DNA of 64,000 bases from Dyella sp. AtDHG13 (GTDB lineage Bacteria > Pseudomonadota > Gammaproteobacteria > Xanthomonadales > Rhodanobacteraceae), in contig NZ_QICJ01000007.1 in NCBI RefSeq assembly GCF_003201105.1, forward strand, positions 62,001-126,000, read 5' to 3'. Position 1 is the stretch's first letter; the number at the start of each line of letters is the position of its first letter. This document shows, in pieces, positions 1 through 64,000 of this stretch. Under the pieces are notes generated by a model. That model searched no databases and had not been told where the DNA came from. It saw nothing but the letters and a program-made list of their open reading frames with translations. The translations under genes and the position numbers were made by a program.

Positions 1-2
1 CC

Positions 3-611
3 ATCGTGTTCGGCGGTCGCCGCCCCTCGCTGATCCCGCTGGTATTCGAGGCGAAGGACTGGAAGCACGGCGTGCTGGTCGGCGCCGCCATGGGTTCGGA
101 AACCACCGCCGCCGCCACCGGCGCCGTGGGCGTGCTGCGCCGCGATTCGATGGCCATGAAGCCGTTCGCCGGCTACCACTACGGCGACTACTTCCGTCAC
201 TGGCTGTCGTTCGACAAGCCGGGCGCGAAGCTGCCGAAGATCTTCCACGTCAACTGGTTCCGCAAGGGCGACGACGGCCGGTTCCTGTGGCCGGGCTTCG
301 GCGACAACCTGCGCGTGCTGCAGTGGATGATCGACCGCGTGGAAGGCCGCGCCGAGGGCAACCACACGCCGATCGGCACGCTGCCCACGGCCGATGAGCT
401 CAAGCTCGACGACCTGGGCCTGGACCGCGCCACCGTCGATACCCTGCTGCACGTCGATCACGCCGGCTGGACGGCGGAGCTCGCCGCCATCGGCGAATAC
501 CTCGACAGCTTCGGCCAGCGCATGCCCAGGGAGCTGCATGTCGAACAGCAGCGCGTCGCCAAGGCGCTCAACGATGCGGCGATGACGCCGCGCGCGGCCG
601 TCGCCTCCTGA
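3..611 (+). CDS. pckG: Phosphoenolpyruvate carboxykinase (GTP), C-terminal part
   Basis: The 3' end of a gene entering from the left edge; about 202 residues of a protein that is normally about 600 long. GTP-dependent PEPCK converts oxaloacetate + GTP to PEP + CO2 + GDP in the cytosol, the entry step of gluconeogenesis. Seen: the family-typical stretches METTAAATG-like (SETTAAATG), HVNWFRK and FLWPGFGDNLRVLQW near the C-terminal nucleotide/metal-binding half. These are the GTP-family signatures and are unlike the ATP-dependent PckA. Reading is open to the window edge, so the first in-frame start here is not the gene start. A GC-rich hairpin follows the stop. Confidence 0.93.
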   Translation: MVFGGRRPSLIPLVFEAKDWKHGVLVGAAMGSETTAAATGAVGVLRRDSMAMKPFAGYHYGDYFRHWLSFDKPGAKLPKIFHVNWFRKGDDGRFLWPGFGDNLRVLQWMIDRVEGRAEGNHTPIGTLPTADELKLDDLGLDRATVDTLLHVDHAGWTAELAAIGEYLDSFGQRMPRELHVEQQRVAKALNDAAMTPRAAVAS

Positions 612-624
612 CGTCCGCCCTGCT

Positions 625-645
625 CCGCCGGCGCAACGCCGGCGG
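625..645 (+). terminator. Probable terminator hairpin after pckG
   Basis: A perfect 9-bp stem (625-633 with 637-645) with a 3-base loop lies 14 bp after the pckG stop. The T-tract that follows is poor, so intrinsic termination is only likely. Confidence 0.45.
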
Positions 646-711
646 GGTTCCCGGCCTTTCCCGCGACGGTCTCTAAACCTTGCCACGCGCCGGCGCATCC
701 AAGCTGGCAAG

Positions 712-1296
712 ATGATCGCAGCCTGCCCCGCCACCGGAACCACGATGCCGCCGCCAGCGCCCGCCGCGGATTCCCACGACATGGACGACGTCCGGGCGGC
801 GTCAGCCGGCGATCGCCAGGCCTTTCAGCGCCTCTACCGTGCGCACGTGGATCGCGTGTACGGCGCCGTGTACCGGCTGGCCGGCTACGACCACGCCCGC
901 GCGGAGGACCTGACGCAGGAAGCCTTCGTGCGCGCCTGGCAGAAGCTGTCCGGCTTTCGCGGCGACAGCGCGTTCGGTACCTGGTTGTACCGGCTGGCGG
1001 TCAATGTCGCCTTGATGGACATCCGATCGCGCGGCGCCGACCCCGTCACCATGATGGACGAGGACGACATACCCGATCACGGCGATACGCCATTCTGTGC
1101 CGCCGAACGCGAAGAACTGGAACGCGCGATCGGCAACCTTCCGCCACGTGCGCGCGCGGTGCTGGTGCTGCATGACGTGGAGGGCTGGCGACACGAGGAA
1201 ATCGGTGCCGAACTCGGCATGGCGGTAGGTTCGTCCAAGGCGCAGCTGCATCGCGCACGCGGCCTGCTGCGGAAAGTATTAGGAGAACGCTCATGA
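712..1296 (+). CDS. ECF-type RNA polymerase sigma factor
   Basis: 194 aa. A sigma-70 family factor of the extracytoplasmic-function group, which directs RNA polymerase to a small regulon. Seen: region 2 (about residues 35-100, with the DLTQEAFVRAW and GDSAFGTWLYRLAVN blocks) and region 4 (about 130-190, with LPPRARAVLVLHDVEGWRHEEIG and the GSSKAQLHRAR recognition helix; quoted in parts). Starts at 745 and 781 are also in frame, and 781 would begin just before region 2. The stop overlaps the next gene by 4 bp (ATGA), so the two are translationally coupled. Inferred: it is controlled by that neighbour, and the DUF4097 protein after it may be an output or a sensor. Confidence 0.9.
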   Translation: MIAACPATGTTMPPPAPAADSHDMDDVRAASAGDRQAFQRLYRAHVDRVYGAVYRLAGYDHARAEDLTQEAFVRAWQKLSGFRGDSAFGTWLYRLAVNVALMDIRSRGADPVTMMDEDDIPDHGDTPFCAAEREELERAIGNLPPRARAVLVLHDVEGWRHEEIGAELGMAVGSSKAQLHRARGLLRKVLGERS

Positions 1297-1739
1297 ACGA
1301 ATTCGAATGGCTCCGCCAGACACGCGCCTTGCGCGAACCGGTCACGCCACGCCGCGACCTGTGGTCGGGCATCGATGCCGCGCTGGATGCCGCGCATGCG
1401 GAAGCCGAAAAGCCGGCGCCGCAACGCAATCATCGGCGCGTGCAGAACTGGCTGATCGCGGCGAGCTTCGTCGGCTTGTCACTGTTTGCGGGCAGCCTCG
1501 CCGTGCATCTGCGCGACCGCACGCTGGCCAACGCCACGGCGGCGGCAACGCTGGATGCAGGCCGCTGGCGCCCGAACGATCCGCGTCTTGCGGGCGCCGC
1601 GGTGGAACTCGACGCCGCCAGCATGGAGCTTCGCCAGGCCATGGAACAGGCACCGCGTTCGCCGGCCTTGCAACGGCTGCTGTACCGCACGCAAAAACAA
1701 CAGTCGCAGCTGCGACAGATGGAACACCAGGCTGGTTGA
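1293..1739 (+). CDS. Small single-pass membrane protein, candidate anti-sigma factor
   Basis: 148 aa with no recognised domain. Seen: a charged cytoplasmic-looking N-terminus (about 1-47), one hydrophobic helix (about 50-70), then a C-terminal part rich in Ala, Gln and Arg that looks helical. The start overlaps the ECF sigma stop by 4 bp. Size, topology and coupling match the anti-sigma factors that hold ECF sigmas at the membrane, but there is no zinc HxxxCxxC motif. The anti-sigma role is therefore inferred from context only. Confidence 0.7.
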   Translation: MNEFEWLRQTRALREPVTPRRDLWSGIDAALDAAHAEAEKPAPQRNHRRVQNWLIAASFVGLSLFAGSLAVHLRDRTLANATAAATLDAGRWRPNDPRLAGAAVELDAASMELRQAMEQAPRSPALQRLLYRTQKQQSQLRQMEHQAG

Positions 1740-1758
1740 GTCCAGTGGAGCCTTCACC

Positions 1759-2661
1759 ATGAAAACCGCACGCTTGATCCCACTCCTGCTCAGCCTGTCG
1801 ATTGGCCAGGCCCTGGCCGATACGCCGCTCAACCTCAATCACGGGGCCACGCCCAACGCGCGCGTGAGCATCAGCAACGTCAAGGGCGAGGTCACGGTAA
1901 GCGCCTGGGACCGCAACCAGGTGCAGGTCACCGGTCGCCTTGGCGACGGCGCCAAGCCGCTCACCATCGAGGGCAGCAACAGCAACATGACCATCAAGGT
2001 CGAATCGATGGGCAAGTCCGGCTGGTTCAACTTCGGCAGCGACACGTCGATGGGCGCCACCACGCTGGACGTGCGCGTGCCCAAGGGCGCCTCGCTCGAC
2101 GTCGACGTGGTCAGCGCGCCGATGAACATCGACGGCATCGAAGGCGGCGCAATCAAGGTCAACACGGTGAGCGGCAAGGCGCGCATCAATGCCCGCTCGC
2201 CCAGCATCGACGCCGATGCCGTCAGCGGCAGCATCGAGCTGGCCGGCAACGCCGACAAGGTGCACTTGCAGACCGTGAGCGGCGACATCCTCGCGCCCAA
2301 CGTCGGCGCGGAAGCCGACCTGCAGACAGTGTCCGGACGCATCCGCGTCAGCGGCGGCCCGTGGCGCAAGCTCAACCTCAGCACGGTCTCCGGCGACGTG
2401 CAGCTGGCCGGTGGGCTGGCGCCGAACGGCAGCTTCGATGTCGACAGCATGAGCGGCGACGTGCAGGTGCAGGTGCCGTCCAACCTGTCCGCCATCATCA
2501 AGGCCTCGACCTTCAGCGGCGACCTGCGCAGCGACTTCGGCTCGGTCAAGAAACCCGAGCACGGCCCGGGCAGCGAACTGCAGGCGACCGTGGGCGCCGG
2601 CGGCGCGAAGATGAACATCGAGACCTTCAGCGGCGACCTGCGCATCCGTCGGCAGGACTGA
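1759..2661 (+). CDS. DUF4097-family exported protein
   Basis: 300 aa. The start at 1759 gives a clear signal peptide (MKTARLIPLLLSLSIGQALA, then Asp). After it comes a repetitive beta-rich region of short turns with recurring VSG and FSGDL motifs, typical of DUF4097 putative adhesin-like beta-solenoids. No enzymatic residues are apparent. It follows the sigma/anti-sigma pair by 19 bp and shares the transcription unit, which ends at a strong terminator. Function unknown; it probably acts in the periplasm or at the surface. Inferred: it is a target or partner of the ECF system. Confidence 0.85.
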   Translation: MKTARLIPLLLSLSIGQALADTPLNLNHGATPNARVSISNVKGEVTVSAWDRNQVQVTGRLGDGAKPLTIEGSNSNMTIKVESMGKSGWFNFGSDTSMGATTLDVRVPKGASLDVDVVSAPMNIDGIEGGAIKVNTVSGKARINARSPSIDADAVSGSIELAGNADKVHLQTVSGDILAPNVGAEADLQTVSGRIRVSGGPWRKLNLSTVSGDVQLAGGLAPNGSFDVDSMSGDVQVQVPSNLSAIIKASTFSGDLRSDFGSVKKPEHGPGSELQATVGAGGAKMNIETFSGDLRIRRQD

Positions 2662-2690
2662 GCGTCGTCCAATATCCGATGCCGGAAACG

Positions 2691-2718
2691 AAAACGCCGG
2701 GCCAAGCCCGGCGTTTTT
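2691..2718. terminator. Bidirectional intrinsic terminator
   Basis: A 9-bp GC-rich stem (2694-2702 with 2706-2714) is flanked by an A-tract on the left and a T-tract on the right. It lies between the ends of the convergent DUF4097 gene (+) and the 2751-3668 gene (-), so it can serve both. Confidence 0.9.
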
Positions 2719-2750
2719 CTGTGCCTCCATGCCGGTGACCGGCGGGCGGA

Positions 2751-3668
2751 TCAGAGATCCTGGTGGTACTGCACGTACGGCGTGCGCGACTGATCCGGCT
2801 CCGGACCCGCCGGCGTGTTCACGCCGCTGCCGGACGACCACAGGTTCTGCGCGCCGACGCTCAGCGAGCCCTGCCACGGCAGACGCCAGGTGACGCCGAG
2901 ATCGATGCTGTTCCAGCGGCGATCCGGGTTGTAGCCCGCGCCCGGTACACCGGCTTCCGGCGCCATGGTGCGGCCGACGATGCTGCCGCTCAGCGGACCG
3001 CGGTCGACGCCGAAGCTCACCGCCTTCTGGTCCAGCGTGTTGACGCCCAGCAGGTTGCCGGGAAGCAGGCGCACGCGGCCGACGCTGGCGCCCAGGTCGA
3101 TGCCGCTCTTGCCGTCCAGCGCCACGCGGCCGCGCGCATTGATCTGCGTGCTGCTGTCGAAACCGGAAAGGCCGTTCACGCCCGGCAGGGCGCCCGGCAA
3201 CAGGCGCGGCAAGGTCGCCGCACCTTGTACGTTGTCCGTACCCACGCTCAGGCCCAGCGAATAGCGGCCGTCGCTGTACGTCGCGCCGACTTCGCTGCCG
3301 ATGATGCGCGGCGCCTGGTTGTTCGCCCAGTTGTGCTCGCTCACGCCGACGTGCGCCTGCACGTTGGGAGCGATGCCGTAGCGGATGTCGGTGGACTGCA
3401 CCGTCGCCGAATCGACCGCGCGGAACTGCAGCGGCGCATCGGCCCGCTGCGCGGAAGCCAGCGTGTCGCTGTTGGCCTGCAGGGCCAGCCAGCGGCCGTC
3501 CGCGCCACGCCAGAGCGGAACACCGTTGCCCGTGGCGGCCGGCGAGGTCTGCTCCGGCGTCTGCGAGAGCAGGCGTCCAGCGGCGCTGTACGGATCATTG
3601 GCCGCACTCTGCCCTGCCGCGACGAACGGCATGAACAAAAGAGGCAATGACAAGAACAGGCGACGCAT
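2751..3668 (-). CDS. Exported beta-strand-rich protein of unknown function
   Basis: 305 aa. The reading frame extends further upstream, but the start at 3668 places a signal peptide first (MRRLFLSLPLLFMPFVAAG). The mature protein alternates Gly/Ser and aromatic residues in short amphipathic strands (for example VSFGVDRGPLSGSIVGRT, INARGRVALDG). This resembles the outer-membrane beta-barrel-like hypothetical proteins of Xanthomonadales. I recognise no named family. It stands alone and is transcribed away from the GGDEF-EAL gene, with about 200 bp of A/T-richer promoter region between them. Location at the outer membrane is inferred. Confidence 0.7.
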   Translation of the reverse strand: MRRLFLSLPLLFMPFVAAGQSAANDPYSAAGRLLSQTPEQTSPAATGNGVPLWRGADGRWLALQANSDTLASAQRADAPLQFRAVDSATVQSTDIRYGIAPNVQAHVGVSEHNWANNQAPRIIGSEVGATYSDGRYSLGLSVGTDNVQGAATLPRLLPGALPGVNGLSGFDSSTQINARGRVALDGKSGIDLGASVGRVRLLPGNLLGVNTLDQKAVSFGVDRGPLSGSIVGRTMAPEAGVPGAGYNPDRRWNSIDLGVTWRLPWQGSLSVGAQNLWSSGSGVNTPAGPEPDQSRTPYVQYHQDL

Positions 3669-3875
3669 GTACGCGAAAACCCCCGCGGTACGATTAGACG
3701 GGAACGAGTTCGCCCCCTCCCAGAGACGAGTTAGGGGTAACGATACCACGTTTTACTTTTTACTAACACCCAGATTTGCGCTTTGTGAGCAAGGTCCGAA
3801 ACGACCTTCATCACACTTTTTTGACATCAGGAAGCGCTTGAGGTTCCCGGTTTATCCGGGCAGCGACAAAGCTGA

Positions 3876-6830
3876 ATGGAGGCGATATATAGTCCTCCCC
3901 TGTCGACAACGTACGGATTCGTCCTGCGACTGATGACCTCGGTTCTTTCCAGCCACATGTCCGCCCCACCGGCGGACAGCGCGGTCGCTGCCCTTCACGC
4001 GGCGGTGGAGCGCCTTTTCCGCGCGGCCGATGCGGCCAGCGTGGCGGAAATCTGCGAAGCCATGCTGCGCGACCTGGGCATCGCGGGGCGCCTGCACTGG
4101 CGCCTGCTGGGCGATACCGAGGCGCCGAACCAGGAGTTCACCCAGCTCGACCTGGCCGAGGACCCGCAAGGGCTGCGATCGCTGGTGCTGGCGCTGCCGA
4201 CGGGCACGATCTCGGACTTGATGAGAGAGAACCTCGCCTGGGTCGGGCGCCTCGTCGCCTGCCGCCTGCGGCAGCTCGCCGAGACCTCGCGCCTGTACGA
4301 GGCGATCTCGCGACTCGCGCTGGCCGAACGACTGCAACGCGCGCTCTACGCCATCGCCGACCAGGCCAGCGCCGAGCACAACATGACCGAGATGATGCAT
4401 GCGCTGCATGCCATTCTCGGCAGCCTGATGTACGCGGAGAACTTCTACATCGCGCTGTATGACGCGGCCACCGACACGGTGCGCTTTCCCTACTACGTCG
4501 ACACGATGGACAAGGAGCCTCCCTCGCCCGACGAGGCGGTGCCGCTGCAGGAAATGCGTTACAGCCTGACCTGGAACCTGCTGCAGACGGGCCAGGCGAT
4601 CATGGGCTCGGTGGCCGAGCTCACCGAACAGTTCAAGGGCCGCTTCGTACTGATGGGCCCCGTGTGCGAGCACTGGCTGGGCGTGCCGCTGCTGCGCGAC
4701 GGCCGCGTGGTGGGCGGCATCGTAATGCAGAGCTACCGCGAGGACACGCACTACAGCGAGCACGATCGCGAACTGCTGAGCTACGTCGCCAAGCATGTGC
4801 AGACGGCGCTGGAGCGGCGCGAGGCGCACGAGGAACTGGAACGCCGCGTGTCCAGCCGCACCGCCGCGCTGCGCGAGGCCAATCGCGTGCTGCGCCAGCA
4901 GGTGTTGCAGCGGCAGCGCGGCGAGCGCCTGCAGGCGGCGCTGTTCCGCATCGCCGAGCTGGCCAACGCCTCCGAAAGCATCGACAACTTCTACGCCGCC
5001 GTGCATCGCGTCATCGGCGGCCTGCTGTATGCGCGCAACTTCTACATCGCGCTGCTGGACGAAGAGCAGAAGACGCTCAGCTTCCCCTATTCCGTGGACG
5101 AGTTCGACACCGTGCGCCTGCCGCGCGCGCACGGCCGCGGCGTGACCGAATACGTGCTGCGCCACGGCAAGCCGCTGCTGGCCGATCCGACGGAATTCGA
5201 CCGCCTGGAACAGGTGGGCGAGATCACCCATCGCGGTTCGCGCTCGCTGTGCTGGCTGGGCGTGCCGCTGATCTGGGGCGATCGCGCCATGGGCGTGCTC
5301 GCGGTGCAGAGCTACTCCACGGAACACACCTACGACGTGCGCGACCAGGAACTGTTGACCTTCGTGGGCTACCACGTGGCCAACGCCCTGCAGCGCAAGC
5401 ACACCACCGAATCGCTGAAGCAGGCCTATGCGAGCCTGGAGCGCCGCGTCACCGAGCGCACGCGCGCCCTGGCGCTGGCGAATCGCGACCTGCGCGAGCA
5501 GATCGCCGAGCGCGAACGCGTGGAACGCCGCCTGAAGTACGAAACCCTGCACGATTCGCTGACCGGCCTGCCGAACCGCACGCTGCTGCTGCAGCGTCTG
5601 GAGCAGGCGCTGCAGCGTTATCACAGCGACACGCAGGAATTGTTCGCGGTGCTGTTCATCGACCTGGATCGCTTCAAGGTCATCAACGACTCCGTCGGCC
5701 ACCTGGTGGGCGACGACCTGCTGTTCCAGGTCGGCGGACGCATCCGCGCCTGCCTCAAGACGCGCGACGTGGTGGCGCGCCTGGGCGGAGACGAATTCGC
5801 GGTGCTGGCCGAGGGCATCACCGATCCCAAGATGGCCATGCTCATCGCCGAACGCATCATCGACGAGTTGCAGACGCCCTTCCGCCTCGGCGCCAAGGAG
5901 ATCTTCACCTCGGCCTCGATCGGCATCGCCCTGCCCAGCCCGCATTACCAGCGTCCGGAAGAACTGCTGCGCGATGCGGATGCCGCGATGTACCGCGCGA
6001 AGGACGAGGGCCGCCATCGCGCCGCCGTGTTCGACGACCGCCTGCGCCGCGAAGCGCTGTCGCTGCTGGAAATGGAAGGCGACCTGCGCCGTGCGCTGAG
6101 CCGCAACGAGTTCGTGCCGTTCTACCAGCCCATCGTGGCGCTGCAGACCGGCCGCACGGTGGGCTACGAAGCGCTGCTGCGCTGGCGCCATCCGGACCGC
6201 GGCCTGCTCACGCCCGGCGACTTCCTCGCCGTGGCCGAGGAAAGCGGCTGCGCGGAAAGCATCGACTGGCAGATCTTCGACCAGGTCTGCGCCCAGGCCG
6301 AGGCACTGGCCGGCAGCGACGGCTTCGTCAGCATCAACGTCTCCGGCCGCCACTTCCGCTCGCTGGACCTGGACAAGCGCCTGCTCGACCTGATCGAGTC
6401 GCATCACCTGCCGCCGCGCTGCCTGCGCATCGAGGTGACCGAACGCGCGCTGCTGGAGAACGCCATCCAGGTGAAGCGCATGCTGGACAACCTGCGCAGC
6501 CAAGGCGTGAGCATCGCGCTCGACGACTTCGGCACCGGCTATTCGTCGCTGAGCTACCTGCACCAGTACCCGATCGAGACGCTGAAGATCGACCGCTCGT
6601 TCATCGTGGAACTGCCGCGCGAAGGCGGCCACGGCGCCGCCGTGGTACGCGCCATCCAGGCACTCGCCAATTCGCTGCAGATGCAGGTGATCGCCGAAGG
6701 CATCGAAGACGAACACCAGCGCGAGGCGCTGCTGCGCATCGGCTGCCGCTACGGCCAGGGCTTCCTGTTCGCCACGCCCAAGATGGCCGAGGTGTGGCTG
6801 CAGCGGGAGCATCATTTCGCGCTGCCGTAG
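3876..6830 (+). CDS. GAF-GAF-GGDEF-EAL cyclic-di-GMP regulator
   Basis: 984 aa, or about 965 if translation begins at 3933; the first ATG lacks an upstream Shine-Dalgarno. Seen: an N-terminal segment, two GAF-like domains (about 150-315 and 360-510) joined by coiled-coil linkers, a GGDEF domain with intact G637-G-D-E-F641, and an EAL domain with E765-A-L and downstream DDFGTGYSSL and EGIED motifs. GGDEF domains make c-di-GMP and EAL domains hydrolyse it; both active-site sets look intact. The inhibitory I-site RxxD reads K-T-R-D, so product inhibition may be lost. No membrane helices are seen, so it is probably cytosolic, with the GAF domains sensing a small ligand. Confidence 0.93.
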   Translation: MEAIYSPPLSTTYGFVLRLMTSVLSSHMSAPPADSAVAALHAAVERLFRAADAASVAEICEAMLRDLGIAGRLHWRLLGDTEAPNQEFTQLDLAEDPQGLRSLVLALPTGTISDLMRENLAWVGRLVACRLRQLAETSRLYEAISRLALAERLQRALYAIADQASAEHNMTEMMHALHAILGSLMYAENFYIALYDAATDTVRFPYYVDTMDKEPPSPDEAVPLQEMRYSLTWNLLQTGQAIMGSVAELTEQFKGRFVLMGPVCEHWLGVPLLRDGRVVGGIVMQSYREDTHYSEHDRELLSYVAKHVQTALERREAHEELERRVSSRTAALREANRVLRQQVLQRQRGERLQAALFRIAELANASESIDNFYAAVHRVIGGLLYARNFYIALLDEEQKTLSFPYSVDEFDTVRLPRAHGRGVTEYVLRHGKPLLADPTEFDRLEQVGEITHRGSRSLCWLGVPLIWGDRAMGVLAVQSYSTEHTYDVRDQELLTFVGYHVANALQRKHTTESLKQAYASLERRVTERTRALALANRDLREQIAERERVERRLKYETLHDSLTGLPNRTLLLQRLEQALQRYHSDTQELFAVLFIDLDRFKVINDSVGHLVGDDLLFQVGGRIRACLKTRDVVARLGGDEFAVLAEGITDPKMAMLIAERIIDELQTPFRLGAKEIFTSASIGIALPSPHYQRPEELLRDADAAMYRAKDEGRHRAAVFDDRLRREALSLLEMEGDLRRALSRNEFVPFYQPIVALQTGRTVGYEALLRWRHPDRGLLTPGDFLAVAEESGCAESIDWQIFDQVCAQAEALAGSDGFVSINVSGRHFRSLDLDKRLLDLIESHHLPPRCLRIEVTERALLENAIQVKRMLDNLRSQGVSIALDDFGTGYSSLSYLHQYPIETLKIDRSFIVELPREGGHGAAVVRAIQALANSLQMQVIAEGIEDEHQREALLRIGCRYGQGFLFATPKMAEVWLQREHHFALP

Positions 6831-6853
6831 TCCACGGCGACGCTTCTTTGCTC

Positions 6854-6977
6854 GTCATTCCGGCGCAGGCCGGAATCCAGGTGCGGGGCGCTCGCTCTTC
6901 GCTGAAGACAGGTCGTGTTGCCGCGGGGCGACAATCGTCGACCGGAGCAACTGGATTCCGGCCTGCGCCGGAATGAC
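6854..6977. repeat. REP-like palindrome pair (copy 1)
   Basis: Two 27-bp arms (6854-6880 and 6951-6977) are perfect reverse complements, starting GTCATTCCGGCGCAGG and ending AATCCAG. Each arm is itself partly palindromic (CCGGC...GCCGG). The same arms occur at 25813-25934. This is an intergenic REP/BIME-type element in the space between convergent genes. Confidence 0.9.
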
Positions 6978-6986
6978 GAACAAAGA

Positions 6987-7018
6987 AAAGGCCGGCATCG
7001 AACGATGCCGGCCTTTTT
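6987..7018. terminator. Bidirectional intrinsic terminator
   Basis: The stem AGGCCGGCATCG / CGATGCCGGCCT has an A-tract on the left and a T-tract on the right. It lies between the convergent ends of the GGDEF-EAL gene (+) and hslO (-). Confidence 0.9.
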
Positions 7019-7029
7019 CCGCACAGAAC

Positions 7030-7929
7030 TTACTGCGCCGTATGCGGCGCCGTCGCCGCCGGGCTGACGCTGAGCAGATGCTCCGCGTCAATGCGGTCGA
7101 AGGTATAGCGCTGCGCGCAGAACTCGCAGATCACCTCGATCTCGCCCTCGCGCGCTTCCAGCGCCGCTTCCACTTCATCGCGTCCCAGCGAACGCAGCAC
7201 CGCCTCCACGCGCTCGCGCGTGCAGCTGCAGCCGAACGCCAGCGGGCGTGGCTCGAACAGGCGCACGGATTCCTCGTGGTACAGGCGATACAGCAGTTGC
7301 TCCGGCGGCGTGGTCAGCAGTTCTTCCTGGCCCAGCGTGGCCGTCAGATGCTGGATGCGCGTCCAGGCGTCTTCGTCTTCCACGGCGTCGTGGCCGCCTT
7401 CGTCCGGCAGCTTCTGCAACATCAGGCCCACCGCATGCTCGCCATCGGCCGCCAGCACGATGCGCGCCGGCAGCTGTTCGGACTGGCTGAAGTAGTTCTC
7501 CAACGCCGAGGCGAGATCCGGATGCTGCAGGTCCACCAGGCCCTGGTAGCGCTGCCCGCGCTCGGCGTTGCCGATGGTGATCGCCATGTAGGCATCCGGC
7601 AGCACGGCAAGGTCGATGGTCGAGGGCAGCGGATCGTTCCACCGCGCCAGGCCGCGCAGACGGCCCTGGTCGGTGCATTCGGCGAACAGCAGGCGCAACG
7701 GGCCGCTGCTCTTGAGCTCCACCGACAGCGCGCCCTCGAACTTGATGTTGCCCGTCAGCAGCGCGCTGGCGGCCAACGTCTGCCCGAGCACCGAGCGCAG
7801 CGCGGCGGGATAGGCGGAGCGGCCGGCGACCTCGCGCCAGGCCGACCCGAGACGAACGAGCACGCCGCGCACGCCGGCGCGCTCAAGCATGAAGCGATGC
7901 AGCACATCTTCGACTAGCACGGTTTCCAC
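7030..7929 (-). CDS. hslO: Hsp33 redox-regulated chaperone
   Basis: 299 aa, GTG start with a GAGAGG Shine-Dalgarno. Hsp33 is a cytosolic holdase that is activated when oxidation releases zinc from four C-terminal cysteines, and it protects unfolding proteins during oxidative heat stress. Seen: the expected zinc site C234-S-C236 and C268-E-F-C271, the conserved EGALSVELKSSGPLRLL substrate-binding region, and YHEE before the zinc domain. Length fits the family. It is a lone gene whose 3' end shares a terminator with the gene opposite. Confidence 0.97.
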   Translation of the reverse strand: METVLVEDVLHRFMLERAGVRGVLVRLGSAWREVAGRSAYPAALRSVLGQTLAASALLTGNIKFEGALSVELKSSGPLRLLFAECTDQGRLRGLARWNDPLPSTIDLAVLPDAYMAITIGNAERGQRYQGLVDLQHPDLASALENYFSQSEQLPARIVLAADGEHAVGLMLQKLPDEGGHDAVEDEDAWTRIQHLTATLGQEELLTTPPEQLLYRLYHEESVRLFEPRPLAFGCSCTRERVEAVLRSLGRDEVEAALEAREGEIEVICEFCAQRYTFDRIDAEHLLSVSPAATAPHTAQ

Positions 7930-8057
7930 GGGATAGACCTCTCAAGAACAATCCAGCTACATGGGGGCGCCTGCAGCCGGGCACAACGACCATGGGGCGG
8001 GCTCATGGGAAGTGAGCCGGGCTCTTATACTGCCCTCAACCTTGTCCAAGCGCCGCC

Positions 8058-8798
8058 ATGACACCACGACGCCCGCTCGCCGCCCGCCTGCTACGCAGTT
8101 GCCTTCTGCTCATCCTGGCCTGGCTGGCGCTCAGCTGGTTCCTGGTGCTGGTGTTCCGGTTCGTTCCACCGTGGACCTCGGCGGTGATGATGGAGCGCCA
8201 GCTCGGCGCGCTCATCCACGGCGAGAGCGACTTCCACCTGCGCCACCGCTGGGTGCCGTGGAATCAGGTGTCGCCTTACGTGCCGTTGGCGATGGTGGCG
8301 GGCGAAGACCAGAAATTCCCGTTCCACCATGGTTTCGACTTCGATTCCATCCAAGATGCCGTGGACGCCGCCGACGAGGGCCGCCGCCTGCGCGGCGCCA
8401 GCACCATCAGCCAGCAGACGGCCAAGAACCTGTTCCTGTGGAATGGACGCAGTTTTGTCCGCAAGGGGCTGGAAGCGTATTTCACGGTGCTGATCGAGTT
8501 GACCTGGCCCAAGCAGCGCATCCTCGAGGTGTACATGAACATCGCGGAGCTGGGCGACGGCATCTACGGCGTCGGTGCCGCCAGCGATGCGTTCTTCCAC
8601 GTGCCGCCGGCGCAGCTCAGCGCGGCCCAGGCGGCCCGGCTGGCCGCGGTGCTGCCCAGCCCACGGCGCTTTCACGCCGACCACCCTTCCGCCTATGTGC
8701 AGGGCCGTGCCAACTGGATCCAGCAGCAGATGGCGCAGCTGGGCGGGCCCGGTTATCTGCAAGGCCGGCAGGCGCCGCGCAACGTGCGTCGCCGGTGA
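8058..8798 (+). CDS. mtgA: Monofunctional peptidoglycan transglycosylase
   Basis: 246 aa. GT51 enzyme that polymerises lipid II into glycan strands at the outer face of the inner membrane, without a transpeptidase domain. Seen: one N-terminal membrane helix (about 10-34), the catalytic motif EDQKFPFHHGFD with Glu83, then RGASTISQQTAKNLFLW, RKGLEAYFTVLIE and RILEVYMNIAELG in the order expected for GT51. Length matches MtgA (about 240) and excludes bifunctional PBPs. The following glycosyltransferase starts about 60 bp downstream, with a perfect palindrome between them. Confidence 0.97.
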   Translation: MTPRRPLAARLLRSCLLLILAWLALSWFLVLVFRFVPPWTSAVMMERQLGALIHGESDFHLRHRWVPWNQVSPYVPLAMVAGEDQKFPFHHGFDFDSIQDAVDAADEGRRLRGASTISQQTAKNLFLWNGRSFVRKGLEAYFTVLIELTWPKQRILEVYMNIAELGDGIYGVGAASDAFFHVPPAQLSAAQAARLAAVLPSPRRFHADHPSAYVQGRANWIQQQMAQLGGPGYLQGRQAPRNVRRR

Positions 8799-8809
8799 CG
8801 CTCTCGTCC

Positions 8810-8829
8810 CTAGTGCACGGGTGCACTAG
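8810..8829. repeat. Perfect 8-bp inverted repeat between mtgA and the next gene
   Basis: CTAGTGCA and TGCACTAG are separated by four bases, 11 bp after the mtgA stop and about 30 bp before the next start. No T-tract follows, so it looks more like an operator or an mRNA hairpin than a terminator. Confidence 0.55.
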
Positions 8830-8862
8830 CATGCGGCCACCGCCAAGGAATCGCCTTTGACC

Positions 8863-9801
8863 ATGTCCCGCCTCACCGTCGTCGTGCCCGCCTACAACGA
8901 AGCCGCCGTGCTCGAAACCTTCCACGCCCGGCTTTTCCGCGTGCTGGACGAGCTTCCGCTGGCCTGCGACGTGCTCTACATCGACGACGGCAGCAGCGAC
9001 ACGACCTGGCAGCTGATCGAAGGCCTAGCCGCGCGCGACCCGCGCACGGGCGCGCTGAAGCTCTCGCGCAACTTCGGCAAGGAGGCCGCCCTCACGGCGG
9101 GCCTGGACCACGTGGACGCCGACGCCGCCGTGGTGATCGACGCCGACCTGCAGGACCCGCCGGAACTGATTCCTACCCTGGTCGAGCGCTGGCGCGAAGG
9201 CTTCGACGTGGTCTACGCCACGCGCACCGCGCGCGAAGGCGAAACCGGCTTCAAGCGGTTCACCTCCGCCCTGTTCTACCGCAGTATGGAACGCGTGTCG
9301 GACACGCGCGTGCCCCGCGACACCGGCGATTTCCGACTGCTGTCGCGCCGCGCGCTGGATGCCCTGCGCCAGCTGCGCGAGCGCCAGCGCTTCATGAAAG
9401 GCCTGTTCACCTGGATCGGCTATCGGCAAACGGCGGTGTACTACCTGCGCGAGCCGCGCCAGGCCGGCACGACCAAATGGAACTACTGGCGCCTGCTGCA
9501 GCTGGCCATCGAGGGCTTCACTTCGTTCTCCACCGCGCCGTTGCGGCTGGCCACCTGGATCGGCGTGAGCGCTTCGCTCCTGGCCTTTCTCTACGGCCTC
9601 TGGGTGTTCGGCAAGGCGCTGCTGTTCGGCGACCCGGTACACGGCTATCCGTCGCTGATGGTGGTGATCCTGTTCATGGGCGGCGTGCAGCTGCTGGCCC
9701 TGGGCGTGATCGGCGAATACCTCGGCCGCAACTACGCCGAGAGCAAGCAGCGGCCGCTGTACTTCATCGAAGAGAAGCGCGCACCCCGCACCGGGCCTTG
9801 A
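8863..9801 (+). CDS. GT2 polyprenyl-phosphate glycosyltransferase (GtrB/DPM1-like)
   Basis: 312 aa from the ATG at 8863; a TTG six bases upstream has a better-spaced AAGGAA Shine-Dalgarno and would add two residues. Seen: GT-A fold with VVPAYNEAAVL at the N-terminus, DDGSSD, and the DXD-like DADLQDPPE, followed by two C-terminal membrane helices (about 228-250 and 262-285). This is the layout of GtrB/ArnC-type enzymes that move a sugar from a nucleotide donor onto undecaprenyl phosphate at the inner membrane. The sugar cannot be read from sequence. No flippase or GT-C partner is adjacent. Confidence 0.88.
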   Translation: MSRLTVVVPAYNEAAVLETFHARLFRVLDELPLACDVLYIDDGSSDTTWQLIEGLAARDPRTGALKLSRNFGKEAALTAGLDHVDADAAVVIDADLQDPPELIPTLVERWREGFDVVYATRTAREGETGFKRFTSALFYRSMERVSDTRVPRDTGDFRLLSRRALDALRQLRERQRFMKGLFTWIGYRQTAVYYLREPRQAGTTKWNYWRLLQLAIEGFTSFSTAPLRLATWIGVSASLLAFLYGLWVFGKALLFGDPVHGYPSLMVVILFMGGVQLLALGVIGEYLGRNYAESKQRPLYFIEEKRAPRTGP

Positions 9802-9897
9802 GAACCGGGCGCTTCACGCCGGGCCAACACCCCGTGCGCACGGCGGCGCTAGACTCGCCCCATGCGGCCCATAGGCGGCCTCCTGGGAGGTTCAAGC

Positions 9898-10326
9898 ATG
9901 CGACAGGTCAAGCATTTGCTGGAAGGCAAGGGCACCGACATCTTCAGCATCGCACCGGACGCGCCCGTACTCGAAGCGATCAAGCACATGGCGGAGCGTC
10001 GCGTCGGCGCGCTGCTGGTCATGCGCGGGGAGCACCTGGTCGGCATCGTCTCCGAGCGTGACTACGCGCGGAAGGTGATCCTGCAGGGTCGCTCCTCCGC
10101 ACAGACCGCGGTCTCGGAGATCATGAGCAGCCCCGCGCTCACCGTAGGCCCCGACACCGACGTGTTCGACTGCATGCGCCTGTGCACGGACAGCCGCATC
10201 CGCCACCTGCCGGTGGTGGTGGGCGAGCGCGTGGTCGGCATCATCTCGATCGGCGACCTGGTGAAGGAAGTGATCGACGCTCAGGCCGAGCAGATCGAAC
10301 AGCTGCAGCGTTACATCACCAGCTGA
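9898..10326 (+). CDS. Tandem CBS-domain protein
   Basis: 142 aa. Start chosen at 9898 because GGGAGG lies just upstream; an in-frame ATG at 9862 lacks one. Seen: two CBS motifs filling the protein (about 10-70 and 75-135), with GIVSERDYARKV and GIISIGDLVKEV at the domain ends. CBS pairs bind adenine nucleotides and usually regulate other proteins; no partner domain is attached. The gene converges with the MFS gene, and their stop codons are only 2 bp apart inside a TGAGCTCA palindrome. Confidence 0.88.
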   Translation: MRQVKHLLEGKGTDIFSIAPDAPVLEAIKHMAERRVGALLVMRGEHLVGIVSERDYARKVILQGRSSAQTAVSEIMSSPALTVGPDTDVFDCMRLCTDSRIRHLPVVVGERVVGIISIGDLVKEVIDAQAEQIEQLQRYITS

Positions 10327-10328
10327 GC

Positions 10329-11651
10329 TCACGCCTCCGCGGCGCTGGACCCACGCACCGGATGCCCATCGGCCTGCTGCTCCGGCAGCAGGTCGGGCGA
10401 ATGTCCCGCGCGCGCGGCCACCCACGTGGCCAGGACGGAGACGCCCGCGCCGATGCCCGCCATGCCGGTGGCCGCCACGCCGAGCGTAGTTAGCAAGGTC
10501 ACGCCACTGGTGACCAGCACGTCGCCGAACCGCCAGATGGCCGTCTCCACGAAATTCTTGCCCTTGTAGCGCGTCTCACGAGGCACGCGGGTGTACAGCG
10601 CGTCGACCGCCGGCTTGGTCATGCCATAGGCGAAGCCACGCGAGCCCGCCATCATGATCGCAAGCACTGGTACGACCTGCCCGAACAGGCTGACGTTGCC
10701 GATGCCCAGCGCGACCACCAGCAACAGCAGCGCCAGGTTCACCAGCGACGGCACCACCAGCCCCCAGCCCGCGCCCTTGCGGATCAGCAGCCAGCGCGTG
10801 AGCGTGAGCTGCAGCGCGACGCCCAGCAGGTTCGCGGCCAGGTCCAGGTCGTTGTAGAACGAGGTGCGCGCGACGCGATCGGGCAGGTGCACCTTGGTGT
10901 AGTCCGCCATCAAGGCGTAGGCCAGCGTGCCGATGCCGTCGCCCAGCACCATCAGGATGGCCATGTAGCGCAGGAACGGCCGCGTCCACAGCTCCTTGAT
11001 GCCAGCCCACAGCGAGCCGCCGATGGCTTCGTCGTTGCGCGCCTCCGCGCGGCAGTCGTGGCGGGAGGACAGCATGAGCAGGATGATCAGCGCGATCGTC
11101 AACGCTATCGCCGATACCACCAGCAAGGCCGCCACGCCGATCACCTGCACCAGCGCCTTGGTCACCAGCGGGCCGAAGATCGCACCGGCCATGCCGCCCA
11201 GCGCAATCAACGGAAACACGCGGCGCGCCTGCACGCTCTGGAAGATGTCCGCCATGAAGCTCCAGAACAGCGACACCACGAACAGGTTGAACACGCTGGT
11301 CCAGATGAAGAAGCCCACGCCCAGCTGCCGCGCGCCGATGCGATCCTGCGCCATGAAGGCCGGCACGAAGGCGAGCAGGCAGAACACGAAGAAGCTGTAG
11401 CTCCAGCCCAGCAGCCGCTTGCGCGGGAAGCGCGACACCAGCGCGCCGAACACCGGCGTCAGCAGCAGCATCACGGCGAAGGTGCTCGCGTAGAACAGGG
11501 GAAGCGATTGGGAACCGACGGCGCCGCTGAGCTGGTCGCGCACGGGCCGGATGATGTAATAGGCCGTCATCACGAAGAAGAAGGCCAGCGCCGAAAGCGT
11601 CGATGCAAGGCCAGCGTTCGCTGCGGCGGGTCGGGGGATGTTCACCGGCAT
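10329..11651 (-). CDS. MFS-type transporter (ATP/ADP-translocase-like family)
   Basis: 440 aa from the ATG at 11651; another in-frame ATG at 11681 adds 10 residues. Seen: about 12 hydrophobic helices, with RPVRDQLSG after helix 1 and SRFPRKRLLGW between helices 2 and 3, as in MFS carriers. The N-terminal pattern also resembles the NTP/NDP exchange (Tlc-like) branch seen in Xanthomonadales. Substrate unknown. It is divergent from the GMC oxidoreductase with about 60 bp between starts, so the two may share a control region. Confidence 0.82.
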   Translation of the reverse strand: MPVNIPRPAAANAGLASTLSALAFFFVMTAYYIIRPVRDQLSGAVGSQSLPLFYASTFAVMLLLTPVFGALVSRFPRKRLLGWSYSFFVFCLLAFVPAFMAQDRIGARQLGVGFFIWTSVFNLFVVSLFWSFMADIFQSVQARRVFPLIALGGMAGAIFGPLVTKALVQVIGVAALLVVSAIALTIALIILLMLSSRHDCRAEARNDEAIGGSLWAGIKELWTRPFLRYMAILMVLGDGIGTLAYALMADYTKVHLPDRVARTSFYNDLDLAANLLGVALQLTLTRWLLIRKGAGWGLVVPSLVNLALLLLVVALGIGNVSLFGQVVPVLAIMMAGSRGFAYGMTKPAVDALYTRVPRETRYKGKNFVETAIWRFGDVLVTSGVTLLTTLGVAATGMAGIGAGVSVLATWVAARAGHSPDLLPEQQADGHPVRGSSAAEA

Positions 11652-11713
11652 TTCCAGCGTGGGTCCGGCACAGACTAGCATGCAGGTATGACGGCACAGC
11701 GCAGGGGGGCGCC

Positions 11714-13318
11714 ATGGGCTACGACTACATCATCGTGGGTGCGGGCTCGGCAGGCTGCGTGCTCGCCAACCGGCTGAGCGCCAGCGGGAGCAAGCGCGTG
11801 TTGCTGCTGGAGGCCGGCCCCACCGACTGGCACCCACTGATCCATATGCCGGCCGGCATTGCCCGCCTCGCCAGCCAGCGCCGGCTCAACTGGAACTACC
11901 TGACCGAACCGGAGGCGCAGCTGCGGAACCGCAGGCTGTGGTGGCCACGCGGCAAGACGCTGGGCGGTTCCAGTTCGATCAACGCGATGTGCTACGTCCG
12001 TGGCGTGCCGGGCGACTACGACCGCTGGGCCGACGCCGCCGGCGATGACCGCTGGTCGTGGGAGCAGGTACTGCCGTGGTTTCGCCACAGCGAAAACCAG
12101 GCGCGCGGCGCCAGCGCGCTGCACGGCAGCGACGGGCCGCTGTCGGTGAGCGACCTGCGCTATCACAACCCGTTGTCCGAGGTCTTCATCGACAGCGCGC
12201 TGGCGGTGGGCTACGCGCGCAACGATGATTTCAATGGCCCGAACCAGGCAGGCTTCGGTTTCTACCAGGTCACCCAGCGCAACGGCATGCGCTGCTCCAC
12301 CGCCACCGCCTACCTGCGCCCCGCGCGGCAACGGCCGAACCTGGAAGTGCGCACCGGCGTGCTGGTGAGCCGCGTGGTGATTGCCCATGGCCATGCGGTC
12401 GGCGTGCAACTGCATGGGCAGGATTCGATCATCGAGGCCGGCGAAACCATCCTCGCGGGTGGCGCCGTCAACACGCCGCAGTTGCTGATGCTGTCGGGCG
12501 TCGGACCGGCGGATCATCTGCGCCAGCACGGCATCGCCGTGCACGTCGACCAACCCGGCATCGGCGCGAACCTGCAGGATCATCTGGACATCTGCACGCT
12601 GGACCACAGCACGCAGAAGATCACCTACGACCATCTCAACGAACTGGCCGCCGGCTGGCGCTTCCTGCGCCATCGCGATGGCCCGGGCAGCTCCAACGTG
12701 GCCGAGGCCGGCGGCTTCGTGCGCAGCCGGCTCGCCACGGACGAGCGCTGCGACCTGCAGTTCCATTTCGTGCCGGCGCTGCTGGACGATCATGGCCGCC
12801 ACCGCCTGCCCGGTTATGGATACACCGTGCACGCGTGCTATCTGCATCCGCGCAGCCGCGGCACCTTGCGCCTGCGTTCGGCCCATCCGGCCGAACCCAT
12901 CGCCATCCACGCGAACTACCTGGACGACCCGGAAGGACACGACCTGCAGCGCATGATCGAAGGCGCGCGGCTTTCCCGCGAGCTGCTTTCGCAAGCCCCG
13001 TTCGATCGCTTTCGCGGTGGCCCGGTTTTTCCCGAGCGACCGATCGCCAGCGACGCGGAGTACGCCGATTTCATCCGGCGCAAGGCGGAGACGATCTACC
13101 ACCCCGCGGGCACGTGCCGCATGGGCAAGGAACCCGATGCCCCACTCGACGGTGAATTGCGTGTACGCGGCGTGGAGAAACTGCGCGTGGTCGATGCGTC
13201 CATCATGCCCAGCCTGCCCAGCGGCAACACCAACGCCCCGGTGATCATGATCGCGGAGCGCGCCGCCGCGTTGATCCTGAACGAAACCGTGCTCCCAACC
13301 GCAACGCCTCAGGAATAG
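11714..13318 (+). CDS. GMC-family FAD oxidoreductase (choline dehydrogenase-like)
   Basis: 534 aa. The frame is open further upstream, but the ATG at 11714 has a GGGGG Shine-Dalgarno and begins directly at the FAD-binding Rossmann motif DYIIVGAGSAGCVLANRL. Seen: GMC signature 1 around GGSSSINAMCYVRG, GMC signature 2 around GGAVNTPQLLMLSGVGP, and the C-terminal HPAGTCRMG (active-site His) and SNTN-like PSLPSGNTNAP motifs. Such enzymes oxidise alcohols; BetA is the best-known relative, but no betaine genes are nearby and the substrate is open. Confidence 0.92.
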   Translation: MGYDYIIVGAGSAGCVLANRLSASGSKRVLLLEAGPTDWHPLIHMPAGIARLASQRRLNWNYLTEPEAQLRNRRLWWPRGKTLGGSSSINAMCYVRGVPGDYDRWADAAGDDRWSWEQVLPWFRHSENQARGASALHGSDGPLSVSDLRYHNPLSEVFIDSALAVGYARNDDFNGPNQAGFGFYQVTQRNGMRCSTATAYLRPARQRPNLEVRTGVLVSRVVIAHGHAVGVQLHGQDSIIEAGETILAGGAVNTPQLLMLSGVGPADHLRQHGIAVHVDQPGIGANLQDHLDICTLDHSTQKITYDHLNELAAGWRFLRHRDGPGSSNVAEAGGFVRSRLATDERCDLQFHFVPALLDDHGRHRLPGYGYTVHACYLHPRSRGTLRLRSAHPAEPIAIHANYLDDPEGHDLQRMIEGARLSRELLSQAPFDRFRGGPVFPERPIASDAEYADFIRRKAETIYHPAGTCRMGKEPDAPLDGELRVRGVEKLRVVDASIMPSLPSGNTNAPVIMIAERAAALILNETVLPTATPQE

Positions 13319-13475
13319 CGCCCTTCCTGGCCATGCGGCCTGCGGATTTTCCACGGTCTCTGCGGTACTCTCGGCCGGCCGTCACGGATGGATCCGGCTC
13401 GCTTCACCAGGCCCGGCTCTCTCCCGAGCTGTATGTCGACACGGCGCCAAGCGGCGCCCATCACCATCGAACAGC

Positions 13476-14780
13476 ATGACGTTTCGCACGCTTCCACTGC
13501 TCATTGCCGCCACGCTGGGGCTCGTCAGCCTCTCGCCCATCGCGCATGCCGCCACTCCCTCGAATGATGCCGACGCCGGCTTGCCGCCCGCCTCGCAGAG
13601 CGTGCCCGCCGATCGGATGAAGGACACGCTGGCGTCCTACCAGCAGTGGCTGGAACGCCTGGACCAGCGCAACGCCGTCGCCGGCCTGGCCACCGCGGTG
13701 GTGGCGGACAACAAGGTGGTGTTCGAGGACACCATCGGTTACGCCGACGCGTCCACGCGCGAGCCGGTGACGCCCGAAACGGTGTTCCGCCTGGCGTCCT
13801 TGTCCAAGGCCTTCGCCACCGCGCTGACCGGCGTGCTGGTGGATAGCGGCAAGCTCTCGTGGGACACCAAGCTCGTCGCGGTGCTGCCTTTCTTCAAGCT
13901 CAAGAACGATGGCGCCGCGCAGCAGGCCACCGTGCGCGACATTCTTGGCCAGCGCCTGGGCCTGCCGAAGAACACCTACGACAACCTGCTCGAGGAAAAC
14001 CTGTCCTACGAGGAACTGGCGCGCCGGCTGGACGAGGTCACGCTCACCTGCGACGTCGGCCAGTGCTACGGCTACCAGAACATTGCCTTCAGCCTGATCG
14101 GCGACGTGATCTACGCGCAGACCGGCGACTTCTTCACGCGCCAGGTCGACAAGAACATCTTCTTCCCGCTCGGCATGAAAACTGCCAGCTACGGCCGCGA
14201 AGGCCTGGAGGCCAGCAAGAGCTGGGCGCGTCCGCATCGTCCCGGCAGCAACGGCTGGATTCCCTTCGAGCCGAAGGAGGCGTACTACCGCGTCGCCCCC
14301 GCTGCCGGCGTCAACGCCAGCCTCAAGGACATGGAGCAGTGGCTGATCGCGCAGATGGGCGGACGCCCGGACGTGCTGCCCGCCACGCTGCTGGCCACGC
14401 TGCATGCGCCGGAGATAGCCACGCCGATCGAGATGCACTCCGCCCCGTGGCGCCGCGCGCGCCTGGAGGATGCATCGTATGCGTTGGGCTGGCGCGTGTT
14501 CGACTACGAAGGCGAGACGATGATCTTCCACGCCGGCGCCGTCGAGGGCTATCGCACCATGATCGGCTTCCTGCCCAAGCGCCACGTGGGCATGGTGATG
14601 ATGTGGAATTCCGCCGATCCCCTGCCCGCCGGATTGCTGCCGATGGTGTTCGACAGCCTGCTGGGTTTGCCGCACGTGGACTGGGCCGGCATCGAGAGCG
14701 ACGCACCCGCCGCCAGCACGGCCAAGGGCAAGGTGCGCCGCAAGAGCAGGCACGCGGCCACCGCGCGCAGCAAGGACTGA
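13476..14780 (+). CDS. Class C beta-lactamase-fold serine hydrolase with basic tail
   Basis: 434 aa. Seen: a signal peptide (about 1-25, ending AHA-ATPS), the SxxK motif S108-L-S-K111, the YxN motif Y200-Q-N202, and an HxG-type motif (HAG) near residue 345 in place of KTG. This is the AmpC/PBP4*-esterase family (COG1680). The last about 20 residues are strongly basic (KGKVRRKSRH...), which is unusual and may bind an acidic surface or anchor the protein. True beta-lactamase activity cannot be assumed; a peptidase or esterase role is as likely. Located in the periplasm or outside the cell by inference. Confidence 0.88.
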   Translation: MTFRTLPLLIAATLGLVSLSPIAHAATPSNDADAGLPPASQSVPADRMKDTLASYQQWLERLDQRNAVAGLATAVVADNKVVFEDTIGYADASTREPVTPETVFRLASLSKAFATALTGVLVDSGKLSWDTKLVAVLPFFKLKNDGAAQQATVRDILGQRLGLPKNTYDNLLEENLSYEELARRLDEVTLTCDVGQCYGYQNIAFSLIGDVIYAQTGDFFTRQVDKNIFFPLGMKTASYGREGLEASKSWARPHRPGSNGWIPFEPKEAYYRVAPAAGVNASLKDMEQWLIAQMGGRPDVLPATLLATLHAPEIATPIEMHSAPWRRARLEDASYALGWRVFDYEGETMIFHAGAVEGYRTMIGFLPKRHVGMVMMWNSADPLPAGLLPMVFDSLLGLPHVDWAGIESDAPAASTAKGKVRRKSRHAATARSKD

Positions 14781-14791
14781 CCTCGCAACTC

Positions 14792-14861
14792 AAAAACGAA
14801 GGCGCCGCATGTTTCCATGCGACGCCTTCGTAAGGCTGCCGGCCGTGCGAACACGGCCGGC
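14792..14861 (-). terminator. Double hairpin terminator after the TonB-family gene
   Basis: On the minus strand a stem at 14838-14861 (GCCGGCCGTG / CACGGCCGGC) is followed by a second imperfect stem at 14797-14830 and then TTTTTG (14792-14796). The U-tract is on the minus-strand side, so it serves the gene ending at 14868. It may also stop readthrough from the hydrolase gene. Confidence 0.8.
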
Positions 14862-14867
14862 CTGTCG

Positions 14868-15908
14868 TCAGTTGAGCTTGAACACGATGCGGCGCTTGTC
14901 CTGCGAGGCGACCGGGTTGCCGTCCTGCGTCGCCGGCTGGAACTTCCAGCGGCTCACCGCTTCGGTGGCGGCGCGGTCGAACACGTGGCGCGGCTCGGCA
15001 TCCACCACCTTTACGTCGTCGACGGTGCCATCCGGCGTGATGGTGAAGGTCACCTCCACCCAGCCTTCCTGGTTGGCGCGAACCGCTGTGGTCGGATAAC
15101 GCGGCGCCACGTTGCGCAACAGCACCGCCGGGTGCGTGCCGCCCGCGTTCGCCGTCGCCGAGTTGCTGGCACTGGCGGTCGAGGTGGCGGCCTGCTGCTG
15201 CCGCGCCGCTTCCGCCGCTTGCTGCTGCGCGGCGCGCGCCTGTGCCGCACGCTGGTCGGCCTGCGCCTTCTGCTGCGACTCCGCGGCGAGGCGTTCGGCT
15301 TCGGCCTTGTCCGAGGCCGCCTTCTGCGCCGCCAGTTGCTGCTGCCTCTCCTTGTCCGACGCCAGCTGCTGCTCGCGGTCCTGCAGCTTGCGCTGGGCGT
15401 CGAGCTTGGAACGCAGGATGGTCAGCGTGTAGTTCGCCGGGTCGGCGCGGGCCAACAGGTCGATCTGCCGCTGCGCTTCGTTGAAGTCGCGCTGGTTGAT
15501 GGCCTGTTCGGCCACGCTCGCGCCCACCGGGAAGGTTTCGCGCAGCGCATCCGTAGCCACCTGGTTGCCCGGGTCCTTTTCCAGCACCTTGAGGTAGAAC
15601 TCGAAGGCGTTGTTGCCGGCCGGCGCGAGCAGGCGCTGGTCGATCACCGCCTTGCGCGCTTCGGCAAGCAGCTGGTTCATGCTCATGGCGGCCACGTTGA
15701 CCGGTGGTGGCGGCGCCTGCACACCGGCCGTTACCGGCGTGGACGGGTGCGCGCCCAGGTCCGCCGAAACCAGATCCTGGTGCGGCTTGATGATGAGGAA
15801 CCAGGACGCCGCAGCCAGAACGGCAATGACGGCAGTGATGGCAATAGTGGCGGGCCGAACGGCCCCACGCGCGTAGCGACGCGCATGAAATGTGTATCGG
15901 GTATCCAT
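14868..15908 (-). CDS. TonB-family energy-transducer-like protein
   Basis: 346 aa. Seen: a short cytoplasmic N-terminus, one membrane helix (about 20-40), a segment of possible helical repeats (about 75-165), a long Gln/Ala/Glu-rich coiled coil (about 165-245), and a C-terminal TonB domain (about 255-346) with RNVAPRYPTTAVRANQEGWVEVTFTI in parts and VSRWKFQPA near the end. TonB links the ExbBD proton motor to outer-membrane receptors. No exbB or exbD is adjacent, and the usual Pro-rich spanning segment is replaced by the coiled coil, so a non-canonical role is possible. Confidence 0.86.
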   Translation of the reverse strand: MDTRYTFHARRYARGAVRPATIAITAVIAVLAAASWFLIIKPHQDLVSADLGAHPSTPVTAGVQAPPPPVNVAAMSMNQLLAEARKAVIDQRLLAPAGNNAFEFYLKVLEKDPGNQVATDALRETFPVGASVAEQAINQRDFNEAQRQIDLLARADPANYTLTILRSKLDAQRKLQDREQQLASDKERQQQLAAQKAASDKAEAERLAAESQQKAQADQRAAQARAAQQQAAEAARQQQAATSTASASNSATANAGGTHPAVLLRNVAPRYPTTAVRANQEGWVEVTFTITPDGTVDDVKVVDAEPRHVFDRAATEAVSRWKFQPATQDGNPVASQDKRRIVFKLN

Positions 15909-16278
15909 GATCTCTCACCGAGTGGCATCAGATACCCGCGCTTTTTCCCCCTGTGAATCCAGGAGCGGCACGCCTCCCCAAGGCTTGCCGCGGCGCGGAT
16001 GTGTGAAAGGTAACCGTAATGCAGCACTACGGCAAATCGTTCGTCGTGTCGGCGATGGCGCGCACATGGCAAGGCACCGGCTGACATCTCGGCACCCTTC
16101 GGCAGACAGCCTGGCGTTAGGAAATTTTCCTACCCCGGATTTTCCGACCCCAGAAACGAAGCGTCCCGGCAAGGGCCGGGACGAGTCGCTCTTTCGAAGG
16201 ACTCTCCCCGCGCTGGGCACCGCGGGGAGAAAAGTCGTTCTTGCTTGTTATTAAGAGTGAAGCCTTAAAGCGTAAAGC
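15909..16278. other. Intergenic region with several inverted repeats
   Basis: 370 bp between two minus-strand genes, with no credible ORF. It holds a perfect 15-bp palindrome TAGGAAATTTTCCTA (16118-16132), a hairpin 16162-16183 (CGTCCCGGC / GCCGGGACG) and a hairpin 16204-16229 (CTCCCCGCG / CGCGGGGAG). The last two probably end the MetJ-H1 transcript, although neither has a strong T-tract. The palindrome may be a regulatory site for the TonB-family gene about 210 bp away. Confidence 0.5.
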
Positions 16279-16848
16279 TTACTTCTTGGCCTTGGGGGCC
16301 TTGGCAGCCTTGGCCTTGGGGGCCTTCACGGCCTTGGTGGCCTTCACCACCTTGGCAGCGGCAGCCTTCTTGGCGACGCGCTTGGTGGCAGCCTTCTTGG
16401 CAACGCGCTTGGTCGCGGCCTTCTTGGCAACGCGCTTGGTCGCGGCCTTCTTGGCAACGCGCTTGGCGGCGGCCTTCTTCACGACCTTCTTGGCGGCGGC
16501 CTTCTTGACCGCACGCTTCACAACGGCCTTCTTGACCGCACGCTTGGCGGCGGCCTTCTTGACCGCCTTCTTGGCGGCAGACTTCTTAGCAGTGGCTTTC
16601 TTGGCAGTGGCCATAGTTCGTCTCAGCTCCTCATCAGTTGGCAGTGGTTGCCCAGTAAAAGCATGTAGGAACGCCTCCACCAGCAAGTCGCTGTTGGTGG
16701 CGTGCCGAAGATTGTTCACCTGACGACGGGTGCGTTCGTCAGACAGGGGCCTTAGAACGTGCAGTGGAATCGAGACCGTGATCTTGCGTACTGCGCCGGC
16801 CTTTTCTCCATGCTCGATATAAGGCGGGATGAATTTCGATGTTGCCAT
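16279..16848 (-). CDS. MetJ-type repressor domain fused to a histone H1-like tail
   Basis: 189 aa from the ATG at 16848, which has GGAG 10 bp upstream. Residues 1-77 match the ribbon-helix-helix methionine repressor MetJ very closely, including RKITVSIPL (the beta strand that enters the DNA groove, with Lys22-Ile-Thr24), [17 protein letters not shown] and [13 protein letters not shown]. The MetJ C-terminal segment after this is absent. Residues 79-189 are almost only Lys, Ala, Val, Arg and Thr in AKK-type repeats, like bacterial H1-like (AlgP/HctB-type) proteins. Known: MetJ binds SAM as corepressor; H1-like tails bind DNA without specificity. Inferred: a nucleoid-binding or regulatory protein that may still sense SAM. 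Met79 could be an internal start. Confidence 0.9.
16367..16474. repeat. Four tandem 27-bp units inside the H1-like tail
   Basis: Units 16367-16393, 16394-16420, 16421-16447 and 16448-16474; the second and third are identical and the outer two nearly so. Each encodes nine residues of the form RVAKKAATK. This length suggests tail growth or shrinkage by slippage. Confidence 0.9.
16612..16632 (-). promoter_or_regulatory. Possible internal translation start for a free H1-like tail
   Basis: Minus-strand GAGGAG (16632-16627) lies 12 bases before the in-frame ATG at 16614 (Met79). That ATG begins [11 protein letters not shown], which looks like the natural N-terminus of a stand-alone H1-like protein. 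The spacing is longer than ideal, so internal initiation is only a possibility. Confidence 0.3.
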
Positions 16849-17485
16849 GGCACCCGTTCTCCGTGTTCCGATGCGAAAGCTATTCCTGAAGATTTCAGCT
16901 GTCAATTGATTTTAACCATGAAATCAATCCGTTTCACCCACCCCCAGGAGGGTCCAAACCCCCGCCAGACAAGGCCTTGCAGGGGTTCGACGGCATTTTC
17001 ATTTGGACGTCCATACATCCAGAATCAAATGCGTCCTTGATTACCTCAAGTTGAATAAAACCGCTTAAAACAAGGCATTTTGTCTTTTCAGCGACTAGCG
17101 CACCGCAACATGCGTGTCTCATAAACCAAGACACATCAAGCACATGCCGCAGATGCCCCGAAGACACCCTCCTGGATGAACGAAAGTCGACTGAAATTAT
17201 TTTTTCGGGGACCGCCCCAAAGGGGCGTTCCGAACACCCTCCGAGGGTGTCCAACGCATCGAAGCCGGTCGCCTCGGCATGCGGCCCCGATCGCGAACCC
17301 GATATTCCGGAACCGCCGACCTGGACATCTATCGGCATGAACGGCGACAACTGCAGTACGAAAAAACACTGCATTCCACGATGCCGCGACGGCTGCCGAA
17401 AGTCGGGAAACGCGCGGACGTCCACTCAAAAAAGACGCCGGCCGCTTGCGGCGGCCGGCGTCGGGTGAAGCGTCGAAGACGGGGT
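16849..17485. other. Long A/T-richer intergenic region, no credible gene
   Basis: 637 bp upstream of the MetJ-H1 gene and downstream of gcvH. It is visibly less GC-rich than its surroundings in 16860-17200. It contains two GGACGTCC palindromes (17005-17012 and 17416-17423), each 6/8 to the MetJ box AGACGTCT, and hairpins at 17213-17227 (CGCCCC / GGGGCG) and 17234-17250 (ACACCCT / AGGGTGT), plus the gcvH terminator. A 163-codon minus frame (16934-17425) has no recognisable domain and mixed codon use; I do not call it a gene. Confidence 0.5.
17427..17462 (-). terminator. Intrinsic terminator of gcvTH
   Basis: A 12-bp perfect stem (17434-17445 with 17451-17462) followed on the minus strand by six T residues (17428-17433). 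It lies 24 bp after the gcvH stop. Confidence 0.93.
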
Positions 17486-17881
17486 TTAGTGGTCTTCGTT
17501 CTCGATCAGCTCGGCATAGGCGTCGGCGTCGAGCAGCTCGTTGAGCTCGCCACGGTCGCTGGCGCGGACCAGGAAGATCCAGCCATCGCCGAAGGCGTCT
17601 TCGTTGATGGTTTCGGGCTTGTCGTTGAGGGCCTCGTTGACCGCGACGATCTCGCCGGAGACCGGGCTGTAGATGTCCGAGGCGGCCTTGACCGACTCGA
17701 CCACGGCCACGCCGTGACCGGCCTGCACGCTTGCGCCGATCTCGGGCAGTTCGACGTACACCAGATCGCCGAGCTGGCCCTGGGCATGGTCGGAGATACC
17801 CACGCGAACCAGGCCGTCGTCTTCGACGCGGGCCCACTCGTGGGACTTCAGGAATTTCAGATCGCCGGGAATCTCGCTCAT
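17486..17881 (-). CDS. gcvH: Glycine cleavage system H protein
   Basis: 131 aa. The lipoyl carrier of the glycine cleavage complex: its lipoyl arm carries the aminomethyl group from the P protein to the T protein. Seen: the lipoylation site ESVKAASD with Lys65, the preceding [19 protein letters not shown] fold (in parts), and the C-terminal DGWIF motif. Length is normal. It follows gcvT with about 105 bp between and ends at a strong terminator; gcvP is not in the window. Confidence 0.97.
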
Positions 17882-17986
17882 GATCGGATCCAGTCGTTGA
17901 TGTGGGGTCGTGGATGGAGCGGCAATTCTAGCCGCTCCACCGGATTGGCAACACGGGCCCAGGCCCGGTTGCCGCCAGATGGAAAA

Positions 17987-19087
17987 TCAGATGCCCTCGC
18001 AGGGCTTGCCGTCGCGCACGAAGGGGTACTTCACCACGCGCACCGGCACTTCCTTGCCGCGGATGTCCACGCGCACGTCGCCCGGCTCGCCGGCGGGAAT
18101 GCGCGCGAACGCCACCGCCTTGTTGAGCGTGGGCGCAAAGCTGCCGGAGAGGATCTCGCCCGCGCCGTTGGCGGTGAGCACCGGCTGGCCGTGGCGCAGC
18201 ACGCCCTTCTCGTCCAGCACCAGGCCCACCATCACGCGCTGCACGCCGGCGGCCTTCTGCGCTTCGAGCGCCTTGCGGCCGATGAAGTCGCGGCCTTCGT
18301 CCAGCGCGATGGTCCAGCCGAGGTTGGCCTCCCACGGCGACACGGTTTCGTCCATGTCCTGGCCGTAGAGGTTCATGCCCGCTTCCAGGCGCAGCGTGTC
18401 GCGCGCGCCCAGGCCGGCCGGGGCGACGCCGGCGGCGGCGAGCGCCTGCCACAGGGCCACGGCGTGCTCCTGCGGCACGACGATCTCGAAACCGTCCTCA
18501 CCGGTGTAGCCGGTGCGGGCGACGAACAGCGGCATGCCGTGCGGGCCCTGCGCGGCGGCGGCGGCGAACTTGCCGAGCTTGCCGATGCGCTCGTGATCCA
18601 CTTCCGCCAGCAGGCCGATGACCTTGGCGCGGGCGTTCGGGCCCTGCACCGCGATCATGGCGAAGTCCGGGCGCTCCTTGACCTCGACCCCGAAGGCCCT
18701 GGCCTGCTGCTCGATCCACTTGAGGTCCTTTTCGCGGGTGGCGGCATTCACCACCAGGCGGAAGAACTCCTCGCCGAGGAAGTACACGATCAGGTCGTCG
18801 ATCACGCCGCCCTGCTCGTTGAGCATGCACGAGTACAGCGCCTTGCCCTGCACCTTGAGCTTGTCCACGCTGTTGGCCAGCAGGTGGCGCAGGAACTCGC
18901 GCGTGCGCGGGCCGTGCAGGTCGACCACCGTCATGTGCGATACGTCGAACATGCCGGCGTCACGGCGGACCGCGTGGTGTTCCTCGATCTGCGAGCCGTA
19001 GTTGATCGGCATGTCCCAGCCGCCGAAATCGACCATGCGCGCGCCGAGCGCACGATGGGTGTCGTTGAGTACGGTCTTCTCGGTCAT
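17987..19087 (-). CDS. gcvT: Aminomethyltransferase (glycine cleavage T protein)
   Basis: 366 aa. Transfers the methylene group from the lipoyl-bound intermediate on GcvH to tetrahydrofolate and releases ammonia. Seen: the N-terminal [20 protein letters not shown] block (in parts), [12 protein letters not shown], the [10 protein letters not shown] motif, [14 protein letters not shown] and the C-terminal barrel domain. Length matches E. coli GcvT. First gene of a gcvT-gcvH unit. No glycine-riboswitch signature could be recognised in the 187 bp upstream. Confidence 0.97.
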
Positions 19088-19231
19088 CGCAGTCGTGCCC
19101 TGGGGAAAGAAACATTATCGCCGGGCGCACGGACACATTCCAAGCCAAGCGCGGCAAAGGCTGAACGTGCGTGGGCGTATCGGCCGCGTCTCGTGCAGCG
19201 CAGCATGCCCAGGCGTGCGCGCCGGCTTGTC

Positions 19232-19263
19232 GCCGTCATCCCGGTGTCGGCCGGGATGACGGC
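19232..19263. repeat. REP-like palindrome (variant)
   Basis: Perfect 13-bp arms GCCGTCATCCCGG / CCGGGATGACGGC around a 6-bp loop, between cysNC and gcvT. It is related in sequence (GTCAT..CCGG) to the paired elements at 6854 and 25813, but is a single unit. Confidence 0.75.
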
Positions 19264-19274
19264 AAGTGCGTCGA

Positions 19275-21158
19275 TCAGGATGCGTGGGTCGAATGGCCCA
19301 GGCCGGCCAGCAATTGTTCGACCACCTGCTCCGCGAGCTGCTCGGGTCGCAGCCCCGTGGTGCGCAGATGCAGTTCGGCGTTTTCGGGCACTTCGTAAGG
19401 CGAGTCGATGCCGGTGAAGTTGAGGATCTCGCCGGCACGGGCCTTGCGATAAAGGCCCTTGGGATCGCGGCGCTCGCACTCGTCCAGCGTGGTGTCGACG
19501 AACACCTCGAGGAATTCGTCCTCGTCGAACAGGCTGCGCGCGAACTGGCGCTCGCTCTGGAACGGCGAGATGACGCACACCAGCACGATCAGGCCGGCGT
19601 CGACCATCAGATGGGCGACCTCGGCGACGCGGCGGACGTTCTCCACGCGCGCCTCGGGTGTGAAGCCGAGATCCTTGTTCAGGCCATGGCGCAGGTTGTC
19701 GCCGTCGAGCATGTAGGTGTGGTAGCCCAGCGAATGCAGACGCCGCTCCACCAGATTGGCGATGGTCGACTTGCCCGCGCCGGACAGCCCGGTGAACCAC
19801 AGGCAGCGCGCCTGCTGACCCTTGCTGGCGCTGCGCACCTCCTTGTCCAGGTCGGTGTGCTGCCAGTGCACGTTGGCGGCGCGGCGCAAGGCGAAGTCCA
19901 GCATGCCGCAGCCGACGGTGGCGTGGGTGGTGCGGTCGATCAGGATGAAACCGCCCAGGGTGCGGTTGTCCTGGTACGACTCGAACGCGATGGCATGGTC
20001 CAGGTCGATGTTGCAGTAGCCGACCTCGTTGAGGTCCAGGCGGCGCGCCGCCAGCTCGGCCTGGGTGTTGACGTCCACCTTGTGCTTGATCGAGGTGATG
20101 CGCGCGTTGACCGTGCGCGAGCCGATCTTGAGCCAGTAGGCGCGATTGGGCAGCAGCGGCTCGTCGCCCATCCACAGCACGTGGGCGGCGAACTGGTCGG
20201 CCACCGGCGCCGGACGCGCCGCGTCGGCGATCACATCGCCGCGGCTGATGTCGACCTCGCGGTCCAGCGTCAGCGTGACCGCCTGGCCGGCAATGGCTTC
20301 CGGCCGGTCGCCATCGGCGGTCACGATGCGCTCGATGCGGGCGCGGCGCATGGCCGGCTCCACCACGATCTCCGCGCCCACCGCGAGCCGGCCGCCGCAC
20401 ACCGTGCCGGCGTAGCCGCGGAAGGAAGCGTCCGGACGGTTCACCCATTGCACCGGCATGCGGAAGGCTTCGGCCTGCGCGACCGTGGTGTCGGCCGACT
20501 CCAGCCATTCCAGCAGGGTCGGCCCCTGATACCAGGGCATGCGCGCGGAGCGCTGGCCAACATTGTCGCCGCCCGGCGCGATCACCGGCAGGCAGTGCAC
20601 CGAGGTGATGCCCAGCTGGACGGCCAGTTCGCGGTATTCGTGGGCAATGGCCGCATAGATGTCCTCGCGGCAATCCACCAGGTCCATCTTGTTCACCGCC
20701 AGCACCACCTGGCGAATGCCCATCAGGGCGCAGATGTAGCTATGCCGGCGCGTCTGCGGCAGCAGGCCCTTGCGTGCATCCACCAGCACCACCGCCAGCT
20801 GGGCGGTGGAGGCGCCGGTGGCCATGTTGCGGGTGTACTGCTCGTGGCCCGGGCAGTCCGCCACGATGAAGTTGCGCCGGGGCGTGTGGAAGTAGCGGTA
20901 GGCCACGTCGATGGTGATGCCCTGCTGGCGCTCCGCATCGAGGCCGTCGGTGAGCAGGGAGAAATCCAGCGCGTCGGGTGCATCCGCGTGCAGCTTGCGG
21001 CTGTCGCGGGCCAGCGCGGCGAGCTGGTCGTCCGGCACCATGCCGGCGTCGTAGAGCAGCCGGCCGAGCAGCGTGCTCTTGCCGTCGTCGACGCTGCCGC
21101 AGGTGATGAAGCGCAACAGGGCGGTGTCCGACGCGCTGGCGGGGTTGGTGGCGGCCAT
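19275..21158 (-). CDS. cysNC: Bifunctional ATP sulfurylase large subunit / APS kinase
   Basis: 627 aa. The N-terminal GTPase half (CysN) drives CysD to make adenosine phosphosulfate; the C-terminal half (CysC) phosphorylates APS to PAPS. Seen: GTPase P-loop G21-S-V-D-D-G-K-S28, [12 protein letters not shown] and NKMD; then [15 protein letters not shown] around residue 455 for APS kinase, with [15 protein letters not shown] after it. The fused form is common in Xanthomonadales and rhizobia. It overlaps cysD by one base (TGATG). PAPS made here would also feed the sulfotransferase-family protein at 49673-51007. Confidence 0.97.
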
Positions 21159-22060
21159 CAGAAATACCCCTCCTGCTTCTTACGCTCCATCGAGGCGTTG
21201 CCGTCGTTGTCGATCACCCGGCCCTGACGCTCCGAACTGCGGGAGGCGGCCATCTCGTCGATGATCTGGTCCAGCGTGTCGGCGGTGGACTCCACCGCGC
21301 CGGTCAGCGGATAGCAGCCCAGGGTGCGGAAACGCACGTTGCGCATTTCGATCTTTTCGTTTTCGCGCAGGGTGAAGCGGTCGTCGTCCACCATGATCAG
21401 CGCGCCGTCCCGCTCGACCACCGGACGGGGCTTGGCGAAGTACAGCGGCACCACCTCGATCCCTTCGCGGCGGATGTAGTGCCACACGTCCATCTCGGTC
21501 CAGTTGGACAACGGGAAGACGCGCACGCTTTCGCCCTTGTGGATCTGCGTGTTGTAGGTGTGCCACAGCTCCGGGCGCTGCTGCTTGGGGTCCCAGCGGT
21601 GCTGTGCGTTGCGGAAGGAGAACACGCGCTCCTTGGCGCGGGATTTCTCCTCGTCGCGGCGCGCGCCACCGATGGCGGCGTCGAAACGGTACTTGTCCAG
21701 CGCCTGCTTGAGCGCCACGGTCTTCATCACATCCGTGTGCACGGCCGAGCCGTGCGTGAGCGGGGAAATGCCCTGGCGCACGCCCTCCTCGTTGATGTGG
21801 ACCAACACCTCGACGTCACCCGCCGCCGCCACCTGATCGCGGAAGGCGATCATCTCGCGGAACTTCCAGGTGGTGTCCACGTGCAGCAACGGCATCGGCG
21901 GGCGGGCCGGATAGAACGCCTTGCGCAGCAGATGCAGCAGGACCGAGGAGTCCTTGCCGATGGAGTACAGCATCACGGGGCGCTCGAAAGCGGCCGCCGT
22001 TTCGCGAAAGATGTGGATGCTCTCGGCTTCGAGCGCGTCCAGATAGGACAGGGAAGTCAT
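21158..22060 (-). CDS. cysD: Sulfate adenylyltransferase subunit 2
   Basis: 300 aa from the ATG at 22060; an in-frame GTG at 22072 is an alternative. CysD carries the ATP pyrophosphatase-type active site that forms APS from ATP and sulfate. Seen: [17 protein letters not shown] (PP-loop), [26 protein letters not shown] and [11 protein letters not shown], all family hallmarks. It is translationally coupled to cysNC and is divergent from the Mla-type operon, with about 190 bp of shared upstream region. Confidence 0.97.
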
Positions 22061-22252
22061 GCGTGGCGTCACTGGTTCCTGGGCCCTCGACGGCTGTCGG
22101 GTGCACGGTCAATGGGTCAATTTAGCGGAAAACGGCGGGCCAGGCAGTGCCGGCGGCCTCAAGGCGTAGGAGAACGCTTCAGCTTTTCCCTCGCTGACCT
22201 CGGCATCATTTCGTCACCCGTCTTACGCGACACTCCACTAAGATCGCGCCCC

Positions 22253-23398
22253 ATGAGTACGTCGATGGCGACAGGAAGCGCACAACTCGATGCCACCACC
22301 ACGCCGCCACGCCTGCGCGTGGCCGGCGACTGGACGCTGGCGCACTACGGCACGCTAGAGCGCGCCGTCGACGCGCTGAAGAGCCGGCTCGACAGCCACA
22401 CGCCCATCGACTTGAGCGGCCTGGGCACGCTGGACACCGCGGGCGCCGCGCTGCTGGCGGGCCTGCTGGGCGCCCGGCGGCTCAGCGACCTGGCCAGCGA
22501 CGACCCAACTCTGCCCGCCGCGCAGCGCGCGCTGCTGCAGACCGTGGGCAAGGCCATGGCCGGCTACGTCGAGCCCAAGGCCAAGCGGCGTCACAACACG
22601 GCGACCGAACTGCTGGCGCGCATCGGCGCGGCGATGGAAAACGTGTGGCACCAGCAGGTGCGCCTGCTCGGCTTCGTCGGCCTGACCCTGGAAAGCCTGT
22701 TCCGGACGATCCTGCACCCACGGCGCTGGCGCGTCACCTCACTGGTATCGCACGTGGAGCAAACCGGCCTGGACGCTGTGCCCATCGTGGCGCTGCTCAC
22801 CTTCATGGTCGGCGCGGTGGTGGCCTTCCTGGGTTCCACGGTACTCGCGGATTTCGGCGCCACCATCTATACGGTCGACCTGGTGGCGTTCTCGTTCCTG
22901 CGCGAGTTTGCCGTGCTGCTTACCGCCATCCTGATGGCGGGCCGCACCGCCAGCGCCTTCACCGCGCAGATCGGATCGATGAAGGCGAACGAGGAAATCG
23001 ACGCCATCCGCGCGCTAGGCCTCGACCCCATGGAACTGCTGGTGCTGCCACGCGTGCTGGCGATGCTGGCCTCGCTGCCCATGCTTACCTTTCTCGCCAT
23101 GATCGCTGGCCTGGTGGGCGGCGGCCTGGTGTGCGCGATGGTGCTGGACATTCCGCCGGTGATGTTCGTGAACCTGGTCAAGTCCGACATCGGTGTGCGG
23201 CATTTCCTCGTCGGCATGGCCAAGGCGCCGATCTTCGCGTTCCTGATCGCCGTGATCGGCTGCCTGGAGGGCTTCAAGGTCACGGGCAGCGCGGAGTCGG
23301 TCGGCGAGCACACCACTTCGAGCGTGGTGCAGTCGATCTTCGTGGTGATCCTGCTCGACGCCGTGGCGGCGCTCTTCTATATGGAGATGGGCTGGTGA
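22253..23398 (+). CDS. MlaE-family ABC permease with N-terminal STAS domain
   Basis: 381 aa. Start at 22253; the open frame further upstream is a shadow of cysD. Seen: an N-terminal STAS-like domain (about 20-95, with PIDLSGLGTLDTAGAALLAGL), then a permease domain (about 130-381) with several helices and the MlaE-type SMKANEEIDAIRALGLDP and EGFKVTGSAESVGEHTTSSVVQS blocks (in parts). Together with the next genes it forms an MCE-type lipid importer/exporter in the inner membrane. In E. coli the STAS protein (MlaB) is separate; here it is fused. Confidence 0.93.
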   Translation: MSTSMATGSAQLDATTTPPRLRVAGDWTLAHYGTLERAVDALKSRLDSHTPIDLSGLGTLDTAGAALLAGLLGARRLSDLASDDPTLPAAQRALLQTVGKAMAGYVEPKAKRRHNTATELLARIGAAMENVWHQQVRLLGFVGLTLESLFRTILHPRRWRVTSLVSHVEQTGLDAVPIVALLTFMVGAVVAFLGSTVLADFGATIYTVDLVAFSFLREFAVLLTAILMAGRTASAFTAQIGSMKANEEIDAIRALGLDPMELLVLPRVLAMLASLPMLTFLAMIAGLVGGGLVCAMVLDIPPVMFVNLVKSDIGVRHFLVGMAKAPIFAFLIAVIGCLEGFKVTGSAESVGEHTTSSVVQSIFVVILLDAVAALFYMEMGW

Positions 23399-24210
23399 AC
23401 GCCGTCGCGAAACCGCATCCGGTCGACAACGTCATTGAGGTGCGCGATCTGGTCAATCGCTTCGGCACGCAGACCGTGCATGAGCATCTGGACCTGGACG
23501 TCCGCCGTGGCGAGATCCTCGGCGTGGTGGGTGGCTCGGGCACGGGAAAGTCCGTGCTCCTGCGCAGCATCGTGGGCCTGCGCCGGCCGACCTCGGGCCA
23601 GGTCCGCGTGTTCGGCCAGGACCTGCAGGATCTGCCGCCCGAGCAGCGCTCGCGCGTGGAGCGGCGCTTCGGCGTGCTGTTCCAGAACGGCGCGCTGTTC
23701 TCCTCGCTCAACATCGTGGAGAACGTCGCCATGCCGCTGATCGAACACGCCGGCCTGCAACGCCCCGACGCGCAGCAGCTCGGCGGCGTGAAGCTGGCGC
23801 TGGCGGGATTGCCGGCGGGCGCCGAGACCAAATATCCCTCGGAACTCTCCGGCGGCATGGTGAAGCGCGCGGCGCTGGCCCGCGCACTGGCGTTGGACCC
23901 GGAAATCCTCTTTCTGGACGAACCCACCGCTGGCCTGGACCCGATCAGCGCCGCCGCCTTCGACCAGTTGATCCTGACCCTGCGCGACGCGCTGGGCCTG
24001 ACGGTGTTCCTGGTCACGCACGACCTGGACACGCTCTACACCATCTGCGACCGCGTGGCCGTGCTCTCCCAGAAGAAGGTGCTGGTGGTCGGCCCGCTGG
24101 ATGAGGTGGCCCAGTGTCCCGACCCCTGGGTGCAAGCCTATTTCCATGGCCCGCGCGGCCGCGCTGCCGAAGAAGCGCACGAGCGAGCTCCGTTTACCGA
24201 GGTGAAGTGA
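23395..24210 (+). CDS. ABC transporter ATPase, MlaF-like
   Basis: 271 aa from a GTG at 23395 that overlaps the permease stop by 4 bp (GTGA). Seen: Walker A G46-G-S-G-T-G-K-S53, Q-loop FQNGALFSSLNIVENV, signature LSGGM and Walker B ILFLDEPTAGLDP followed by the H-loop VTHDLDT. The sequence NGALFSSLNIVENVAMPL is typical of MlaF. It energises phospholipid movement between the inner membrane and the periplasmic MCE protein. Confidence 0.95.
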   Translation: MNAVAKPHPVDNVIEVRDLVNRFGTQTVHEHLDLDVRRGEILGVVGGSGTGKSVLLRSIVGLRRPTSGQVRVFGQDLQDLPPEQRSRVERRFGVLFQNGALFSSLNIVENVAMPLIEHAGLQRPDAQQLGGVKLALAGLPAGAETKYPSELSGGMVKRAALARALALDPEILFLDEPTAGLDPISAAAFDQLILTLRDALGLTVFLVTHDLDTLYTICDRVAVLSQKKVLVVGPLDEVAQCPDPWVQAYFHGPRGRAAEEAHERAPFTEVK

Positions 24211-24211
24211 T

Positions 24212-25150
24212 ATGGAAACGCGTGCCCATCACGTATTGATTGGCCTGTTCACGGTGATCGTGGTCGCCGCCGCCCTGCTGTTCGGGCTGTGGCTCGCCAA
24301 GTCCAGCTCGGATCGCCAGTTCTCCGAATACCAAGTGGTGTTCAACGAAGCGGTGAGCGGCCTCTCGCAAGGCAGTGCCGTGCAGTACAACGGCATCAAG
24401 GTGGGCGACGTCACCCAGCTCAAGCTCGACCCCAAGGATCCGCGCAAGGTGCTGGCGCGCATCCGCGTTGGCGGCGACACGCCGGTGAAGCAGGACACGC
24501 ATGCCAAGCTCACGATGACCGGCGTCACCGGCTTGTCGATCATCCAGCTCAGCGGCGGCTCGCCTGGCAGCCCGGCGCTCGAATCCCGCGATGGCCAGCC
24601 GCCGGTGATCGTGGCCGACCCTTCGCCGCTCAGCCGCATCCTCGCCAACGGCGAGGACCTGGTGACCAATATCAATGAAGTGGTGGCGCGCGCCAACATG
24701 CTGCTGTCGCCGGAGAACACCGACCGCATCAGCCGCACGCTGGAACACCTGGACCAGGCCACCGGCGCCATCGCCAGCCAGCGCGACGACATTCGCCAGC
24801 TGCTGCAGCAGCTCGCACTCGCCAGCAAGCAGGCCAACGAGACGCTGGCGCAGACCGATCAGCTGGTGCGCAACGCCAACGGCCTGGTCGACAACCAGGG
24901 ACGCGCCACGCTGGACAGCGCACGCAACGCCATGGCGTCGCTGGAACGCTCCGCCGCCGACATCGACCGGATGCTCAGCGACAATCGCGCCGCCATCAAC
25001 GGCGGTCTGCAAGGCTTCAGCGAACTGGGCCCGGCCGTGCGCGAACTGCGCGACGCCGCCGGTTCGCTGCGCGGCATCTCGCGCCGTCTCGACGACAATC
25101 CGGCCAGCTTCCTGCTCGGCCGCGAACGCAACAAGGAGTTTGAGCCATGA
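24212..25150 (+). CDS. MCE-domain periplasmic lipid-binding protein (MlaD-like)
   Basis: 312 aa. Seen: one N-terminal anchor helix (about 8-28), an MCE/MlaD domain (about 38-118, with GLSQGSAVQYNGIKVGDV and GVTGLSIIQLSGG), and a long helical C-terminal extension (about 140-290) with many Gln, Asn and Ala. The extension is longer than in E. coli MlaD (about 183 aa) and is expected to form a tunnel or barrel in the hexamer. Starts one base after the ATPase stop. Confidence 0.93.
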   Translation: METRAHHVLIGLFTVIVVAAALLFGLWLAKSSSDRQFSEYQVVFNEAVSGLSQGSAVQYNGIKVGDVTQLKLDPKDPRKVLARIRVGGDTPVKQDTHAKLTMTGVTGLSIIQLSGGSPGSPALESRDGQPPVIVADPSPLSRILANGEDLVTNINEVVARANMLLSPENTDRISRTLEHLDQATGAIASQRDDIRQLLQQLALASKQANETLAQTDQLVRNANGLVDNQGRATLDSARNAMASLERSAADIDRMLSDNRAAINGGLQGFSELGPAVRELRDAAGSLRGISRRLDDNPASFLLGRERNKEFEP

Positions 25151-25770
25151 AGTTGCTCGCCCACGTTTTCGCCGGGATGGCGATCGCCCTGTTGAGCGCC
25201 TGCTCGGTACTGCCCAAGGCGGAACCGCAACAGATCTACCGCCTGCCGGCCACGCCGCTGCCGCATGATGCCGGCGCGCCCGTGAACTGGTCGCTGCGCA
25301 TCGACACGCCGCATGCGGAGCGCATGATCGACAGCTCGCGCATCACCGTGCTGCCGCAAGGCGACACGATGAGCGTCTACAAGGGCGCGCGCTGGAGCGA
25401 CTCGGCCACGACGTTGCTGCGCAACCGCCTGGTCGATGCCTTCCGCGACAACGGACGCATCGCCGGCCTCAGCAGCGATGAAACCAGCCTGCAGGCGGAC
25501 TACTTCCTGTCCGGCGACCTGCGCGCTTTCCAGACCGAGTACGAAAACGGCCAGCCCGTGGTGGTGATCCGCTTCGACGCGCGCCTGGTGAAAAGCAGCG
25601 GACTGCGCATCGTGGCCAGCCGCCGCTTCGACATCAGCCAGCCGGTGAACGGCACCGCGGTACCGCAGGTCGTGGCCGCCTTCGGGCAGGCCACCGATGC
25701 ACTCGCCTCGCAGGTGGTTGGCTGGACGCTGCAGCAGCCACTGGATGGCCGCGACGTCCATACCAACTAG
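25147..25770 (+). CDS. ABC-type transport auxiliary lipoprotein (PqiC-like)
   Basis: 207 aa. Seen: lipoprotein signal with lipobox LLSAC (Cys19), then IYRLPATPLPHDAG and a core of the ABC-transport auxiliary family, including the MSVYKGARWSDSATTLLRNRLVDAF block (in parts). It overlaps the MCE gene by 4 bp and closes the operon. By analogy with PqiC it probably sits on the inner face of the outer membrane and docks the MCE protein; this is inferred. Confidence 0.9.
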   Translation: MKLLAHVFAGMAIALLSACSVLPKAEPQQIYRLPATPLPHDAGAPVNWSLRIDTPHAERMIDSSRITVLPQGDTMSVYKGARWSDSATTLLRNRLVDAFRDNGRIAGLSSDETSLQADYFLSGDLRAFQTEYENGQPVVVIRFDARLVKSSGLRIVASRRFDISQPVNGTAVPQVVAAFGQATDALASQVVGWTLQQPLDGRDVHTN

Positions 25771-25812
25771 AAGTCTGTTCCCGATCTCGCTCGAACGCCT
25801 ATTTTCCTCACC

Positions 25813-25934
25813 GTCATTCCGGCGCAGGCCGGAATCCAGTAACCGCACGGTTTGGTTTTGGCGAAGGCGATGGTGAGTGTTATCGCGAAAACCTTGCGTG
25901 GACGCCACTGGATTCCGGCCTGCGCCGGAATGAC
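25813..25934. repeat. REP-like palindrome pair (copy 2)
   Basis: Arms 25813-25839 and 25908-25934 are identical to those at 6854-6880 and 6951-6977; only the central spacer differs. It lies between the convergent Mla-type operon and the AlkB-like gene, and may work as the transcription boundary there. Confidence 0.9.
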
Positions 25935-25982
25935 GGTGAGAGGCAATGAATGTCGCGGAGATCGTGCACAGGCGCCCAAACA

Positions 25983-26612
25983 CTAGCGTCGCGACGCATC
26001 CACCCAGCGAAACGTCAGATTGATGCGCGGCCCCACTGCCGCGCTGGTCTTCGGCAGGTCGTGCACGTAGCGCTGTTGGGTATCGCCCGCCATGCGCAGC
26101 AAGCTGCCGTGGCCCAACTCGATGCCCAGCACATCCTCGCGCGTGGCTTCCTCGCGCGGCTTCAGGCGGAAGCGCCGCACCGCACCCAGGCTCAGCGATG
26201 CAATCACCGGCTGCGCCCCCAGCTCGGGCTCGTTGTCGCTGTGCCAGCCCATGGAATCGCGGCCGTCGCGGTAAAGGTTGGCAAGCACGCTGTTGAAGCG
26301 GGCGCCGCAGGCCTGGGCGATGCGGTCGCGCAATGCAGCGAGTGCCGGTGTCCACGGCCGCGGCTCGAAGCGAGTGCGCGAGTAGACGTAGGTCGCGTCC
26401 TTGTCGCCAATCCAGCAACTGAGCCGGGGCGAATCCACCTCGCGACCGAAGATGCGGATGCGATGGACTTCCCACGGAATCGTCGCGCGCAGCTCGGCCA
26501 GCAAGGCATCGGCTTCGTCCTGCGCCAACCAATGCGGCCATAACGAGAGTTCGGCATGGGGAAGCGGCAGCGGCTGCCAGCCATCGGCAGCCGTCTGGTC
26601 AAACAAGCCCAC
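25983..26612 (-). CDS. AlkB-like 2-oxoglutarate/Fe(II) dioxygenase
   Basis: 209 aa, GTG start. AlkB-family enzymes remove alkyl groups from DNA or RNA bases by oxidation. Seen: iron ligands H124-x-D126 in GWHSDNEPELG and His184 in RYVHDLPK, and the 2-oxoglutarate-binding R196-x-N-L-T-F-R202. Size and the GWHSDNEPELG motif fit the ALKBH2/3-like branch seen in many bacteria more than E. coli AlkB. It follows the amidase by 18 bp on the same strand. No ada gene or damage-response box is visible nearby. Confidence 0.92.
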   Translation of the reverse strand: MGLFDQTAADGWQPLPLPHAELSLWPHWLAQDEADALLAELRATIPWEVHRIRIFGREVDSPRLSCWIGDKDATYVYSRTRFEPRPWTPALAALRDRIAQACGARFNSVLANLYRDGRDSMGWHSDNEPELGAQPVIASLSLGAVRRFRLKPREEATREDVLGIELGHGSLLRMAGDTQQRYVHDLPKTSAAVGPRINLTFRWVDASRR

Positions 26613-26630
26613 GCGTCACCCCGCGCAACG

Positions 26631-28028
26631 TCAACGGATGGCCGGAAACGCCGGCTCCACATCCAGCGTGGCCGCGCATACCGAAGCGAGTTCGAGCAGG
26701 CGCAGGTCCGACCCGCGCGCGCCCACCAGTTGCAAGCCGATCGGCATGCCGTCCGGCAGATAGCCCATGGGGATGTTCACTGCAGGACAACCCGCCAGGC
26801 TGGCGAAGCTGGTGAGGTCGGCCTGCGAATCGGGCACCGGGCCATCCAGCGGAAAGGCACCCTGCGGCGTGGTGGGCAGCACCAGCACGTCGATCTGCGC
26901 GAACAGGCGACGCATCTTGAGCGTGGCGGCATCCAGCACGCGATCGGCCGTCGCGTAATCGGCGGCGCTCTTGCCGGCGGCGTAGCTGAGCAGACGGCGG
27001 AAGTCTTCGGAGGCCCGCTGACCGGTGTCGGCCAGATCGGCGGCGAACGTGCCGAGCATCTCCGCTTCCATCAGCAGCAGACCGGCACGCCGCGTGCGGG
27101 CGAAATCCCAGTCGCTGAAGTCCACGGTGCGACGCTCGCCCAGTTCGCGCGGCCATTTCGACAGCGCTTCCTCGAACACGTTCACCACGTCCGGATGCAC
27201 GCCGAGCGCCGCGAGGTTGGGCAGAAAACCCGCGCGCAGACGGCCCGGCTCCCAGTCGGGCGGCGACAGCGCGACGCGTCGGCGACGCGAGCGCGGGTCG
27301 TCGGCGTCATAGCCGGCCAGCACCTGCAGCAACACAGTGAGATCGTCCGCGCTGCGCGCGAGCAGGCCCACGGTGTCCAGCCGCCTCGCCGCCGGCACCA
27401 TGCCGCGCGCGGAAATTTCTCCGTGCGTCGGCTTGAGCGCGTAGATGCCGCAATAGCTCGCGGGAATGCGCACGGAGCCGAGACTGTCTGACCCGACTGC
27501 CGCCACCGCCAGCCCCGCCGCGACCGCGGCCGCCGCGCCGCCGGACGAACCACCCGCCGTGTAGCCATGCCGATGCGGATTGTGCGTTGCGCCAAAGTGC
27601 GGGTTGTCCGTGACCGCGCCCAGCGCGCCCTCGTCCATGTTGGTCTTGCCGACCAGCACCGCGCCGGAGGCACGCAGGCGCGATACGACGTGGGCATCGT
27701 CCGCCACCGGCCGGCGGCGCCCCGCCAGGCCCGCGCTGGTCGGCCAGCCCGCCACGTCGAAGTTGTCCTTGAGGGCGATGGGGATGCCATCGAGCCGGCC
27801 GATCACGCCGTCGCGGCGGCGGTGCTGCGCGGCCAGCGCTTGCTCCTGCAGCATGGTCGAGCTCAGGCTGACGTAGGCGTTGAGTTCCGGATTGAGTCGC
27901 TCGATGGCTTCCAGATAGGTCTCGGCCAGGGCCTGCGGCTGCACGCGCTCCACCGCCAGCCAATGCAGCAGCTGACACATGGTGGCGCGACGCAGATCAC
28001 GTTCGCTGATGGCTGGCTGCACATTCAT
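26631..28028 (-). CDS. Amidase-signature family hydrolase
   Basis: 465 aa. Seen: the Ser-cisSer-Lys triad Lys87 (ALKDN), Ser161 in GGSSGG and Ser185 in GSDSLGSVRIPA. Spacing 161 to 185 agrees with known family members. The typical final G of DTGGS is changed to DSLGS. GatA itself can be ruled out because no gatB or gatC is adjacent and the C-terminus differs. Substrate unknown. Divergent from the ETF-QO gene with about 170 bp between. Confidence 0.9.
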   Translation of the reverse strand: MNVQPAISERDLRRATMCQLLHWLAVERVQPQALAETYLEAIERLNPELNAYVSLSSTMLQEQALAAQHRRRDGVIGRLDGIPIALKDNFDVAGWPTSAGLAGRRRPVADDAHVVSRLRASGAVLVGKTNMDEGALGAVTDNPHFGATHNPHRHGYTAGGSSGGAAAAVAAGLAVAAVGSDSLGSVRIPASYCGIYALKPTHGEISARGMVPAARRLDTVGLLARSADDLTVLLQVLAGYDADDPRSRRRRVALSPPDWEPGRLRAGFLPNLAALGVHPDVVNVFEEALSKWPRELGERRTVDFSDWDFARTRRAGLLLMEAEMLGTFAADLADTGQRASEDFRRLLSYAAGKSAADYATADRVLDAATLKMRRLFAQIDVLVLPTTPQGAFPLDGPVPDSQADLTSFASLAGCPAVNIPMGYLPDGMPIGLQLVGARGSDLRLLELASVCAATLDVEPAFPAIR

Positions 28029-28195
28029 GCTCTCTTCCCTGGCTTGCCCTGTGTGGATTATGGCGATGTCGGATGAAGGCTTTGCAAGGACCTGGCCACC
28101 GTTGCCCCCGGTGGCCCGAACCCGGACAATGCTCGCTTGCCCGTTCCATACGTCCGTGAACGGTATCGTGCCGCCCTAGCCCGTTGGAGTCCGCC

Positions 28196-29800
28196 GTGAG
28201 CGACCGCGAAATCATGGAATACGACGTCGTCGTCGTTGGCGCAGGCCCCTCCGGGCTCGCGTTCGCCATCCGCCTCAAGCAGCTGAAGCCGGACACCACG
28301 GTCTGCGTGATCGAAAAGGCCTCCACCATCGGCGCCCAGATCCTCTCCGGCGCGGTGATCGAACCGCAACCGCTGGATGCGCTGCTGCCGGGCTGGCGCG
28401 ACAATCCGCCGCCGATCTGCGTGCCCGCCACCGAAGACGAGTTCTGGCTGCTCGACAAGACCGGCGGCCGCAAGCTGCCGGTGCCACCGGGCATGAACAA
28501 CCACGGCAACTTCATCGTGTCGCTGGGCGCCATGTGCGCATGGCTGGCCCTGCAGGCCGAGGCGCTGGGCGTGGACGTGTTCCCCGGCTTCGCCGCGGCG
28601 GACAACATCTACAACGAAGACGGCTCCGTCGCCGGCGTGCGCATCGGCGACATGGGCGTGGCGAAGGACGGTTCGCACAAGGCCGGCTATACGCAAGGCA
28701 TCGACATCAAGGCCAAGGTCACGGTGCTCGCCGAAGGCGCGCGCGGCAGCCTCACCAAGCAGCTGATCAAGCGCTTCGAGCTGGACAAGGACAGCGACCC
28801 GCAGGGCTATTCCATCGGCATCAAGGAGCTCTGGCAGGTGCCCGCCGGCCGCGTGCAGCCGGGCAAGATCGTGCACAGCTTCGGCTGGCCCGCCGACAGC
28901 CACACCTACGGCGGCAGCTTCCTGTATCACCTGGACAAGGATCGCATCGCGCTGGGCTACGTCAGCGGCCTGGACTACAGCGACCCGAACTACCAGCCGT
29001 GGGAAGCCTTCCAGCAGTGGAAAAACCACCCGTCGGTGAAGTCGCTGCTCGAAGGCGGCACCATTCTTTCGGCCGGTGCGCGTGCCATCGTCACCGGTGG
29101 CTACCAGTCGCTGCCGAAGGTGGAGATGCCCGGCGCGCTGCTGATCGGCGACACCGCCGGCCTGCTCAACGTGCCCAAGATCAAGGGCACGCACCAGGCC
29201 ATCAAGAGCGGCATGCTCGCCGCCGAACACCTGGTCGCGAACGACCTGAACCCCGCCGGCTTCGACGCCAAGCTGCGCGCTTCGGACGTGATGGCCGAGC
29301 TGAAGAAGGTCCGCAACATCAAGCCCGGCTTCAAGAAGGGCCTGTGGTTCGGCATGTTGAACGCGGCGTGGGAAACCGCCGTCGGCGGCGCCTCGCCGTG
29401 GACGCTGAAGAACAAGGCGGACTGGTCGTCGCTGCACAAGCTGGGCGAATGCGAGGAGCCCAAGCGCGACTACGTGCAGCCGCGCGAACTGCCTCCGCGC
29501 GACCGCCTGGCGGGCGTCTATTTCGCCGCCACCGAGCACGACGAAGATCAGCCCGTCCACCTCCACGTGTCCGACACCAACGTGTGCGTGACCAAGTGCA
29601 GCGTGGAATACGGCAACCCGTGCACGCGCTTCTGCCCCGCGGGCGTCTACGAGATCGTCGACGACGAAGCAGGCAAACGCCTGCAGATCAACGCCGCCAA
29701 CTGCGTGCACTGCAAGACCTGCGACATCAAGGACCCCTACCAGATCATCAACTGGGTAACGCCGGAAGGCGGCTCGGGTCCGAATTACCAGAACCTCTGA
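28196..29800 (+). CDS. Electron-transfer flavoprotein-ubiquinone oxidoreductase
   Basis: 534 aa from a GTG at 28196 preceded by GGAG; a TTG at 28184 and ATG at 28214 are alternatives. Passes electrons from reduced ETF (fed by acyl-CoA and other dehydrogenases) to ubiquinone at the inner membrane. Seen: FAD motif VVGAGPSGLAFAIRL, the IKGTHQAIKSGMLAAEHL quinone-side region, and iron-sulfur ligands Cys480, Cys503, Cys506 and Cys509 near the C-terminus. Its partners etfB and etfA are about 5 kb away, separated by sugar-polymer genes. The next glycosyltransferase starts 9 bp downstream and is probably cotranscribed. Confidence 0.96.
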   Translation: MSDREIMEYDVVVVGAGPSGLAFAIRLKQLKPDTTVCVIEKASTIGAQILSGAVIEPQPLDALLPGWRDNPPPICVPATEDEFWLLDKTGGRKLPVPPGMNNHGNFIVSLGAMCAWLALQAEALGVDVFPGFAAADNIYNEDGSVAGVRIGDMGVAKDGSHKAGYTQGIDIKAKVTVLAEGARGSLTKQLIKRFELDKDSDPQGYSIGIKELWQVPAGRVQPGKIVHSFGWPADSHTYGGSFLYHLDKDRIALGYVSGLDYSDPNYQPWEAFQQWKNHPSVKSLLEGGTILSAGARAIVTGGYQSLPKVEMPGALLIGDTAGLLNVPKIKGTHQAIKSGMLAAEHLVANDLNPAGFDAKLRASDVMAELKKVRNIKPGFKKGLWFGMLNAAWETAVGGASPWTLKNKADWSSLHKLGECEEPKRDYVQPRELPPRDRLAGVYFAATEHDEDQPVHLHVSDTNVCVTKCSVEYGNPCTRFCPAGVYEIVDDEAGKRLQINAANCVHCKTCDIKDPYQIINWVTPEGGSGPNYQNL

Positions 29801-29809
29801 CGAGAGGGC

Positions 29810-31897
29810 ATGGCGCTGTACGCACGACTCACCTGGCGCCTCAAACGCCTGAACTACGCACTGCAGCGCCTGCGCGGCAGCGTGGCCCTGCGCGGCTGGC
29901 GCGGGACGTTCGCCCGCATCCGGCAGGAGTTCGAACACCGCCCGACGTTCGACGATACGCTGCACGTCGAGCCGCTCGACGTGCCGTTCGCGCCCTTTGT
30001 GCTGCCCACGTCGGAACAGCCGCAGGTATCGGTGATCATCCCGATCCACGGCAAGGTGGCCTATACGCTGGCCTGCCTGCGTTCGATCGCGCGGCACGCA
30101 CCGAACGCCCCGTTCGAGGTCATCGTGGTTGACGACGCCTCACCCGACGACTCCACCGAACGGCTGGCGCACATCGCCGGACTGCGCTTGCTGCGCAACG
30201 AGCGCAACCTGGGTTTCGTCGGCAGCTGCAATGCGGGTGCCGCCGCGGCGCACGGGAATTTCCTGTTGTTCCTCAACAACGACACGCAGGTCACGCCGAA
30301 CTGGCTGGACGGCCTGCTGCGTTGCTTCGCCGAGCGCGCCGACTGCGGCATCGCGGGAAGCCGGCTGGTCTATCCCGATGGCCGGCTGCAGGAAGCCGGC
30401 GGTCTCGTCTTCGCCGATGGCAGCTGCTGGAATACCGGGCGCTTTGAAGAACGCGATGCGCCCGCCTGGCGCTACCGGCGCGAGACCGACTACGTCAGCG
30501 GCGCGTCGCTGCTGATCCGTCGCGAGGTGTTCGAGCGCATCGGCGGCTTCGACCAACGCTATGCGCCCGCCTACTACGAAGACACCGACCTGGCCTTCGC
30601 CGTGCGCGCGCTGGGCCTGAAGGTCTATTACGAGCCCTCCAGCACCATCATCCATTGCGAAGGCATCAGTGCGGGCAACGACCTGCACGCCGGCATGAAG
30701 CGCCACCAGGTGACGAATCAGGCGACCTTCGTGGCGAAGTGGGAACAGGCGTTGCGAGCGCAGCCTCCGGTGGACACCTCGCTGATCCGTGCGATGCGCT
30801 GGCGCCGCCGCGGGCGCGTGCTTGTCGTCGACAGCATGACGCCCGAACCCGCCCGCGACTCGGGCTCGCTGCGGCTCAGCGCCATCCTGCGACTGCTCGA
30901 CGAGCAGGGCTGGTCCATCTCGTTCCTGCCGGACGACGGCCGTGCTTCCGAAGATGAGATCCGCGCGCTTGGCGCGTTGGGCACCGAAGTATTGAGCAAG
31001 CCCTGGGTGCCCGACCTTCCGCACTGGTTACGCGCACATGGCCACGAACTGCATGCAGTCATGCTCTGCCGCCACACCGTCGCGGACCAATACGCCTCGC
31101 AGGTACGCAAGCTCGCTCCCAAGGCGCGCCTGCTGTTCGACACTGTTGACCTGCATTTCCTGCGGGAACAGCGCGCCGCCGAACTGAGCGGCAACGCCTC
31201 TATGGCGCGGCAAGCGCAGGCATCGCGCAAGAGCGAACTGGCGCTGATCGAGCAGTGCGACGTGACCTTCGTGGTGAGCCCGCATGAGCAGGCGCTGCTT
31301 GCGGCGGAACTGCCGCATTCGCGCATCGAGCTGCTGTCGAACATCCATGACGTCCATGGTTGCACCACGGGGTTCTCGCAACGGACCGATCTGGTCTTCA
31401 TTGGCGGACAGGGCCACCCGCCCAACGTGGATGCGGTGAAATGGATGTCCCAGGAAATCCTGCCGCGTCTTCGCGAACAGCATCCGAACATGCGCATCCA
31501 TGTGCTTGGCGATGTCACAGACGCTATGCGCGAAGCATTGGCCACGCCCGGGCTCGAACTGCATGGCCGCGTCGCCGACCTCGCGCCCTGGCTGGAAACC
31601 TCGCTGGCCTCGCTGGCTCCGTTGCGTTTCGGCGCGGGCGTCAAAGGCAAGATCAATATGGCGATGAGCTATGGCGTGCCCGTCATCGCCACGTCCGTCG
31701 CTGCGGAGGGCATGCACCTGACGGATGGCAAAGACGTGCTGATCGCCAACGATGCCGCTGCCTTCGCCGATGCCGTGAACCGCTTGCTGCACGACGAAGT
31801 GCTGTGGAACACCCTATCCAGCCAGGGGTTGGACAACGTGCGTCGACATTTCTCTCCGGAAGCTGCCGCCCGCGCGCTGCGCCAGGCGCTGGATTGA
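29810..31897 (+). CDS. Two-domain glycosyltransferase (GT2 + GT4)
   Basis: 695 aa. Seen: an N-terminal GT-A (GT2) domain (about 70-300) with VSVIIPIHGKVAYTLACL, VVDDASPDDS and the DXD-like LFLNNDTQ, followed by YEDTDLAFA; then a GT-B (GT4-like) half (about 345-695) with DTVDLHFLREQR and the donor-binding region LRFGAGVKGKINMAMSYGVPV. Fused GT2-GT4 proteins occur in O-antigen clusters, where one chain adds two linkages. No membrane helices. Sugar specificity cannot be read. Confidence 0.9.
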   Translation: MALYARLTWRLKRLNYALQRLRGSVALRGWRGTFARIRQEFEHRPTFDDTLHVEPLDVPFAPFVLPTSEQPQVSVIIPIHGKVAYTLACLRSIARHAPNAPFEVIVVDDASPDDSTERLAHIAGLRLLRNERNLGFVGSCNAGAAAAHGNFLLFLNNDTQVTPNWLDGLLRCFAERADCGIAGSRLVYPDGRLQEAGGLVFADGSCWNTGRFEERDAPAWRYRRETDYVSGASLLIRREVFERIGGFDQRYAPAYYEDTDLAFAVRALGLKVYYEPSSTIIHCEGISAGNDLHAGMKRHQVTNQATFVAKWEQALRAQPPVDTSLIRAMRWRRRGRVLVVDSMTPEPARDSGSLRLSAILRLLDEQGWSISFLPDDGRASEDEIRALGALGTEVLSKPWVPDLPHWLRAHGHELHAVMLCRHTVADQYASQVRKLAPKARLLFDTVDLHFLREQRAAELSGNASMARQAQASRKSELALIEQCDVTFVVSPHEQALLAAELPHSRIELLSNIHDVHGCTTGFSQRTDLVFIGGQGHPPNVDAVKWMSQEILPRLREQHPNMRIHVLGDVTDAMREALATPGLELHGRVADLAPWLETSLASLAPLRFGAGVKGKINMAMSYGVPVIATSVAAEGMHLTDGKDVLIANDAAAFADAVNRLLHDEVLWNTLSSQGLDNVRRHFSPEAAARALRQALD

Positions 31898-31945
31898 CGG
31901 GGCATCCCCTGTCGTCCGACCATCCAACGCCAACGCGAAGACCCC

Positions 31946-34024
31946 ATGAACGCCACCGATCTCGCCCGCCACTGCCTGTTCCACCTGTTGCGCGCCGGCT
32001 TTCGGCTCACGCCGATGCCTATGGCGACGCGCGATCGGCTGCGCCAGCGCTTCCTGGATCGGCATGCCACCCTGGTTCCCCAGGGTCCCCAGGGGCTCCC
32101 TCCTTCACGGGCCGGGGTCCCGCATCGCCCGCTGAGGCAAGCAGGCGGCACGGCCATCGGCTTTACGCCATATCGCCCAGGTACGCTGCCTGAGCCCCTG
32201 CCCGCCACGCTCGTTGCGTTCTATCTGCCCCAGTTCCACCCCATTCCGGAAAACGATGCGTGGTGGGGAAAGGGCTTCACGGAGTGGAGCAACGTCACGC
32301 GCGCACTGCCACAGTTCGATGGTCACGCGCAGCCGCGTTTGCCAGGCGAACTGGGTTTTTACGACCTGCGGCACCCCGACGTCATGCGCCGGCAGATGGA
32401 GCTGGCGCGTGAATACGGGATCGGTGCCTTCTGCACCTATTTCTACTGGTTCGCCGGCAAGACGCTGCTGGAAACGCCGCTGCAGGCGTGGCTGGACGAC
32501 CCCTCGCTCGACTTGCCCATCTGCCTGTGCTGGGCCAATGAAAACTGGTCGCGCCGCTGGGATGGGCGTGCCGACGACATCCTGATCGGCCAGAAACATA
32601 GCGCCGAGGATGATCTGGCCTTCATTAGCTACGTGTCGCGCTATCTCGCTAATCCACGCTATCTGCGCGTCGACGGCAAGCCGATGCTGCTGGTTTATCG
32701 TCCTGGCCTGCTGCCCGATGCCAAGGCGACCGCGCAGCGCTGGCGCGAGTGGTGCCGCAGCCATGGATTGGGCGAGATCCATCTGGCCTACGTGCAGAGC
32801 TTTGACCGGGTGGATCCGCGCGACATCGGCTTCGATGCGGCCGTGGAATTCCCGCCCAACAACACGTCGCTGCCTCCGGTGACGGCTCACCAGCAACTCA
32901 TCAACCCGAACTATCGCGGAGACGTGTTCGACTGGCGCACGCTGGCCGACCAAGCGATGAAGCAGGACGACCCTGCTTATCCGCTCTATCCCGGCGTCAA
33001 CCCCGGTTGGGACAACGAACCTCGCCGGAGCGGCCGGGGGCGCGTTTACCTGCACGCATCACCTCGCGGCTATCGCGACTGGTTGAAGCAGGCCATCGTC
33101 ACGGCACGCAGGCGCACACCGAACGCGCCGATGGTGTTCATCAATGCGTGGAACGAGTGGGCGGAAGGTGCGGTGCTGGAGCCCGATACGCGTCTCGGCC
33201 ATGCGTGGTTGGAAGCAACCCGGCAAGCGCTGCAGCCCGCGCCGGCCATGGACGCCCGCCCCTGCGCCGTGGTCCATGCGTGGTATGTCGACGTGCTCGA
33301 AGAAATGCTGCTGGCGCTGCGTGACAGCGGCATCACATGGCGCACCATCGTCACCACCGCCCCAGAACGTGAGCAGCAGGTTCGCGCGTGCCTGGAAAAA
33401 GCCGGGTTCGTAGCCGAGGTCGAGGTATTGGAGAATCGCGGCCGCGATGTGCTGCCGTTCCTCCAGGTCGCCCAGCGGCTGCTGCACGAGGGTGTCCAGG
33501 TGGTGCTCAAGTTACACACCAAGCGATCGGAACATCGGGACAACGGCGACACATGGAGGCGGGAGCTGGTTCGCAAGCTCCTGTCACCGGAACGCGCAAC
33601 GCAAATACTCCATGCGTTCCCGCAGCAACCCCGACTGGGTCTGGTGGCGGCCGAGGGACACATACAGCCGCTTGGCCATTTCTGGGGCGCCAATGAGGTC
33701 AACGTACGCTACCTGATCAACCGTCTCGGCATCGATGCCTCATCCTCCGTCGACCACGAACCGTTCATCGCAGGAACCATGTTCTGGGCCCGCCTGGACG
33801 CCATCCGCCCCGTTCTGGACGCCCACCTGGACCTGTGGGAATTCGAAGACGAATCCGGACAGGTCGATGGCACGATGGCGCACGCGGTGGAACGTGTTTT
33901 TACGCTGGCCGCGTCAAGCGTGGGCCTGGCCACGCGCAGCGCGGCCGACGTGTGTGGCCTGCCTGAGGCAGGAGCGGAAACCGCTCCTTATCCCTACGCA
34001 CGACGCAGCCACCGAGATCAATAA
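31946..34024 (+). CDS. WbsX-like GH99 domain fused to an RgpF-like rhamnan synthesis domain
   Basis: 692 aa. Seen: residues about 88-400 match the WbsX / GH99-like family of polysaccharide clusters (YLPQFHPIPENDAWWGKGF, WANENWSRRWDG, INAWNEWAEGAVLEPD); residues about 430-670 match the RgpF rhamnan synthesis family (ENRGRDVLPFLQVAQRL, VLKLHTKRSEHRD). The two often occur together in O-antigen loci. The WbsX activity is not established. The stop overlaps the convergent galE by 7 bp. Together with rfbBACD this supports a rhamnose-containing polymer. Confidence 0.9.
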   Translation: MNATDLARHCLFHLLRAGFRLTPMPMATRDRLRQRFLDRHATLVPQGPQGLPPSRAGVPHRPLRQAGGTAIGFTPYRPGTLPEPLPATLVAFYLPQFHPIPENDAWWGKGFTEWSNVTRALPQFDGHAQPRLPGELGFYDLRHPDVMRRQMELAREYGIGAFCTYFYWFAGKTLLETPLQAWLDDPSLDLPICLCWANENWSRRWDGRADDILIGQKHSAEDDLAFISYVSRYLANPRYLRVDGKPMLLVYRPGLLPDAKATAQRWREWCRSHGLGEIHLAYVQSFDRVDPRDIGFDAAVEFPPNNTSLPPVTAHQQLINPNYRGDVFDWRTLADQAMKQDDPAYPLYPGVNPGWDNEPRRSGRGRVYLHASPRGYRDWLKQAIVTARRRTPNAPMVFINAWNEWAEGAVLEPDTRLGHAWLEATRQALQPAPAMDARPCAVVHAWYVDVLEEMLLALRDSGITWRTIVTTAPEREQQVRACLEKAGFVAEVEVLENRGRDVLPFLQVAQRLLHEGVQVVLKLHTKRSEHRDNGDTWRRELVRKLLSPERATQILHAFPQQPRLGLVAAEGHIQPLGHFWGANEVNVRYLINRLGIDASSSVDHEPFIAGTMFWARLDAIRPVLDAHLDLWEFEDESGQVDGTMAHAVERVFTLAASSVGLATRSAADVCGLPEAGAETAPYPYARRSHRDQ

Positions 34025-34992
34025 GCCGGCGACTGGTGCCAGCGCCAGGCTGTCTCGATGATCTCGCCGATGTCCGTGAATTGTGGCTGCCAGCCAAGCA
34101 GGCGACGCGCCTTCTCGCTGGATGCCACCAGCACCGCTGGATCGCCTGGACGCCGCGCGTCCTGCACGTAGTTGATCGGCTGACCAGTGACGCGCCGCGC
34201 GGCCTCAATCACCTCGAGCACGGTAAAGCCCTGGCCATTGCCCAGGTTGAACAGATGCGCGCCGTCGTTCTCCTGCATGTAGTGCAACGACAGAAGATGC
34301 GCGGACGCAAGGTCGTTCACGTGCACATAATCGCGCACGCACGTACCGTCCCTGGTGGAATAGTCGTTGCCGAACACCTTGAGGCCGCCTCCCTGCCCCA
34401 GCGCCGCACGCAACACATTGGGAATGAGGTGCGTCTCGGGTTGATGGGACTCGCCAATGCCACCAGCCGGATCGGCGCCCGCCGCGTTGAAATACCGCAG
34501 GGACACCGAACGCAGTCCGTACGCTGCGGCGGCGTCCGCGAGGATGCGTTCCACCATCAGCTTGCTTGCGCCGTAGGGATTGATGGGCCGCGTCGCGTGG
34601 TCTTCGACGACCGGTACCGTGTCCGGGTTGCCAAACACCGAGGCCGTCGAGGAAAACACCAGCCTGGATACGCCCGCCCTCCGCATGGCCTCCAGAAGGT
34701 TGAGAGAACCCGTTACGTTGCTCTCGTAGTAGGCATAGGGTTCTGCTATCGACTCGCCAATCAGCGAGCGCGCGCAGAGGTGGATGACGCCGTCGAAGCG
34801 ATGCCGCGCGAAGACCGCTTCCAGTGAGGCCGGGGCAAGCAGGTCCGCCACTTCGAGCATACCTGGAGGCACCGCCGCCGTATGTCCGGTCGACAGGTCG
34901 TCGAGCACCACGGCCTCATGGCCCTGCCCCAGGAGGTGCCGGACCATATGCGCGCCGATGTAACCCGCTCCGCCGCAAACCAAGATCTTCAC
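34018..34992 (-). CDS. galE: UDP-glucose 4-epimerase
   Basis: 324 aa from a GTG at 34992 preceded by GGAAGGTGG; the frame extends upstream but the NAD-binding motif VCGGAGYIGAH begins right here. Interconverts UDP-glucose and UDP-galactose. Seen: FSSTASVFG, the catalytic Y-x-x-x-K in NPYGASKLMVE, and the C-terminal GNGQGFTVLEVIEA. Length is slightly below E. coli GalE (338), as in many bacteria. It is encoded against its neighbours and converges with the WbsX-RgpF gene. Confidence 0.95.
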   Translation of the reverse strand: MKILVCGGAGYIGAHMVRHLLGQGHEAVVLDDLSTGHTAAVPPGMLEVADLLAPASLEAVFARHRFDGVIHLCARSLIGESIAEPYAYYESNVTGSLNLLEAMRRAGVSRLVFSSTASVFGNPDTVPVVEDHATRPINPYGASKLMVERILADAAAAYGLRSVSLRYFNAAGADPAGGIGESHQPETHLIPNVLRAALGQGGGLKVFGNDYSTRDGTCVRDYVHVNDLASAHLLSLHYMQENDGAHLFNLGNGQGFTVLEVIEAARRVTGQPINYVQDARRPGDPAVLVASSEKARRLLGWQPQFTDIGEIIETAWRWHQSPAY

Positions 34993-35130
34993 GCCACCTT
35001 CCCCATGTCCGGGCCGATGCGGCGCACAACCATGCGCACCCGCATGGTGCTCCAAATCCGGTTAGAATAATCGATCAAACCATCGTCCAGGCTGCCTCCG
35101 GACCGCCTGCCACTCGAGGAAATACCACTG

Positions 35131-35877
35131 ATGAAAATCTTGGTCGGCTACAAGCGCGTCGTGGACTACAACGTCCGCATTCAGGTGAAGCCCGATGGCA
35201 CGGGCGTGGTGACGGATGGCGTGAAGCTCTCCGCCAACCCCTTTGACGACATCGCCCTCGAAGAAGCCCTGCGCCTGCGCGAAAAGGGCGTGGCCGAGGA
35301 AGTAATCGTTGTCGGCATCGGCCCGGCCGACCTCACCGCCCACCTGCGCAACGGCCTGGCCATGGGCGCCAATCGCGCCATCCACGTGGTGATGACCGAC
35401 GCCGTGCAGCCGCTCACTGCCGCCCGCGTGTTCCAGAAGCTGATCGAGAAGGAGCAGCCGGGCCTGGTCATCCTGGGCAAGCAGGCCATCGACGACGACG
35501 CCAACCAGACTGGTCAGATGCTCGCCGCCCTGTGGGACCGCCCGCAGGCCACCTTCGCCAGCAAGGTCGAGATCACCAACGGCAAGGCCACGGTAACGCG
35601 TGAAGTCGACGCCGGCCTGGAAGTGATCGAGGCGGAACTGCCCGCCGTCATCACCACCGACCTGCGCCTCAACGAGCCGCGCTTCATCAAGCTGCCGGAC
35701 ATCATGAAGGCCAAGTCCAAGCCGATCGACACCGTCGAATTCGCTTCGTTGGGCGTGGAGGCCAACGACCATCTCAAGACCACGCACTACGCCGCGCCGG
35801 CCAAGCGCAGCAAGGGCGTGATGGTCAAGGATGCGGCCGAACTGGTCGCGGCGCTGAAGCAAAAGGGCCTGCTCTAA
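35131..35877 (+). CDS. etfB: Electron transfer flavoprotein beta subunit
   Basis: 248 aa. With EtfA forms the FAD/AMP heterodimer that collects electrons from acyl-CoA dehydrogenases and delivers them to ETF-QO. Seen: the signature near LRLNEPRFIKLPDIMKAKSKP (in parts), AMP-binding GKQAIDDDANQTGQMLA, and KILVGYKRVVDYNVRI at the start. A GAGG Shine-Dalgarno precedes the ATG. etfA starts 21 bp downstream. Confidence 0.97.
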   Translation: MKILVGYKRVVDYNVRIQVKPDGTGVVTDGVKLSANPFDDIALEEALRLREKGVAEEVIVVGIGPADLTAHLRNGLAMGANRAIHVVMTDAVQPLTAARVFQKLIEKEQPGLVILGKQAIDDDANQTGQMLAALWDRPQATFASKVEITNGKATVTREVDAGLEVIEAELPAVITTDLRLNEPRFIKLPDIMKAKSKPIDTVEFASLGVEANDHLKTTHYAAPAKRSKGVMVKDAAELVAALKQKGLL

Positions 35878-35898
35878 GCAGCCTCACGGAGACATGAC

Positions 35899-36843
35899 AT
35901 GAGCAAGATCCTCGTCATCGCCGAACATCTGGGCGGCAAACTGAACTCCTCCACCGCGCGCGCCGTGAGCGCCGCCGCGGCCATCAAGCCTGACGCCATC
36001 GACGTGCTGGTGCTGGCCGACAACGTCGATGCCATCGCCGCCGAGGCCGCCAAGATCGACGGCGTAAGCCGCGTGCTGACCGTCGCCCGCGCCGAGAACG
36101 CCCATCCGCTCGCCGCCGTGCTGGCTCCGCAGATCGCCAAGGCCGCCGCGGGCTACGGCCACGTGTTCGCCCCCTCCACCACCTTCGGCAAGGACGTGCT
36201 GCCGCGCGTTGCAGCCCTGCTCGGCGTCGCCCAGGTCAGCGACGTGATGAGCGTGGAAGGCAGCCACACCTTCAAGCGCCCGATCTATGCCGGCAACGCC
36301 ATCATCACCGTGGAAGCCGATGCAGGCAGCACCGTGGTTGCCACCATCCGCACCGCCTCCTGGGCTGCCGCCGCCAGCGGCGCGAACAACGCCCCGGTCG
36401 AGGCGCTGAACTTCGACGTCACCCTGCCCTCGTACACCCGCTTCGTCGAGCTGCAGTCGGGCAAGAGCGACCGCCCTGACCTGCAAAGCGCCAGCAAGGT
36501 GGTCTCCGGTGGCCGTGGCGTGGGCTCGAAGGAAAACTTCGACATCATCTACAAGTTCGCCGACAAGATCGGCGCCGCCGTGGGCGCCTCCCGCGCCGCC
36601 GTCGACGCCGGCTACGTGCCCAGCGACCTGCAGGTGGGCCAGACCGGCAAGATCATCGCCCCCGAGCTGTACATGGCCATCGGCATCTCCGGCGCCATCC
36701 AGCACCTCACCGGCATCAAGGATGCCGGCACCATCGTGGCGATCAACAAGGACGGCGAGGCGCCGATCTTCGAGATCGCGGATATTGGCCTGGTGGGGGA
36801 CCTGTTCAAGATCATTCCGGAGCTGGAGCAGGCTCTGGGGTAA
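35899..36843 (+). CDS. etfA: Electron transfer flavoprotein alpha subunit
   Basis: 314 aa. Seen: the C-terminal FAD-binding domain with [42 protein letters not shown] and the [17 protein letters not shown] block (in parts), typical of EtfA. N-terminal domain I is complete. It is the conserved gene at the left border of the variable O-antigen block that follows; the base composition turns more A/T-rich just after its stop. Confidence 0.97.
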
Positions 36844-37057
36844 GTTGAGGCAAGCGGTGACGGCGGTCGGATGCGGCCCCGGCCTGAAGATCATGCAATC
36901 GGAACGGTCTGGTGGTCGCCAGGGAGGGCGCCCCAGGCACGGGGGCCATGCCGTAACGCCTATCGTAGTAACATGCCATAGCGCATTTTCTTAAATGCGC
37001 TAGTGCTGACGCGACCAATATCGCGGTTCCTGGCATGGATACGATCTAGGGGCGTTC

Positions 37058-38518
37058 ATGGATAGTTTGGCGGCGAAAGTTGAAGCGGAGTGCTTCCGTT
37101 CAGAGTGCGTACCTCTTTGCGTAGATCTGGACGGGACGTTGATCCGCTCAGATCTGCTGGTGGAATCCGCACTGGCGCTGCTATCACGCAGCCCGCTCTC
37201 ACTGTTTTCCATGTTCGGCTGGCTATTGGGGGGCAAGGCCCATCTCAAGCGGGAAATAGCCAAACGGACGGTACTTGACGCTGCTCACCTACCCTATAAC
37301 GACGAGGTTGTCGCCTGGGTACGAGAACAGCAGGCAGTCCGCCCGGTGGTTTTATGCACAGCATCGGATGCGGGGCTCGCCGAAACCGTCGCCAAACACG
37401 TGGGCGGCTTCGATGCCGTGCTGGCCAGTGACGGAGAGCGCAATCTGTCGGGCACCCAGAAAGCGCAGGCGCTGATTGATCGCTACGGTGAGCGTGGTTT
37501 CGACTATGTCGGCAATGCCAAGGTGGATCTCAAGGTCTGGAAGCATGCGCGCGCAGCCGTCACGGTGGAAGCCGGTTCTTCACTCAGGCAAGCGGCATCC
37601 CGTGTGACGACGGTGGACAAACGCTTCGAACTGCCTGGCACGAGCCTGCGGGACTGGCTGAAAGCTTTCCGGGTCCATCAATGGATCAAGAATGCCTTGG
37701 TGTTCCTTCCGATGCTCGCCGCGCACCGCCTTTTTGACGCGGACGCCGCGCTGGCGACCGTGCTGGCATTCGCCTGCTTCAGTCTTTGCGCCTCAAGCGT
37801 CTACATCACCAACGACCTGCTGGATCTCGCCTCAGATCGCCAGCATCACCGCAAGCGGCAGCGACCCTTCGCCGCCGGCCACCTGCCCCTGCTCGCGGGG
37901 CCCGTTGTTGCCATTGGCCTTCTTCTTGTCAGTTTTGGCCTCGCCGCCCTGCTGCACGAAGTATTCGTCGCGGTCCTTGCGGGTTACTACCTATTGACCA
38001 GCGCCTACTCGCTGCGTTTCAAGCGCATCGTCATGCTCGACGTGGTGGTCTTGGCCACGTTGTATACCAGCCGGATCGTCGCGGGCACGGCAGCGATCCA
38101 TACCAAGCCGTCGTTCTGGCTGCTGGCGTTCTCCATGTTCCTGTTCCTCAGTTTGGCCATGGTGAAGCGATTTATCGAACTGCTCTCTGCCCAGAGGGCG
38201 GGCAAGATCAACGCCAGCGGCCGTGGCTACGACGTCGGTGACATACCGCTCGTTCAATCGCTCGGCGCGGCCAGCGGTTACCTGTCTGTCCTCGTGCTTG
38301 CACTGTATATCGACAGTCCGGACAGCCGCGCGTTGTACCATCACCCGCACTACCTGTGGTTGCTCTGCCCGGTACTGCTCTATTGGGTGAGCCGCACCTG
38401 GGCCATCGCCCATCGTGGCGTCATGCATGACGACCCGGTGGTATTCGCGGTCACCGACAGGCTCAGCCAGGTGCTGCTAATAATCTGCGCCACCGTCATC
38501 CTGTTCGCGATCCGATGA
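37058..38518 (+). CDS. HAD phosphatase-like domain fused to UbiA-type phosphoribosyl/prenyltransferase
   Basis: 486 aa. Residues about 18-185: HAD domain with D23-L-D25-G-T nucleophile motif, LCTAS motif II and GNAKVD as motif IV. Residues about 205-486: UbiA superfamily membrane enzyme with eight or so helices and the prenyl-diphosphate/PRPP motif N252-D-x-x-D-x-x-x-D260 followed by RKRQRP. Closest function by family and context is decaprenyl-phosphate phosphoribose synthase (mycobacterial Rv3806c), because DprE1- and DprE2-like genes follow directly. Inferred: UbiA makes polyprenyl-P-5-phosphoribose and the HAD half removes the 5-phosphate. Overlaps the next gene by 4 bp. Confidence 0.88.
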   Translation: MDSLAAKVEAECFRSECVPLCVDLDGTLIRSDLLVESALALLSRSPLSLFSMFGWLLGGKAHLKREIAKRTVLDAAHLPYNDEVVAWVREQQAVRPVVLCTASDAGLAETVAKHVGGFDAVLASDGERNLSGTQKAQALIDRYGERGFDYVGNAKVDLKVWKHARAAVTVEAGSSLRQAASRVTTVDKRFELPGTSLRDWLKAFRVHQWIKNALVFLPMLAAHRLFDADAALATVLAFACFSLCASSVYITNDLLDLASDRQHHRKRQRPFAAGHLPLLAGPVVAIGLLLVSFGLAALLHEVFVAVLAGYYLLTSAYSLRFKRIVMLDVVVLATLYTSRIVAGTAAIHTKPSFWLLAFSMFLFLSLAMVKRFIELLSAQRAGKINASGRGYDVGDIPLVQSLGAASGYLSVLVLALYIDSPDSRALYHHPHYLWLLCPVLLYWVSRTWAIAHRGVMHDDPVVFAVTDRLSQVLLIICATVILFAIR

Positions 38519-39819
38519 GCAAGGCCGGACAATCCTGGGGACGATACCCGAACGCAAGCCAGACCGTCGTTGCATTGAACGATCGCCGTGCAGAGCTGCC
38601 AGCATCCGCCGAATCGATACTGCCCTACGGCAACGGTCGCAGTTATGGTGATAGCTGCCTTAACGACGGTGGCACGTTGCTGCATGCCCGTTACATGGAC
38701 CGTTTCATCCGTTTCGACGCACAGACAGGCGTGTTTGAGTGCGAAGCCGGCTTGCTCTTCTCCGAGATCCTCGACCTGGTCGTGCCGCAAGGCTGGTTTC
38801 TGCCCGTCACGCCCGGCACAAAATTCATCACCGTTGGCGGCGCTATCGCCAACGATGTACATGGGAAGAACCACCACAAGGCCGGCACATTCGGCCGCCA
38901 TGTGCTGGAGTTCGAGCTATTGCGCTCCGATGGCAGCCGGCGCGTGTGCAGCCCGCAGCAAAACCCGGCATGGTTTGCCGCCACCATCGGTGGCCTAGGC
39001 CTGACTGGACTGATCACCCGTGTCACCATCCAATTGCGACGCGTGGCAGGCCCATGGATGAGCGCTGAGGTCTATCGGTTTCGCGATCTTTCGGAGTTCT
39101 TCCGACTCTCTCAGGCGTCGGACCGCGACTACGAATACACCGTGGCGTGGATCGACTGCGCGAGTCAGGGTAAAGCACTAGGGCGCGGCATCTTTACCCG
39201 TGCCAATCATGCGCCCGCGCATCCCGATAGCCGCCCCGGTGCCCCCTCGCGCCGCCTGCGTGTCCCTCTAACACCGCCGATATCGCTGATCAACCCGCTC
39301 AGTCTGCGTGTGTTCAACACTCTTTACTACCGCCGTCAACGTGAAAGCGTCAGTCACGTAACGATGCACTACGAACCTCATTTCTATCCACTCGACGGCA
39401 TCGGAAACTGGAATCGCATCTATGGCCCGCGTGGATTCATGCAATACCAGTGTGTGGTGCCCCCGGCGGCATCGCTGGATTGCATGGAGGTATTGGTGAA
39501 GACCATCGCCGCCTCCGGCGAAGGATCGTTTCTGGCAGTGCTCAAGCAGTTCGGTGACATCGCATCCCCGGGCATGCTCTCGTTCCCCCGCCCTGGTGCC
39601 ACCCTGGCGCTGGACTTCCCGAACAGGGGGGCTGGCACGCTCGCACTGCTCGATCGACTGGACGATATCGTGGCCGCCGCCGGAGGCGCGGTTTATCCCG
39701 CCAAGGATGCACGCATGCCTGCCCGTTACTTCAAACAATATTTCCCCGCCTGGGAATCCTTCAGCCATTACATCGACCCGAAGTTCTCTTCCAGCTTCTG
39801 GCGCAGGGTCACGGAGTAA
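38515..39819 (+). CDS. DprE1-like FAD oxidase (polyprenyl-phosphoryl-ribose 2'-oxidation)
   Basis: 434 aa. Seen: VAO-type FAD-binding domain with YGNGRSYGDSCLNDGG (38-53) as in DprE1, GTKFITVGGAIANDVHGKNH, and a C-terminal substrate domain ending YPAKDARMPARYFKQYFP. DprE1 oxidises the 2' hydroxyl of polyprenyl-phosphoryl ribose to the keto form, the first half of the epimerisation to arabinose. Assignment rests on the FAD motif and on its place between the UbiA-type and DprE2-like genes. Starts inside the previous stop (ATGA). Confidence 0.9.
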   Translation: MSKAGQSWGRYPNASQTVVALNDRRAELPASAESILPYGNGRSYGDSCLNDGGTLLHARYMDRFIRFDAQTGVFECEAGLLFSEILDLVVPQGWFLPVTPGTKFITVGGAIANDVHGKNHHKAGTFGRHVLEFELLRSDGSRRVCSPQQNPAWFAATIGGLGLTGLITRVTIQLRRVAGPWMSAEVYRFRDLSEFFRLSQASDRDYEYTVAWIDCASQGKALGRGIFTRANHAPAHPDSRPGAPSRRLRVPLTPPISLINPLSLRVFNTLYYRRQRESVSHVTMHYEPHFYPLDGIGNWNRIYGPRGFMQYQCVVPPAASLDCMEVLVKTIAASGEGSFLAVLKQFGDIASPGMLSFPRPGATLALDFPNRGAGTLALLDRLDDIVAAAGGAVYPAKDARMPARYFKQYFPAWESFSHYIDPKFSSSFWRRVTE

Positions 39820-39821
39820 GC

Positions 39822-40559
39822 ATGCAAAAGGTCGTCATCATCGGTGCCACATCCGCCATTGCAGAATCCACCGCGCGCCTTTACGCCGCTCGCGGGGCGC
39901 AGCTGTTTCTGGTGGCGCGCAATGCCGTACGCCTGAAGGATATTGCCGACGATCTGCGCGTGCGCGGTGCCCCGGAAGTGTTCCAAGCGACGCTCGACGT
40001 GAACGACGTACAGGATCACGCACGCCTGATCGAACAGATCTGGACGTCACTGGGACACGTTGACGTATTGCTAGTCGCACACGGCACACTGCCCGACCAG
40101 GCGCGGTGCGAAGCCTCCGTGGAGTGGGCACTCAGGGAGTTTGGGACCAACGGTGCCTCCACCATCGCTCTGCTCACCGCAGTAGCTCCACGCTTCGAAA
40201 CGCAGCGCAAGGGCGTGATCGCGGTCATCTCTTCCGTGGCGGGCGACCGGGGCCGCCAGAGCAACTACCTGTATGGGTCGGCGAAAGCAGCGGTGACCGC
40301 TTTCGCCAGTGGCCTGCGCCAACGCATGGCCAAGGTTGGCGTTAACGTGATCACCATCAAGCCGGGCTTCGTCGACACGCCAATGACGCGCGACTTCAAG
40401 AAGGGTGCGCTGTGGGCCAGGCCGGACGACATCGCTCTCGGCATTGCACATGCTGCCGACCGTGGGCGAAGCGTGGTCTACCTGCCTTGGTTCTGGCTGC
40501 CAATCATGCTGATCATCCGCCACGTTCCCGAATTCATCTTCAAGCGCCTCAAGCTCTAA
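39822..40559 (+). CDS. DprE2-like short-chain reductase
   Basis: 245 aa. Seen: SDR fold with GATSAIAESTARL (9-21, in place of the classical GxxxGxG), catalytic Ser137/138, Tyr151 and Lys155 in YGSAK, and a hydrophobic C-terminus (WFWLPIMLIIRHVP) that fits membrane contact with a lipid-linked substrate. DprE2 reduces the 2'-keto sugar to polyprenyl-phosphoryl-D-arabinose. It starts 2 bp after the DprE1-like stop. The pair is diagnostic for D-arabinofuranose donor synthesis. Confidence 0.9.
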   Translation: MQKVVIIGATSAIAESTARLYAARGAQLFLVARNAVRLKDIADDLRVRGAPEVFQATLDVNDVQDHARLIEQIWTSLGHVDVLLVAHGTLPDQARCEASVEWALREFGTNGASTIALLTAVAPRFETQRKGVIAVISSVAGDRGRQSNYLYGSAKAAVTAFASGLRQRMAKVGVNVITIKPGFVDTPMTRDFKKGALWARPDDIALGIAHAADRGRSVVYLPWFWLPIMLIIRHVPEFIFKRLKL

Positions 40560-41515
40560 TGTCCATGAACAAGATCGACAAGCATTCCAAGCTCGTGCTG
40601 ACTGGCGCGGCCGGTCTGGTCGGACAGAACCTGATCGTCGAACTGAAGGCCCAGGGCTATACCAACCTCGTCGCCATCGACAAGCACGCATACAACTTGG
40701 GCATTCTTCGCCAACTGCATCCGGACGTCCACGCGATCCAAGCGGACCTGGCCGAGGATGGTGATTGGACCGAATCCTTCGCCGGCGCGAGCTGTGTCGT
40801 GCAGTTGCATGCGCAGATCACCGGCAAATATACGGAACTGTTCACCCGCAACAACATCGACGCCACCAAGCGCGTGCTTGATGCGACACGTCGCCACGAC
40901 ATCCCTTACCTGGTGCACATCAGCTCATCTGTAGTGATATCGGTGGCCGATGACGACTATACGAACACCAAGAAGGCACAGGAAAAACTGGTCGTCGAGA
41001 GTGGCATCCCGCACTGCGTGCTTCGCCCGACCCTAATGTTCGGCTGGTTCGATCCCAAGCACTTGGGCTGGCTATCTCGCTTCATGGCCAAGACCCCGGT
41101 ATTTCCCATTCCCGGTGACGGCCGCTACATGCGTCAGCCTCTATACGAGCGCGACTTTTGCCGTTGCATCGCGCGCTGCATCGAGACGCAACCGGAAGGC
41201 GACGTCTATGACGTCGTGGGCGACACGCGCATCGACTACGTGGACATCATCAAGACGATCAAGCGGGCGAAGGGCTTACATACCTTGATCGTGCACATCC
41301 CCTACGGCTTGTTCCACTTTCTGTTGCGCGTGTACGCAGTCTTCAGCGGCAAGCCTCCTTTCACGGCCGACCAGTTAAAAGCCTTAACTGCGGGCGACGA
41401 ATTCCATGGCATTGATACAGAGAAGGTGTTCGGCTTTCGGCAAACACCATTTGCCGACGCCATCAAAGAAAGCTATTGCGACCCACGCTACAGCGCGATT
41501 GTTCTAAAGCGCTAA
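40559..41515 (+). CDS. NAD-dependent epimerase/dehydratase family protein
   Basis: 318 aa. ATG at 40559 overlaps the preceding TAA by one base; a second Met lies two codons on. Seen: extended-SDR motif TGAAGLVGQNL (15-25), HISSSVV, and the catalytic Y-x-x-x-K as YTNTK. A hydrophobic patch around IPYGLFHFLLRVYAVF may touch the membrane. It could act on a nucleotide sugar or on a lipid-linked sugar; context does not decide. Confidence 0.82.
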   Translation: MSMNKIDKHSKLVLTGAAGLVGQNLIVELKAQGYTNLVAIDKHAYNLGILRQLHPDVHAIQADLAEDGDWTESFAGASCVVQLHAQITGKYTELFTRNNIDATKRVLDATRRHDIPYLVHISSSVVISVADDDYTNTKKAQEKLVVESGIPHCVLRPTLMFGWFDPKHLGWLSRFMAKTPVFPIPGDGRYMRQPLYERDFCRCIARCIETQPEGDVYDVVGDTRIDYVDIIKTIKRAKGLHTLIVHIPYGLFHFLLRVYAVFSGKPPFTADQLKALTAGDEFHGIDTEKVFGFRQTPFADAIKESYCDPRYSAIVLKR

Positions 41516-41631
41516 CTTCAAGACCGGGGCGGCCCAGTACCGGAGCGGATCCACGGCCAGTCATCAGGCGGCAATAGTCGCGACGAGCGCGCCCCAAGGT
41601 AGCTGAAGCAACTTCCGGACACGGACCAGAA

Positions 41632-42939
41632 ATGCAAGCAATGCAAGCCAAGACAGTGATCGAACCTTGGACTAGTCCATTCCTTTTTTTTGGATTGGCA
41701 TTCATCCTTATGGCGTCCAAAAGTCCAGACTCACTTACAAACGCGCAGTTCTGGGCGGAAGATGGCAGCGTCTTCTTTCAACAGCAGTTTGGCTCCCATC
41801 TTCCTCGCATCGGCACCGCATATGCCGGCTATCTCCACGTGTTACCGCGACTAATAGCATGGCTTGCCTCATTCTTCAGCCATGGCAAGGCGCCGCTCAT
41901 CTATAACCTATTTGCTTGTTTTATCACTTCGTGGAGCATGTGCTACACCGCATTGCGCTTGCGTCCGTTTCTGCCAATGGTGCTTACGCTCGCGATTTTC
42001 CTGCTAGCCCCAATCAACGGTGAGATCTTCGGCACGCTCACGAACGTTCAGTGGTTCACCCAGTTTGCACTTGTCGCGCTATGTATGCCGGTTGGAGATG
42101 GTTACCGAGAGGCTCGTAATGAAATATTTGTCTCGGTTCTTGTTGTGCTAATCGGGCTTACCGGTCCCGCCGCTATTTTCTTGACCATGATCAATCTCGG
42201 CATCCTGGGAGGGGCATGGATACTCGCACGTGTTCGTCCTTCTTGGCCGTTGTCCATGGGACTCCGCCAATACGTAGCGCGACTGCCTAGCCTACGAATC
42301 ATTCTTATCGCGCTCTGCGCGCTAATCCAGCTTCTTTTCGTGGTGACGAATTCGCCAGCCGCAACGAATGAAATCACCGGCATCGCACAATACGGCATAC
42401 CTAAGCTCATAGGCGTGATGCTTGGCCACATCATTCCAGTTCACGTGTTCGGATTCCATTTCATTCCACCCGTATTGTGGCTCCTGATCGAATTGGCCCT
42501 CGTGCTAACCATCGTGCGTTCGGTGCGACTCCCGTTCGAAGCAAAAATCAGCATTATGCAGCTGCTAGCCTTCAGCCTACTAGTTGCATTCAGCGCCGCA
42601 GCTCTGAAGGACACGCGAGCCATGCTCCAATTCGCGACAAGCGACCGCTACTTCTATACGTTGAAGTTCGTGTTCTGGTGGATGACCTACCTTGCACTGG
42701 CTAGCCGGACTCTAGGCAGACAGACAGATTCACTCGCACTCGTGCTCTGCACGATCATTTACGTCGCGCTGATAAATGGAGCCCCCCTCCAGCGAAAGAA
42801 CCTGCAAGATCTAGAATGGAAGAAGCATGCAACTGAATTGAAGGCACAAGGCCCTCACTACCTGCCTATCAATCCTTCGCCTTGGGCTGTGAAGGTCATC
42901 ACACGTCCCGCTGTTGATAACTCGGCCACGGCTCAGTGA
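41632..42939 (+). CDS. Multi-pass membrane protein, candidate GT-C glycosyltransferase
   Basis: 435 aa, about ten hydrophobic helices. Seen: the first extracytoplasmic loop holds FWAED GSVFF with Glu43-Asp44, the place where GT-C enzymes carry their catalytic acid pair. Codon use is visibly more A/T-rich than in core genes, which suggests acquisition by transfer. GT-C enzymes use polyprenyl-phosphate sugars, exactly what the three genes upstream would make, so an arabinofuranosyltransferase role is a reasonable inference. A flippase/polymerase-type protein is the alternative. Confidence 0.65.
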   Translation: MQAMQAKTVIEPWTSPFLFFGLAFILMASKSPDSLTNAQFWAEDGSVFFQQQFGSHLPRIGTAYAGYLHVLPRLIAWLASFFSHGKAPLIYNLFACFITSWSMCYTALRLRPFLPMVLTLAIFLLAPINGEIFGTLTNVQWFTQFALVALCMPVGDGYREARNEIFVSVLVVLIGLTGPAAIFLTMINLGILGGAWILARVRPSWPLSMGLRQYVARLPSLRIILIALCALIQLLFVVTNSPAATNEITGIAQYGIPKLIGVMLGHIIPVHVFGFHFIPPVLWLLIELALVLTIVRSVRLPFEAKISIMQLLAFSLLVAFSAAALKDTRAMLQFATSDRYFYTLKFVFWWMTYLALASRTLGRQTDSLALVLCTIIYVALINGAPLQRKNLQDLEWKKHATELKAQGPHYLPINPSPWAVKVITRPAVDNSATAQ

Positions 42940-43055
42940 CCAGCGCTGGAATCCTATAGCCACAAGCGTTGCAATGATTCCCTCAATCGCAGCCTCATCC
43001 ACGCCCTGACAGACCAATCACTAACGACCAGCCAACCACTTAGCAGAGAAATGCC

Positions 43056-44357
43056 GTGAACAAACAAAGAATAGCCGTGCTCGGTGCCGGCCCCATGGGC
43101 CTCATGGTCGCTATGGAGCTGCTGAAGCAAGGCCATGATGTCGATATCTATGAACGTGATGACCGCATTGGAGGCATGTCGGCTAGTTTCAACTTCGAAG
43201 GACTAGAGATCGAGCGGTATTACCACTTCATTTGTAAAACCGACTTTCCATTGTTCCAGTTGCTGGACGAGCTAGAGCTGTCGGACAGGCTGCGCTGGAC
43301 AGATACGAAAATGGGCTTCTTCTACAACGGCAAGCTCTACAAGTGGGGTACGCCGATGGCCTTACTCACTTTTGACGGGCTGAGCCTGATCAGCAAGTTC
43401 CGTTACGGCCTGCATGCCATGTTCACTAAGAGCATCAAAGACTGGCGCCCCTATGATCGCATGAACGCCACAACCTGGTTGCGTAGGTGGATCGGCGAAC
43501 GAGCATACAACGTGCTCTGGAAGAGCCTCTTCGAACTGAAGCTGTTCGAATACAGCGAGAATATTTCTGCCGCGTGGATTGGCACCCGCATCAAGCGTGT
43601 GGCCCTGTCGCGCCGCAGCCTTATGCAGGAAACCATGGGGTACCTTGAAGGCGGTTCAGCTGTACTGCTAGAGAAGATGGAGCAGTTCATCGTGAAGAAC
43701 GGCGGTCGCATCCACCTGAGATCAGGCATTGACCGTGTGGAAGTACGAGATGGCAAGGTGTCAGGCATCGTCATCAATGACGAAACCATCTCCTGCAACA
43801 GCGTGATTTCCACGGCGCCCATCCAGTACGTTCCGCGATTGGTTCCAACCCTTCCCGCCGATTTCGTCGAACGAATCGAAACCATCAAGAACATCCCGGT
43901 CGCCTGCGTCATCCTGAAGCTCAAGCAGCCCCTAAGCGAGAACTTCTGGATGAACATCAACGATCCTTCGATTGAGATCCCGGGTGTGATCGAGTACTCC
44001 AACCTCAACAAGATGTCACCCTCGATCGTATATGCCCCCTTCTACATGCCCAAGACGCATCCGAAGTGGTCCGAGAGTAATGAAACGCTGATCGAGGAAG
44101 TGATTGGTTACCTGCACAAACTCAATCCTGCGTTCCGTCCGGACTGGGTGTTGGCAAAGCATTGCCATCGTTATGAGTTCGCCCAGACCATCTGCCCGCC
44201 TGGGTTCTATGACATGCTGCCCAGCATGAAAACGCCTGTGGATGGTTTCTTTATGGCTGACACGGGTTATTACTACCCAGAAGATCGATCAATCAACGAG
44301 AGCATCGAGGTCGCCAAGGCTCTGGCGACTGCAGCGATCGGTACGCAGGCACTCTAG
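43056..44357 (+). CDS. FAD-dependent oxidoreductase (amine-oxidase/UGM-like)
   Basis: 433 aa. Seen: FAD-binding VLGAGPMGLMVAMELLKQG at the N-terminus, ERDDRIGGMSASF, and the C-terminal GFFMADTGYYYPEDRSINESI (in parts). The family includes protoporphyrinogen-oxidase-like and UDP-galactopyranose-mutase-like proteins found in sugar-polymer clusters. True UGM is about 370-400 aa and has a different C-terminal motif, so the reaction remains unknown. GtrA follows one base after its stop. Confidence 0.82.
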   Translation: MNKQRIAVLGAGPMGLMVAMELLKQGHDVDIYERDDRIGGMSASFNFEGLEIERYYHFICKTDFPLFQLLDELELSDRLRWTDTKMGFFYNGKLYKWGTPMALLTFDGLSLISKFRYGLHAMFTKSIKDWRPYDRMNATTWLRRWIGERAYNVLWKSLFELKLFEYSENISAAWIGTRIKRVALSRRSLMQETMGYLEGGSAVLLEKMEQFIVKNGGRIHLRSGIDRVEVRDGKVSGIVINDETISCNSVISTAPIQYVPRLVPTLPADFVERIETIKNIPVACVILKLKQPLSENFWMNINDPSIEIPGVIEYSNLNKMSPSIVYAPFYMPKTHPKWSESNETLIEEVIGYLHKLNPAFRPDWVLAKHCHRYEFAQTICPPGFYDMLPSMKTPVDGFFMADTGYYYPEDRSINESIEVAKALATAAIGTQAL

Positions 44358-44358
44358 G

Positions 44359-44751
44359 ATGAACAGGCAGTTCGTGCTGTTCCTCTTCGCAGGCGGCGTC
44401 GCCGCCTGCGTCAATTTCTTCTCGCGCATGCTGCTTAGCCTCTGGCTAGTCTACGGCGCAGCCATCGTCGTTGCCTATGTGCTGGGCATGATTACCGCGT
44501 TCGCGCTCAACCGCGCATTGGTCTTTAGGCGTGTTAGTCATTCCATGCGGCATCAGGTGTTTTGGTTCACCGTGGTGAATCTAGCGGCGGTGCTACAGAC
44601 TCTTGCAATTAGCCTCCTGCTTGCCGAGTGGCTATTCCCGCGCATGGGGCTTACCTGGCATCCTGAAACGGTTGCCCACGCTTTTGGCGTTGCAGTACCC
44701 GTGGTGACCAGCTTCATTGGCCACAAGTACCTCTCATTCAAGAGCCACTGA
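44359..44751 (+). CDS. GtrA-family membrane protein (putative lipid-linked sugar flippase)
   Basis: 130 aa, four membrane helices. Seen: FLFAGGVAACVNFFSRMLL and the conserved FALNRALVFR in the middle, and FIGHKYLSFK at the end, all GtrA hallmarks. GtrA proteins are thought to flip polyprenyl-phosphate sugars across the inner membrane. Context: last gene of the cluster with the arabinose-donor genes, so it may flip polyprenyl-P-arabinose to the GT-C-like protein. Confidence 0.9.
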   Translation: MNRQFVLFLFAGGVAACVNFFSRMLLSLWLVYGAAIVVAYVLGMITAFALNRALVFRRVSHSMRHQVFWFTVVNLAAVLQTLAISLLLAEWLFPRMGLTWHPETVAHAFGVAVPVVTSFIGHKYLSFKSH

Positions 44752-44849
44752 TCCGGCCAACGTAGCGTGAAGCGATCGGGTAAGGCCTCCACCCACATTA
44801 TGCCGCCTCACGCGAATGCTCGTTGCTGCCGGCCTTGCATATCCCTTGA

Positions 44850-46946
44850 TTATGAGCCCCGAAGGGTACGGCGAACGTAAGGACGCCAGGCATGCCCAAT
44901 CGCCTCCTGGCCATAGTCGCCCTTCGCTGAAACGCTATCAGTTGGGGCAAGATTGCTAACGAACTCCGCGAACGGCGTCCAGATCAGTCGACGGCCGCTT
45001 GCTGACAGTCGGCGGCATAGCTCGGCCACGGCAGTGCTTTCTTCGCACTCGGCAGAGAGTCCGCCAGCAGCCTGGTAGCAAACTCTATCTATCATCAGTG
45101 AGTCAAAGGCCAACAGCGACACATTTTGGGTAAGCCAGAGCAGATTCAGCGGTCCAGCGGTCGCTGAAGGCATCCCAGCCCCGAAGCTCCATCCCTTGCC
45201 GCCATCGTCTTCCAGCATGATGGCTTGCCGAACGAAGCCGCACTGGTCGAAGACCTTGCCTCCTGCGGCATCGACGTTGGCCCGGGCCACGTGAGCCATC
45301 AGCTCTCCGAGGCTGCTGCTGCGCAATGGCGCGGTTCCGGCCCTGACAAACAGAAGTAGACTTCCATTGGCGATCGAGGCGGCTGCGTTGCATGCATCTG
45401 CGAAGCCATAGTGCCGCGAAATCCCCTCGGCCACGATGACCTCTCCTCCCGCGCTCGTCACCTCGCACACCATCAGTTGACCCGCTGAATCAGGGAAGAT
45501 GGCCCACGCATCCACGCTCGCTGCGTAGTGTTTCGCTTGCTCTATCACCTCGTAGGTTGCTTCCATTGAGTCGCCGGAGATTCTGGCATCCACGATAACG
45601 CTGACCGTCAGTCCGGAGGGAACCGCCCGCTTTATCCGAAATGACCCAGGAATCCAAGGTAAGCGACACACATGCGCACCATCCTCACCCAAGCGGGCCA
45701 GATGATCCTGAATAGCCCGTTCGGCTGCCAGCGACGCGTAGGGCTTGATCGTGACGTCGCCGGCGGTCGAGTTTTCCGATACTCGCCAGTGATACAGAAT
45801 CCGAGGAATGTGGCCAACCCGCTCCTGACCAACAGCATCAGAAACACGCAACGCTAGGTCCCAATCCTGACTACCTTCATAGCCCAGCCGGAAGCCGCCC
45901 AGATGGCAAATCACGTCGCGGCGATAAGCAGCGAGGTGGCCAATGAAATTCTGGCCCTCCAAGAGCTCGGGCGCGAAATCCGGCTTGAAGTAGGGGAAGT
46001 ACTTTCTTCCATCCGGCGCGATGCGGTCCTCGTCCGTGTAGATTAGTGCCAGATCCGGTTGCTCATAAGCCATGGCGGCGATGGCCTCCAACGCCTCGGG
46101 GTGCAGCATGTCGTCGTGATCGAGCAGGACGACGTACTCGCCCAGGGCCAGCGAAAGGGCAAGGTTGCTCGCAGCCGAAATGTGGCTGTTCTGCTTGCAT
46201 CTGGCAACCTTGATCCGCCCATCACGGAGCCCGTATTCACTTAAAACCTTCAGCGTCCCTTGAGCGACGGAAGCATCGTCGGCCACGCAGAGTTCCCATC
46301 GGCCATAGGTTTGCCGCAGCACGCTGTCGAAGCATGCCCTCAACAAATGCGGAGGCGTGTTGTACACGGGAATGATGATGGATAGCAAAGGCCCTTCTAC
46401 CGTCACGTCGCCGCCATCGCGTCGAGCCGCAGGACCAAATTGACTGGATTTGACCCGCTCGTCGCCAGGCTCCCATCCCTCATCCGTCGCCGGACCGCCG
46501 TACAGTATGTACAGCTGACCGGCCAACTGACGAACACCACCAAGTAAAAGGCTCCTCCGACTCCGCCACAGCAAAAGTGGCCCTGATCTGCGCAGAGCAC
46601 CTACAAGCAAGCTAAGGAGGGCGCGCAGGCGCCCCACGCGTTGAATCTTGAAGAAAAGCGGAGTCACGCCGTCTAGCCAAAGCCCGAGCCTTCTCGTTGG
46701 CCAGCGAAGAAGCACCAGCCCACGGATGGGCGCATTCGATGTTCTGCGCAAATGCCCCAACGGCATCCGAAGCTGCTCCCTGAAGCCGCCTTCCCCCAGG
46801 TCCGGATACAGCGCCGGTGAGCGACAATTGCACGCATCGCCGTCCAACTCGATGTCAATCCAGTACCAACCGGATGCCCACCCTCCATCTTCTTCGACGA
46901 CAAGACTGAAGGTTCGGAGAAATACATCTCCTTGCGCGGTGGTCAA
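44850..46946 (-). CDS. Glycosyltransferase family 2 protein with extra N-terminal domain
   Basis: 698 aa, TTG start with GGGAG 7 bp upstream; no better in-frame start precedes the GT domain. Seen: residues 1-180 form an unrecognised domain (FSLVVEEDGGWASGWYWIDIE; beta-rich start, then basic, LR-rich). Residues about 185-420 are a GT-A domain with SIIIPVYNTPPHLLRACFDS, the DXD-like LLDHDDMLHPEA and YEGSQDWDLALR. Residues about 450-690 look like a degenerate second GT-A domain. Last gene of the minus-strand O-antigen operon. Probably adds sugars to the growing chain in the cytosol. Confidence 0.87.
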   Translation of the reverse strand: MTTAQGDVFLRTFSLVVEEDGGWASGWYWIDIELDGDACNCRSPALYPDLGEGGFREQLRMPLGHLRRTSNAPIRGLVLLRWPTRRLGLWLDGVTPLFFKIQRVGRLRALLSLLVGALRRSGPLLLWRSRRSLLLGGVRQLAGQLYILYGGPATDEGWEPGDERVKSSQFGPAARRDGGDVTVEGPLLSIIIPVYNTPPHLLRACFDSVLRQTYGRWELCVADDASVAQGTLKVLSEYGLRDGRIKVARCKQNSHISAASNLALSLALGEYVVLLDHDDMLHPEALEAIAAMAYEQPDLALIYTDEDRIAPDGRKYFPYFKPDFAPELLEGQNFIGHLAAYRRDVICHLGGFRLGYEGSQDWDLALRVSDAVGQERVGHIPRILYHWRVSENSTAGDVTIKPYASLAAERAIQDHLARLGEDGAHVCRLPWIPGSFRIKRAVPSGLTVSVIVDARISGDSMEATYEVIEQAKHYAASVDAWAIFPDSAGQLMVCEVTSAGGEVIVAEGISRHYGFADACNAAASIANGSLLLFVRAGTAPLRSSSLGELMAHVARANVDAAGGKVFDQCGFVRQAIMLEDDGGKGWSFGAGMPSATAGPLNLLWLTQNVSLLAFDSLMIDRVCYQAAGGLSAECEESTAVAELCRRLSASGRRLIWTPFAEFVSNLAPTDSVSAKGDYGQEAIGHAWRPYVRRTLRGS

Positions 46947-47018
46947 AAGATTCTCCCTTTGTCCTCGCCTTCTTCAGACTTGGGCGCTCGCCTGAGGCAA
47001 GGCCGTCTAGGCACTCAA

Positions 47019-48221
47019 TTACTGGCCGATCGCCGTCAGCGTCGCGCAGGGCTTTGCGAGATGTCCAAACACGGTCTGTTCGATAAGCTCCAACTGATTG
47101 AACCAGCCATATCTTTCAATGGACCTGTCATGGGCGACCTGAGCCAGGCGCGGATAGTCATCAAGGCGCTGAATAAGGTTACGAATCGCATCCAACCAAC
47201 CGGAGCTTGACGAGATGAAGCCGTTTTCGCCGTTGACGATAGCGCTGGCGTAACTATGAATAGGCGTAGCTATCGTCAATGTCCCCACCGCCGCCGCCTC
47301 GAAGTACTTCAGCTCGGACTTGCAGTTCGTGAACCCGTTATCCAGAAGGGGAACGATATTGATCTCCACCAGTCCCATCAGCCGCTGTAGGTTGATGAAA
47401 TCGTGCAGCGGATAGAACTCGATTCGTTCTGCAAACGCCTCAAGTCCCCCCTTCATTTCAAGGAAGCCGACGACCAGCAACCTCACCCTGCTATCTTCCC
47501 TCATGATCGTCGCCAAGGCCTTCGCCACCATTGCAAAGTCATGGTTATGCGTAGGCGTCCCACTGAAGTAACCAATGTGGATATAGCCATTACGCTTGAA
47601 ACCACCTTGCACCTTCTCCCGATAAATCGGGTCAGAAATGGCTAGCTGCTCCTTGTTCAGGAAGTTGGGAATCACGCTGGCGGGAAGACCCGAATACTCG
47701 TTGAGACGAGCAGCGAGATAGGAGTTGGTTCCTATCGCGGCATCGCACATCCGTAGCGTTGCGCCCATACGACCAATCCAACCAAACCAGTGATCCCAGG
47801 TTTCGTTGGCTTCGATGCTCTGATCAAGCGTGCGTAAAATCAGATGCGCATAATCCGTATTGAACACTAGGTCGTCGACATCGAATATCACACGCTTACC
47901 CTGCAACTTTGCGCGGGTAATCATTTGGTTGACGTGCTGATTGTACTTGGTCCGGCAGATAACAATGACATCGGCCGCATCCACCACGCGGTTGAGATGC
48001 TCACGGTCGTCCAGACCGAAGAAACCCGCCCCGATGTCGGAGCCAAGCTCTCGCAAAACCTGGATCATATTGTAAACACGATAGCGAAATGTGCTCGTAT
48101 CGGGTCGCTCGTAGAAGTACGCGACACGACGCGCGCCATCGCAAAGTTCCCGGAACCGTGTCTCAAAAGGGATATTCCAAGGGTCTTGGTAAGCGTGAAC
48201 GGGCTGGTTGACCAGGAACAT
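47019..48221 (-). CDS. GT-B (GT4-like) glycosyltransferase
   Basis: 400 aa from the ATG at 48221, which lies 5 bp after the previous stop and has GAGGTAA before it. Seen: RYRVYNMIQVLRELG near the N-terminus, VIFDVDDLVFN, and a C-terminal nucleotide-sugar half with PLLDNGFTNCKSELKYFEAAAVGT, which is the E-x7-E-like donor region. A/T-richer than core genes. Acts in O-antigen assembly by context. Confidence 0.87.
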   Translation of the reverse strand: MFLVNQPVHAYQDPWNIPFETRFRELCDGARRVAYFYERPDTSTFRYRVYNMIQVLRELGSDIGAGFFGLDDREHLNRVVDAADVIVICRTKYNQHVNQMITRAKLQGKRVIFDVDDLVFNTDYAHLILRTLDQSIEANETWDHWFGWIGRMGATLRMCDAAIGTNSYLAARLNEYSGLPASVIPNFLNKEQLAISDPIYREKVQGGFKRNGYIHIGYFSGTPTHNHDFAMVAKALATIMREDSRVRLLVVGFLEMKGGLEAFAERIEFYPLHDFINLQRLMGLVEINIVPLLDNGFTNCKSELKYFEAAAVGTLTIATPIHSYASAIVNGENGFISSSSGWLDAIRNLIQRLDDYPRLAQVAHDRSIERYGWFNQLELIEQTVFGHLAKPCATLTAIGQ

Positions 48222-48226
48222 CGAAA

Positions 48227-49552
48227 TTACCTCAACTGCTCGACGATTGCCGCCAAACTTGTTTCCCACGACGTCGAGAGATGATGGTGCTTGCCGCTGG
48301 GCCTACCCGTCTTCTGCTCGGCTTCTGCCCGAACAATCATCGCGCGCAACCCTTCCTTGAGCGACTTGGCGTCCGGTTGGACGCAGATAATACGACTGGA
48401 ATAGTTCTGCAGATCGCGCTTGACGCCGAATTGATTGGTCACCACCAATGCACCCGTAACGGCCAAATCCAGTGGTGGATAGCTGGGGTGTGGCGTAGCC
48501 ATGAGACAGAGCCCCAGATCGATGCTTGCTATGAATGCGCTGTAATCACGCCACTCCATCGTTGGGAGAACGATAGGCTCCAACACGCCACCAAGCCTCA
48601 GCTTGGGCACGTCCTTGCCCACGAAATACACATCCCACGATTTAGGGTCAAGAATACCTTCAGCTACGACCTCGTCGAGAACCTCGATGCCACGATAGAA
48701 AAGGTTTCGCAAGTTGTTCGGCCTTGCGTAAAAGAAAAACTTCAACCTCTGCTCATTGCCTGGGTTGGGCGCCCTTAATATCTGGTTCGGGAAAGCCGGC
48801 TCAAACCACATCGCATGGCTGGCCATATGCTCCAGGCCCGTGGATGTAAAATGACGAAGCAACATTTCCGTATTGATGATGAATCGAATGTCCTCTCGCA
48901 TCAGGACTTCCTGGCAACGCAACCAGTCATCGCCATGCGGGTAGAACATCCGCTCGTCTTCTTGCAGAAGATAGTCGATGCGTGAAGGAGGAATACTTCC
49001 CAGGACGCAAGCCGTCGTCCACCAGGAGGTAGTCAGGAATCGATCCCCTTCGCAAACATCCAATTGCGCACGCTCGTCGGAAACGCCTACCTGCACGAAC
49101 TCGACGTCATCGACGTATTTGATGCCATTGCACTCCAGCACATGCGCAAAACCCGAGGCATCAGGCGCCTCTGTGCGGGTCACGACGCGCAGCTTGGCTC
49201 CCGTCCTCTTTGCCAATAACACTGAGAGAATGATGGCGGTTGCAACGCCACCAAAAAGCGACCCCGAATTGATACTGTCTGTAACGAGATTGATGCGCGC
49301 GCTGGGTCCTGGGGCTGAATACACCGGCAGCGGCTGAATGGGCGCATAGGAACGCTTGATCAACGCACGCACATCCAGCGTATCCGCTGCGATCGCCCGC
49401 AAGTCAGCCGCCGACGGAGTCATGCCAGCCGACCGCTGTTCCTGCCCCAACATGTGGTGCAAAGCTGATTCACGTCCTTTGACGATTCGTCGGACCAGCC
49501 CCCTGACACCCTTGTTTTGCCAGTACCAGGTAATCTTCTCAATGAGATTCAC
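48227..49552 (-). CDS. WsaF-like glycosyltransferase (rhamnosyltransferase candidate)
   Basis: 441 aa, GTG start with TGGAG 8 bp upstream. Seen: INLVTDSINSGSLFGGVATA, the N-terminal motif of the WsaF family (beta-1,2-rhamnosyltransferase in Geobacillus S-layer glycan), and the C-terminal ATPHPSYPPLDLAVTGALVVT donor-site motif. dTDP-L-rhamnose is provided by rfbBACD about 6 kb away, consistent with the assignment. Specificity is inferred. Confidence 0.85.
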   Translation of the reverse strand: MNLIEKITWYWQNKGVRGLVRRIVKGRESALHHMLGQEQRSAGMTPSAADLRAIAADTLDVRALIKRSYAPIQPLPVYSAPGPSARINLVTDSINSGSLFGGVATAIILSVLLAKRTGAKLRVVTRTEAPDASGFAHVLECNGIKYVDDVEFVQVGVSDERAQLDVCEGDRFLTTSWWTTACVLGSIPPSRIDYLLQEDERMFYPHGDDWLRCQEVLMREDIRFIINTEMLLRHFTSTGLEHMASHAMWFEPAFPNQILRAPNPGNEQRLKFFFYARPNNLRNLFYRGIEVLDEVVAEGILDPKSWDVYFVGKDVPKLRLGGVLEPIVLPTMEWRDYSAFIASIDLGLCLMATPHPSYPPLDLAVTGALVVTNQFGVKRDLQNYSSRIICVQPDAKSLKEGLRAMIVRAEAEQKTGRPSGKHHHLSTSWETSLAAIVEQLR

Positions 49553-49672
49553 TCATTTACTCCATAAACGTCGCGTGACCTTAACGACTGCCACTAACTA
49601 ATAAGTGCTGTCCGATGACACACTTACGATCCGCCCTCAACGATCGGTCCAGATCGGTAAAACGAAATCCGC

Positions 49673-51007
49673 TCACGGGCGTCGTGGCGTGAATGCCTTC
49701 CTGACGAGCCAGCGTCGACTGCGCACCTGCATCCGTAGCTCTTCTAGCTCGTTTTGCAATCGCTGTGTCAAAAGCTCTCCCCCGTGGATCCGATCTAAGG
49801 CGTCCTTCAGCTTGGCGTGTGCATCTTCGCGCTGAACTTGGGCCTCTTCCAACCGAGCCTGAGCCTCTTCCAGACGGATTTGGCGCTCTTTCGCCACAGC
49901 CCGAGCTTCGGCACGCCCCTCTACTAGGGAAAGGTGTTCGGATTCCAACCTAAGTAGTTGCTCCGTAATCACGGCCATTCGCCCTTCCAGTTGGGCGTAA
50001 TGCTGGACTTTATCAAAATACTGGGCTTCCAAATGTCTCACTGTTTCCTTCATCTGGTGTTCGAGCTGATGGATACGTTCAATTCGCTCCTGTGACAGCC
50101 GTGCGAGCTCATCCCGGGCAGCCTCGGCGTCGCCCAGGTTGGCGATAATCTGCTCCAGCGGGCGCTCAAAGAGTTCAGACGCCCCGACAAAGCGTGTATC
50201 CCAATCCTCAAGGGGACGCCAATTCCCGCTAGCCATGGCATCGCTGCACAACTGAAACAGCTCTTTCAGCAGTAACGGGATTTCCTGGCGGCGCAAAGAG
50301 CCCGGCACCAGACTATGATGTCGGTCTTCAGGACTGAGAAAACCGTCGATCGCAGCAGCTTCATTGGCGATGCTCTCCTCCCAGTCCAGGCCAAGCTGCC
50401 TGCCGACCCTGGACAGATTCGAACGCCAGTCGGTCAACAGATCACCGTAGGTGAGCATTGATCGGGGAACACCATGCGTTGCCCTGATGGACTCCGATAA
50501 ATGCCTTGCCCACATCAGGTAAGAGTGTCCGTGGGACCAGCCATCACGAACTGCCAAAGAATCCGCGACTTCGAGTGGATCCCTGACCATCAGAAGCGCC
50601 GTCGCACGAATGTCAAGCCGCTGGAGTGCGGCAAGCCACAGCGGCATCAAACGACACATACGAGGATCCTTTACAGACCACAGTCGCTTACCATCAAAGT
50701 CTCGTTTGATAAGCGCACAGATCTCGTCCACCGCGAACAATGCGGCCGGCGAGTGCTGCCAGCCGTCAGGAAGCTCGCGCATGTCATGCCAAGTTCGTCC
50801 GAGTGACTCCAGTAGACGATCATGGATTTCGACTGCGTCACTGTGCTCCCAGAATCCCTTCTTGTTATCGTTTTGTGGCGAAAGTAGCCGATCCCCCAAT
50901 TCGGCACCCAGCAGGCTCAAAACCCTTGTTGCCGCTGAGGTACCGCTGCGATGCATGCCAAGCACCAACACCGCCGTGTCTTGGCCCTTAGAGGCAGACT
51001 CAGTCAT
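49673..51007 (-). CDS. Sulfotransferase-family domain fused to a long coiled coil
   Basis: 444 aa from the ATG at 51007, preceded by GGGAGAA and overlapping wzt by 8 bp. Seen: a P-loop-like PAPS 5'-phosphosulfate motif LGMHRSGTS (16-24), KDPR (113-116) and the 3'-phosphate motif RDPLEVADS (142-150). About residues 292-430 form an unbroken heptad-rich coiled coil (ERIHQLEHQMKETVRHLEA; LEEAQARLEEAQVQRED), and the end is basic and amphipathic (RSRRWLVRKAF). Known: WbdD of E. coli O9a has a capping enzyme plus coiled coil that measures O-antigen length next to wzt. Inferred: this is a chain-terminating ruler that caps with sulfate, or another PAPS-fold transferase. Confidence 0.85.
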   Translation of the reverse strand: MTESASKGQDTAVLVLGMHRSGTSAATRVLSLLGAELGDRLLSPQNDNKKGFWEHSDAVEIHDRLLESLGRTWHDMRELPDGWQHSPAALFAVDEICALIKRDFDGKRLWSVKDPRMCRLMPLWLAALQRLDIRATALLMVRDPLEVADSLAVRDGWSHGHSYLMWARHLSESIRATHGVPRSMLTYGDLLTDWRSNLSRVGRQLGLDWEESIANEAAAIDGFLSPEDRHHSLVPGSLRRQEIPLLLKELFQLCSDAMASGNWRPLEDWDTRFVGASELFERPLEQIIANLGDAEAARDELARLSQERIERIHQLEHQMKETVRHLEAQYFDKVQHYAQLEGRMAVITEQLLRLESEHLSLVEGRAEARAVAKERQIRLEEAQARLEEAQVQREDAHAKLKDALDRIHGGELLTQRLQNELEELRMQVRSRRWLVRKAFTPRRP

Positions 51008-52385
51008 GAACTTCTCCCTCCAGGGTGAGTTGCGACTGCACGCCAAAATCCACATACCCAGTTGCCAGGCGACCGGGATCTGGCAGGACTCGGAACAACA
51101 CGGCATCGATGACTCGGTCCAGGAAGGTCTCCTCCTCTCCCACGCGACCACGAATACCGGCATTCATAAAGTAAGTGCCTGGTGCCAGCAGGCATCGGAA
51201 CCGGAACCTTACCGTGACGGAAGTGCCGGCCTGCACGAAATCAATTGCATCTAGAGGCTGGGAAGTCACTGCGCCGCCAAGCTCCAGCCCCGACACGGAT
51301 TTGATCAACATGCCAAAACGCACTGCGGCCGAAAGCTTGTCAAACTCCGCGCTATACACGAATACATACTCTGCACCGGATCGCACGACATTGACACGCT
51401 GGCCACCGGGCGTTTCCAGATGCGGGTCTACTACCCTACCGCCCCGGGACTCAAAGCGAAGCTCGCTCTGCGAACGCAGGCCTGGATCAAAATAGGCGTC
51501 GGGAATGTCTTCGCCAGGCATATCTTCTGGACGCTGGACAGCTATATTGGCGGCATCTGAGCGAACGTTCCCGGCGCGAGTGCCTGATTGCTCGAGCAGT
51601 TCCCTTCGATATTTGTCGCGGATGCCCTTCGCCACGGAATCCGGCGCGTAAAGCAACTTCTGGTAGTGAGACACCACACGCTTTGGCGTACCGATGGCCA
51701 ATAGCTCGCCTCTATCCAGCAGGATAGCGCGATTGCACAACTCCAACACGGTACCCGCCGAATGCGAAACAAAAAGCACGGTGGCGCCATCGTTGCGAAT
51801 GCGCTCGATTCGAGCAAAACACTTCCGCTGGAAAGCCTCGTCACCGACGGAAAGTGCTTCGTCAACGATGAGAATGTCTGGCGTCACGTTGATCGCCACG
51901 GCAAACGCCAGACGAATGTACATGCCACTTGAATAGCTCTTGACGGGCTGATCAATGAAGTCACCGATGTCCGCGAAAGCCACTATTTCATCGAACCGCG
52001 CTTCTATCTCCATCCTTGTGAGGCCAAGCAAAGTCCCGTTGAGAAAGACATTTTCCCGGCCGGTGAACTCAGGATTGAAGCCGGCGCCCAGCTCGAGCAA
52101 AGCCGCGATACGGCCATTTATTTCCACGTTGCCGAGCGTAGGCGCAAGCGTGCCGCAGATCAGCTGGAGCAGCGTGGATTTACCGGATCCATTGCGGCCA
52201 ACGATACCGACGGTCTCACCTCTATGCACTTCGAAATCAATGTTCGATAGTGCATGGAACTCTCGATACCAACGACGTTTGGCATCGCCTGCGGCAAACA
52301 TCTGCATGAGGCGATGATGAGGCTTGTCGTACACCGGGAACGACTTGCACAAGCCCGAAACTCGGATCGACACGTCAGAGGACAT
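51000..52385 (-). CDS. wzt: O-antigen ABC exporter ATPase with C-terminal carbohydrate-binding domain
   Basis: 461 aa; ATG at 52385 has GAGGA upstream (a TTG at 52391 is also in frame). Seen: ATPase with Walker A G63-R-N-G-S-G-K-S70, signature YSSGM and Walker B ILIVDEALSVGDEAF; then a linker and a C-terminal beta-sandwich (about 300-461) with SGAEYVFVYSAEF and GTYFMNAGIRG. The extended C-terminus is the Wzt type that recognises the capped non-reducing end of the polymer before export. This supports an end-capping enzyme nearby (see the sulfotransferase-family gene). Confidence 0.95.
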   Translation of the reverse strand: MSSDVSIRVSGLCKSFPVYDKPHHRLMQMFAAGDAKRRWYREFHALSNIDFEVHRGETVGIVGRNGSGKSTLLQLICGTLAPTLGNVEINGRIAALLELGAGFNPEFTGRENVFLNGTLLGLTRMEIEARFDEIVAFADIGDFIDQPVKSYSSGMYIRLAFAVAINVTPDILIVDEALSVGDEAFQRKCFARIERIRNDGATVLFVSHSAGTVLELCNRAILLDRGELLAIGTPKRVVSHYQKLLYAPDSVAKGIRDKYRRELLEQSGTRAGNVRSDAANIAVQRPEDMPGEDIPDAYFDPGLRSQSELRFESRGGRVVDPHLETPGGQRVNVVRSGAEYVFVYSAEFDKLSAAVRFGMLIKSVSGLELGGAVTSQPLDAIDFVQAGTSVTVRFRFRCLLAPGTYFMNAGIRGRVGEEETFLDRVIDAVLFRVLPDPGRLATGYVDFGVQSQLTLEGEVHD

Positions 52386-53187
52386 CGGCAAATCCTCGAC
52401 GAGCCGTCATGAAAACCACATAGCCCAGATACGTAAACATGAGCGCACCAAGAGCATAGAGCCCGAGACCCGCCCAGTTCGGAAAATGTCCCCAGAGTGC
52501 CACTTCACGCGACTGGTCGATGATGAAGCTCAGCGGGTTAAATTCAAACAACCAACGCACCTCCGGACTGACTGAGGAGATTGGCATGATGGCCGTGGAG
52601 GTAAACAGCAATGCAGTCACCAGAACGCCAGTGACCTGCCCGATATCGCGGAAATACACCCCCAGCGCAGACAGCCACCAAGATACGCCCAACGTCAGAA
52701 TCACCAGCGGCGCAACTGTGAGCGGGAAAAGCACGACCTGCCAGACAAACTGGCGTTCAAGCACTAACTCCAGAACAAAAAAAGCCAACAGATTCGTCAG
52801 TAAATGAAAAAGAGCGGACAGCACCATCGGCCACGGCAGTATTTCCAGAGGAAAAATCACCCTCTTCACGTAGCTCGGGTTGCTGACCACCAGCGCTGGC
52901 GAACGGCCTATGCATTCAGCCAAGAAGCCGTGAATGATCAGACCGATAAATAGAATAAGGGCGAAGTTGTGCACCCCCTCCGCCGGCTGGGGCCACCGGC
53001 TCTTCAGGATACTGCCAAACGCCAGCGTGTACACCGCCAGCATGAGGAAAGGACTGATCAGCGCCCACAACAAACCAAAGTTCGCCCCTCGATATCGCCC
53101 GTGAATTTCACGGCGCGTCAACTCGAGGATCAGCGATCTATGCCGAATGGCCACATGAAAGGGCCCAGTGAATTTAGAACCAGCCAT
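52375..53187 (-). CDS. wzm: O-antigen ABC exporter permease
   Basis: 270 aa, about six membrane helices. Seen: LTRREIHGRYRGANFGLLWAL in parts near the N-terminus, the Wzm/ABC-2 signature, and VRWLFEFNPLSFIIDQSREV. It exports undecaprenyl-diphosphate-linked O-polysaccharide across the inner membrane together with Wzt, with which it overlaps. First gene of the minus-strand O-antigen operon; metB lies 59 bp upstream on the same strand. Confidence 0.95.
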   Translation of the reverse strand: MAGSKFTGPFHVAIRHRSLILELTRREIHGRYRGANFGLLWALISPFLMLAVYTLAFGSILKSRWPQPAEGVHNFALILFIGLIIHGFLAECIGRSPALVVSNPSYVKRVIFPLEILPWPMVLSALFHLLTNLLAFFVLELVLERQFVWQVVLFPLTVAPLVILTLGVSWWLSALGVYFRDIGQVTGVLVTALLFTSTAIMPISSVSPEVRWLFEFNPLSFIIDQSREVALWGHFPNWAGLGLYALGALMFTYLGYVVFMTARRGFADVL

Positions 53188-53246
53188 TCTGGTGGTTGCC
53201 TTCGTTAATCTGCGGATGACTGCGAAGTAGATAGGAGGCAGCGACT

Positions 53247-54416
53247 TCAGCGCAACGCGTCATCGAGTTCGTTTCGCAAATCGGCAATGTCTTCCACGCC
53301 AACCGAAAGGCGAATCAGGCTATCGCTGATGCCCAGGCGCTTGCGATTGGCCGGAGGAATGGAGGCGTGCGTCATAATGGCCGGGTGTTCGATTAGGCTT
53401 TCCACGCCGCCAAGCGACTCGGCAAGCGCGAACAGGTGACAACGCTCCAGGACGTTGCGCGCCTTTTTCTGACCGCCCTTGACTTCCACGCTGATGATGC
53501 CGCCAAAACCGTCCATCTGCTTCTTGGCCAGCGCATGCTGGGGATGGCTCTTCAAGCCTGGATAGATGACCCTGTCGATCGCAGGGTGCTTTTCCAACCA
53601 ACGAGCCAGGTCCAGCGCACTGGCACAGTGCTGACGCATGCGCAGGTGCAGTGTTTTTAGGCCACGCATGGCCAGGAAGGCATCAAACGGGCCAGATACG
53701 GCACCCACCGAGTTCTGAAGGAACCCCATCTGTTCCACCAACTCGTTGTCGCTGCCAGCGACCACAATGCCGCCGACCATGTCGGAGTGACCATTCAAAT
53801 ATTTGGTTGCCGAATGCAGCACCAGATGCGCGCCAAATTCCAGCGGACGCTGCAGCATTGGCGAGCAAAAGGTGTTGTCCACGACAAGGATCAGGCCATG
53901 CTTGTGGGCAAACTCGCCGAGCCTCGCCAAATCCACTAGCTTGAGCATGGGATTGGTCGGGGTTTCCGCCCAAATCATGCGGGTATTGGGCTTCAGTGCA
54001 GCCTTGAGTGCCTTGGTGTCATTGAGATCGATGAACGTGAAGTCCAGGCCTGCCGAACGGCGGCGCACGCGCTCGAACAAACGATAGCTGCCCCCATATA
54101 GGTCATCCATCGCAATAACGTGACTTCCGCTGTCCAGCAGGTCCAGCACGGTAGCTGCAGCGGCCAAGCCGGAGCCGAACGCGTAACCAGCCTTACCACC
54201 CTCCAGGTCAGCCACGCACCGCTCATAGGCCATGCGCGTGGGATTCTGGGTGCGTGAGTATTCGTAGCCTTTGTGAACGCCGGGGCTACTCTGGACATAG
54301 GTGGACGTGGCGTAGATCGGCGTCATGATCGCGCCGGTGAAGGGGTCTGGGTGCTGCCCCGCGTGGATGGCTCGCGTACCGAGCCCAAGTACTGTTTTTT
54401 TCTTGTTCGTCGCCAT
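53247..54416 (-). CDS. metB: Cystathionine gamma-synthase / gamma-lyase
   Basis: 389 aa from the ATG at 54416 (MATNKKK); earlier in-frame starts add a non-homologous tail. PLP enzyme of the trans-sulfuration family. Seen: PLP lysine K205 in HSATKYLNGHSD, YSRTQNPTRMAYE and the C-terminal ESLGGVESLIEHPA. Sequence alone does not separate synthase from lyase; the neighbouring cystathionine beta-synthase (61.5 kb) would fit reverse trans-sulfuration. In Xanthomonas the gene bordering the LPS locus opposite etfA is called metB. Divergent from rfbB, about 230 bp apart. Confidence 0.93.
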   Translation of the reverse strand: MATNKKKTVLGLGTRAIHAGQHPDPFTGAIMTPIYATSTYVQSSPGVHKGYEYSRTQNPTRMAYERCVADLEGGKAGYAFGSGLAAAATVLDLLDSGSHVIAMDDLYGGSYRLFERVRRRSAGLDFTFIDLNDTKALKAALKPNTRMIWAETPTNPMLKLVDLARLGEFAHKHGLILVVDNTFCSPMLQRPLEFGAHLVLHSATKYLNGHSDMVGGIVVAGSDNELVEQMGFLQNSVGAVSGPFDAFLAMRGLKTLHLRMRQHCASALDLARWLEKHPAIDRVIYPGLKSHPQHALAKKQMDGFGGIISVEVKGGQKKARNVLERCHLFALAESLGGVESLIEHPAIMTHASIPPANRKRLGISDSLIRLSVGVEDIADLRNELDDALR

Positions 54417-54650
54417 GATCACCACGTCAGAAAGCCGGGCCATAAGCCCGATCCATGATTTACCCAAGGATACCGGTAACCGACCTATTTTAGCCGGGAA
54501 ATGCCCTCCCCGCCGGCACCAGATGAACAGGCCCGTAACTGACTCGTATAAACCGGTGTCTCAAAAGGCATTCGGCCGGGTTTGCTTGAGTTTTCTGGCT
54601 TCCCAAAGCGTGACAGAATGGCGAAACATTATTTTCGCCAGTCAGGACTT

Positions 54651-55700
54651 ATGACGACACTGCTAGTTACCGGCGGAGCCGGCTTCATTGGTGCCAATTT
54701 CGTGCTTCAGGCCATTGCCCAGGGTCACAGGGTAGTGAACCTGGACAAGCTCACGTATGCGGGCAACCTGGACACTTTGGCGTCGCTGGAGGGAAACGAG
54801 CGCCACATCTTTGTGCAGGGCGATATTGGCGACCGCGAGCTGGTTTCCAGTCTCCTGAAGACCCACAAGGTGGACGCAGTCGTCAATTTCGCCGCTGAAT
54901 CGCACGTCGACCGCTCGATCGACGGCCCTGCTGCGTTCGTCGAAACTAACGTTGTGGGCACACTGGGGCTGCTGGAAAGCAGCCGAGACTACTGGCGTGG
55001 GCTGGATGCTTCGGCAGGCAGCGCCTTCCGCTTCTTGCACGTATCCACCGATGAGGTCTATGGCTCGCTTGGCCCGGATGGCAGTTTCAAGGAAACCACG
55101 GCCTACGCGCCCAATTCCCCGTATTCGGCCTCCAAGGCCGCGTCGGACCATCTAGTTCGTGCGTTCCATCACACTTACGGCCTGCCCACGCTGACCACCA
55201 ATTGCTCGAACAACTACGGCCCCTATCAGTTCCCTGAAAAACTGATCCCGCTGATCATTCAGAAGGCCTTGGCCGGCGAGGCTCTGCCGGTTTATGGCGA
55301 CGGCCTGAACATCCGCGACTGGCTGTACGTTGGCGATCACTGCACTGCAATTCAGCGCGTCCTTGAGGCCGGTCGCGTCGGCGAAACTTACAACGTGGGT
55401 GGCAACGCTGAGCGCGAAAACCTGACCGTCGTGAGGACCATTTGCGCCCTGCTGGACGAGCGCCATCCGCTGGCGGATGGTCGACGCCGCGAGTCGCTCA
55501 TCACGTTCGTCAAGGACCGCCCCGGTCACGACCGCCGCTACGCCATTGACTCCTCCAAGCTGCAGAACGAGCTCGGCTGGCGCCCCTCGCAAACATTCGA
55601 AACTGGCATCACCCGCACGGTCGATTGGTACCTGCAGAACAAGGCATGGGTTTCCCGCGTACTTGACGGCAGCTATCGCATGGAGCGGCTCGGCGCATGA
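54651..55700 (+). CDS. rfbB: dTDP-glucose 4,6-dehydratase
   Basis: 349 aa from the ATG at 54651, which begins at the NAD-binding motif [13 protein letters not shown]. Second step of dTDP-L-rhamnose synthesis. Seen: STDEVYG with the catalytic Asp-Glu pair and [15 protein letters not shown] with Tyr-x-x-x-Lys. First gene of a tightly packed rfbB-rfbA-rfbC-rfbD operon with 4-bp overlaps. Confidence 0.97.
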
Positions 55701-56584
55701 GCAATCAAAAGGGCATCATCCTTGCCGGCGGCTCTGGCACGCGGCTGTATCCCATCACGCAGGCGGTGAGCAAACAGCTTCTGCCCGTGTATGACAAGCC
55801 CATGATCTACTACCCGCTTGCCACGCTTATGCTGGCGGGTATCCGCGACGTCCTGGTCATCAATACCCCGCATGAACAGGCGCTGTTCCAGCGCCTACTG
55901 GGTGATGGCAGCCAGTGGGGCATCAATATCACGTATGCGGTGCAACCTTCGCCGGATGGTCTCGCGCAAGCCTTCATCATTGGCCGCGAGTTTGTCGGGA
56001 ACAACCCGAGTTGCCTTGTGCTGGGCGACAACATCTTCTATGGCGTAGGCCTTACTGAGCGCATGAAGCGCGCCTCAATGCGCGAGCGCGGCGCTACGGT
56101 GTTCGGTTACTGGGTCAAGGATCCGGAGCGCTACGGCGTGGCCGAATTCGACGTTGCAGGCAAGGTCGTCGGTCTTGAGGAAAAACCGACCGAGCCGAAG
56201 TCCAACTATGCGGTGACCGGCCTGTATTTCTATGATCATCGCGCACCCGATTTCGCGGCCGAACTGAAGCCTTCGCCACGCGGTGAGCTGGAAATCACGG
56301 ATCTCAATCGTTGCTACCTCGACGACGAATCGCTGCATCTCGAGCAACTCGGTCGCGGCTATGCGTGGCTGGACACCGGCACCCACGAATCGCTAATGGA
56401 AGCAGGCGAGTACATCCAGACCATCGAAAATCGCCAGGGCTTGAAGGTCTGCTGTCCCGAAGAGATCGCCTACGTCAACAAATGGATTGACGCCGAGCAA
56501 CTGCTTCGCCTCGCCGCTCCGCTATCCAAGACGGGCTACGGCCAGTACCTCCAGAATCTGATCAAACAAGGCTACGTTGGATGA
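55697..56584 (+). CDS. rfbA: Glucose-1-phosphate thymidylyltransferase
   Basis: 295 aa. Makes dTDP-glucose from dTTP and glucose-1-phosphate. Seen: nucleotide-binding [27 protein letters not shown] with metal-binding Asp, [13 protein letters not shown] and [13 protein letters not shown]. Length matches RmlA. Overlaps rfbB by 4 bp (ATGA). Confidence 0.97.
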
Positions 56585-57138
56585 AGTTCATCGAAACCTC
56601 CCTGCCCGGCTGTGTCGTCATCGAACCGCAGGTGTTCGGCGATTCGCGCGGTTTTTTCTACGAGAGTTACAACGAAGCCAAGTATCGCGAGGCGGGCATC
56701 GATCGGAAGTTCGTGCAATCGAACGTCTCGCGTTCGGCGCGTGGCGTGTTGCGCGGGCTGCATTACCAATGGCCGCATCCGCAAGGAAAACTGGTCAGCG
56801 TGCTGGAGGGCGAGGTCTATGACGTGGCCGTGGACATCCGCCGCGGCTCGCCGACGTTCGGCCAGTGGACGGGCGTGATGCTCACCGCTGAGAACCATCG
56901 CCACTTCTGGATACCGGAGGGTTTTGCGCACGGTTTTTGCGTGGTTTCAGAATTCGCGACGTTCTCTTACCAGTGCACCGATCTCTACCATGCCCCGGCG
57001 GATGGTGGCATCCGTTGGAACGACCCGGCCATCGGCATTGACTGGCCGATCAGCAACCCGCTGTTGTCGGACAAGGACAGCAAGGCCCCCCTGCTTGCCG
57101 ATGTGACGCCGGAGCGTCTACCGGAGTATCGCGTTTGA
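56581..57138 (+). CDS. rfbC: dTDP-4-dehydrorhamnose 3,5-epimerase
   Basis: 185 aa. Seen: cupin fold with [12 protein letters not shown] (catalytic His), [18 protein letters not shown] and [12 protein letters not shown], all RmlC signatures. Overlaps rfbA by 4 bp, and its stop overlaps the TTG start of rfbD. Confidence 0.97.
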
Positions 57139-58070
57139 AGATCCTGCTGTTAGGTGCCAATGGCCAGCTTGGGCAGACCTTCCTGAAGGAAGGCTCCCTC
57201 GCCACGCTTGGAGACGTCGTGCCGGCCACCCGCGACGGATCGGTCGCCGGCGGCACACCTGGCGTCGCGGGCGACCTGTCTTCGCCCGAGGGACTGGTCG
57301 CCCTCCTCGATCAAGTCCAGCCGGACGTGATCGTCAATGCGGCCGCCTATACGGCCGTGGACCGCGCAGAGCAGGAAGAGGCGCTTGCCACGCGGATCAA
57401 TGGCGCCGCCGTGGGAGCCATTGGGCAATGGGCGGCCGCCCATGGCGCCTTGGTACTACATTACTCCACGGATTATGTCTTTGATGGCCAGAGCGCGCAG
57501 GCCTACGCCGTCGACGCCGCCACGGCGCCTCTGGGGGCTTACGGCCGCAGCAAGCTGGCCGGCGAGCAGGCGCTGGCAGCGAGCGGTGCGCACCACATGA
57601 CCTTCCGCACCGCATGGGTCTACGCGGCGCATGGGCAGAATTTCATGCGCACCATGCTCAGGCTTGGGGCGGAGAGAGATGAGCTGCGCGTCGTCGCCGA
57701 CCAGCACGGGGCGCCGACCTCCACGCTTCTCATCGTGCGCGGCTCGCTCGCGGCGCTACGGGCGTGGATCAAGGCATCGGCCGATGAACGCGGCGCATTG
57801 GAAGGCACCTATCACCTCGTGGCCAGCGGCTCCACCACGTGGCATGGGTTTGCCACGGCGATCTTCGAAGAAGCTTTCCATCGCGGCTTGATCGCAAAGA
57901 AGCCCACGGTTGCCGCGATCGGCACCGCGGATTTCCCGACACCGGCAAAGCGGCCGGCTTATTCCGTGCTCGACAGCTCGTCTTTTGAAAAGCGGTTCGC
58001 GTTTGCCTTGCCCGATTGGCAACAAGGCCTGCACGAAGTGATGGCCGAACTATCTACCCAGGCTCGCTGA
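57135..58070 (+). CDS. rfbD: dTDP-4-dehydrorhamnose reductase
   Basis: 311 aa with a TTG start at 57135 that shares bases with the rfbC stop; no other start precedes the NADPH motif LLGANGQLGQTF. Final step giving dTDP-L-rhamnose. Seen: YSTDYVFDG, the catalytic Y-x-x-x-K in YGRSKLAGEQ, and FRTAWVYAAHGQNFM. The TTG start may lower its expression relative to rfbC. Confidence 0.96.
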   Translation: MKILLLGANGQLGQTFLKEGSLATLGDVVPATRDGSVAGGTPGVAGDLSSPEGLVALLDQVQPDVIVNAAAYTAVDRAEQEEALATRINGAAVGAIGQWAAAHGALVLHYSTDYVFDGQSAQAYAVDAATAPLGAYGRSKLAGEQALAASGAHHMTFRTAWVYAAHGQNFMRTMLRLGAERDELRVVADQHGAPTSTLLIVRGSLAALRAWIKASADERGALEGTYHLVASGSTTWHGFATAIFEEAFHRGLIAKKPTVAAIGTADFPTPAKRPAYSVLDSSSFEKRFAFALPDWQQGLHEVMAELSTQAR

Positions 58071-58077
58071 ACTGACC

Positions 58078-59490
58078 ATGCTCATTCCGCTCATCCTCAG
58101 TGGTGGCTCAGGCACGCGGCTATGGCCCGTGTCCAGGCGCAATCTGCCCAAGCAATTCCTGTCGTTGACGGGCCAGGGCACGCTGTTCCAGCAGACGATC
58201 GCCCGTACGCGCTTGCTGCCGGACATCGGCTCGCCCATCGTGGTGGCCAGCGAGGACCATCGCTTCCTGGCTGCCGAGCAGTTGCTCGAATCTGGCGTAG
58301 AGAACGCGACCATCGTACTCGAGCCCATGGGCCGCAATACGGCACCGGCGATTGCGCTGGGCGCGCTCAAGGCCATCGAGCGCGATGCCGAGGCGCTGCT
58401 GCTGGTGCTTCCTGCGGATCACCTGATCGGTGATGCTGAGAGCTTCATCCAGGCCGTCAAGCTGGCACTGCCGGCCGCGGAGGCGGGATGGCTGGCCACC
58501 TTCGGCATTCGCCCGGACCGCCCCGAGACAGGCTTTGGCTATATCCGGCGCGCCGAATCCATCGGCGATGGTGCATTCCGCGTTGCCCAGTTCGTGGAAA
58601 AGCCGGCGCTGGCCACCGCCGAGTCGTATGTGGCCGATGGTGGCTATGACTGGAACTCGGGCATGTTCCTGTTCAAGGCCTCACGCTACCTGGAAGAACT
58701 CGGCCAACACGCGCCCGAAATGCTCGATGCCGTGCGCAAGGCGCATGCCTCCGCCAAAGTGGACCTAGATTTCGTCCGCATCGACGCCGAGCTGTTTTCC
58801 AAGGTGCCTGACAACTCCATCGACTACGCCGTCATGGAGAAGACGCAGCGCGCTGCCGTCATTCCGGTGAAGTGCGACTGGAGCGATATCGGCTCGTGGT
58901 CGGCACTTTGGCTCGCGGGCGTGCGCGACGCGCAGGGCAATCTGCGCGAAGGCGACACCATCACGGTCGACACGACCAATTCGTTGCTGCGCTCGCATGA
59001 CCGCCACCTGCTCGCCACGGTGGGCGTCGACGACCTGATCGTGGTCACCACACCCGATGCCACGCTGGTCGCGCATCGGGATGCCGCACAGGACGTCAAG
59101 CGCGTTGTCGACGAGTTGAAGGCGGCGGGCCGCACCGAGCACTCGCTGCACCGTGTGGTGCGCCGTCCGTGGGGCAGCTATGACTCGCTGGAATCGGCCG
59201 AGCGCTTCCAGGTCAAGCGCATCATCGTAAAACCTGGTGCAGCGCTGAGCCTGCAGAAGCATCATCACCGTGCGGAACACTGGATCGTGGTGTCGGGCAC
59301 CGCGGAGGTCACCTGCGACGACCGTACGTTCCTCCTCGGTGAAAACCAGAGTACCTATATTCCGCTGGGCAGCGTTCATCGCCTGCGCAATCCGGGCAAG
59401 GTGCCGCTCGAGATCATCGAGGTGCAGTCGGGCAGCTATCTGGGGGAAGACGACATCGTCCGGCTGGAAGACGTCTACGGACGCTCCTGA
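58078..59490 (+). CDS. manC: Mannose-1-phosphate guanylyltransferase / mannose-6-phosphate isomerase
   Basis: 470 aa. Bifunctional type II enzyme (AlgA, XanB). Seen: pyrophosphorylase motif GGSGTRLWPVSRRNLPKQF and FVEKP in the first about 290 residues; RRPWGSYDSLE and the cupin HHHRAEHWIVVSGTAEV near the C-terminus for isomerase activity. Supplies GDP-mannose for the O-antigen or exopolysaccharide. 7 bp after rfbD, so in the same operon, which ends at a strong terminator. Confidence 0.96.
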   Translation: MLIPLILSGGSGTRLWPVSRRNLPKQFLSLTGQGTLFQQTIARTRLLPDIGSPIVVASEDHRFLAAEQLLESGVENATIVLEPMGRNTAPAIALGALKAIERDAEALLLVLPADHLIGDAESFIQAVKLALPAAEAGWLATFGIRPDRPETGFGYIRRAESIGDGAFRVAQFVEKPALATAESYVADGGYDWNSGMFLFKASRYLEELGQHAPEMLDAVRKAHASAKVDLDFVRIDAELFSKVPDNSIDYAVMEKTQRAAVIPVKCDWSDIGSWSALWLAGVRDAQGNLREGDTITVDTTNSLLRSHDRHLLATVGVDDLIVVTTPDATLVAHRDAAQDVKRVVDELKAAGRTEHSLHRVVRRPWGSYDSLESAERFQVKRIIVKPGAALSLQKHHHRAEHWIVVSGTAEVTCDDRTFLLGENQSTYIPLGSVHRLRNPGKVPLEIIEVQSGSYLGEDDIVRLEDVYGRS

Positions 59491-59510
59491 CGGTTCCGCC
59501 TCCGCAAAGA

Positions 59511-59541
59511 AAAAAAGCCGCGCATCGCGCGGCTTTTTTTG
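59511..59541. terminator. Bidirectional intrinsic terminator
   Basis: An 8-bp stem AGCCGCGC / GCGCGGCT (59516-59535) with an A-tract on the left and seven T on the right. It lies between the convergent manC and glmS genes. Confidence 0.95.
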
Positions 59542-59555
59542 CATCCGACAACGAA

Positions 59556-61385
59556 TTATTCCACCGTCACCGACTTCGCCAGGTTACGCGGCTGGTCGAC
59601 GTCGGTGCCGCGCAGCACGGCCACGTGGTAGGCGAGCAATTGCAGCGGTACGGTGAATACGGCCGGTGCGATGAAGTCGCCGCCGCCGTTGATGCGCAGG
59701 GTGACGCCCTTCGCGCCGTTGCCTTCCAGGCTGGCTTCGCCGTCGGCAAACACGAGCAGCTCGCCACCTCTCGCACGGACTTCCTGCAGGTTGGACTTGA
59801 GTTTGTCGAGCAGCGGGCCGTTGGGGGCCACGGCGATGACCGGCATGTTCTCGTCCACCAACGCCAGCGGGCCGTGCTTGAGCTCGCCGGCAGGATAAGC
59901 CTCGGCGTGGATGTACGAGATTTCCTTGAGCTTGAGCGACCCTTCCAGCGCCACCGGATACTGTGCGCCGCGGCCTAGGAACAGAGCGTGCTGGCGATGG
60001 ATCAGATGGGCGGCCAGGTCGACCACTTGCGGTTCCAGCTTGAGGGCATCCTCGATGGCGCGCGGCAGGTGCTGCAGTTGGTTGCAAAGGTCGATGTATC
60101 GCGCGCTGTCCAGCCCGCGATGCTGGGCCAGATGCAGGGCGAGCAGGGCCAGCGCGGCGAGCTGGGTGGTGAAGGCCTTGGTGGAGGCTACGCCGATTTC
60201 CGGGCCCGCACGCGTCATCAGCTTGAGGTCCGCCTCGCGAACCACGGAGGACTCCGGCACGTTGCAGATCGCCAGCGTACCGAGATACCCGCGACGGCGT
60301 GATTCGCGCATCGCTGCCAGCGTGTCGGCGGTTTCACCCGACTGGGAAATGGCGACGAACAACGTGCCGTCCGGCACCACGGCCTCGCGGTAGCGATACT
60401 CGCTGGCCACTTCCACGTTCACCGGCAGGCGTGCGTACTCTTCGATCCAGTACTTCGCCACCAGGCCCGCGTGGTAGCTGGTGCCGCAGGCGATGATGTG
60501 CAGGCCGCGCACCTTGTCGAGCAGGTCGTTACCGTCCACGCCGAAGATGTTCGGCAGCACGCCGTGCGGACCGATGCGTGCTTCGAGCGTCGCGGCCACG
60601 GCGTTGGGCTGTTCGAAGATTTCCTTCTGCATGTAGTGGCGAAATTCGCCACGCTCCACCGCATCGGCGGAAAGCTCGCTTTCATGCATGGCGCGCTGGA
60701 CGCGCTGGCCGTCGAGGTTGAAGATCTCGACGCGATCGCGCGTGATCTCGGCCACGTCGTCTTCGTCGAGATAGATGATCTTGTTGGTCACGCGGATCAG
60801 CGCCTGCGCATCGGAGCCCAGGAAGTGCTCGCCGATGCCCACGCCCACCAGCAGCGGCGCGCCATGACGGGCGCCGATCACGCGGCCGGGTTCCTTGCTG
60901 CTGATCACGGCGATGGCATAGGCGCCTTCGAGCTCGCGCACGGTGGCCAGCACGGCCTCACGCAGGCTCATGCCGGATTCGACGTGTTCGTTGACCAGGG
61001 CGGCCATCACTTCGGTATCCGTCTCCGAGGTGAAGACGTGGCCACGCTTCTGCAGGTCGGCCCGCAGGCTGGCGTAGTTCTCGATGATGCCGTTGTGCAC
61101 CAGGGCCACGCTGCCGGCCATGTGCGGATGCGCGTTGGCCTCGTTCGGCACGCCATGCGTGGCCCAGCGGGTGTGCGCAATGCCGGTGCCACCGGGGAAC
61201 GGCTGGGCCAGGTACAGGCCCTCCATCTCCCGGACCTTGCCCTTCGCGCGCACGCGGTGGATCTCGCCGCTGTCGAGAACGGCCAGGCCCGCCGAGTCGT
61301 ACCCGCGGTATTCCAGGGCCTTCAGGCCGGCGATGAGCAAGGGGGCCACGTCACGCTGGGCGGCGGCGGCAACGATTCCACACAT
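59556..61385 (-). CDS. glmS: Glutamine-fructose-6-phosphate aminotransferase (isomerizing)
   Basis: 609 aa, AAGGAG 9 bp before the ATG. Makes glucosamine-6-phosphate, the entry to UDP-GlcNAc, peptidoglycan and LPS. Seen: N-terminal nucleophile Cys2 in MCGIVAAAA, HTRWATHG in the glutaminase domain, two SIS domains (SQSGETADTLAA) and the C-terminal KSVTVE that closes the sugar site. Length is exactly that of E. coli GlmS. No glmS ribozyme is expected in this group and none is evident. Confidence 0.98.
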   Translation of the reverse strand: MCGIVAAAAQRDVAPLLIAGLKALEYRGYDSAGLAVLDSGEIHRVRAKGKVREMEGLYLAQPFPGGTGIAHTRWATHGVPNEANAHPHMAGSVALVHNGIIENYASLRADLQKRGHVFTSETDTEVMAALVNEHVESGMSLREAVLATVRELEGAYAIAVISSKEPGRVIGARHGAPLLVGVGIGEHFLGSDAQALIRVTNKIIYLDEDDVAEITRDRVEIFNLDGQRVQRAMHESELSADAVERGEFRHYMQKEIFEQPNAVAATLEARIGPHGVLPNIFGVDGNDLLDKVRGLHIIACGTSYHAGLVAKYWIEEYARLPVNVEVASEYRYREAVVPDGTLFVAISQSGETADTLAAMRESRRRGYLGTLAICNVPESSVVREADLKLMTRAGPEIGVASTKAFTTQLAALALLALHLAQHRGLDSARYIDLCNQLQHLPRAIEDALKLEPQVVDLAAHLIHRQHALFLGRGAQYPVALEGSLKLKEISYIHAEAYPAGELKHGPLALVDENMPVIAVAPNGPLLDKLKSNLQEVRARGGELLVFADGEASLEGNGAKGVTLRINGGGDFIAPAVFTVPLQLLAYHVAVLRGTDVDQPRNLAKSVTVE

Positions 61386-61532
61386 GGGTTGTTACTCCTT
61401 GAAACGGGCGCGGCGCACACACGGTCGCGGGATCGCGACTTTGTCGACAACCGATTTCAACAAACTTTCACGACCGTGGATCGGAAGGCCCGATGTTCCA
61501 CTGTCCATGCTGAACGCCCCATCGACCGGGCT

Positions 61533-62903
61533 TCAATGCACCTTGCGGCGTAGATAGTTCAGCAGATCGATCCGGGTGATCAGGCCCAGGAACTGCTCGC
61601 CGTCGACCACGATGGCCACGTGCCCGCGATCGAACACGGGCAACAGGGATTCGATGGGCGAACGTACGTCCAGCATCTGCAGGTTGGTGATCATGGCGGT
61701 GGACACGGCGTCGCGGAACTTGGATTCGTCCGCGTGCACGTGCATCAGCACGTCCGATTCGTCGAGGATGCCGACCAGGCGGCTGCCGTCCATCACCGGC
61801 AACTGCGAGACGTCGTACAGCTTCATGCGCGTGTACGCCGTCATAAGCAGCTCGTTGGGGCCCACCACCACGGTGTCGCGCTGGGCGAACGGGCGCAGCA
61901 GCAGGTCACGCAGGTCGCCGTGCTGTTCGCGCTCGATGAAGCCGTTGTCGAGCATCCAGTAGTCGTTGTACATCTTCGACAGGTACTTGTTGCCCGTGTC
62001 GCACACCAGCGTCACCACGCGCTTGGGCGCGGTCTGCTCACGGCAATAGCGAAGCGCGGCGGCCAGCAGCGTGCCGGTGGACGAACCACCCAGGATGCCT
62101 TCCTTCGCCAGCAGCTCACGCGCGGCCAGGAAGCTCTCCTTGTCGGGAATCGCGTAGGCCTTCTTCACCCGCGTGAAGTCGCTGATGGTGGGCAGGAAAT
62201 CCTCACCGATGCCCTCGACCATCCAGCTGCCGGATTTGGTCGAGAGTGTGCCTTCATTGATGTACTGGGCAAGAATGGAGCCGACCGGGTCGGCCAGTAC
62301 GAACTCGGTGTTCGGCGAGTGTTCGGCAAAGAACTTCGACAGGCCGCTCAGCGTGCCCGACGAGCCGCAGCCCACCACGATGGCGTCGACCTTGCCGTCG
62401 AGCTGCTCGAGGATTTCCGGGCCCGTGCTGGCGATATGCGCGGCCGGGTTGTCCGGGTTGCCGAACTGGTTGATGAAATAGGCCCCCGGCGTTTCGCGCG
62501 CGATGCGCTCGGCCATGTCCTGGTAGTACTCCGGATGGCCCTTGGCCACGTCCGAGCGGGTGAGCACCACTTCGGCGCCCATGGCCTTGAGGTTGAAGAT
62601 CTTCTCGCGGCTCATCTTGTCCGGCACCACCAGGATCAGGCGGTAGCCCTTCTGCTGCGCCACCAGGGCCAGGCCCAGACCGGTGTTGCCCGCGGTGCCT
62701 TCCACCAGCGTGTCGCCCGAGCGGATCTTGCCGGCCTTTTCGGCCCCTTCGATCATCGACAGGCCGATGCGGTCCTTCACGGAGCCGCCCGGGTTGGCGC
62801 TTTCCAGCTTCAGGAAGAGTTCGCACGGTCCAACGTCCAGGCGCTGCGCGCGTACCATCGGGGTACGTCCGATCAGTTCGAGGACACTCTGGTGGACCGA
62901 CAT
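61533..62903 (-). CDS. Cystathionine beta-synthase (PLP + CBS pair)
   Basis: 456 aa with AGGAGTTCCC before the ATG. Condenses homocysteine and serine to cystathionine. Seen: PLP lysine K43 in ESANPGGSVKDRIGLS, GTAGNTGLGLA and GCGSSGTLSG phosphate-binding loops, and a C-terminal CBS-domain pair (about 335-456) as in human CBS, where SAM activates through this region. Length is larger than CysK (about 320), which excludes plain cysteine synthase. It is divergent in neither direction; glmS follows about 150 bp downstream. Confidence 0.93.
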   Translation of the reverse strand: MSVHQSVLELIGRTPMVRAQRLDVGPCELFLKLESANPGGSVKDRIGLSMIEGAEKAGKIRSGDTLVEGTAGNTGLGLALVAQQKGYRLILVVPDKMSREKIFNLKAMGAEVVLTRSDVAKGHPEYYQDMAERIARETPGAYFINQFGNPDNPAAHIASTGPEILEQLDGKVDAIVVGCGSSGTLSGLSKFFAEHSPNTEFVLADPVGSILAQYINEGTLSTKSGSWMVEGIGEDFLPTISDFTRVKKAYAIPDKESFLAARELLAKEGILGGSSTGTLLAAALRYCREQTAPKRVVTLVCDTGNKYLSKMYNDYWMLDNGFIEREQHGDLRDLLLRPFAQRDTVVVGPNELLMTAYTRMKLYDVSQLPVMDGSRLVGILDESDVLMHVHADESKFRDAVSTAMITNLQMLDVRSPIESLLPVFDRGHVAIVVDGEQFLGLITRIDLLNYLRRKVH

Positions 62904-63063
62904 GGGAACTCCTGGCTGTAGGTGGATCCGGCGCGCCTGGCGGCGACCGTCAGGAGGGCGATGATACCCGAGCCACCGGGTGCCCTTTCGCGGAGTCCAT
63001 GAACGACACGGCCCCGGAAGCCGTAAGGCGCCGGGGCCGCGTTCATGCGAAAACGTCGCAGAT

Positions 63064-63291
63064 TCAGTTGATGCGGTGCGCTCGGGTATCCCACATGCGC
63101 TGGAGTCGCTCCTTGGCGTGGAGCTTTTCCTTCTTCATGCCCGACAACGTCATGTCGTCGATGGGAAGCACGCCGATCTCGGCGTCATGCACCTTGCTGT
63201 CGAGCTCCTGATGGTGCTGGTAGAGCCGACGAAACTCGGCGTCGGCCTTCATCAAAGCTTCGACATCATCACGCTGCTGGTTTTCAAACAT
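63064..63291 (-). CDS. YdcH-family (DUF465) small protein
   Basis: 75 aa with GGAGG 7 bp before the ATG. Seen: helical hairpin with EFRRLYQHHQELDSKVHDAE and LSGMKKEKLHAKERLQRM, typical of YdcH. Function unknown in the family. A long, A/T-richer region of about 400 bp lies upstream. Confidence 0.9.
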   Translation of the reverse strand: MFENQQRDDVEALMKADAEFRRLYQHHQELDSKVHDAEIGVLPIDDMTLSGMKKEKLHAKERLQRMWDTRAHRIN

Positions 63292-63700
63292 GATCGAACC
63301 TCCTCTGGAGAGAACGGCAGGTGCCTGGAGGGCCCTGCTGACGTTGAATCAGGCGCGCACACCCCCGATCCATGCCGCTTGGACGGGCCATGGAGAACGG
63401 TTGGAGAAGAAGGATGGGCGCATGATTCAGGTCGGTGACCCAAGGCGCGACGATGCCCCCTGGGAACTTGACCCTACTCCCGGTTCCGGGGTCATGCAAG
63501 CGTCATAGTGGCCTTCACGCTCGGCGGAACTTTCTGAAAAAAGATTGTCAAAACAGTCTTTTGCGCGACGTCAACATCGGCGTCGCGAAATTTGAACGGT
63601 AACGGCAACCCGGACGCATCGTCTCGTCCCGTACCAGACAAACGAAAAGGCCGGCGGTGGCGCCGCCGGCCTTTGTTCCTATCGCAAACCGGGGCAGGAG
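63292..63700. other. Intergenic region upstream of the ydcH-family gene
   Basis: 409 bp without a credible gene. It holds the terminator of the edge gene (63646-63674), an inverted repeat CGCGACG / CGTCGCG (63564-63587), and A/T-rich tracts around 63530-63560 (minus-strand TTGACA at about 63553) that may be a promoter for the ydcH-family gene, although no good -10 is seen at the right distance. Confidence 0.5.
63646..63674 (-). terminator. Intrinsic terminator of the edge gene
   Basis: Stem AAAGGCCGGCGG / CCGCCGGCCTTT with a 5-base loop; on the minus strand the stem runs into TTTTCG. It lies 26 bp beyond the stop of the gene at 63701. Confidence 0.85.
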
Positions 63701-64000
63701 TTACTTGCCCTGGTCCTTGCTGGAACTGTCGCCCTGCATCTGCTGCCGCATGGCGCGGGCGGCCTGGGCTGCCAGGTCGGCCTGCTTCTTGGCCGCGTTG
63801 GCCACCTTGGCCTGGGCCGCGGCGAGCTTCTTGGCCTGGTCGGCCTGGGCCTGCGCCTGGGCGGCGGCTTCGGCGCCGGCGGCGATCTGGCGGGCGGATT
63901 CTTCCTGCGCGGCCTGGTACTGCAGGCGCTGGCGCTCCAGTTCGCGGCGGGCCAGTTCCGTCTCGCGGCGGCTGCCATCGAGCTGGATCTGGTCGTGTTC
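63701..64000 (-). CDS. Alanine/glutamine-rich coiled-coil protein, C-terminal part
   Basis: The last 99 residues of a gene that runs past the right edge. Seen: RRETELARRELERQRLQ, then long Ala, Gln, Glu and Lys stretches (AAQAQAQADQAKKLAAAQAK) and the end MQGDSSSKDQGK. It looks like an extended helix, as in TolA-like, DUF4398-like or lipoprotein-associated coiled coils. The family cannot be fixed without the N-terminus. Codons match the core genome, so it is a genuine gene; the overlapping frame at 63679-63978 is Pro/Arg-rich noise. Confidence 0.75.
   Translation of the reverse strand, partial: EHDQIQLDGSRRETELARRELERQRLQYQAAQEESARQIAAGAEAAAQAQAQADQAKKLAAAQAKVANAAKKQADLAAQAARAMRQQMQGDSSSKDQGK

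Follow-up and report, generated by a model that had tools for sequence, protein, structure and literature searches.

A sulfotransferase-type head on a coiled coil behind wzt: a candidate O-antigen chain terminator and length ruler in Dyella sp. AtDHG13

Introduction

The scheme of a chain terminator, a coiled coil and a Wzt protein is already well known with methyl, methyl-phosphate and Kdo as caps (PMC9445017, PMC11231755). In a stretch of 64,000 nucleotides from Dyella sp. AtDHG13 (contig NZ_QICJ01000007.1, positions 62,001 to 126,000), in the following called the window, a gene next to wzt encodes a sulfotransferase-like head followed by a long helix, and we were interested whether this protein could end and measure an O-antigen in the same manner, with another cap. 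A sequence-only reading of the window had proposed exactly this, with sulfate as the candidate cap. Here, we followed up the proposal by family scans, structure prediction and a comparison with related clusters.

Results

The gene and its cluster

The features of the locus are collected in Table 1. The sulfotransferase gene overlaps the stop of wzt by 8 nt (51000-51007), its ribosome-binding site GGAGGGAGAAG falls within the last codons of wzt, and the Wzt encoded there carries a Wzt_C domain (Pfam, E 6e-27), which confirmed the claimed position directly downstream of, and overlapping, a Wzt with a cap-recognition domain. The same domain matches PDB 2r5o, which we take to be the Wzt of Escherichia coli O9a with its methyl-phosphate cap. 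Pfam scans of the 14 ORFs at 37058-54467 detected no methyltransferase or kinase family, in agreement with the earlier statement that the cluster has neither; ORF 41632-42939 gave no Pfam match of any kind. At 44500-54600, no promoter or terminator signals beyond chance were found. The genes cysD and cysNC, cited before as a source of PAPS, are indeed present in the window but carry little weight as evidence, as they lie approximately 28 kb from the sulfotransferase gene and are also ordinary sulfate-assimilation genes. The cluster has etfBA-like genes, named by inspection, on one side and a cystathionine gamma-synthase-like gene on the other, and this interval is presumably the variable LPS locus of xanthomonads. 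A search of viral contigs yielded no relative.

Table 1. Features of the locus (window positions; residues refer to the respective protein)
Feature	Position	Strand	Basis or remark
cysNC and cysD, PAPS supply	19275..22072	-	general sulfate assimilation genes
Glycosyltransferase family 2	44850..46946	-	Pfam
Glycosyltransferase group 1	47019..48269	-	Pfam
WsaF-type (rhamnosyl) glycosyltransferase	48227..49552	-	Pfam; downstream of sulfotransferase gene
Gene for sulfotransferase head and coiled coil	49673..51007	-	444 aa; start ATG at 51007, stop at 49673; proposed chain terminator/ruler
Basic tail, residues 424-444	49676..49738	-	charge count
Continuous helix with heptad pattern, residues 281-438	49694..50167	-	AlphaFold2, heptad shuffle test
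Sulfotransferase-fold head, approximately residues 1-260	50228..51007	-	Pfam, AlphaFold2, fold matches
3'-phosphate-type motif R142...S150 (spacing 8)	50558..50584	-	profile and alignment
KDPR, residues 113-116	50660..50671	-	motif and alignment
E54, candidate catalytic base	50846..50848	-	conserved in 75/76; putative role
P-loop GMHRSGTS, residues 17-24	50936..50959	-	motif and alignment
Wzt, ABC ATPase with C-terminal Wzt_C cap-binding domain	51000..52391	-	Pfam Wzt_C
Ribosome-binding site GGAGGGAGAAG	51011..51021	-	3 nt upstream of sulfotransferase ATG
Wzt cap-binding domain, approximately residues 297-450	51042..51503	-	Pfam, match to 2r5o
Wzt Arg426, place of methyl-cap lid Trp362 of Aquifex	51114..51116	-	alignment
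Wzt Asn410, Aquifex Thr346	51162..51164	-	alignment
Wzt Met361, Aquifex Ile299	51309..51311	-	alignment
Wzm permease	52375..53187	-	family scans; upstream of wzt
dTDP-rhamnose genes rmlBACD	54582..58070	+	named by inspecting translations, not by family search

The sulfotransferase head

Since the head reaches only E 7e-5 and 23.6 bits against Pfam Sulfotransfer_3 (PF13469), under the gathering cut-off of 27 bits, assignment of the fold rests on structure. AlphaFold2, with a 76-sequence alignment as input, led to a model of the 444-aa protein with a mean pLDDT of 91, and its top 13 Foldseek matches in the PDB were all sulfotransferases (best E 1e-6), tyrosylprotein sulfotransferases with PAP among them, followed by a PFKFB kinase as the 14th match; TM-scores were low (0.28-0.34 by query, long helix included). 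A profile built from 15 heads matched tyrosylprotein and aryl sulfotransferases of the PDB with E 1e-5 to 5e-5. We take the P-loop GMHRSGTS to form the 5'-phosphosulfate side of the cofactor site and R142/S150 to be its 3'-phosphate-type pair. In an alignment of 76 rows, which included 75 of the 80 named loci described below, R142, S150, P115 and R116 are each found in 76/76 and K113 and E54 each in 75/76, while invariance of the P-loop is uninformative there because it was a selection criterion of the collection scan. By model and alignment, the head is thus predicted to fold as a PAPS-type sulfotransferase whose cofactor site is intact. This bears out the PAPS-binding-like head of the sequence-only reading, which had named a lack of conservation of the PAPS-site residues beforehand as a refuting outcome; the counts above came out in its favour. 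Solved PAPS sulfotransferases (PDB 4gox, 4gbm and 3ap3) share the fold, the P-loop and the R...S pair, but act on other acceptors and come without a coiled coil or a glycan cluster.

A terminator with other chemistry may be considered at this point, in which PAPS or a similar nucleotide would be bound by the fold, yet the chain end would receive a group other than sulfate or a second enzyme would alter the group afterwards. The score below the Pfam cut-off, the P-loop fold that PFKFB kinases share at similar Foldseek scores, and a methyltransferase gene between Wzt and sulfotransferase in one distant locus (L143, see below) would fit such a protein. It is nevertheless quite improbable in view of the conserved R...S pair and other active-site residues, of 13 top fold matches that are sulfotransferases, and of L143, where a Sulfotransfer_3 protein from another subfamily accompanies a Wzt with the same pocket signature.

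The coiled coil and its basic end

In the AlphaFold2 model the rod is a single helix of 158 residues (281-438), and its heptad contrast of 0.407 compares with 0.249 +/- 0.033 for 1000 shuffles of the same residues, none of which was as high. A helix/coiled-coil proxy was dropped as proof of a coiled coil; because it flags 57% of shuffled tails, the coiled coil was judged from the helix and the heptad shuffle. The coiled coil of the earlier reading therefore stands, but its length of about 140 residues was too short. Similarly, the C-terminus described as a basic amphipathic end is clearly basic (net +7 over the final 18 residues) and weakly amphipathic, with a modest hydrophobic moment of 0.32-0.41; the AlphaFold2 confidence at this end is <70. 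In many relatives the coiled coil is terminated by S-x-S-W-R, which also closes the coiled coil in several methyltransferase-headed and DUF4915-headed proteins, and RSRRWLVRK of the 444-aa protein may be a weak form of this motif.

The architecture is similar to that of the trimeric WbdD (Escherichia coli O9a/Klebsiella O3), where a long coiled coil likewise carries the catalytic head at its distal end, the partner is a Wzt with a Wzt_C cap-binding domain, and the protein holds no glycosyltransferase. The head differs, being a PAPS-type sulfotransferase instead of a methyltransferase plus kinase, and the cap would be sulfate instead of methyl-phosphate. Pfam and NCBIfam scans detected no methyltransferase or kinase domain in the 444-aa protein, and Pfam gave no match to a GT99 beta-Kdo transferase head.

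The gene slot behind wzt in relatives

A Wzt_C search over 148 related genomes gave a match in 115, and 89 matches with E <=5e-18 were used for a survey of the gene behind wzt, excluding weaker matches and an identical second copy in G008; labels were obtained by Pfam on cluster representatives and the remainder assigned by BLAST clusters. The sulfotransferase family directly follows Wzt in 18/89 and is the second or third gene in another 2 (G090, G005). Five methyltransferase clusters account for 40/89 (14 + 9 + 7 + 6 + 4; in 2 rows of the 7-row cluster the methyltransferase is the second gene, and the label MT24 relies on the second gene in 2 rows). The other labels are WbdD-type (4), DUF4915 (3), GT99 (1), Sulfotransfer_2-like (1) and partial methyltransferase (1), and 19 rows were given none. 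Two WbdD-type proteins served as positive controls and matched the PDB WbdD at E 5e-50 (G095) and 1e-45 (G007), as did the GT99 protein of G008, with a match to PDB 5fa0, which we take to be WbbB, at E 2e-45. WbdD-type, GT99 and methyltransferase heads all occur in the slot among Dyella relatives, and since G007 and G008 belong to the same genus as the window, one genus has a WbdD-like, GT99, methyltransferase or sulfotransferase gene after wzt. Known-terminator types thus fill the slot in relatives that the sulfotransferase gene fills in the window, a class criterion that is our own.

Long fusions of 1053-1709 aa make up 9 of the 18 slot-adjacent sulfotransferase proteins, and in eight of the nine glycosyltransferase domains were detected behind residue 400, that is, behind the coiled coil; the fusion of L027 gave no domain match behind residue 400 at E 1e-5, and that of L022 has an additional methyltransferase domain near its C-terminal end. 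In L132, the middle part (306 aa) of the methyltransferase-12 protein matched no Pfam family. The order of head, coiled coil and glycosyltransferase in the eight fusions is that of WbbB (Klebsiella O12, a GT99 Kdo terminator fused to glycosyltransferases) and of ORF6 (Klebsiella O7) (PMC11231755), which differ from the window in the chemistry of the head, and from whose arrangement the window also departs by having its glycosyltransferases as separate genes. A further parallel is the S-layer glycan cluster of Geobacillus stearothermophilus with WsaE, WsaF and Wzm-Wzt: here too wzm/wzt overlap the next gene, which has a capping head, and a WsaF-type rhamnosyltransferase is also present, but WsaE has a methyltransferase making a 2-O-methyl cap, whereas the window has a sulfotransferase there, without a fused glycosyltransferase (PMC2943079).

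Another case counts against a sulfate cap. In the wbsalmo cluster of Aeromonas salmonicida, ORF19 encodes a sulfotransferase domain and lies between wzt and wbbB, so that it directly follows wzt as in the window, but with 216 aa it is half as long as the window protein, and WbbB comes next; no sulfate was known to the authors from this O-antigen, and they left ORF19 unexplained (PMC4483657).

The Wzt cap domain follows the head

In a tree of the cap domains, all 20 sulfotransferase-linked Wzts fall into one clade (SH-aLRT 99) together with the Wzt of G109, which has a cap domain near that of the window yet a DUF4915 head. The sulfotransferase label changes once on this tree vs twice on the ATPase-domain tree, and nine head classes (66/89 rows) require 10 vs 12 changes; as the ATPase-domain tree groups the heads nearly as well, joint inheritance explains much of the grouping. 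When Wzt pairs were compared at similar ATPase identity, without the 21 rows that were unassigned or belonged to two one-row classes, cap-domain identity for same-head vs different-head pairs was 44.4% vs 26.0% at 55-60% ATPase identity (n=30, 239), 45.4% vs 35.6% at 60-65% (n=57, 57) and 53.2% vs 46.6% at 65-75% (n=181, 35), with no head effect at 45-50% (20.9 vs 20.6%) and 50-55% (21.9 vs 21.6%). The sulfotransferase family was detected in 20/21 relatives with a cap domain >=41% identical to that of the window vs 24/127 others (Fisher 1e-11, kinship ignored), where absences may be misses because in most genomes scoring was limited to 16 candidates. One class-level genome (G212) with a cap domain in that range has another next gene, and its sulfotransferase is found on another contig. 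Head classes showed no clear contrast in the net charge or pI of their cap domains.

The pocket itself could be compared with the Wzt of Aquifex, where Leu300, Thr346, Ala348 and Trp362 form the pocket for a 3-O-methyl cap, Ile299 and Asn313 touch the sugar, Val380 is contributed by the partner, and the exchange W362L nearly abolishes binding (PMC9445017). In addition to the three positions listed in Table 1, Val380 aligns with Thr444 of the window Wzt. The combination Met361/Asn410/Arg426 (M/N/R) is present in 20/20 sulfotransferase-linked Wzts vs 0/69 others, and the DUF4915 exception inside the clade, G109, has Cys/Asn/Arg at these positions. Tyr342, Tyr344, Tyr346, Arg358 and Arg441 are near-fixed only in Wzts of the sulfotransferase class. 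The lid column is Trp in 34/34 rows of four methyltransferase classes and Arg in 4/4 WbdD-type, 6/6 methyltransferase-12 (the fifth methyltransferase class) and 3/3 DUF4915 rows, as it is in PDB 2r5o. An Arg lid in the GT99 row, seen with MAFFT, was not counted as support; HMMER aligns that stretch differently. As the Arg lid requires just two changes on the tree, it is largely a clade property, and the Arg lids of the sulfotransferase and WbdD classes are not independent of each other.

These counts bear on a reading by shared history, in which wzm and wzt are co-inherited with the next gene as a cassette and neither adjacency nor pocket co-variation reflects recognition of a sulfate cap. Such hitch-hiking would be consistent with ATPase domains that also group by head (2 changes), with the two changes of the lid and with the lack of a head effect on cap-domain identity in the two lowest bins of ATPase identity. 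We consider it highly improbable, since the cap domain does follow the head at 55-60% ATPase identity, the class-specific residues coincide with experimentally mapped pocket positions, and M/N/R is kept near sulfotransferases at much lower cap-domain identity and across phyla, as described in the next section.

Related heads beyond the close relatives

Of 574 named loci that encode related heads, the 80 best were analysed. A cap domain like that of the window was found in 14 of these 80, in 13 upstream of the sulfotransferase gene, which in 11 of the 13 lies <=134 nt from the end of the cap-domain match. All 13 upstream Wzts among the best 80 have M/N/R; in L120 the Wzt is downstream of the sulfotransferase gene and without the signature. 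The M/N/R loci, whose organisms overlap partly with the 148 relatives, range from Rhodanobacteraceae over the betaproteobacterium Sulfuricella, an alphaproteobacterial MAG and Desulfatibacillum to the Gram-positive Paenibacillus sedimenti. Cap domains just 24-45% identical to that of the window retain M/N/R near sulfotransferases in several phyla. At the lower end stands L143 (24% identity), whose Wzt has M/N/R and where a helix-tailed protein matches Sulfotransfer_3 at E 2e-23 and is missed by the profile of the window family at E 1e-3. By its sequence, this sulfotransferase belongs to another Sulfotransfer_3 subfamily; the gene order is Wzt, methyltransferase, sulfotransferase. The helix is short in L050 and absent in L113, both behind an M/N/R-type Wzt, and L142 and L145 have sulfotransferase genes near a Wzt without the signature. 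The gene next to the M/N/R Wzt of L141 was not counted as a sulfotransferase despite this Wzt, as it showed the motif only and was negative with the family profile and Pfam.

In 66 of the best 80 named loci, no cap domain like that of the window was detected in the DNA around the locus (some contigs being short), and 14/25 searched genomes from loci of this kind had no Wzt_C match. The proteins of these loci often show the same head with a long helix-like stretch, and because this is common in loci without Wzt_C, the head-plus-helix architecture serves other systems too. Such proteins, often >=1000 aa, in many loci without a Wzt_C transporter point to the main rival of a terminator, a tethered decorating enzyme: the head would sulfate internal or side-chain sugars during growth, the coiled coil would do no more than dock it on the polymerase or membrane, and length and export would be governed otherwise. 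Sulfate is reported from other bacterial polysaccharides. The subset linked to Wzt_C, however, occupies the gene slot of known terminators, Pfam scans of the window cluster yielded no other terminator family, and the Wzt cap pocket changes along with the sulfotransferase head, which together make a decorator unlikely for the window protein.

Discussion

From the predicted fold with its conserved cofactor residues, the heptad-patterned helix, the slot shared with known terminators and the co-variation of the Wzt pocket, the 444-aa protein is probably a WbdD-like terminator and ruler of the O-antigen, whose sulfate cap would then be recognised by Wzt. The comparison with relatives (slot, fusions and pocket co-variation) supports this idea of a sulfate-capping ruler. 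In the proposed mechanism, an O-polysaccharide, lipid-linked and probably with rhamnose, would grow at the non-reducing end through the action of cytoplasmic glycosyltransferases, with the coiled coil keeping the sulfotransferase head distant from the polymerase, so that only chains of sufficient length could reach the head. The head would move sulfate from PAPS onto the terminal sugar and growth would stop. Subsequently, the Wzt cap-binding domain would bind the sulfated end via the pocket with Met361, Asn410 and Arg426, and export by Wzm-Wzt would be limited to sulfate-capped chains.

A wider claim reaches beyond this locus: that sulfate is a further chain-ending passport for export besides methyl, methyl-phosphate and Kdo, that it is read by Wzt through an M/N/R pocket code in which Arg replaces the Trp of methyl caps, that the combination of head, coiled coil and Wzt is found again in several phyla, with a Gram-positive among the organisms, and that an independent association with this pocket type arose in at least one more sulfotransferase subfamily. 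We regard this as a close call that leans slightly towards yes. No report of a sulfotransferase as chain terminator was found in the literature searched, the coverage of which leaves out preprints and most subscription journals, and no paper in it names both 'sulfotransferase' and 'WbdD'. Sulfate caps may have been missed, because acid work-up can strip sulfate esters and terminal groups are easily overlooked. The latter is described for polysaccharide spectra (PMC11127046).

If true, the finding would add a new cap chemistry to the scheme of terminator, ruler and export. The heads would then be modules that can be exchanged on a shared rod, the transporter pocket would change in step, and Trp vs Arg at the cap lid would be a residue-level rule that may allow neutral and charged caps to be predicted from sequence.

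Candidate cap enzymes and related export loci

Methyltransferase-12-headed proteins with a long stretch ahead of the coiled coil were encoded at six of the compared loci (L132, L133, L135, L138, L184 and L189), and the Wzt lid, the Arg426 position where Aquifex Wzt carries Trp362 over the methyl cap, was Arg in all of them. The stretch from L132, the only one scanned, gave no Pfam match. These proteins resemble Klebsiella O7 ORF6, which has an unannotated kinase, and by analogy methyl-phosphate caps are predicted for these loci. A DUF4915 head lay immediately behind Wzt in three of the 89 cases read (L131, L136 and L193), again with Arg at the lid in each, and is a possible further cap enzyme; the L131 protein has a long helix-like tail. 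An S-x-S-W-R element at the coiled-coil end (L022, L025, L028, L131, L150 and L157) was common to unrelated sulfotransferase, methyltransferase and DUF4915 heads, and is perhaps a shared docking module for membrane or polymerase.

Features and their locations
Feature	Location	Strand
UbiA-type prenyltransferase, DprE1-like, DprE2-like and GtrA-like genes, 435-aa protein	window 37058-44751	+
435-aa protein of this group	window 41632-42939	+
DUF4915-headed gene	L131:6615-8267	-
Clustered Wzt_C-type Wzts	L150, L154, L155, L165, L166, L192, L205	

Wider glycan systems

Within the window, the UbiA-type group looks, by analogy, like a three-component system adding a pentofuranose, perhaps arabinofuranose, to the polymer outside the cytoplasm, and resembles the system described in PMC11127046; a Pfam scan of the 435-aa protein found no match. 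Some relatives (G012, G017 and G105) encode three Wzt_C-type Wzts no more than about 20 kb apart, suggesting paired glycan export systems. Sixteen Sulfotransfer_3 matches, many in frames of 500-730 aa, were found in one 2.9-Mb genome (G109). Sulfotransferase-plus-helix proteins without a nearby Wzt_C-type Wzt occurred at L066, L074, L079, L110 and others of the best 80 of 574 loci with a related head, and searches of several such genomes for Wzt_C gave zero matches; there the architecture may serve another, putative surface-glycan system.
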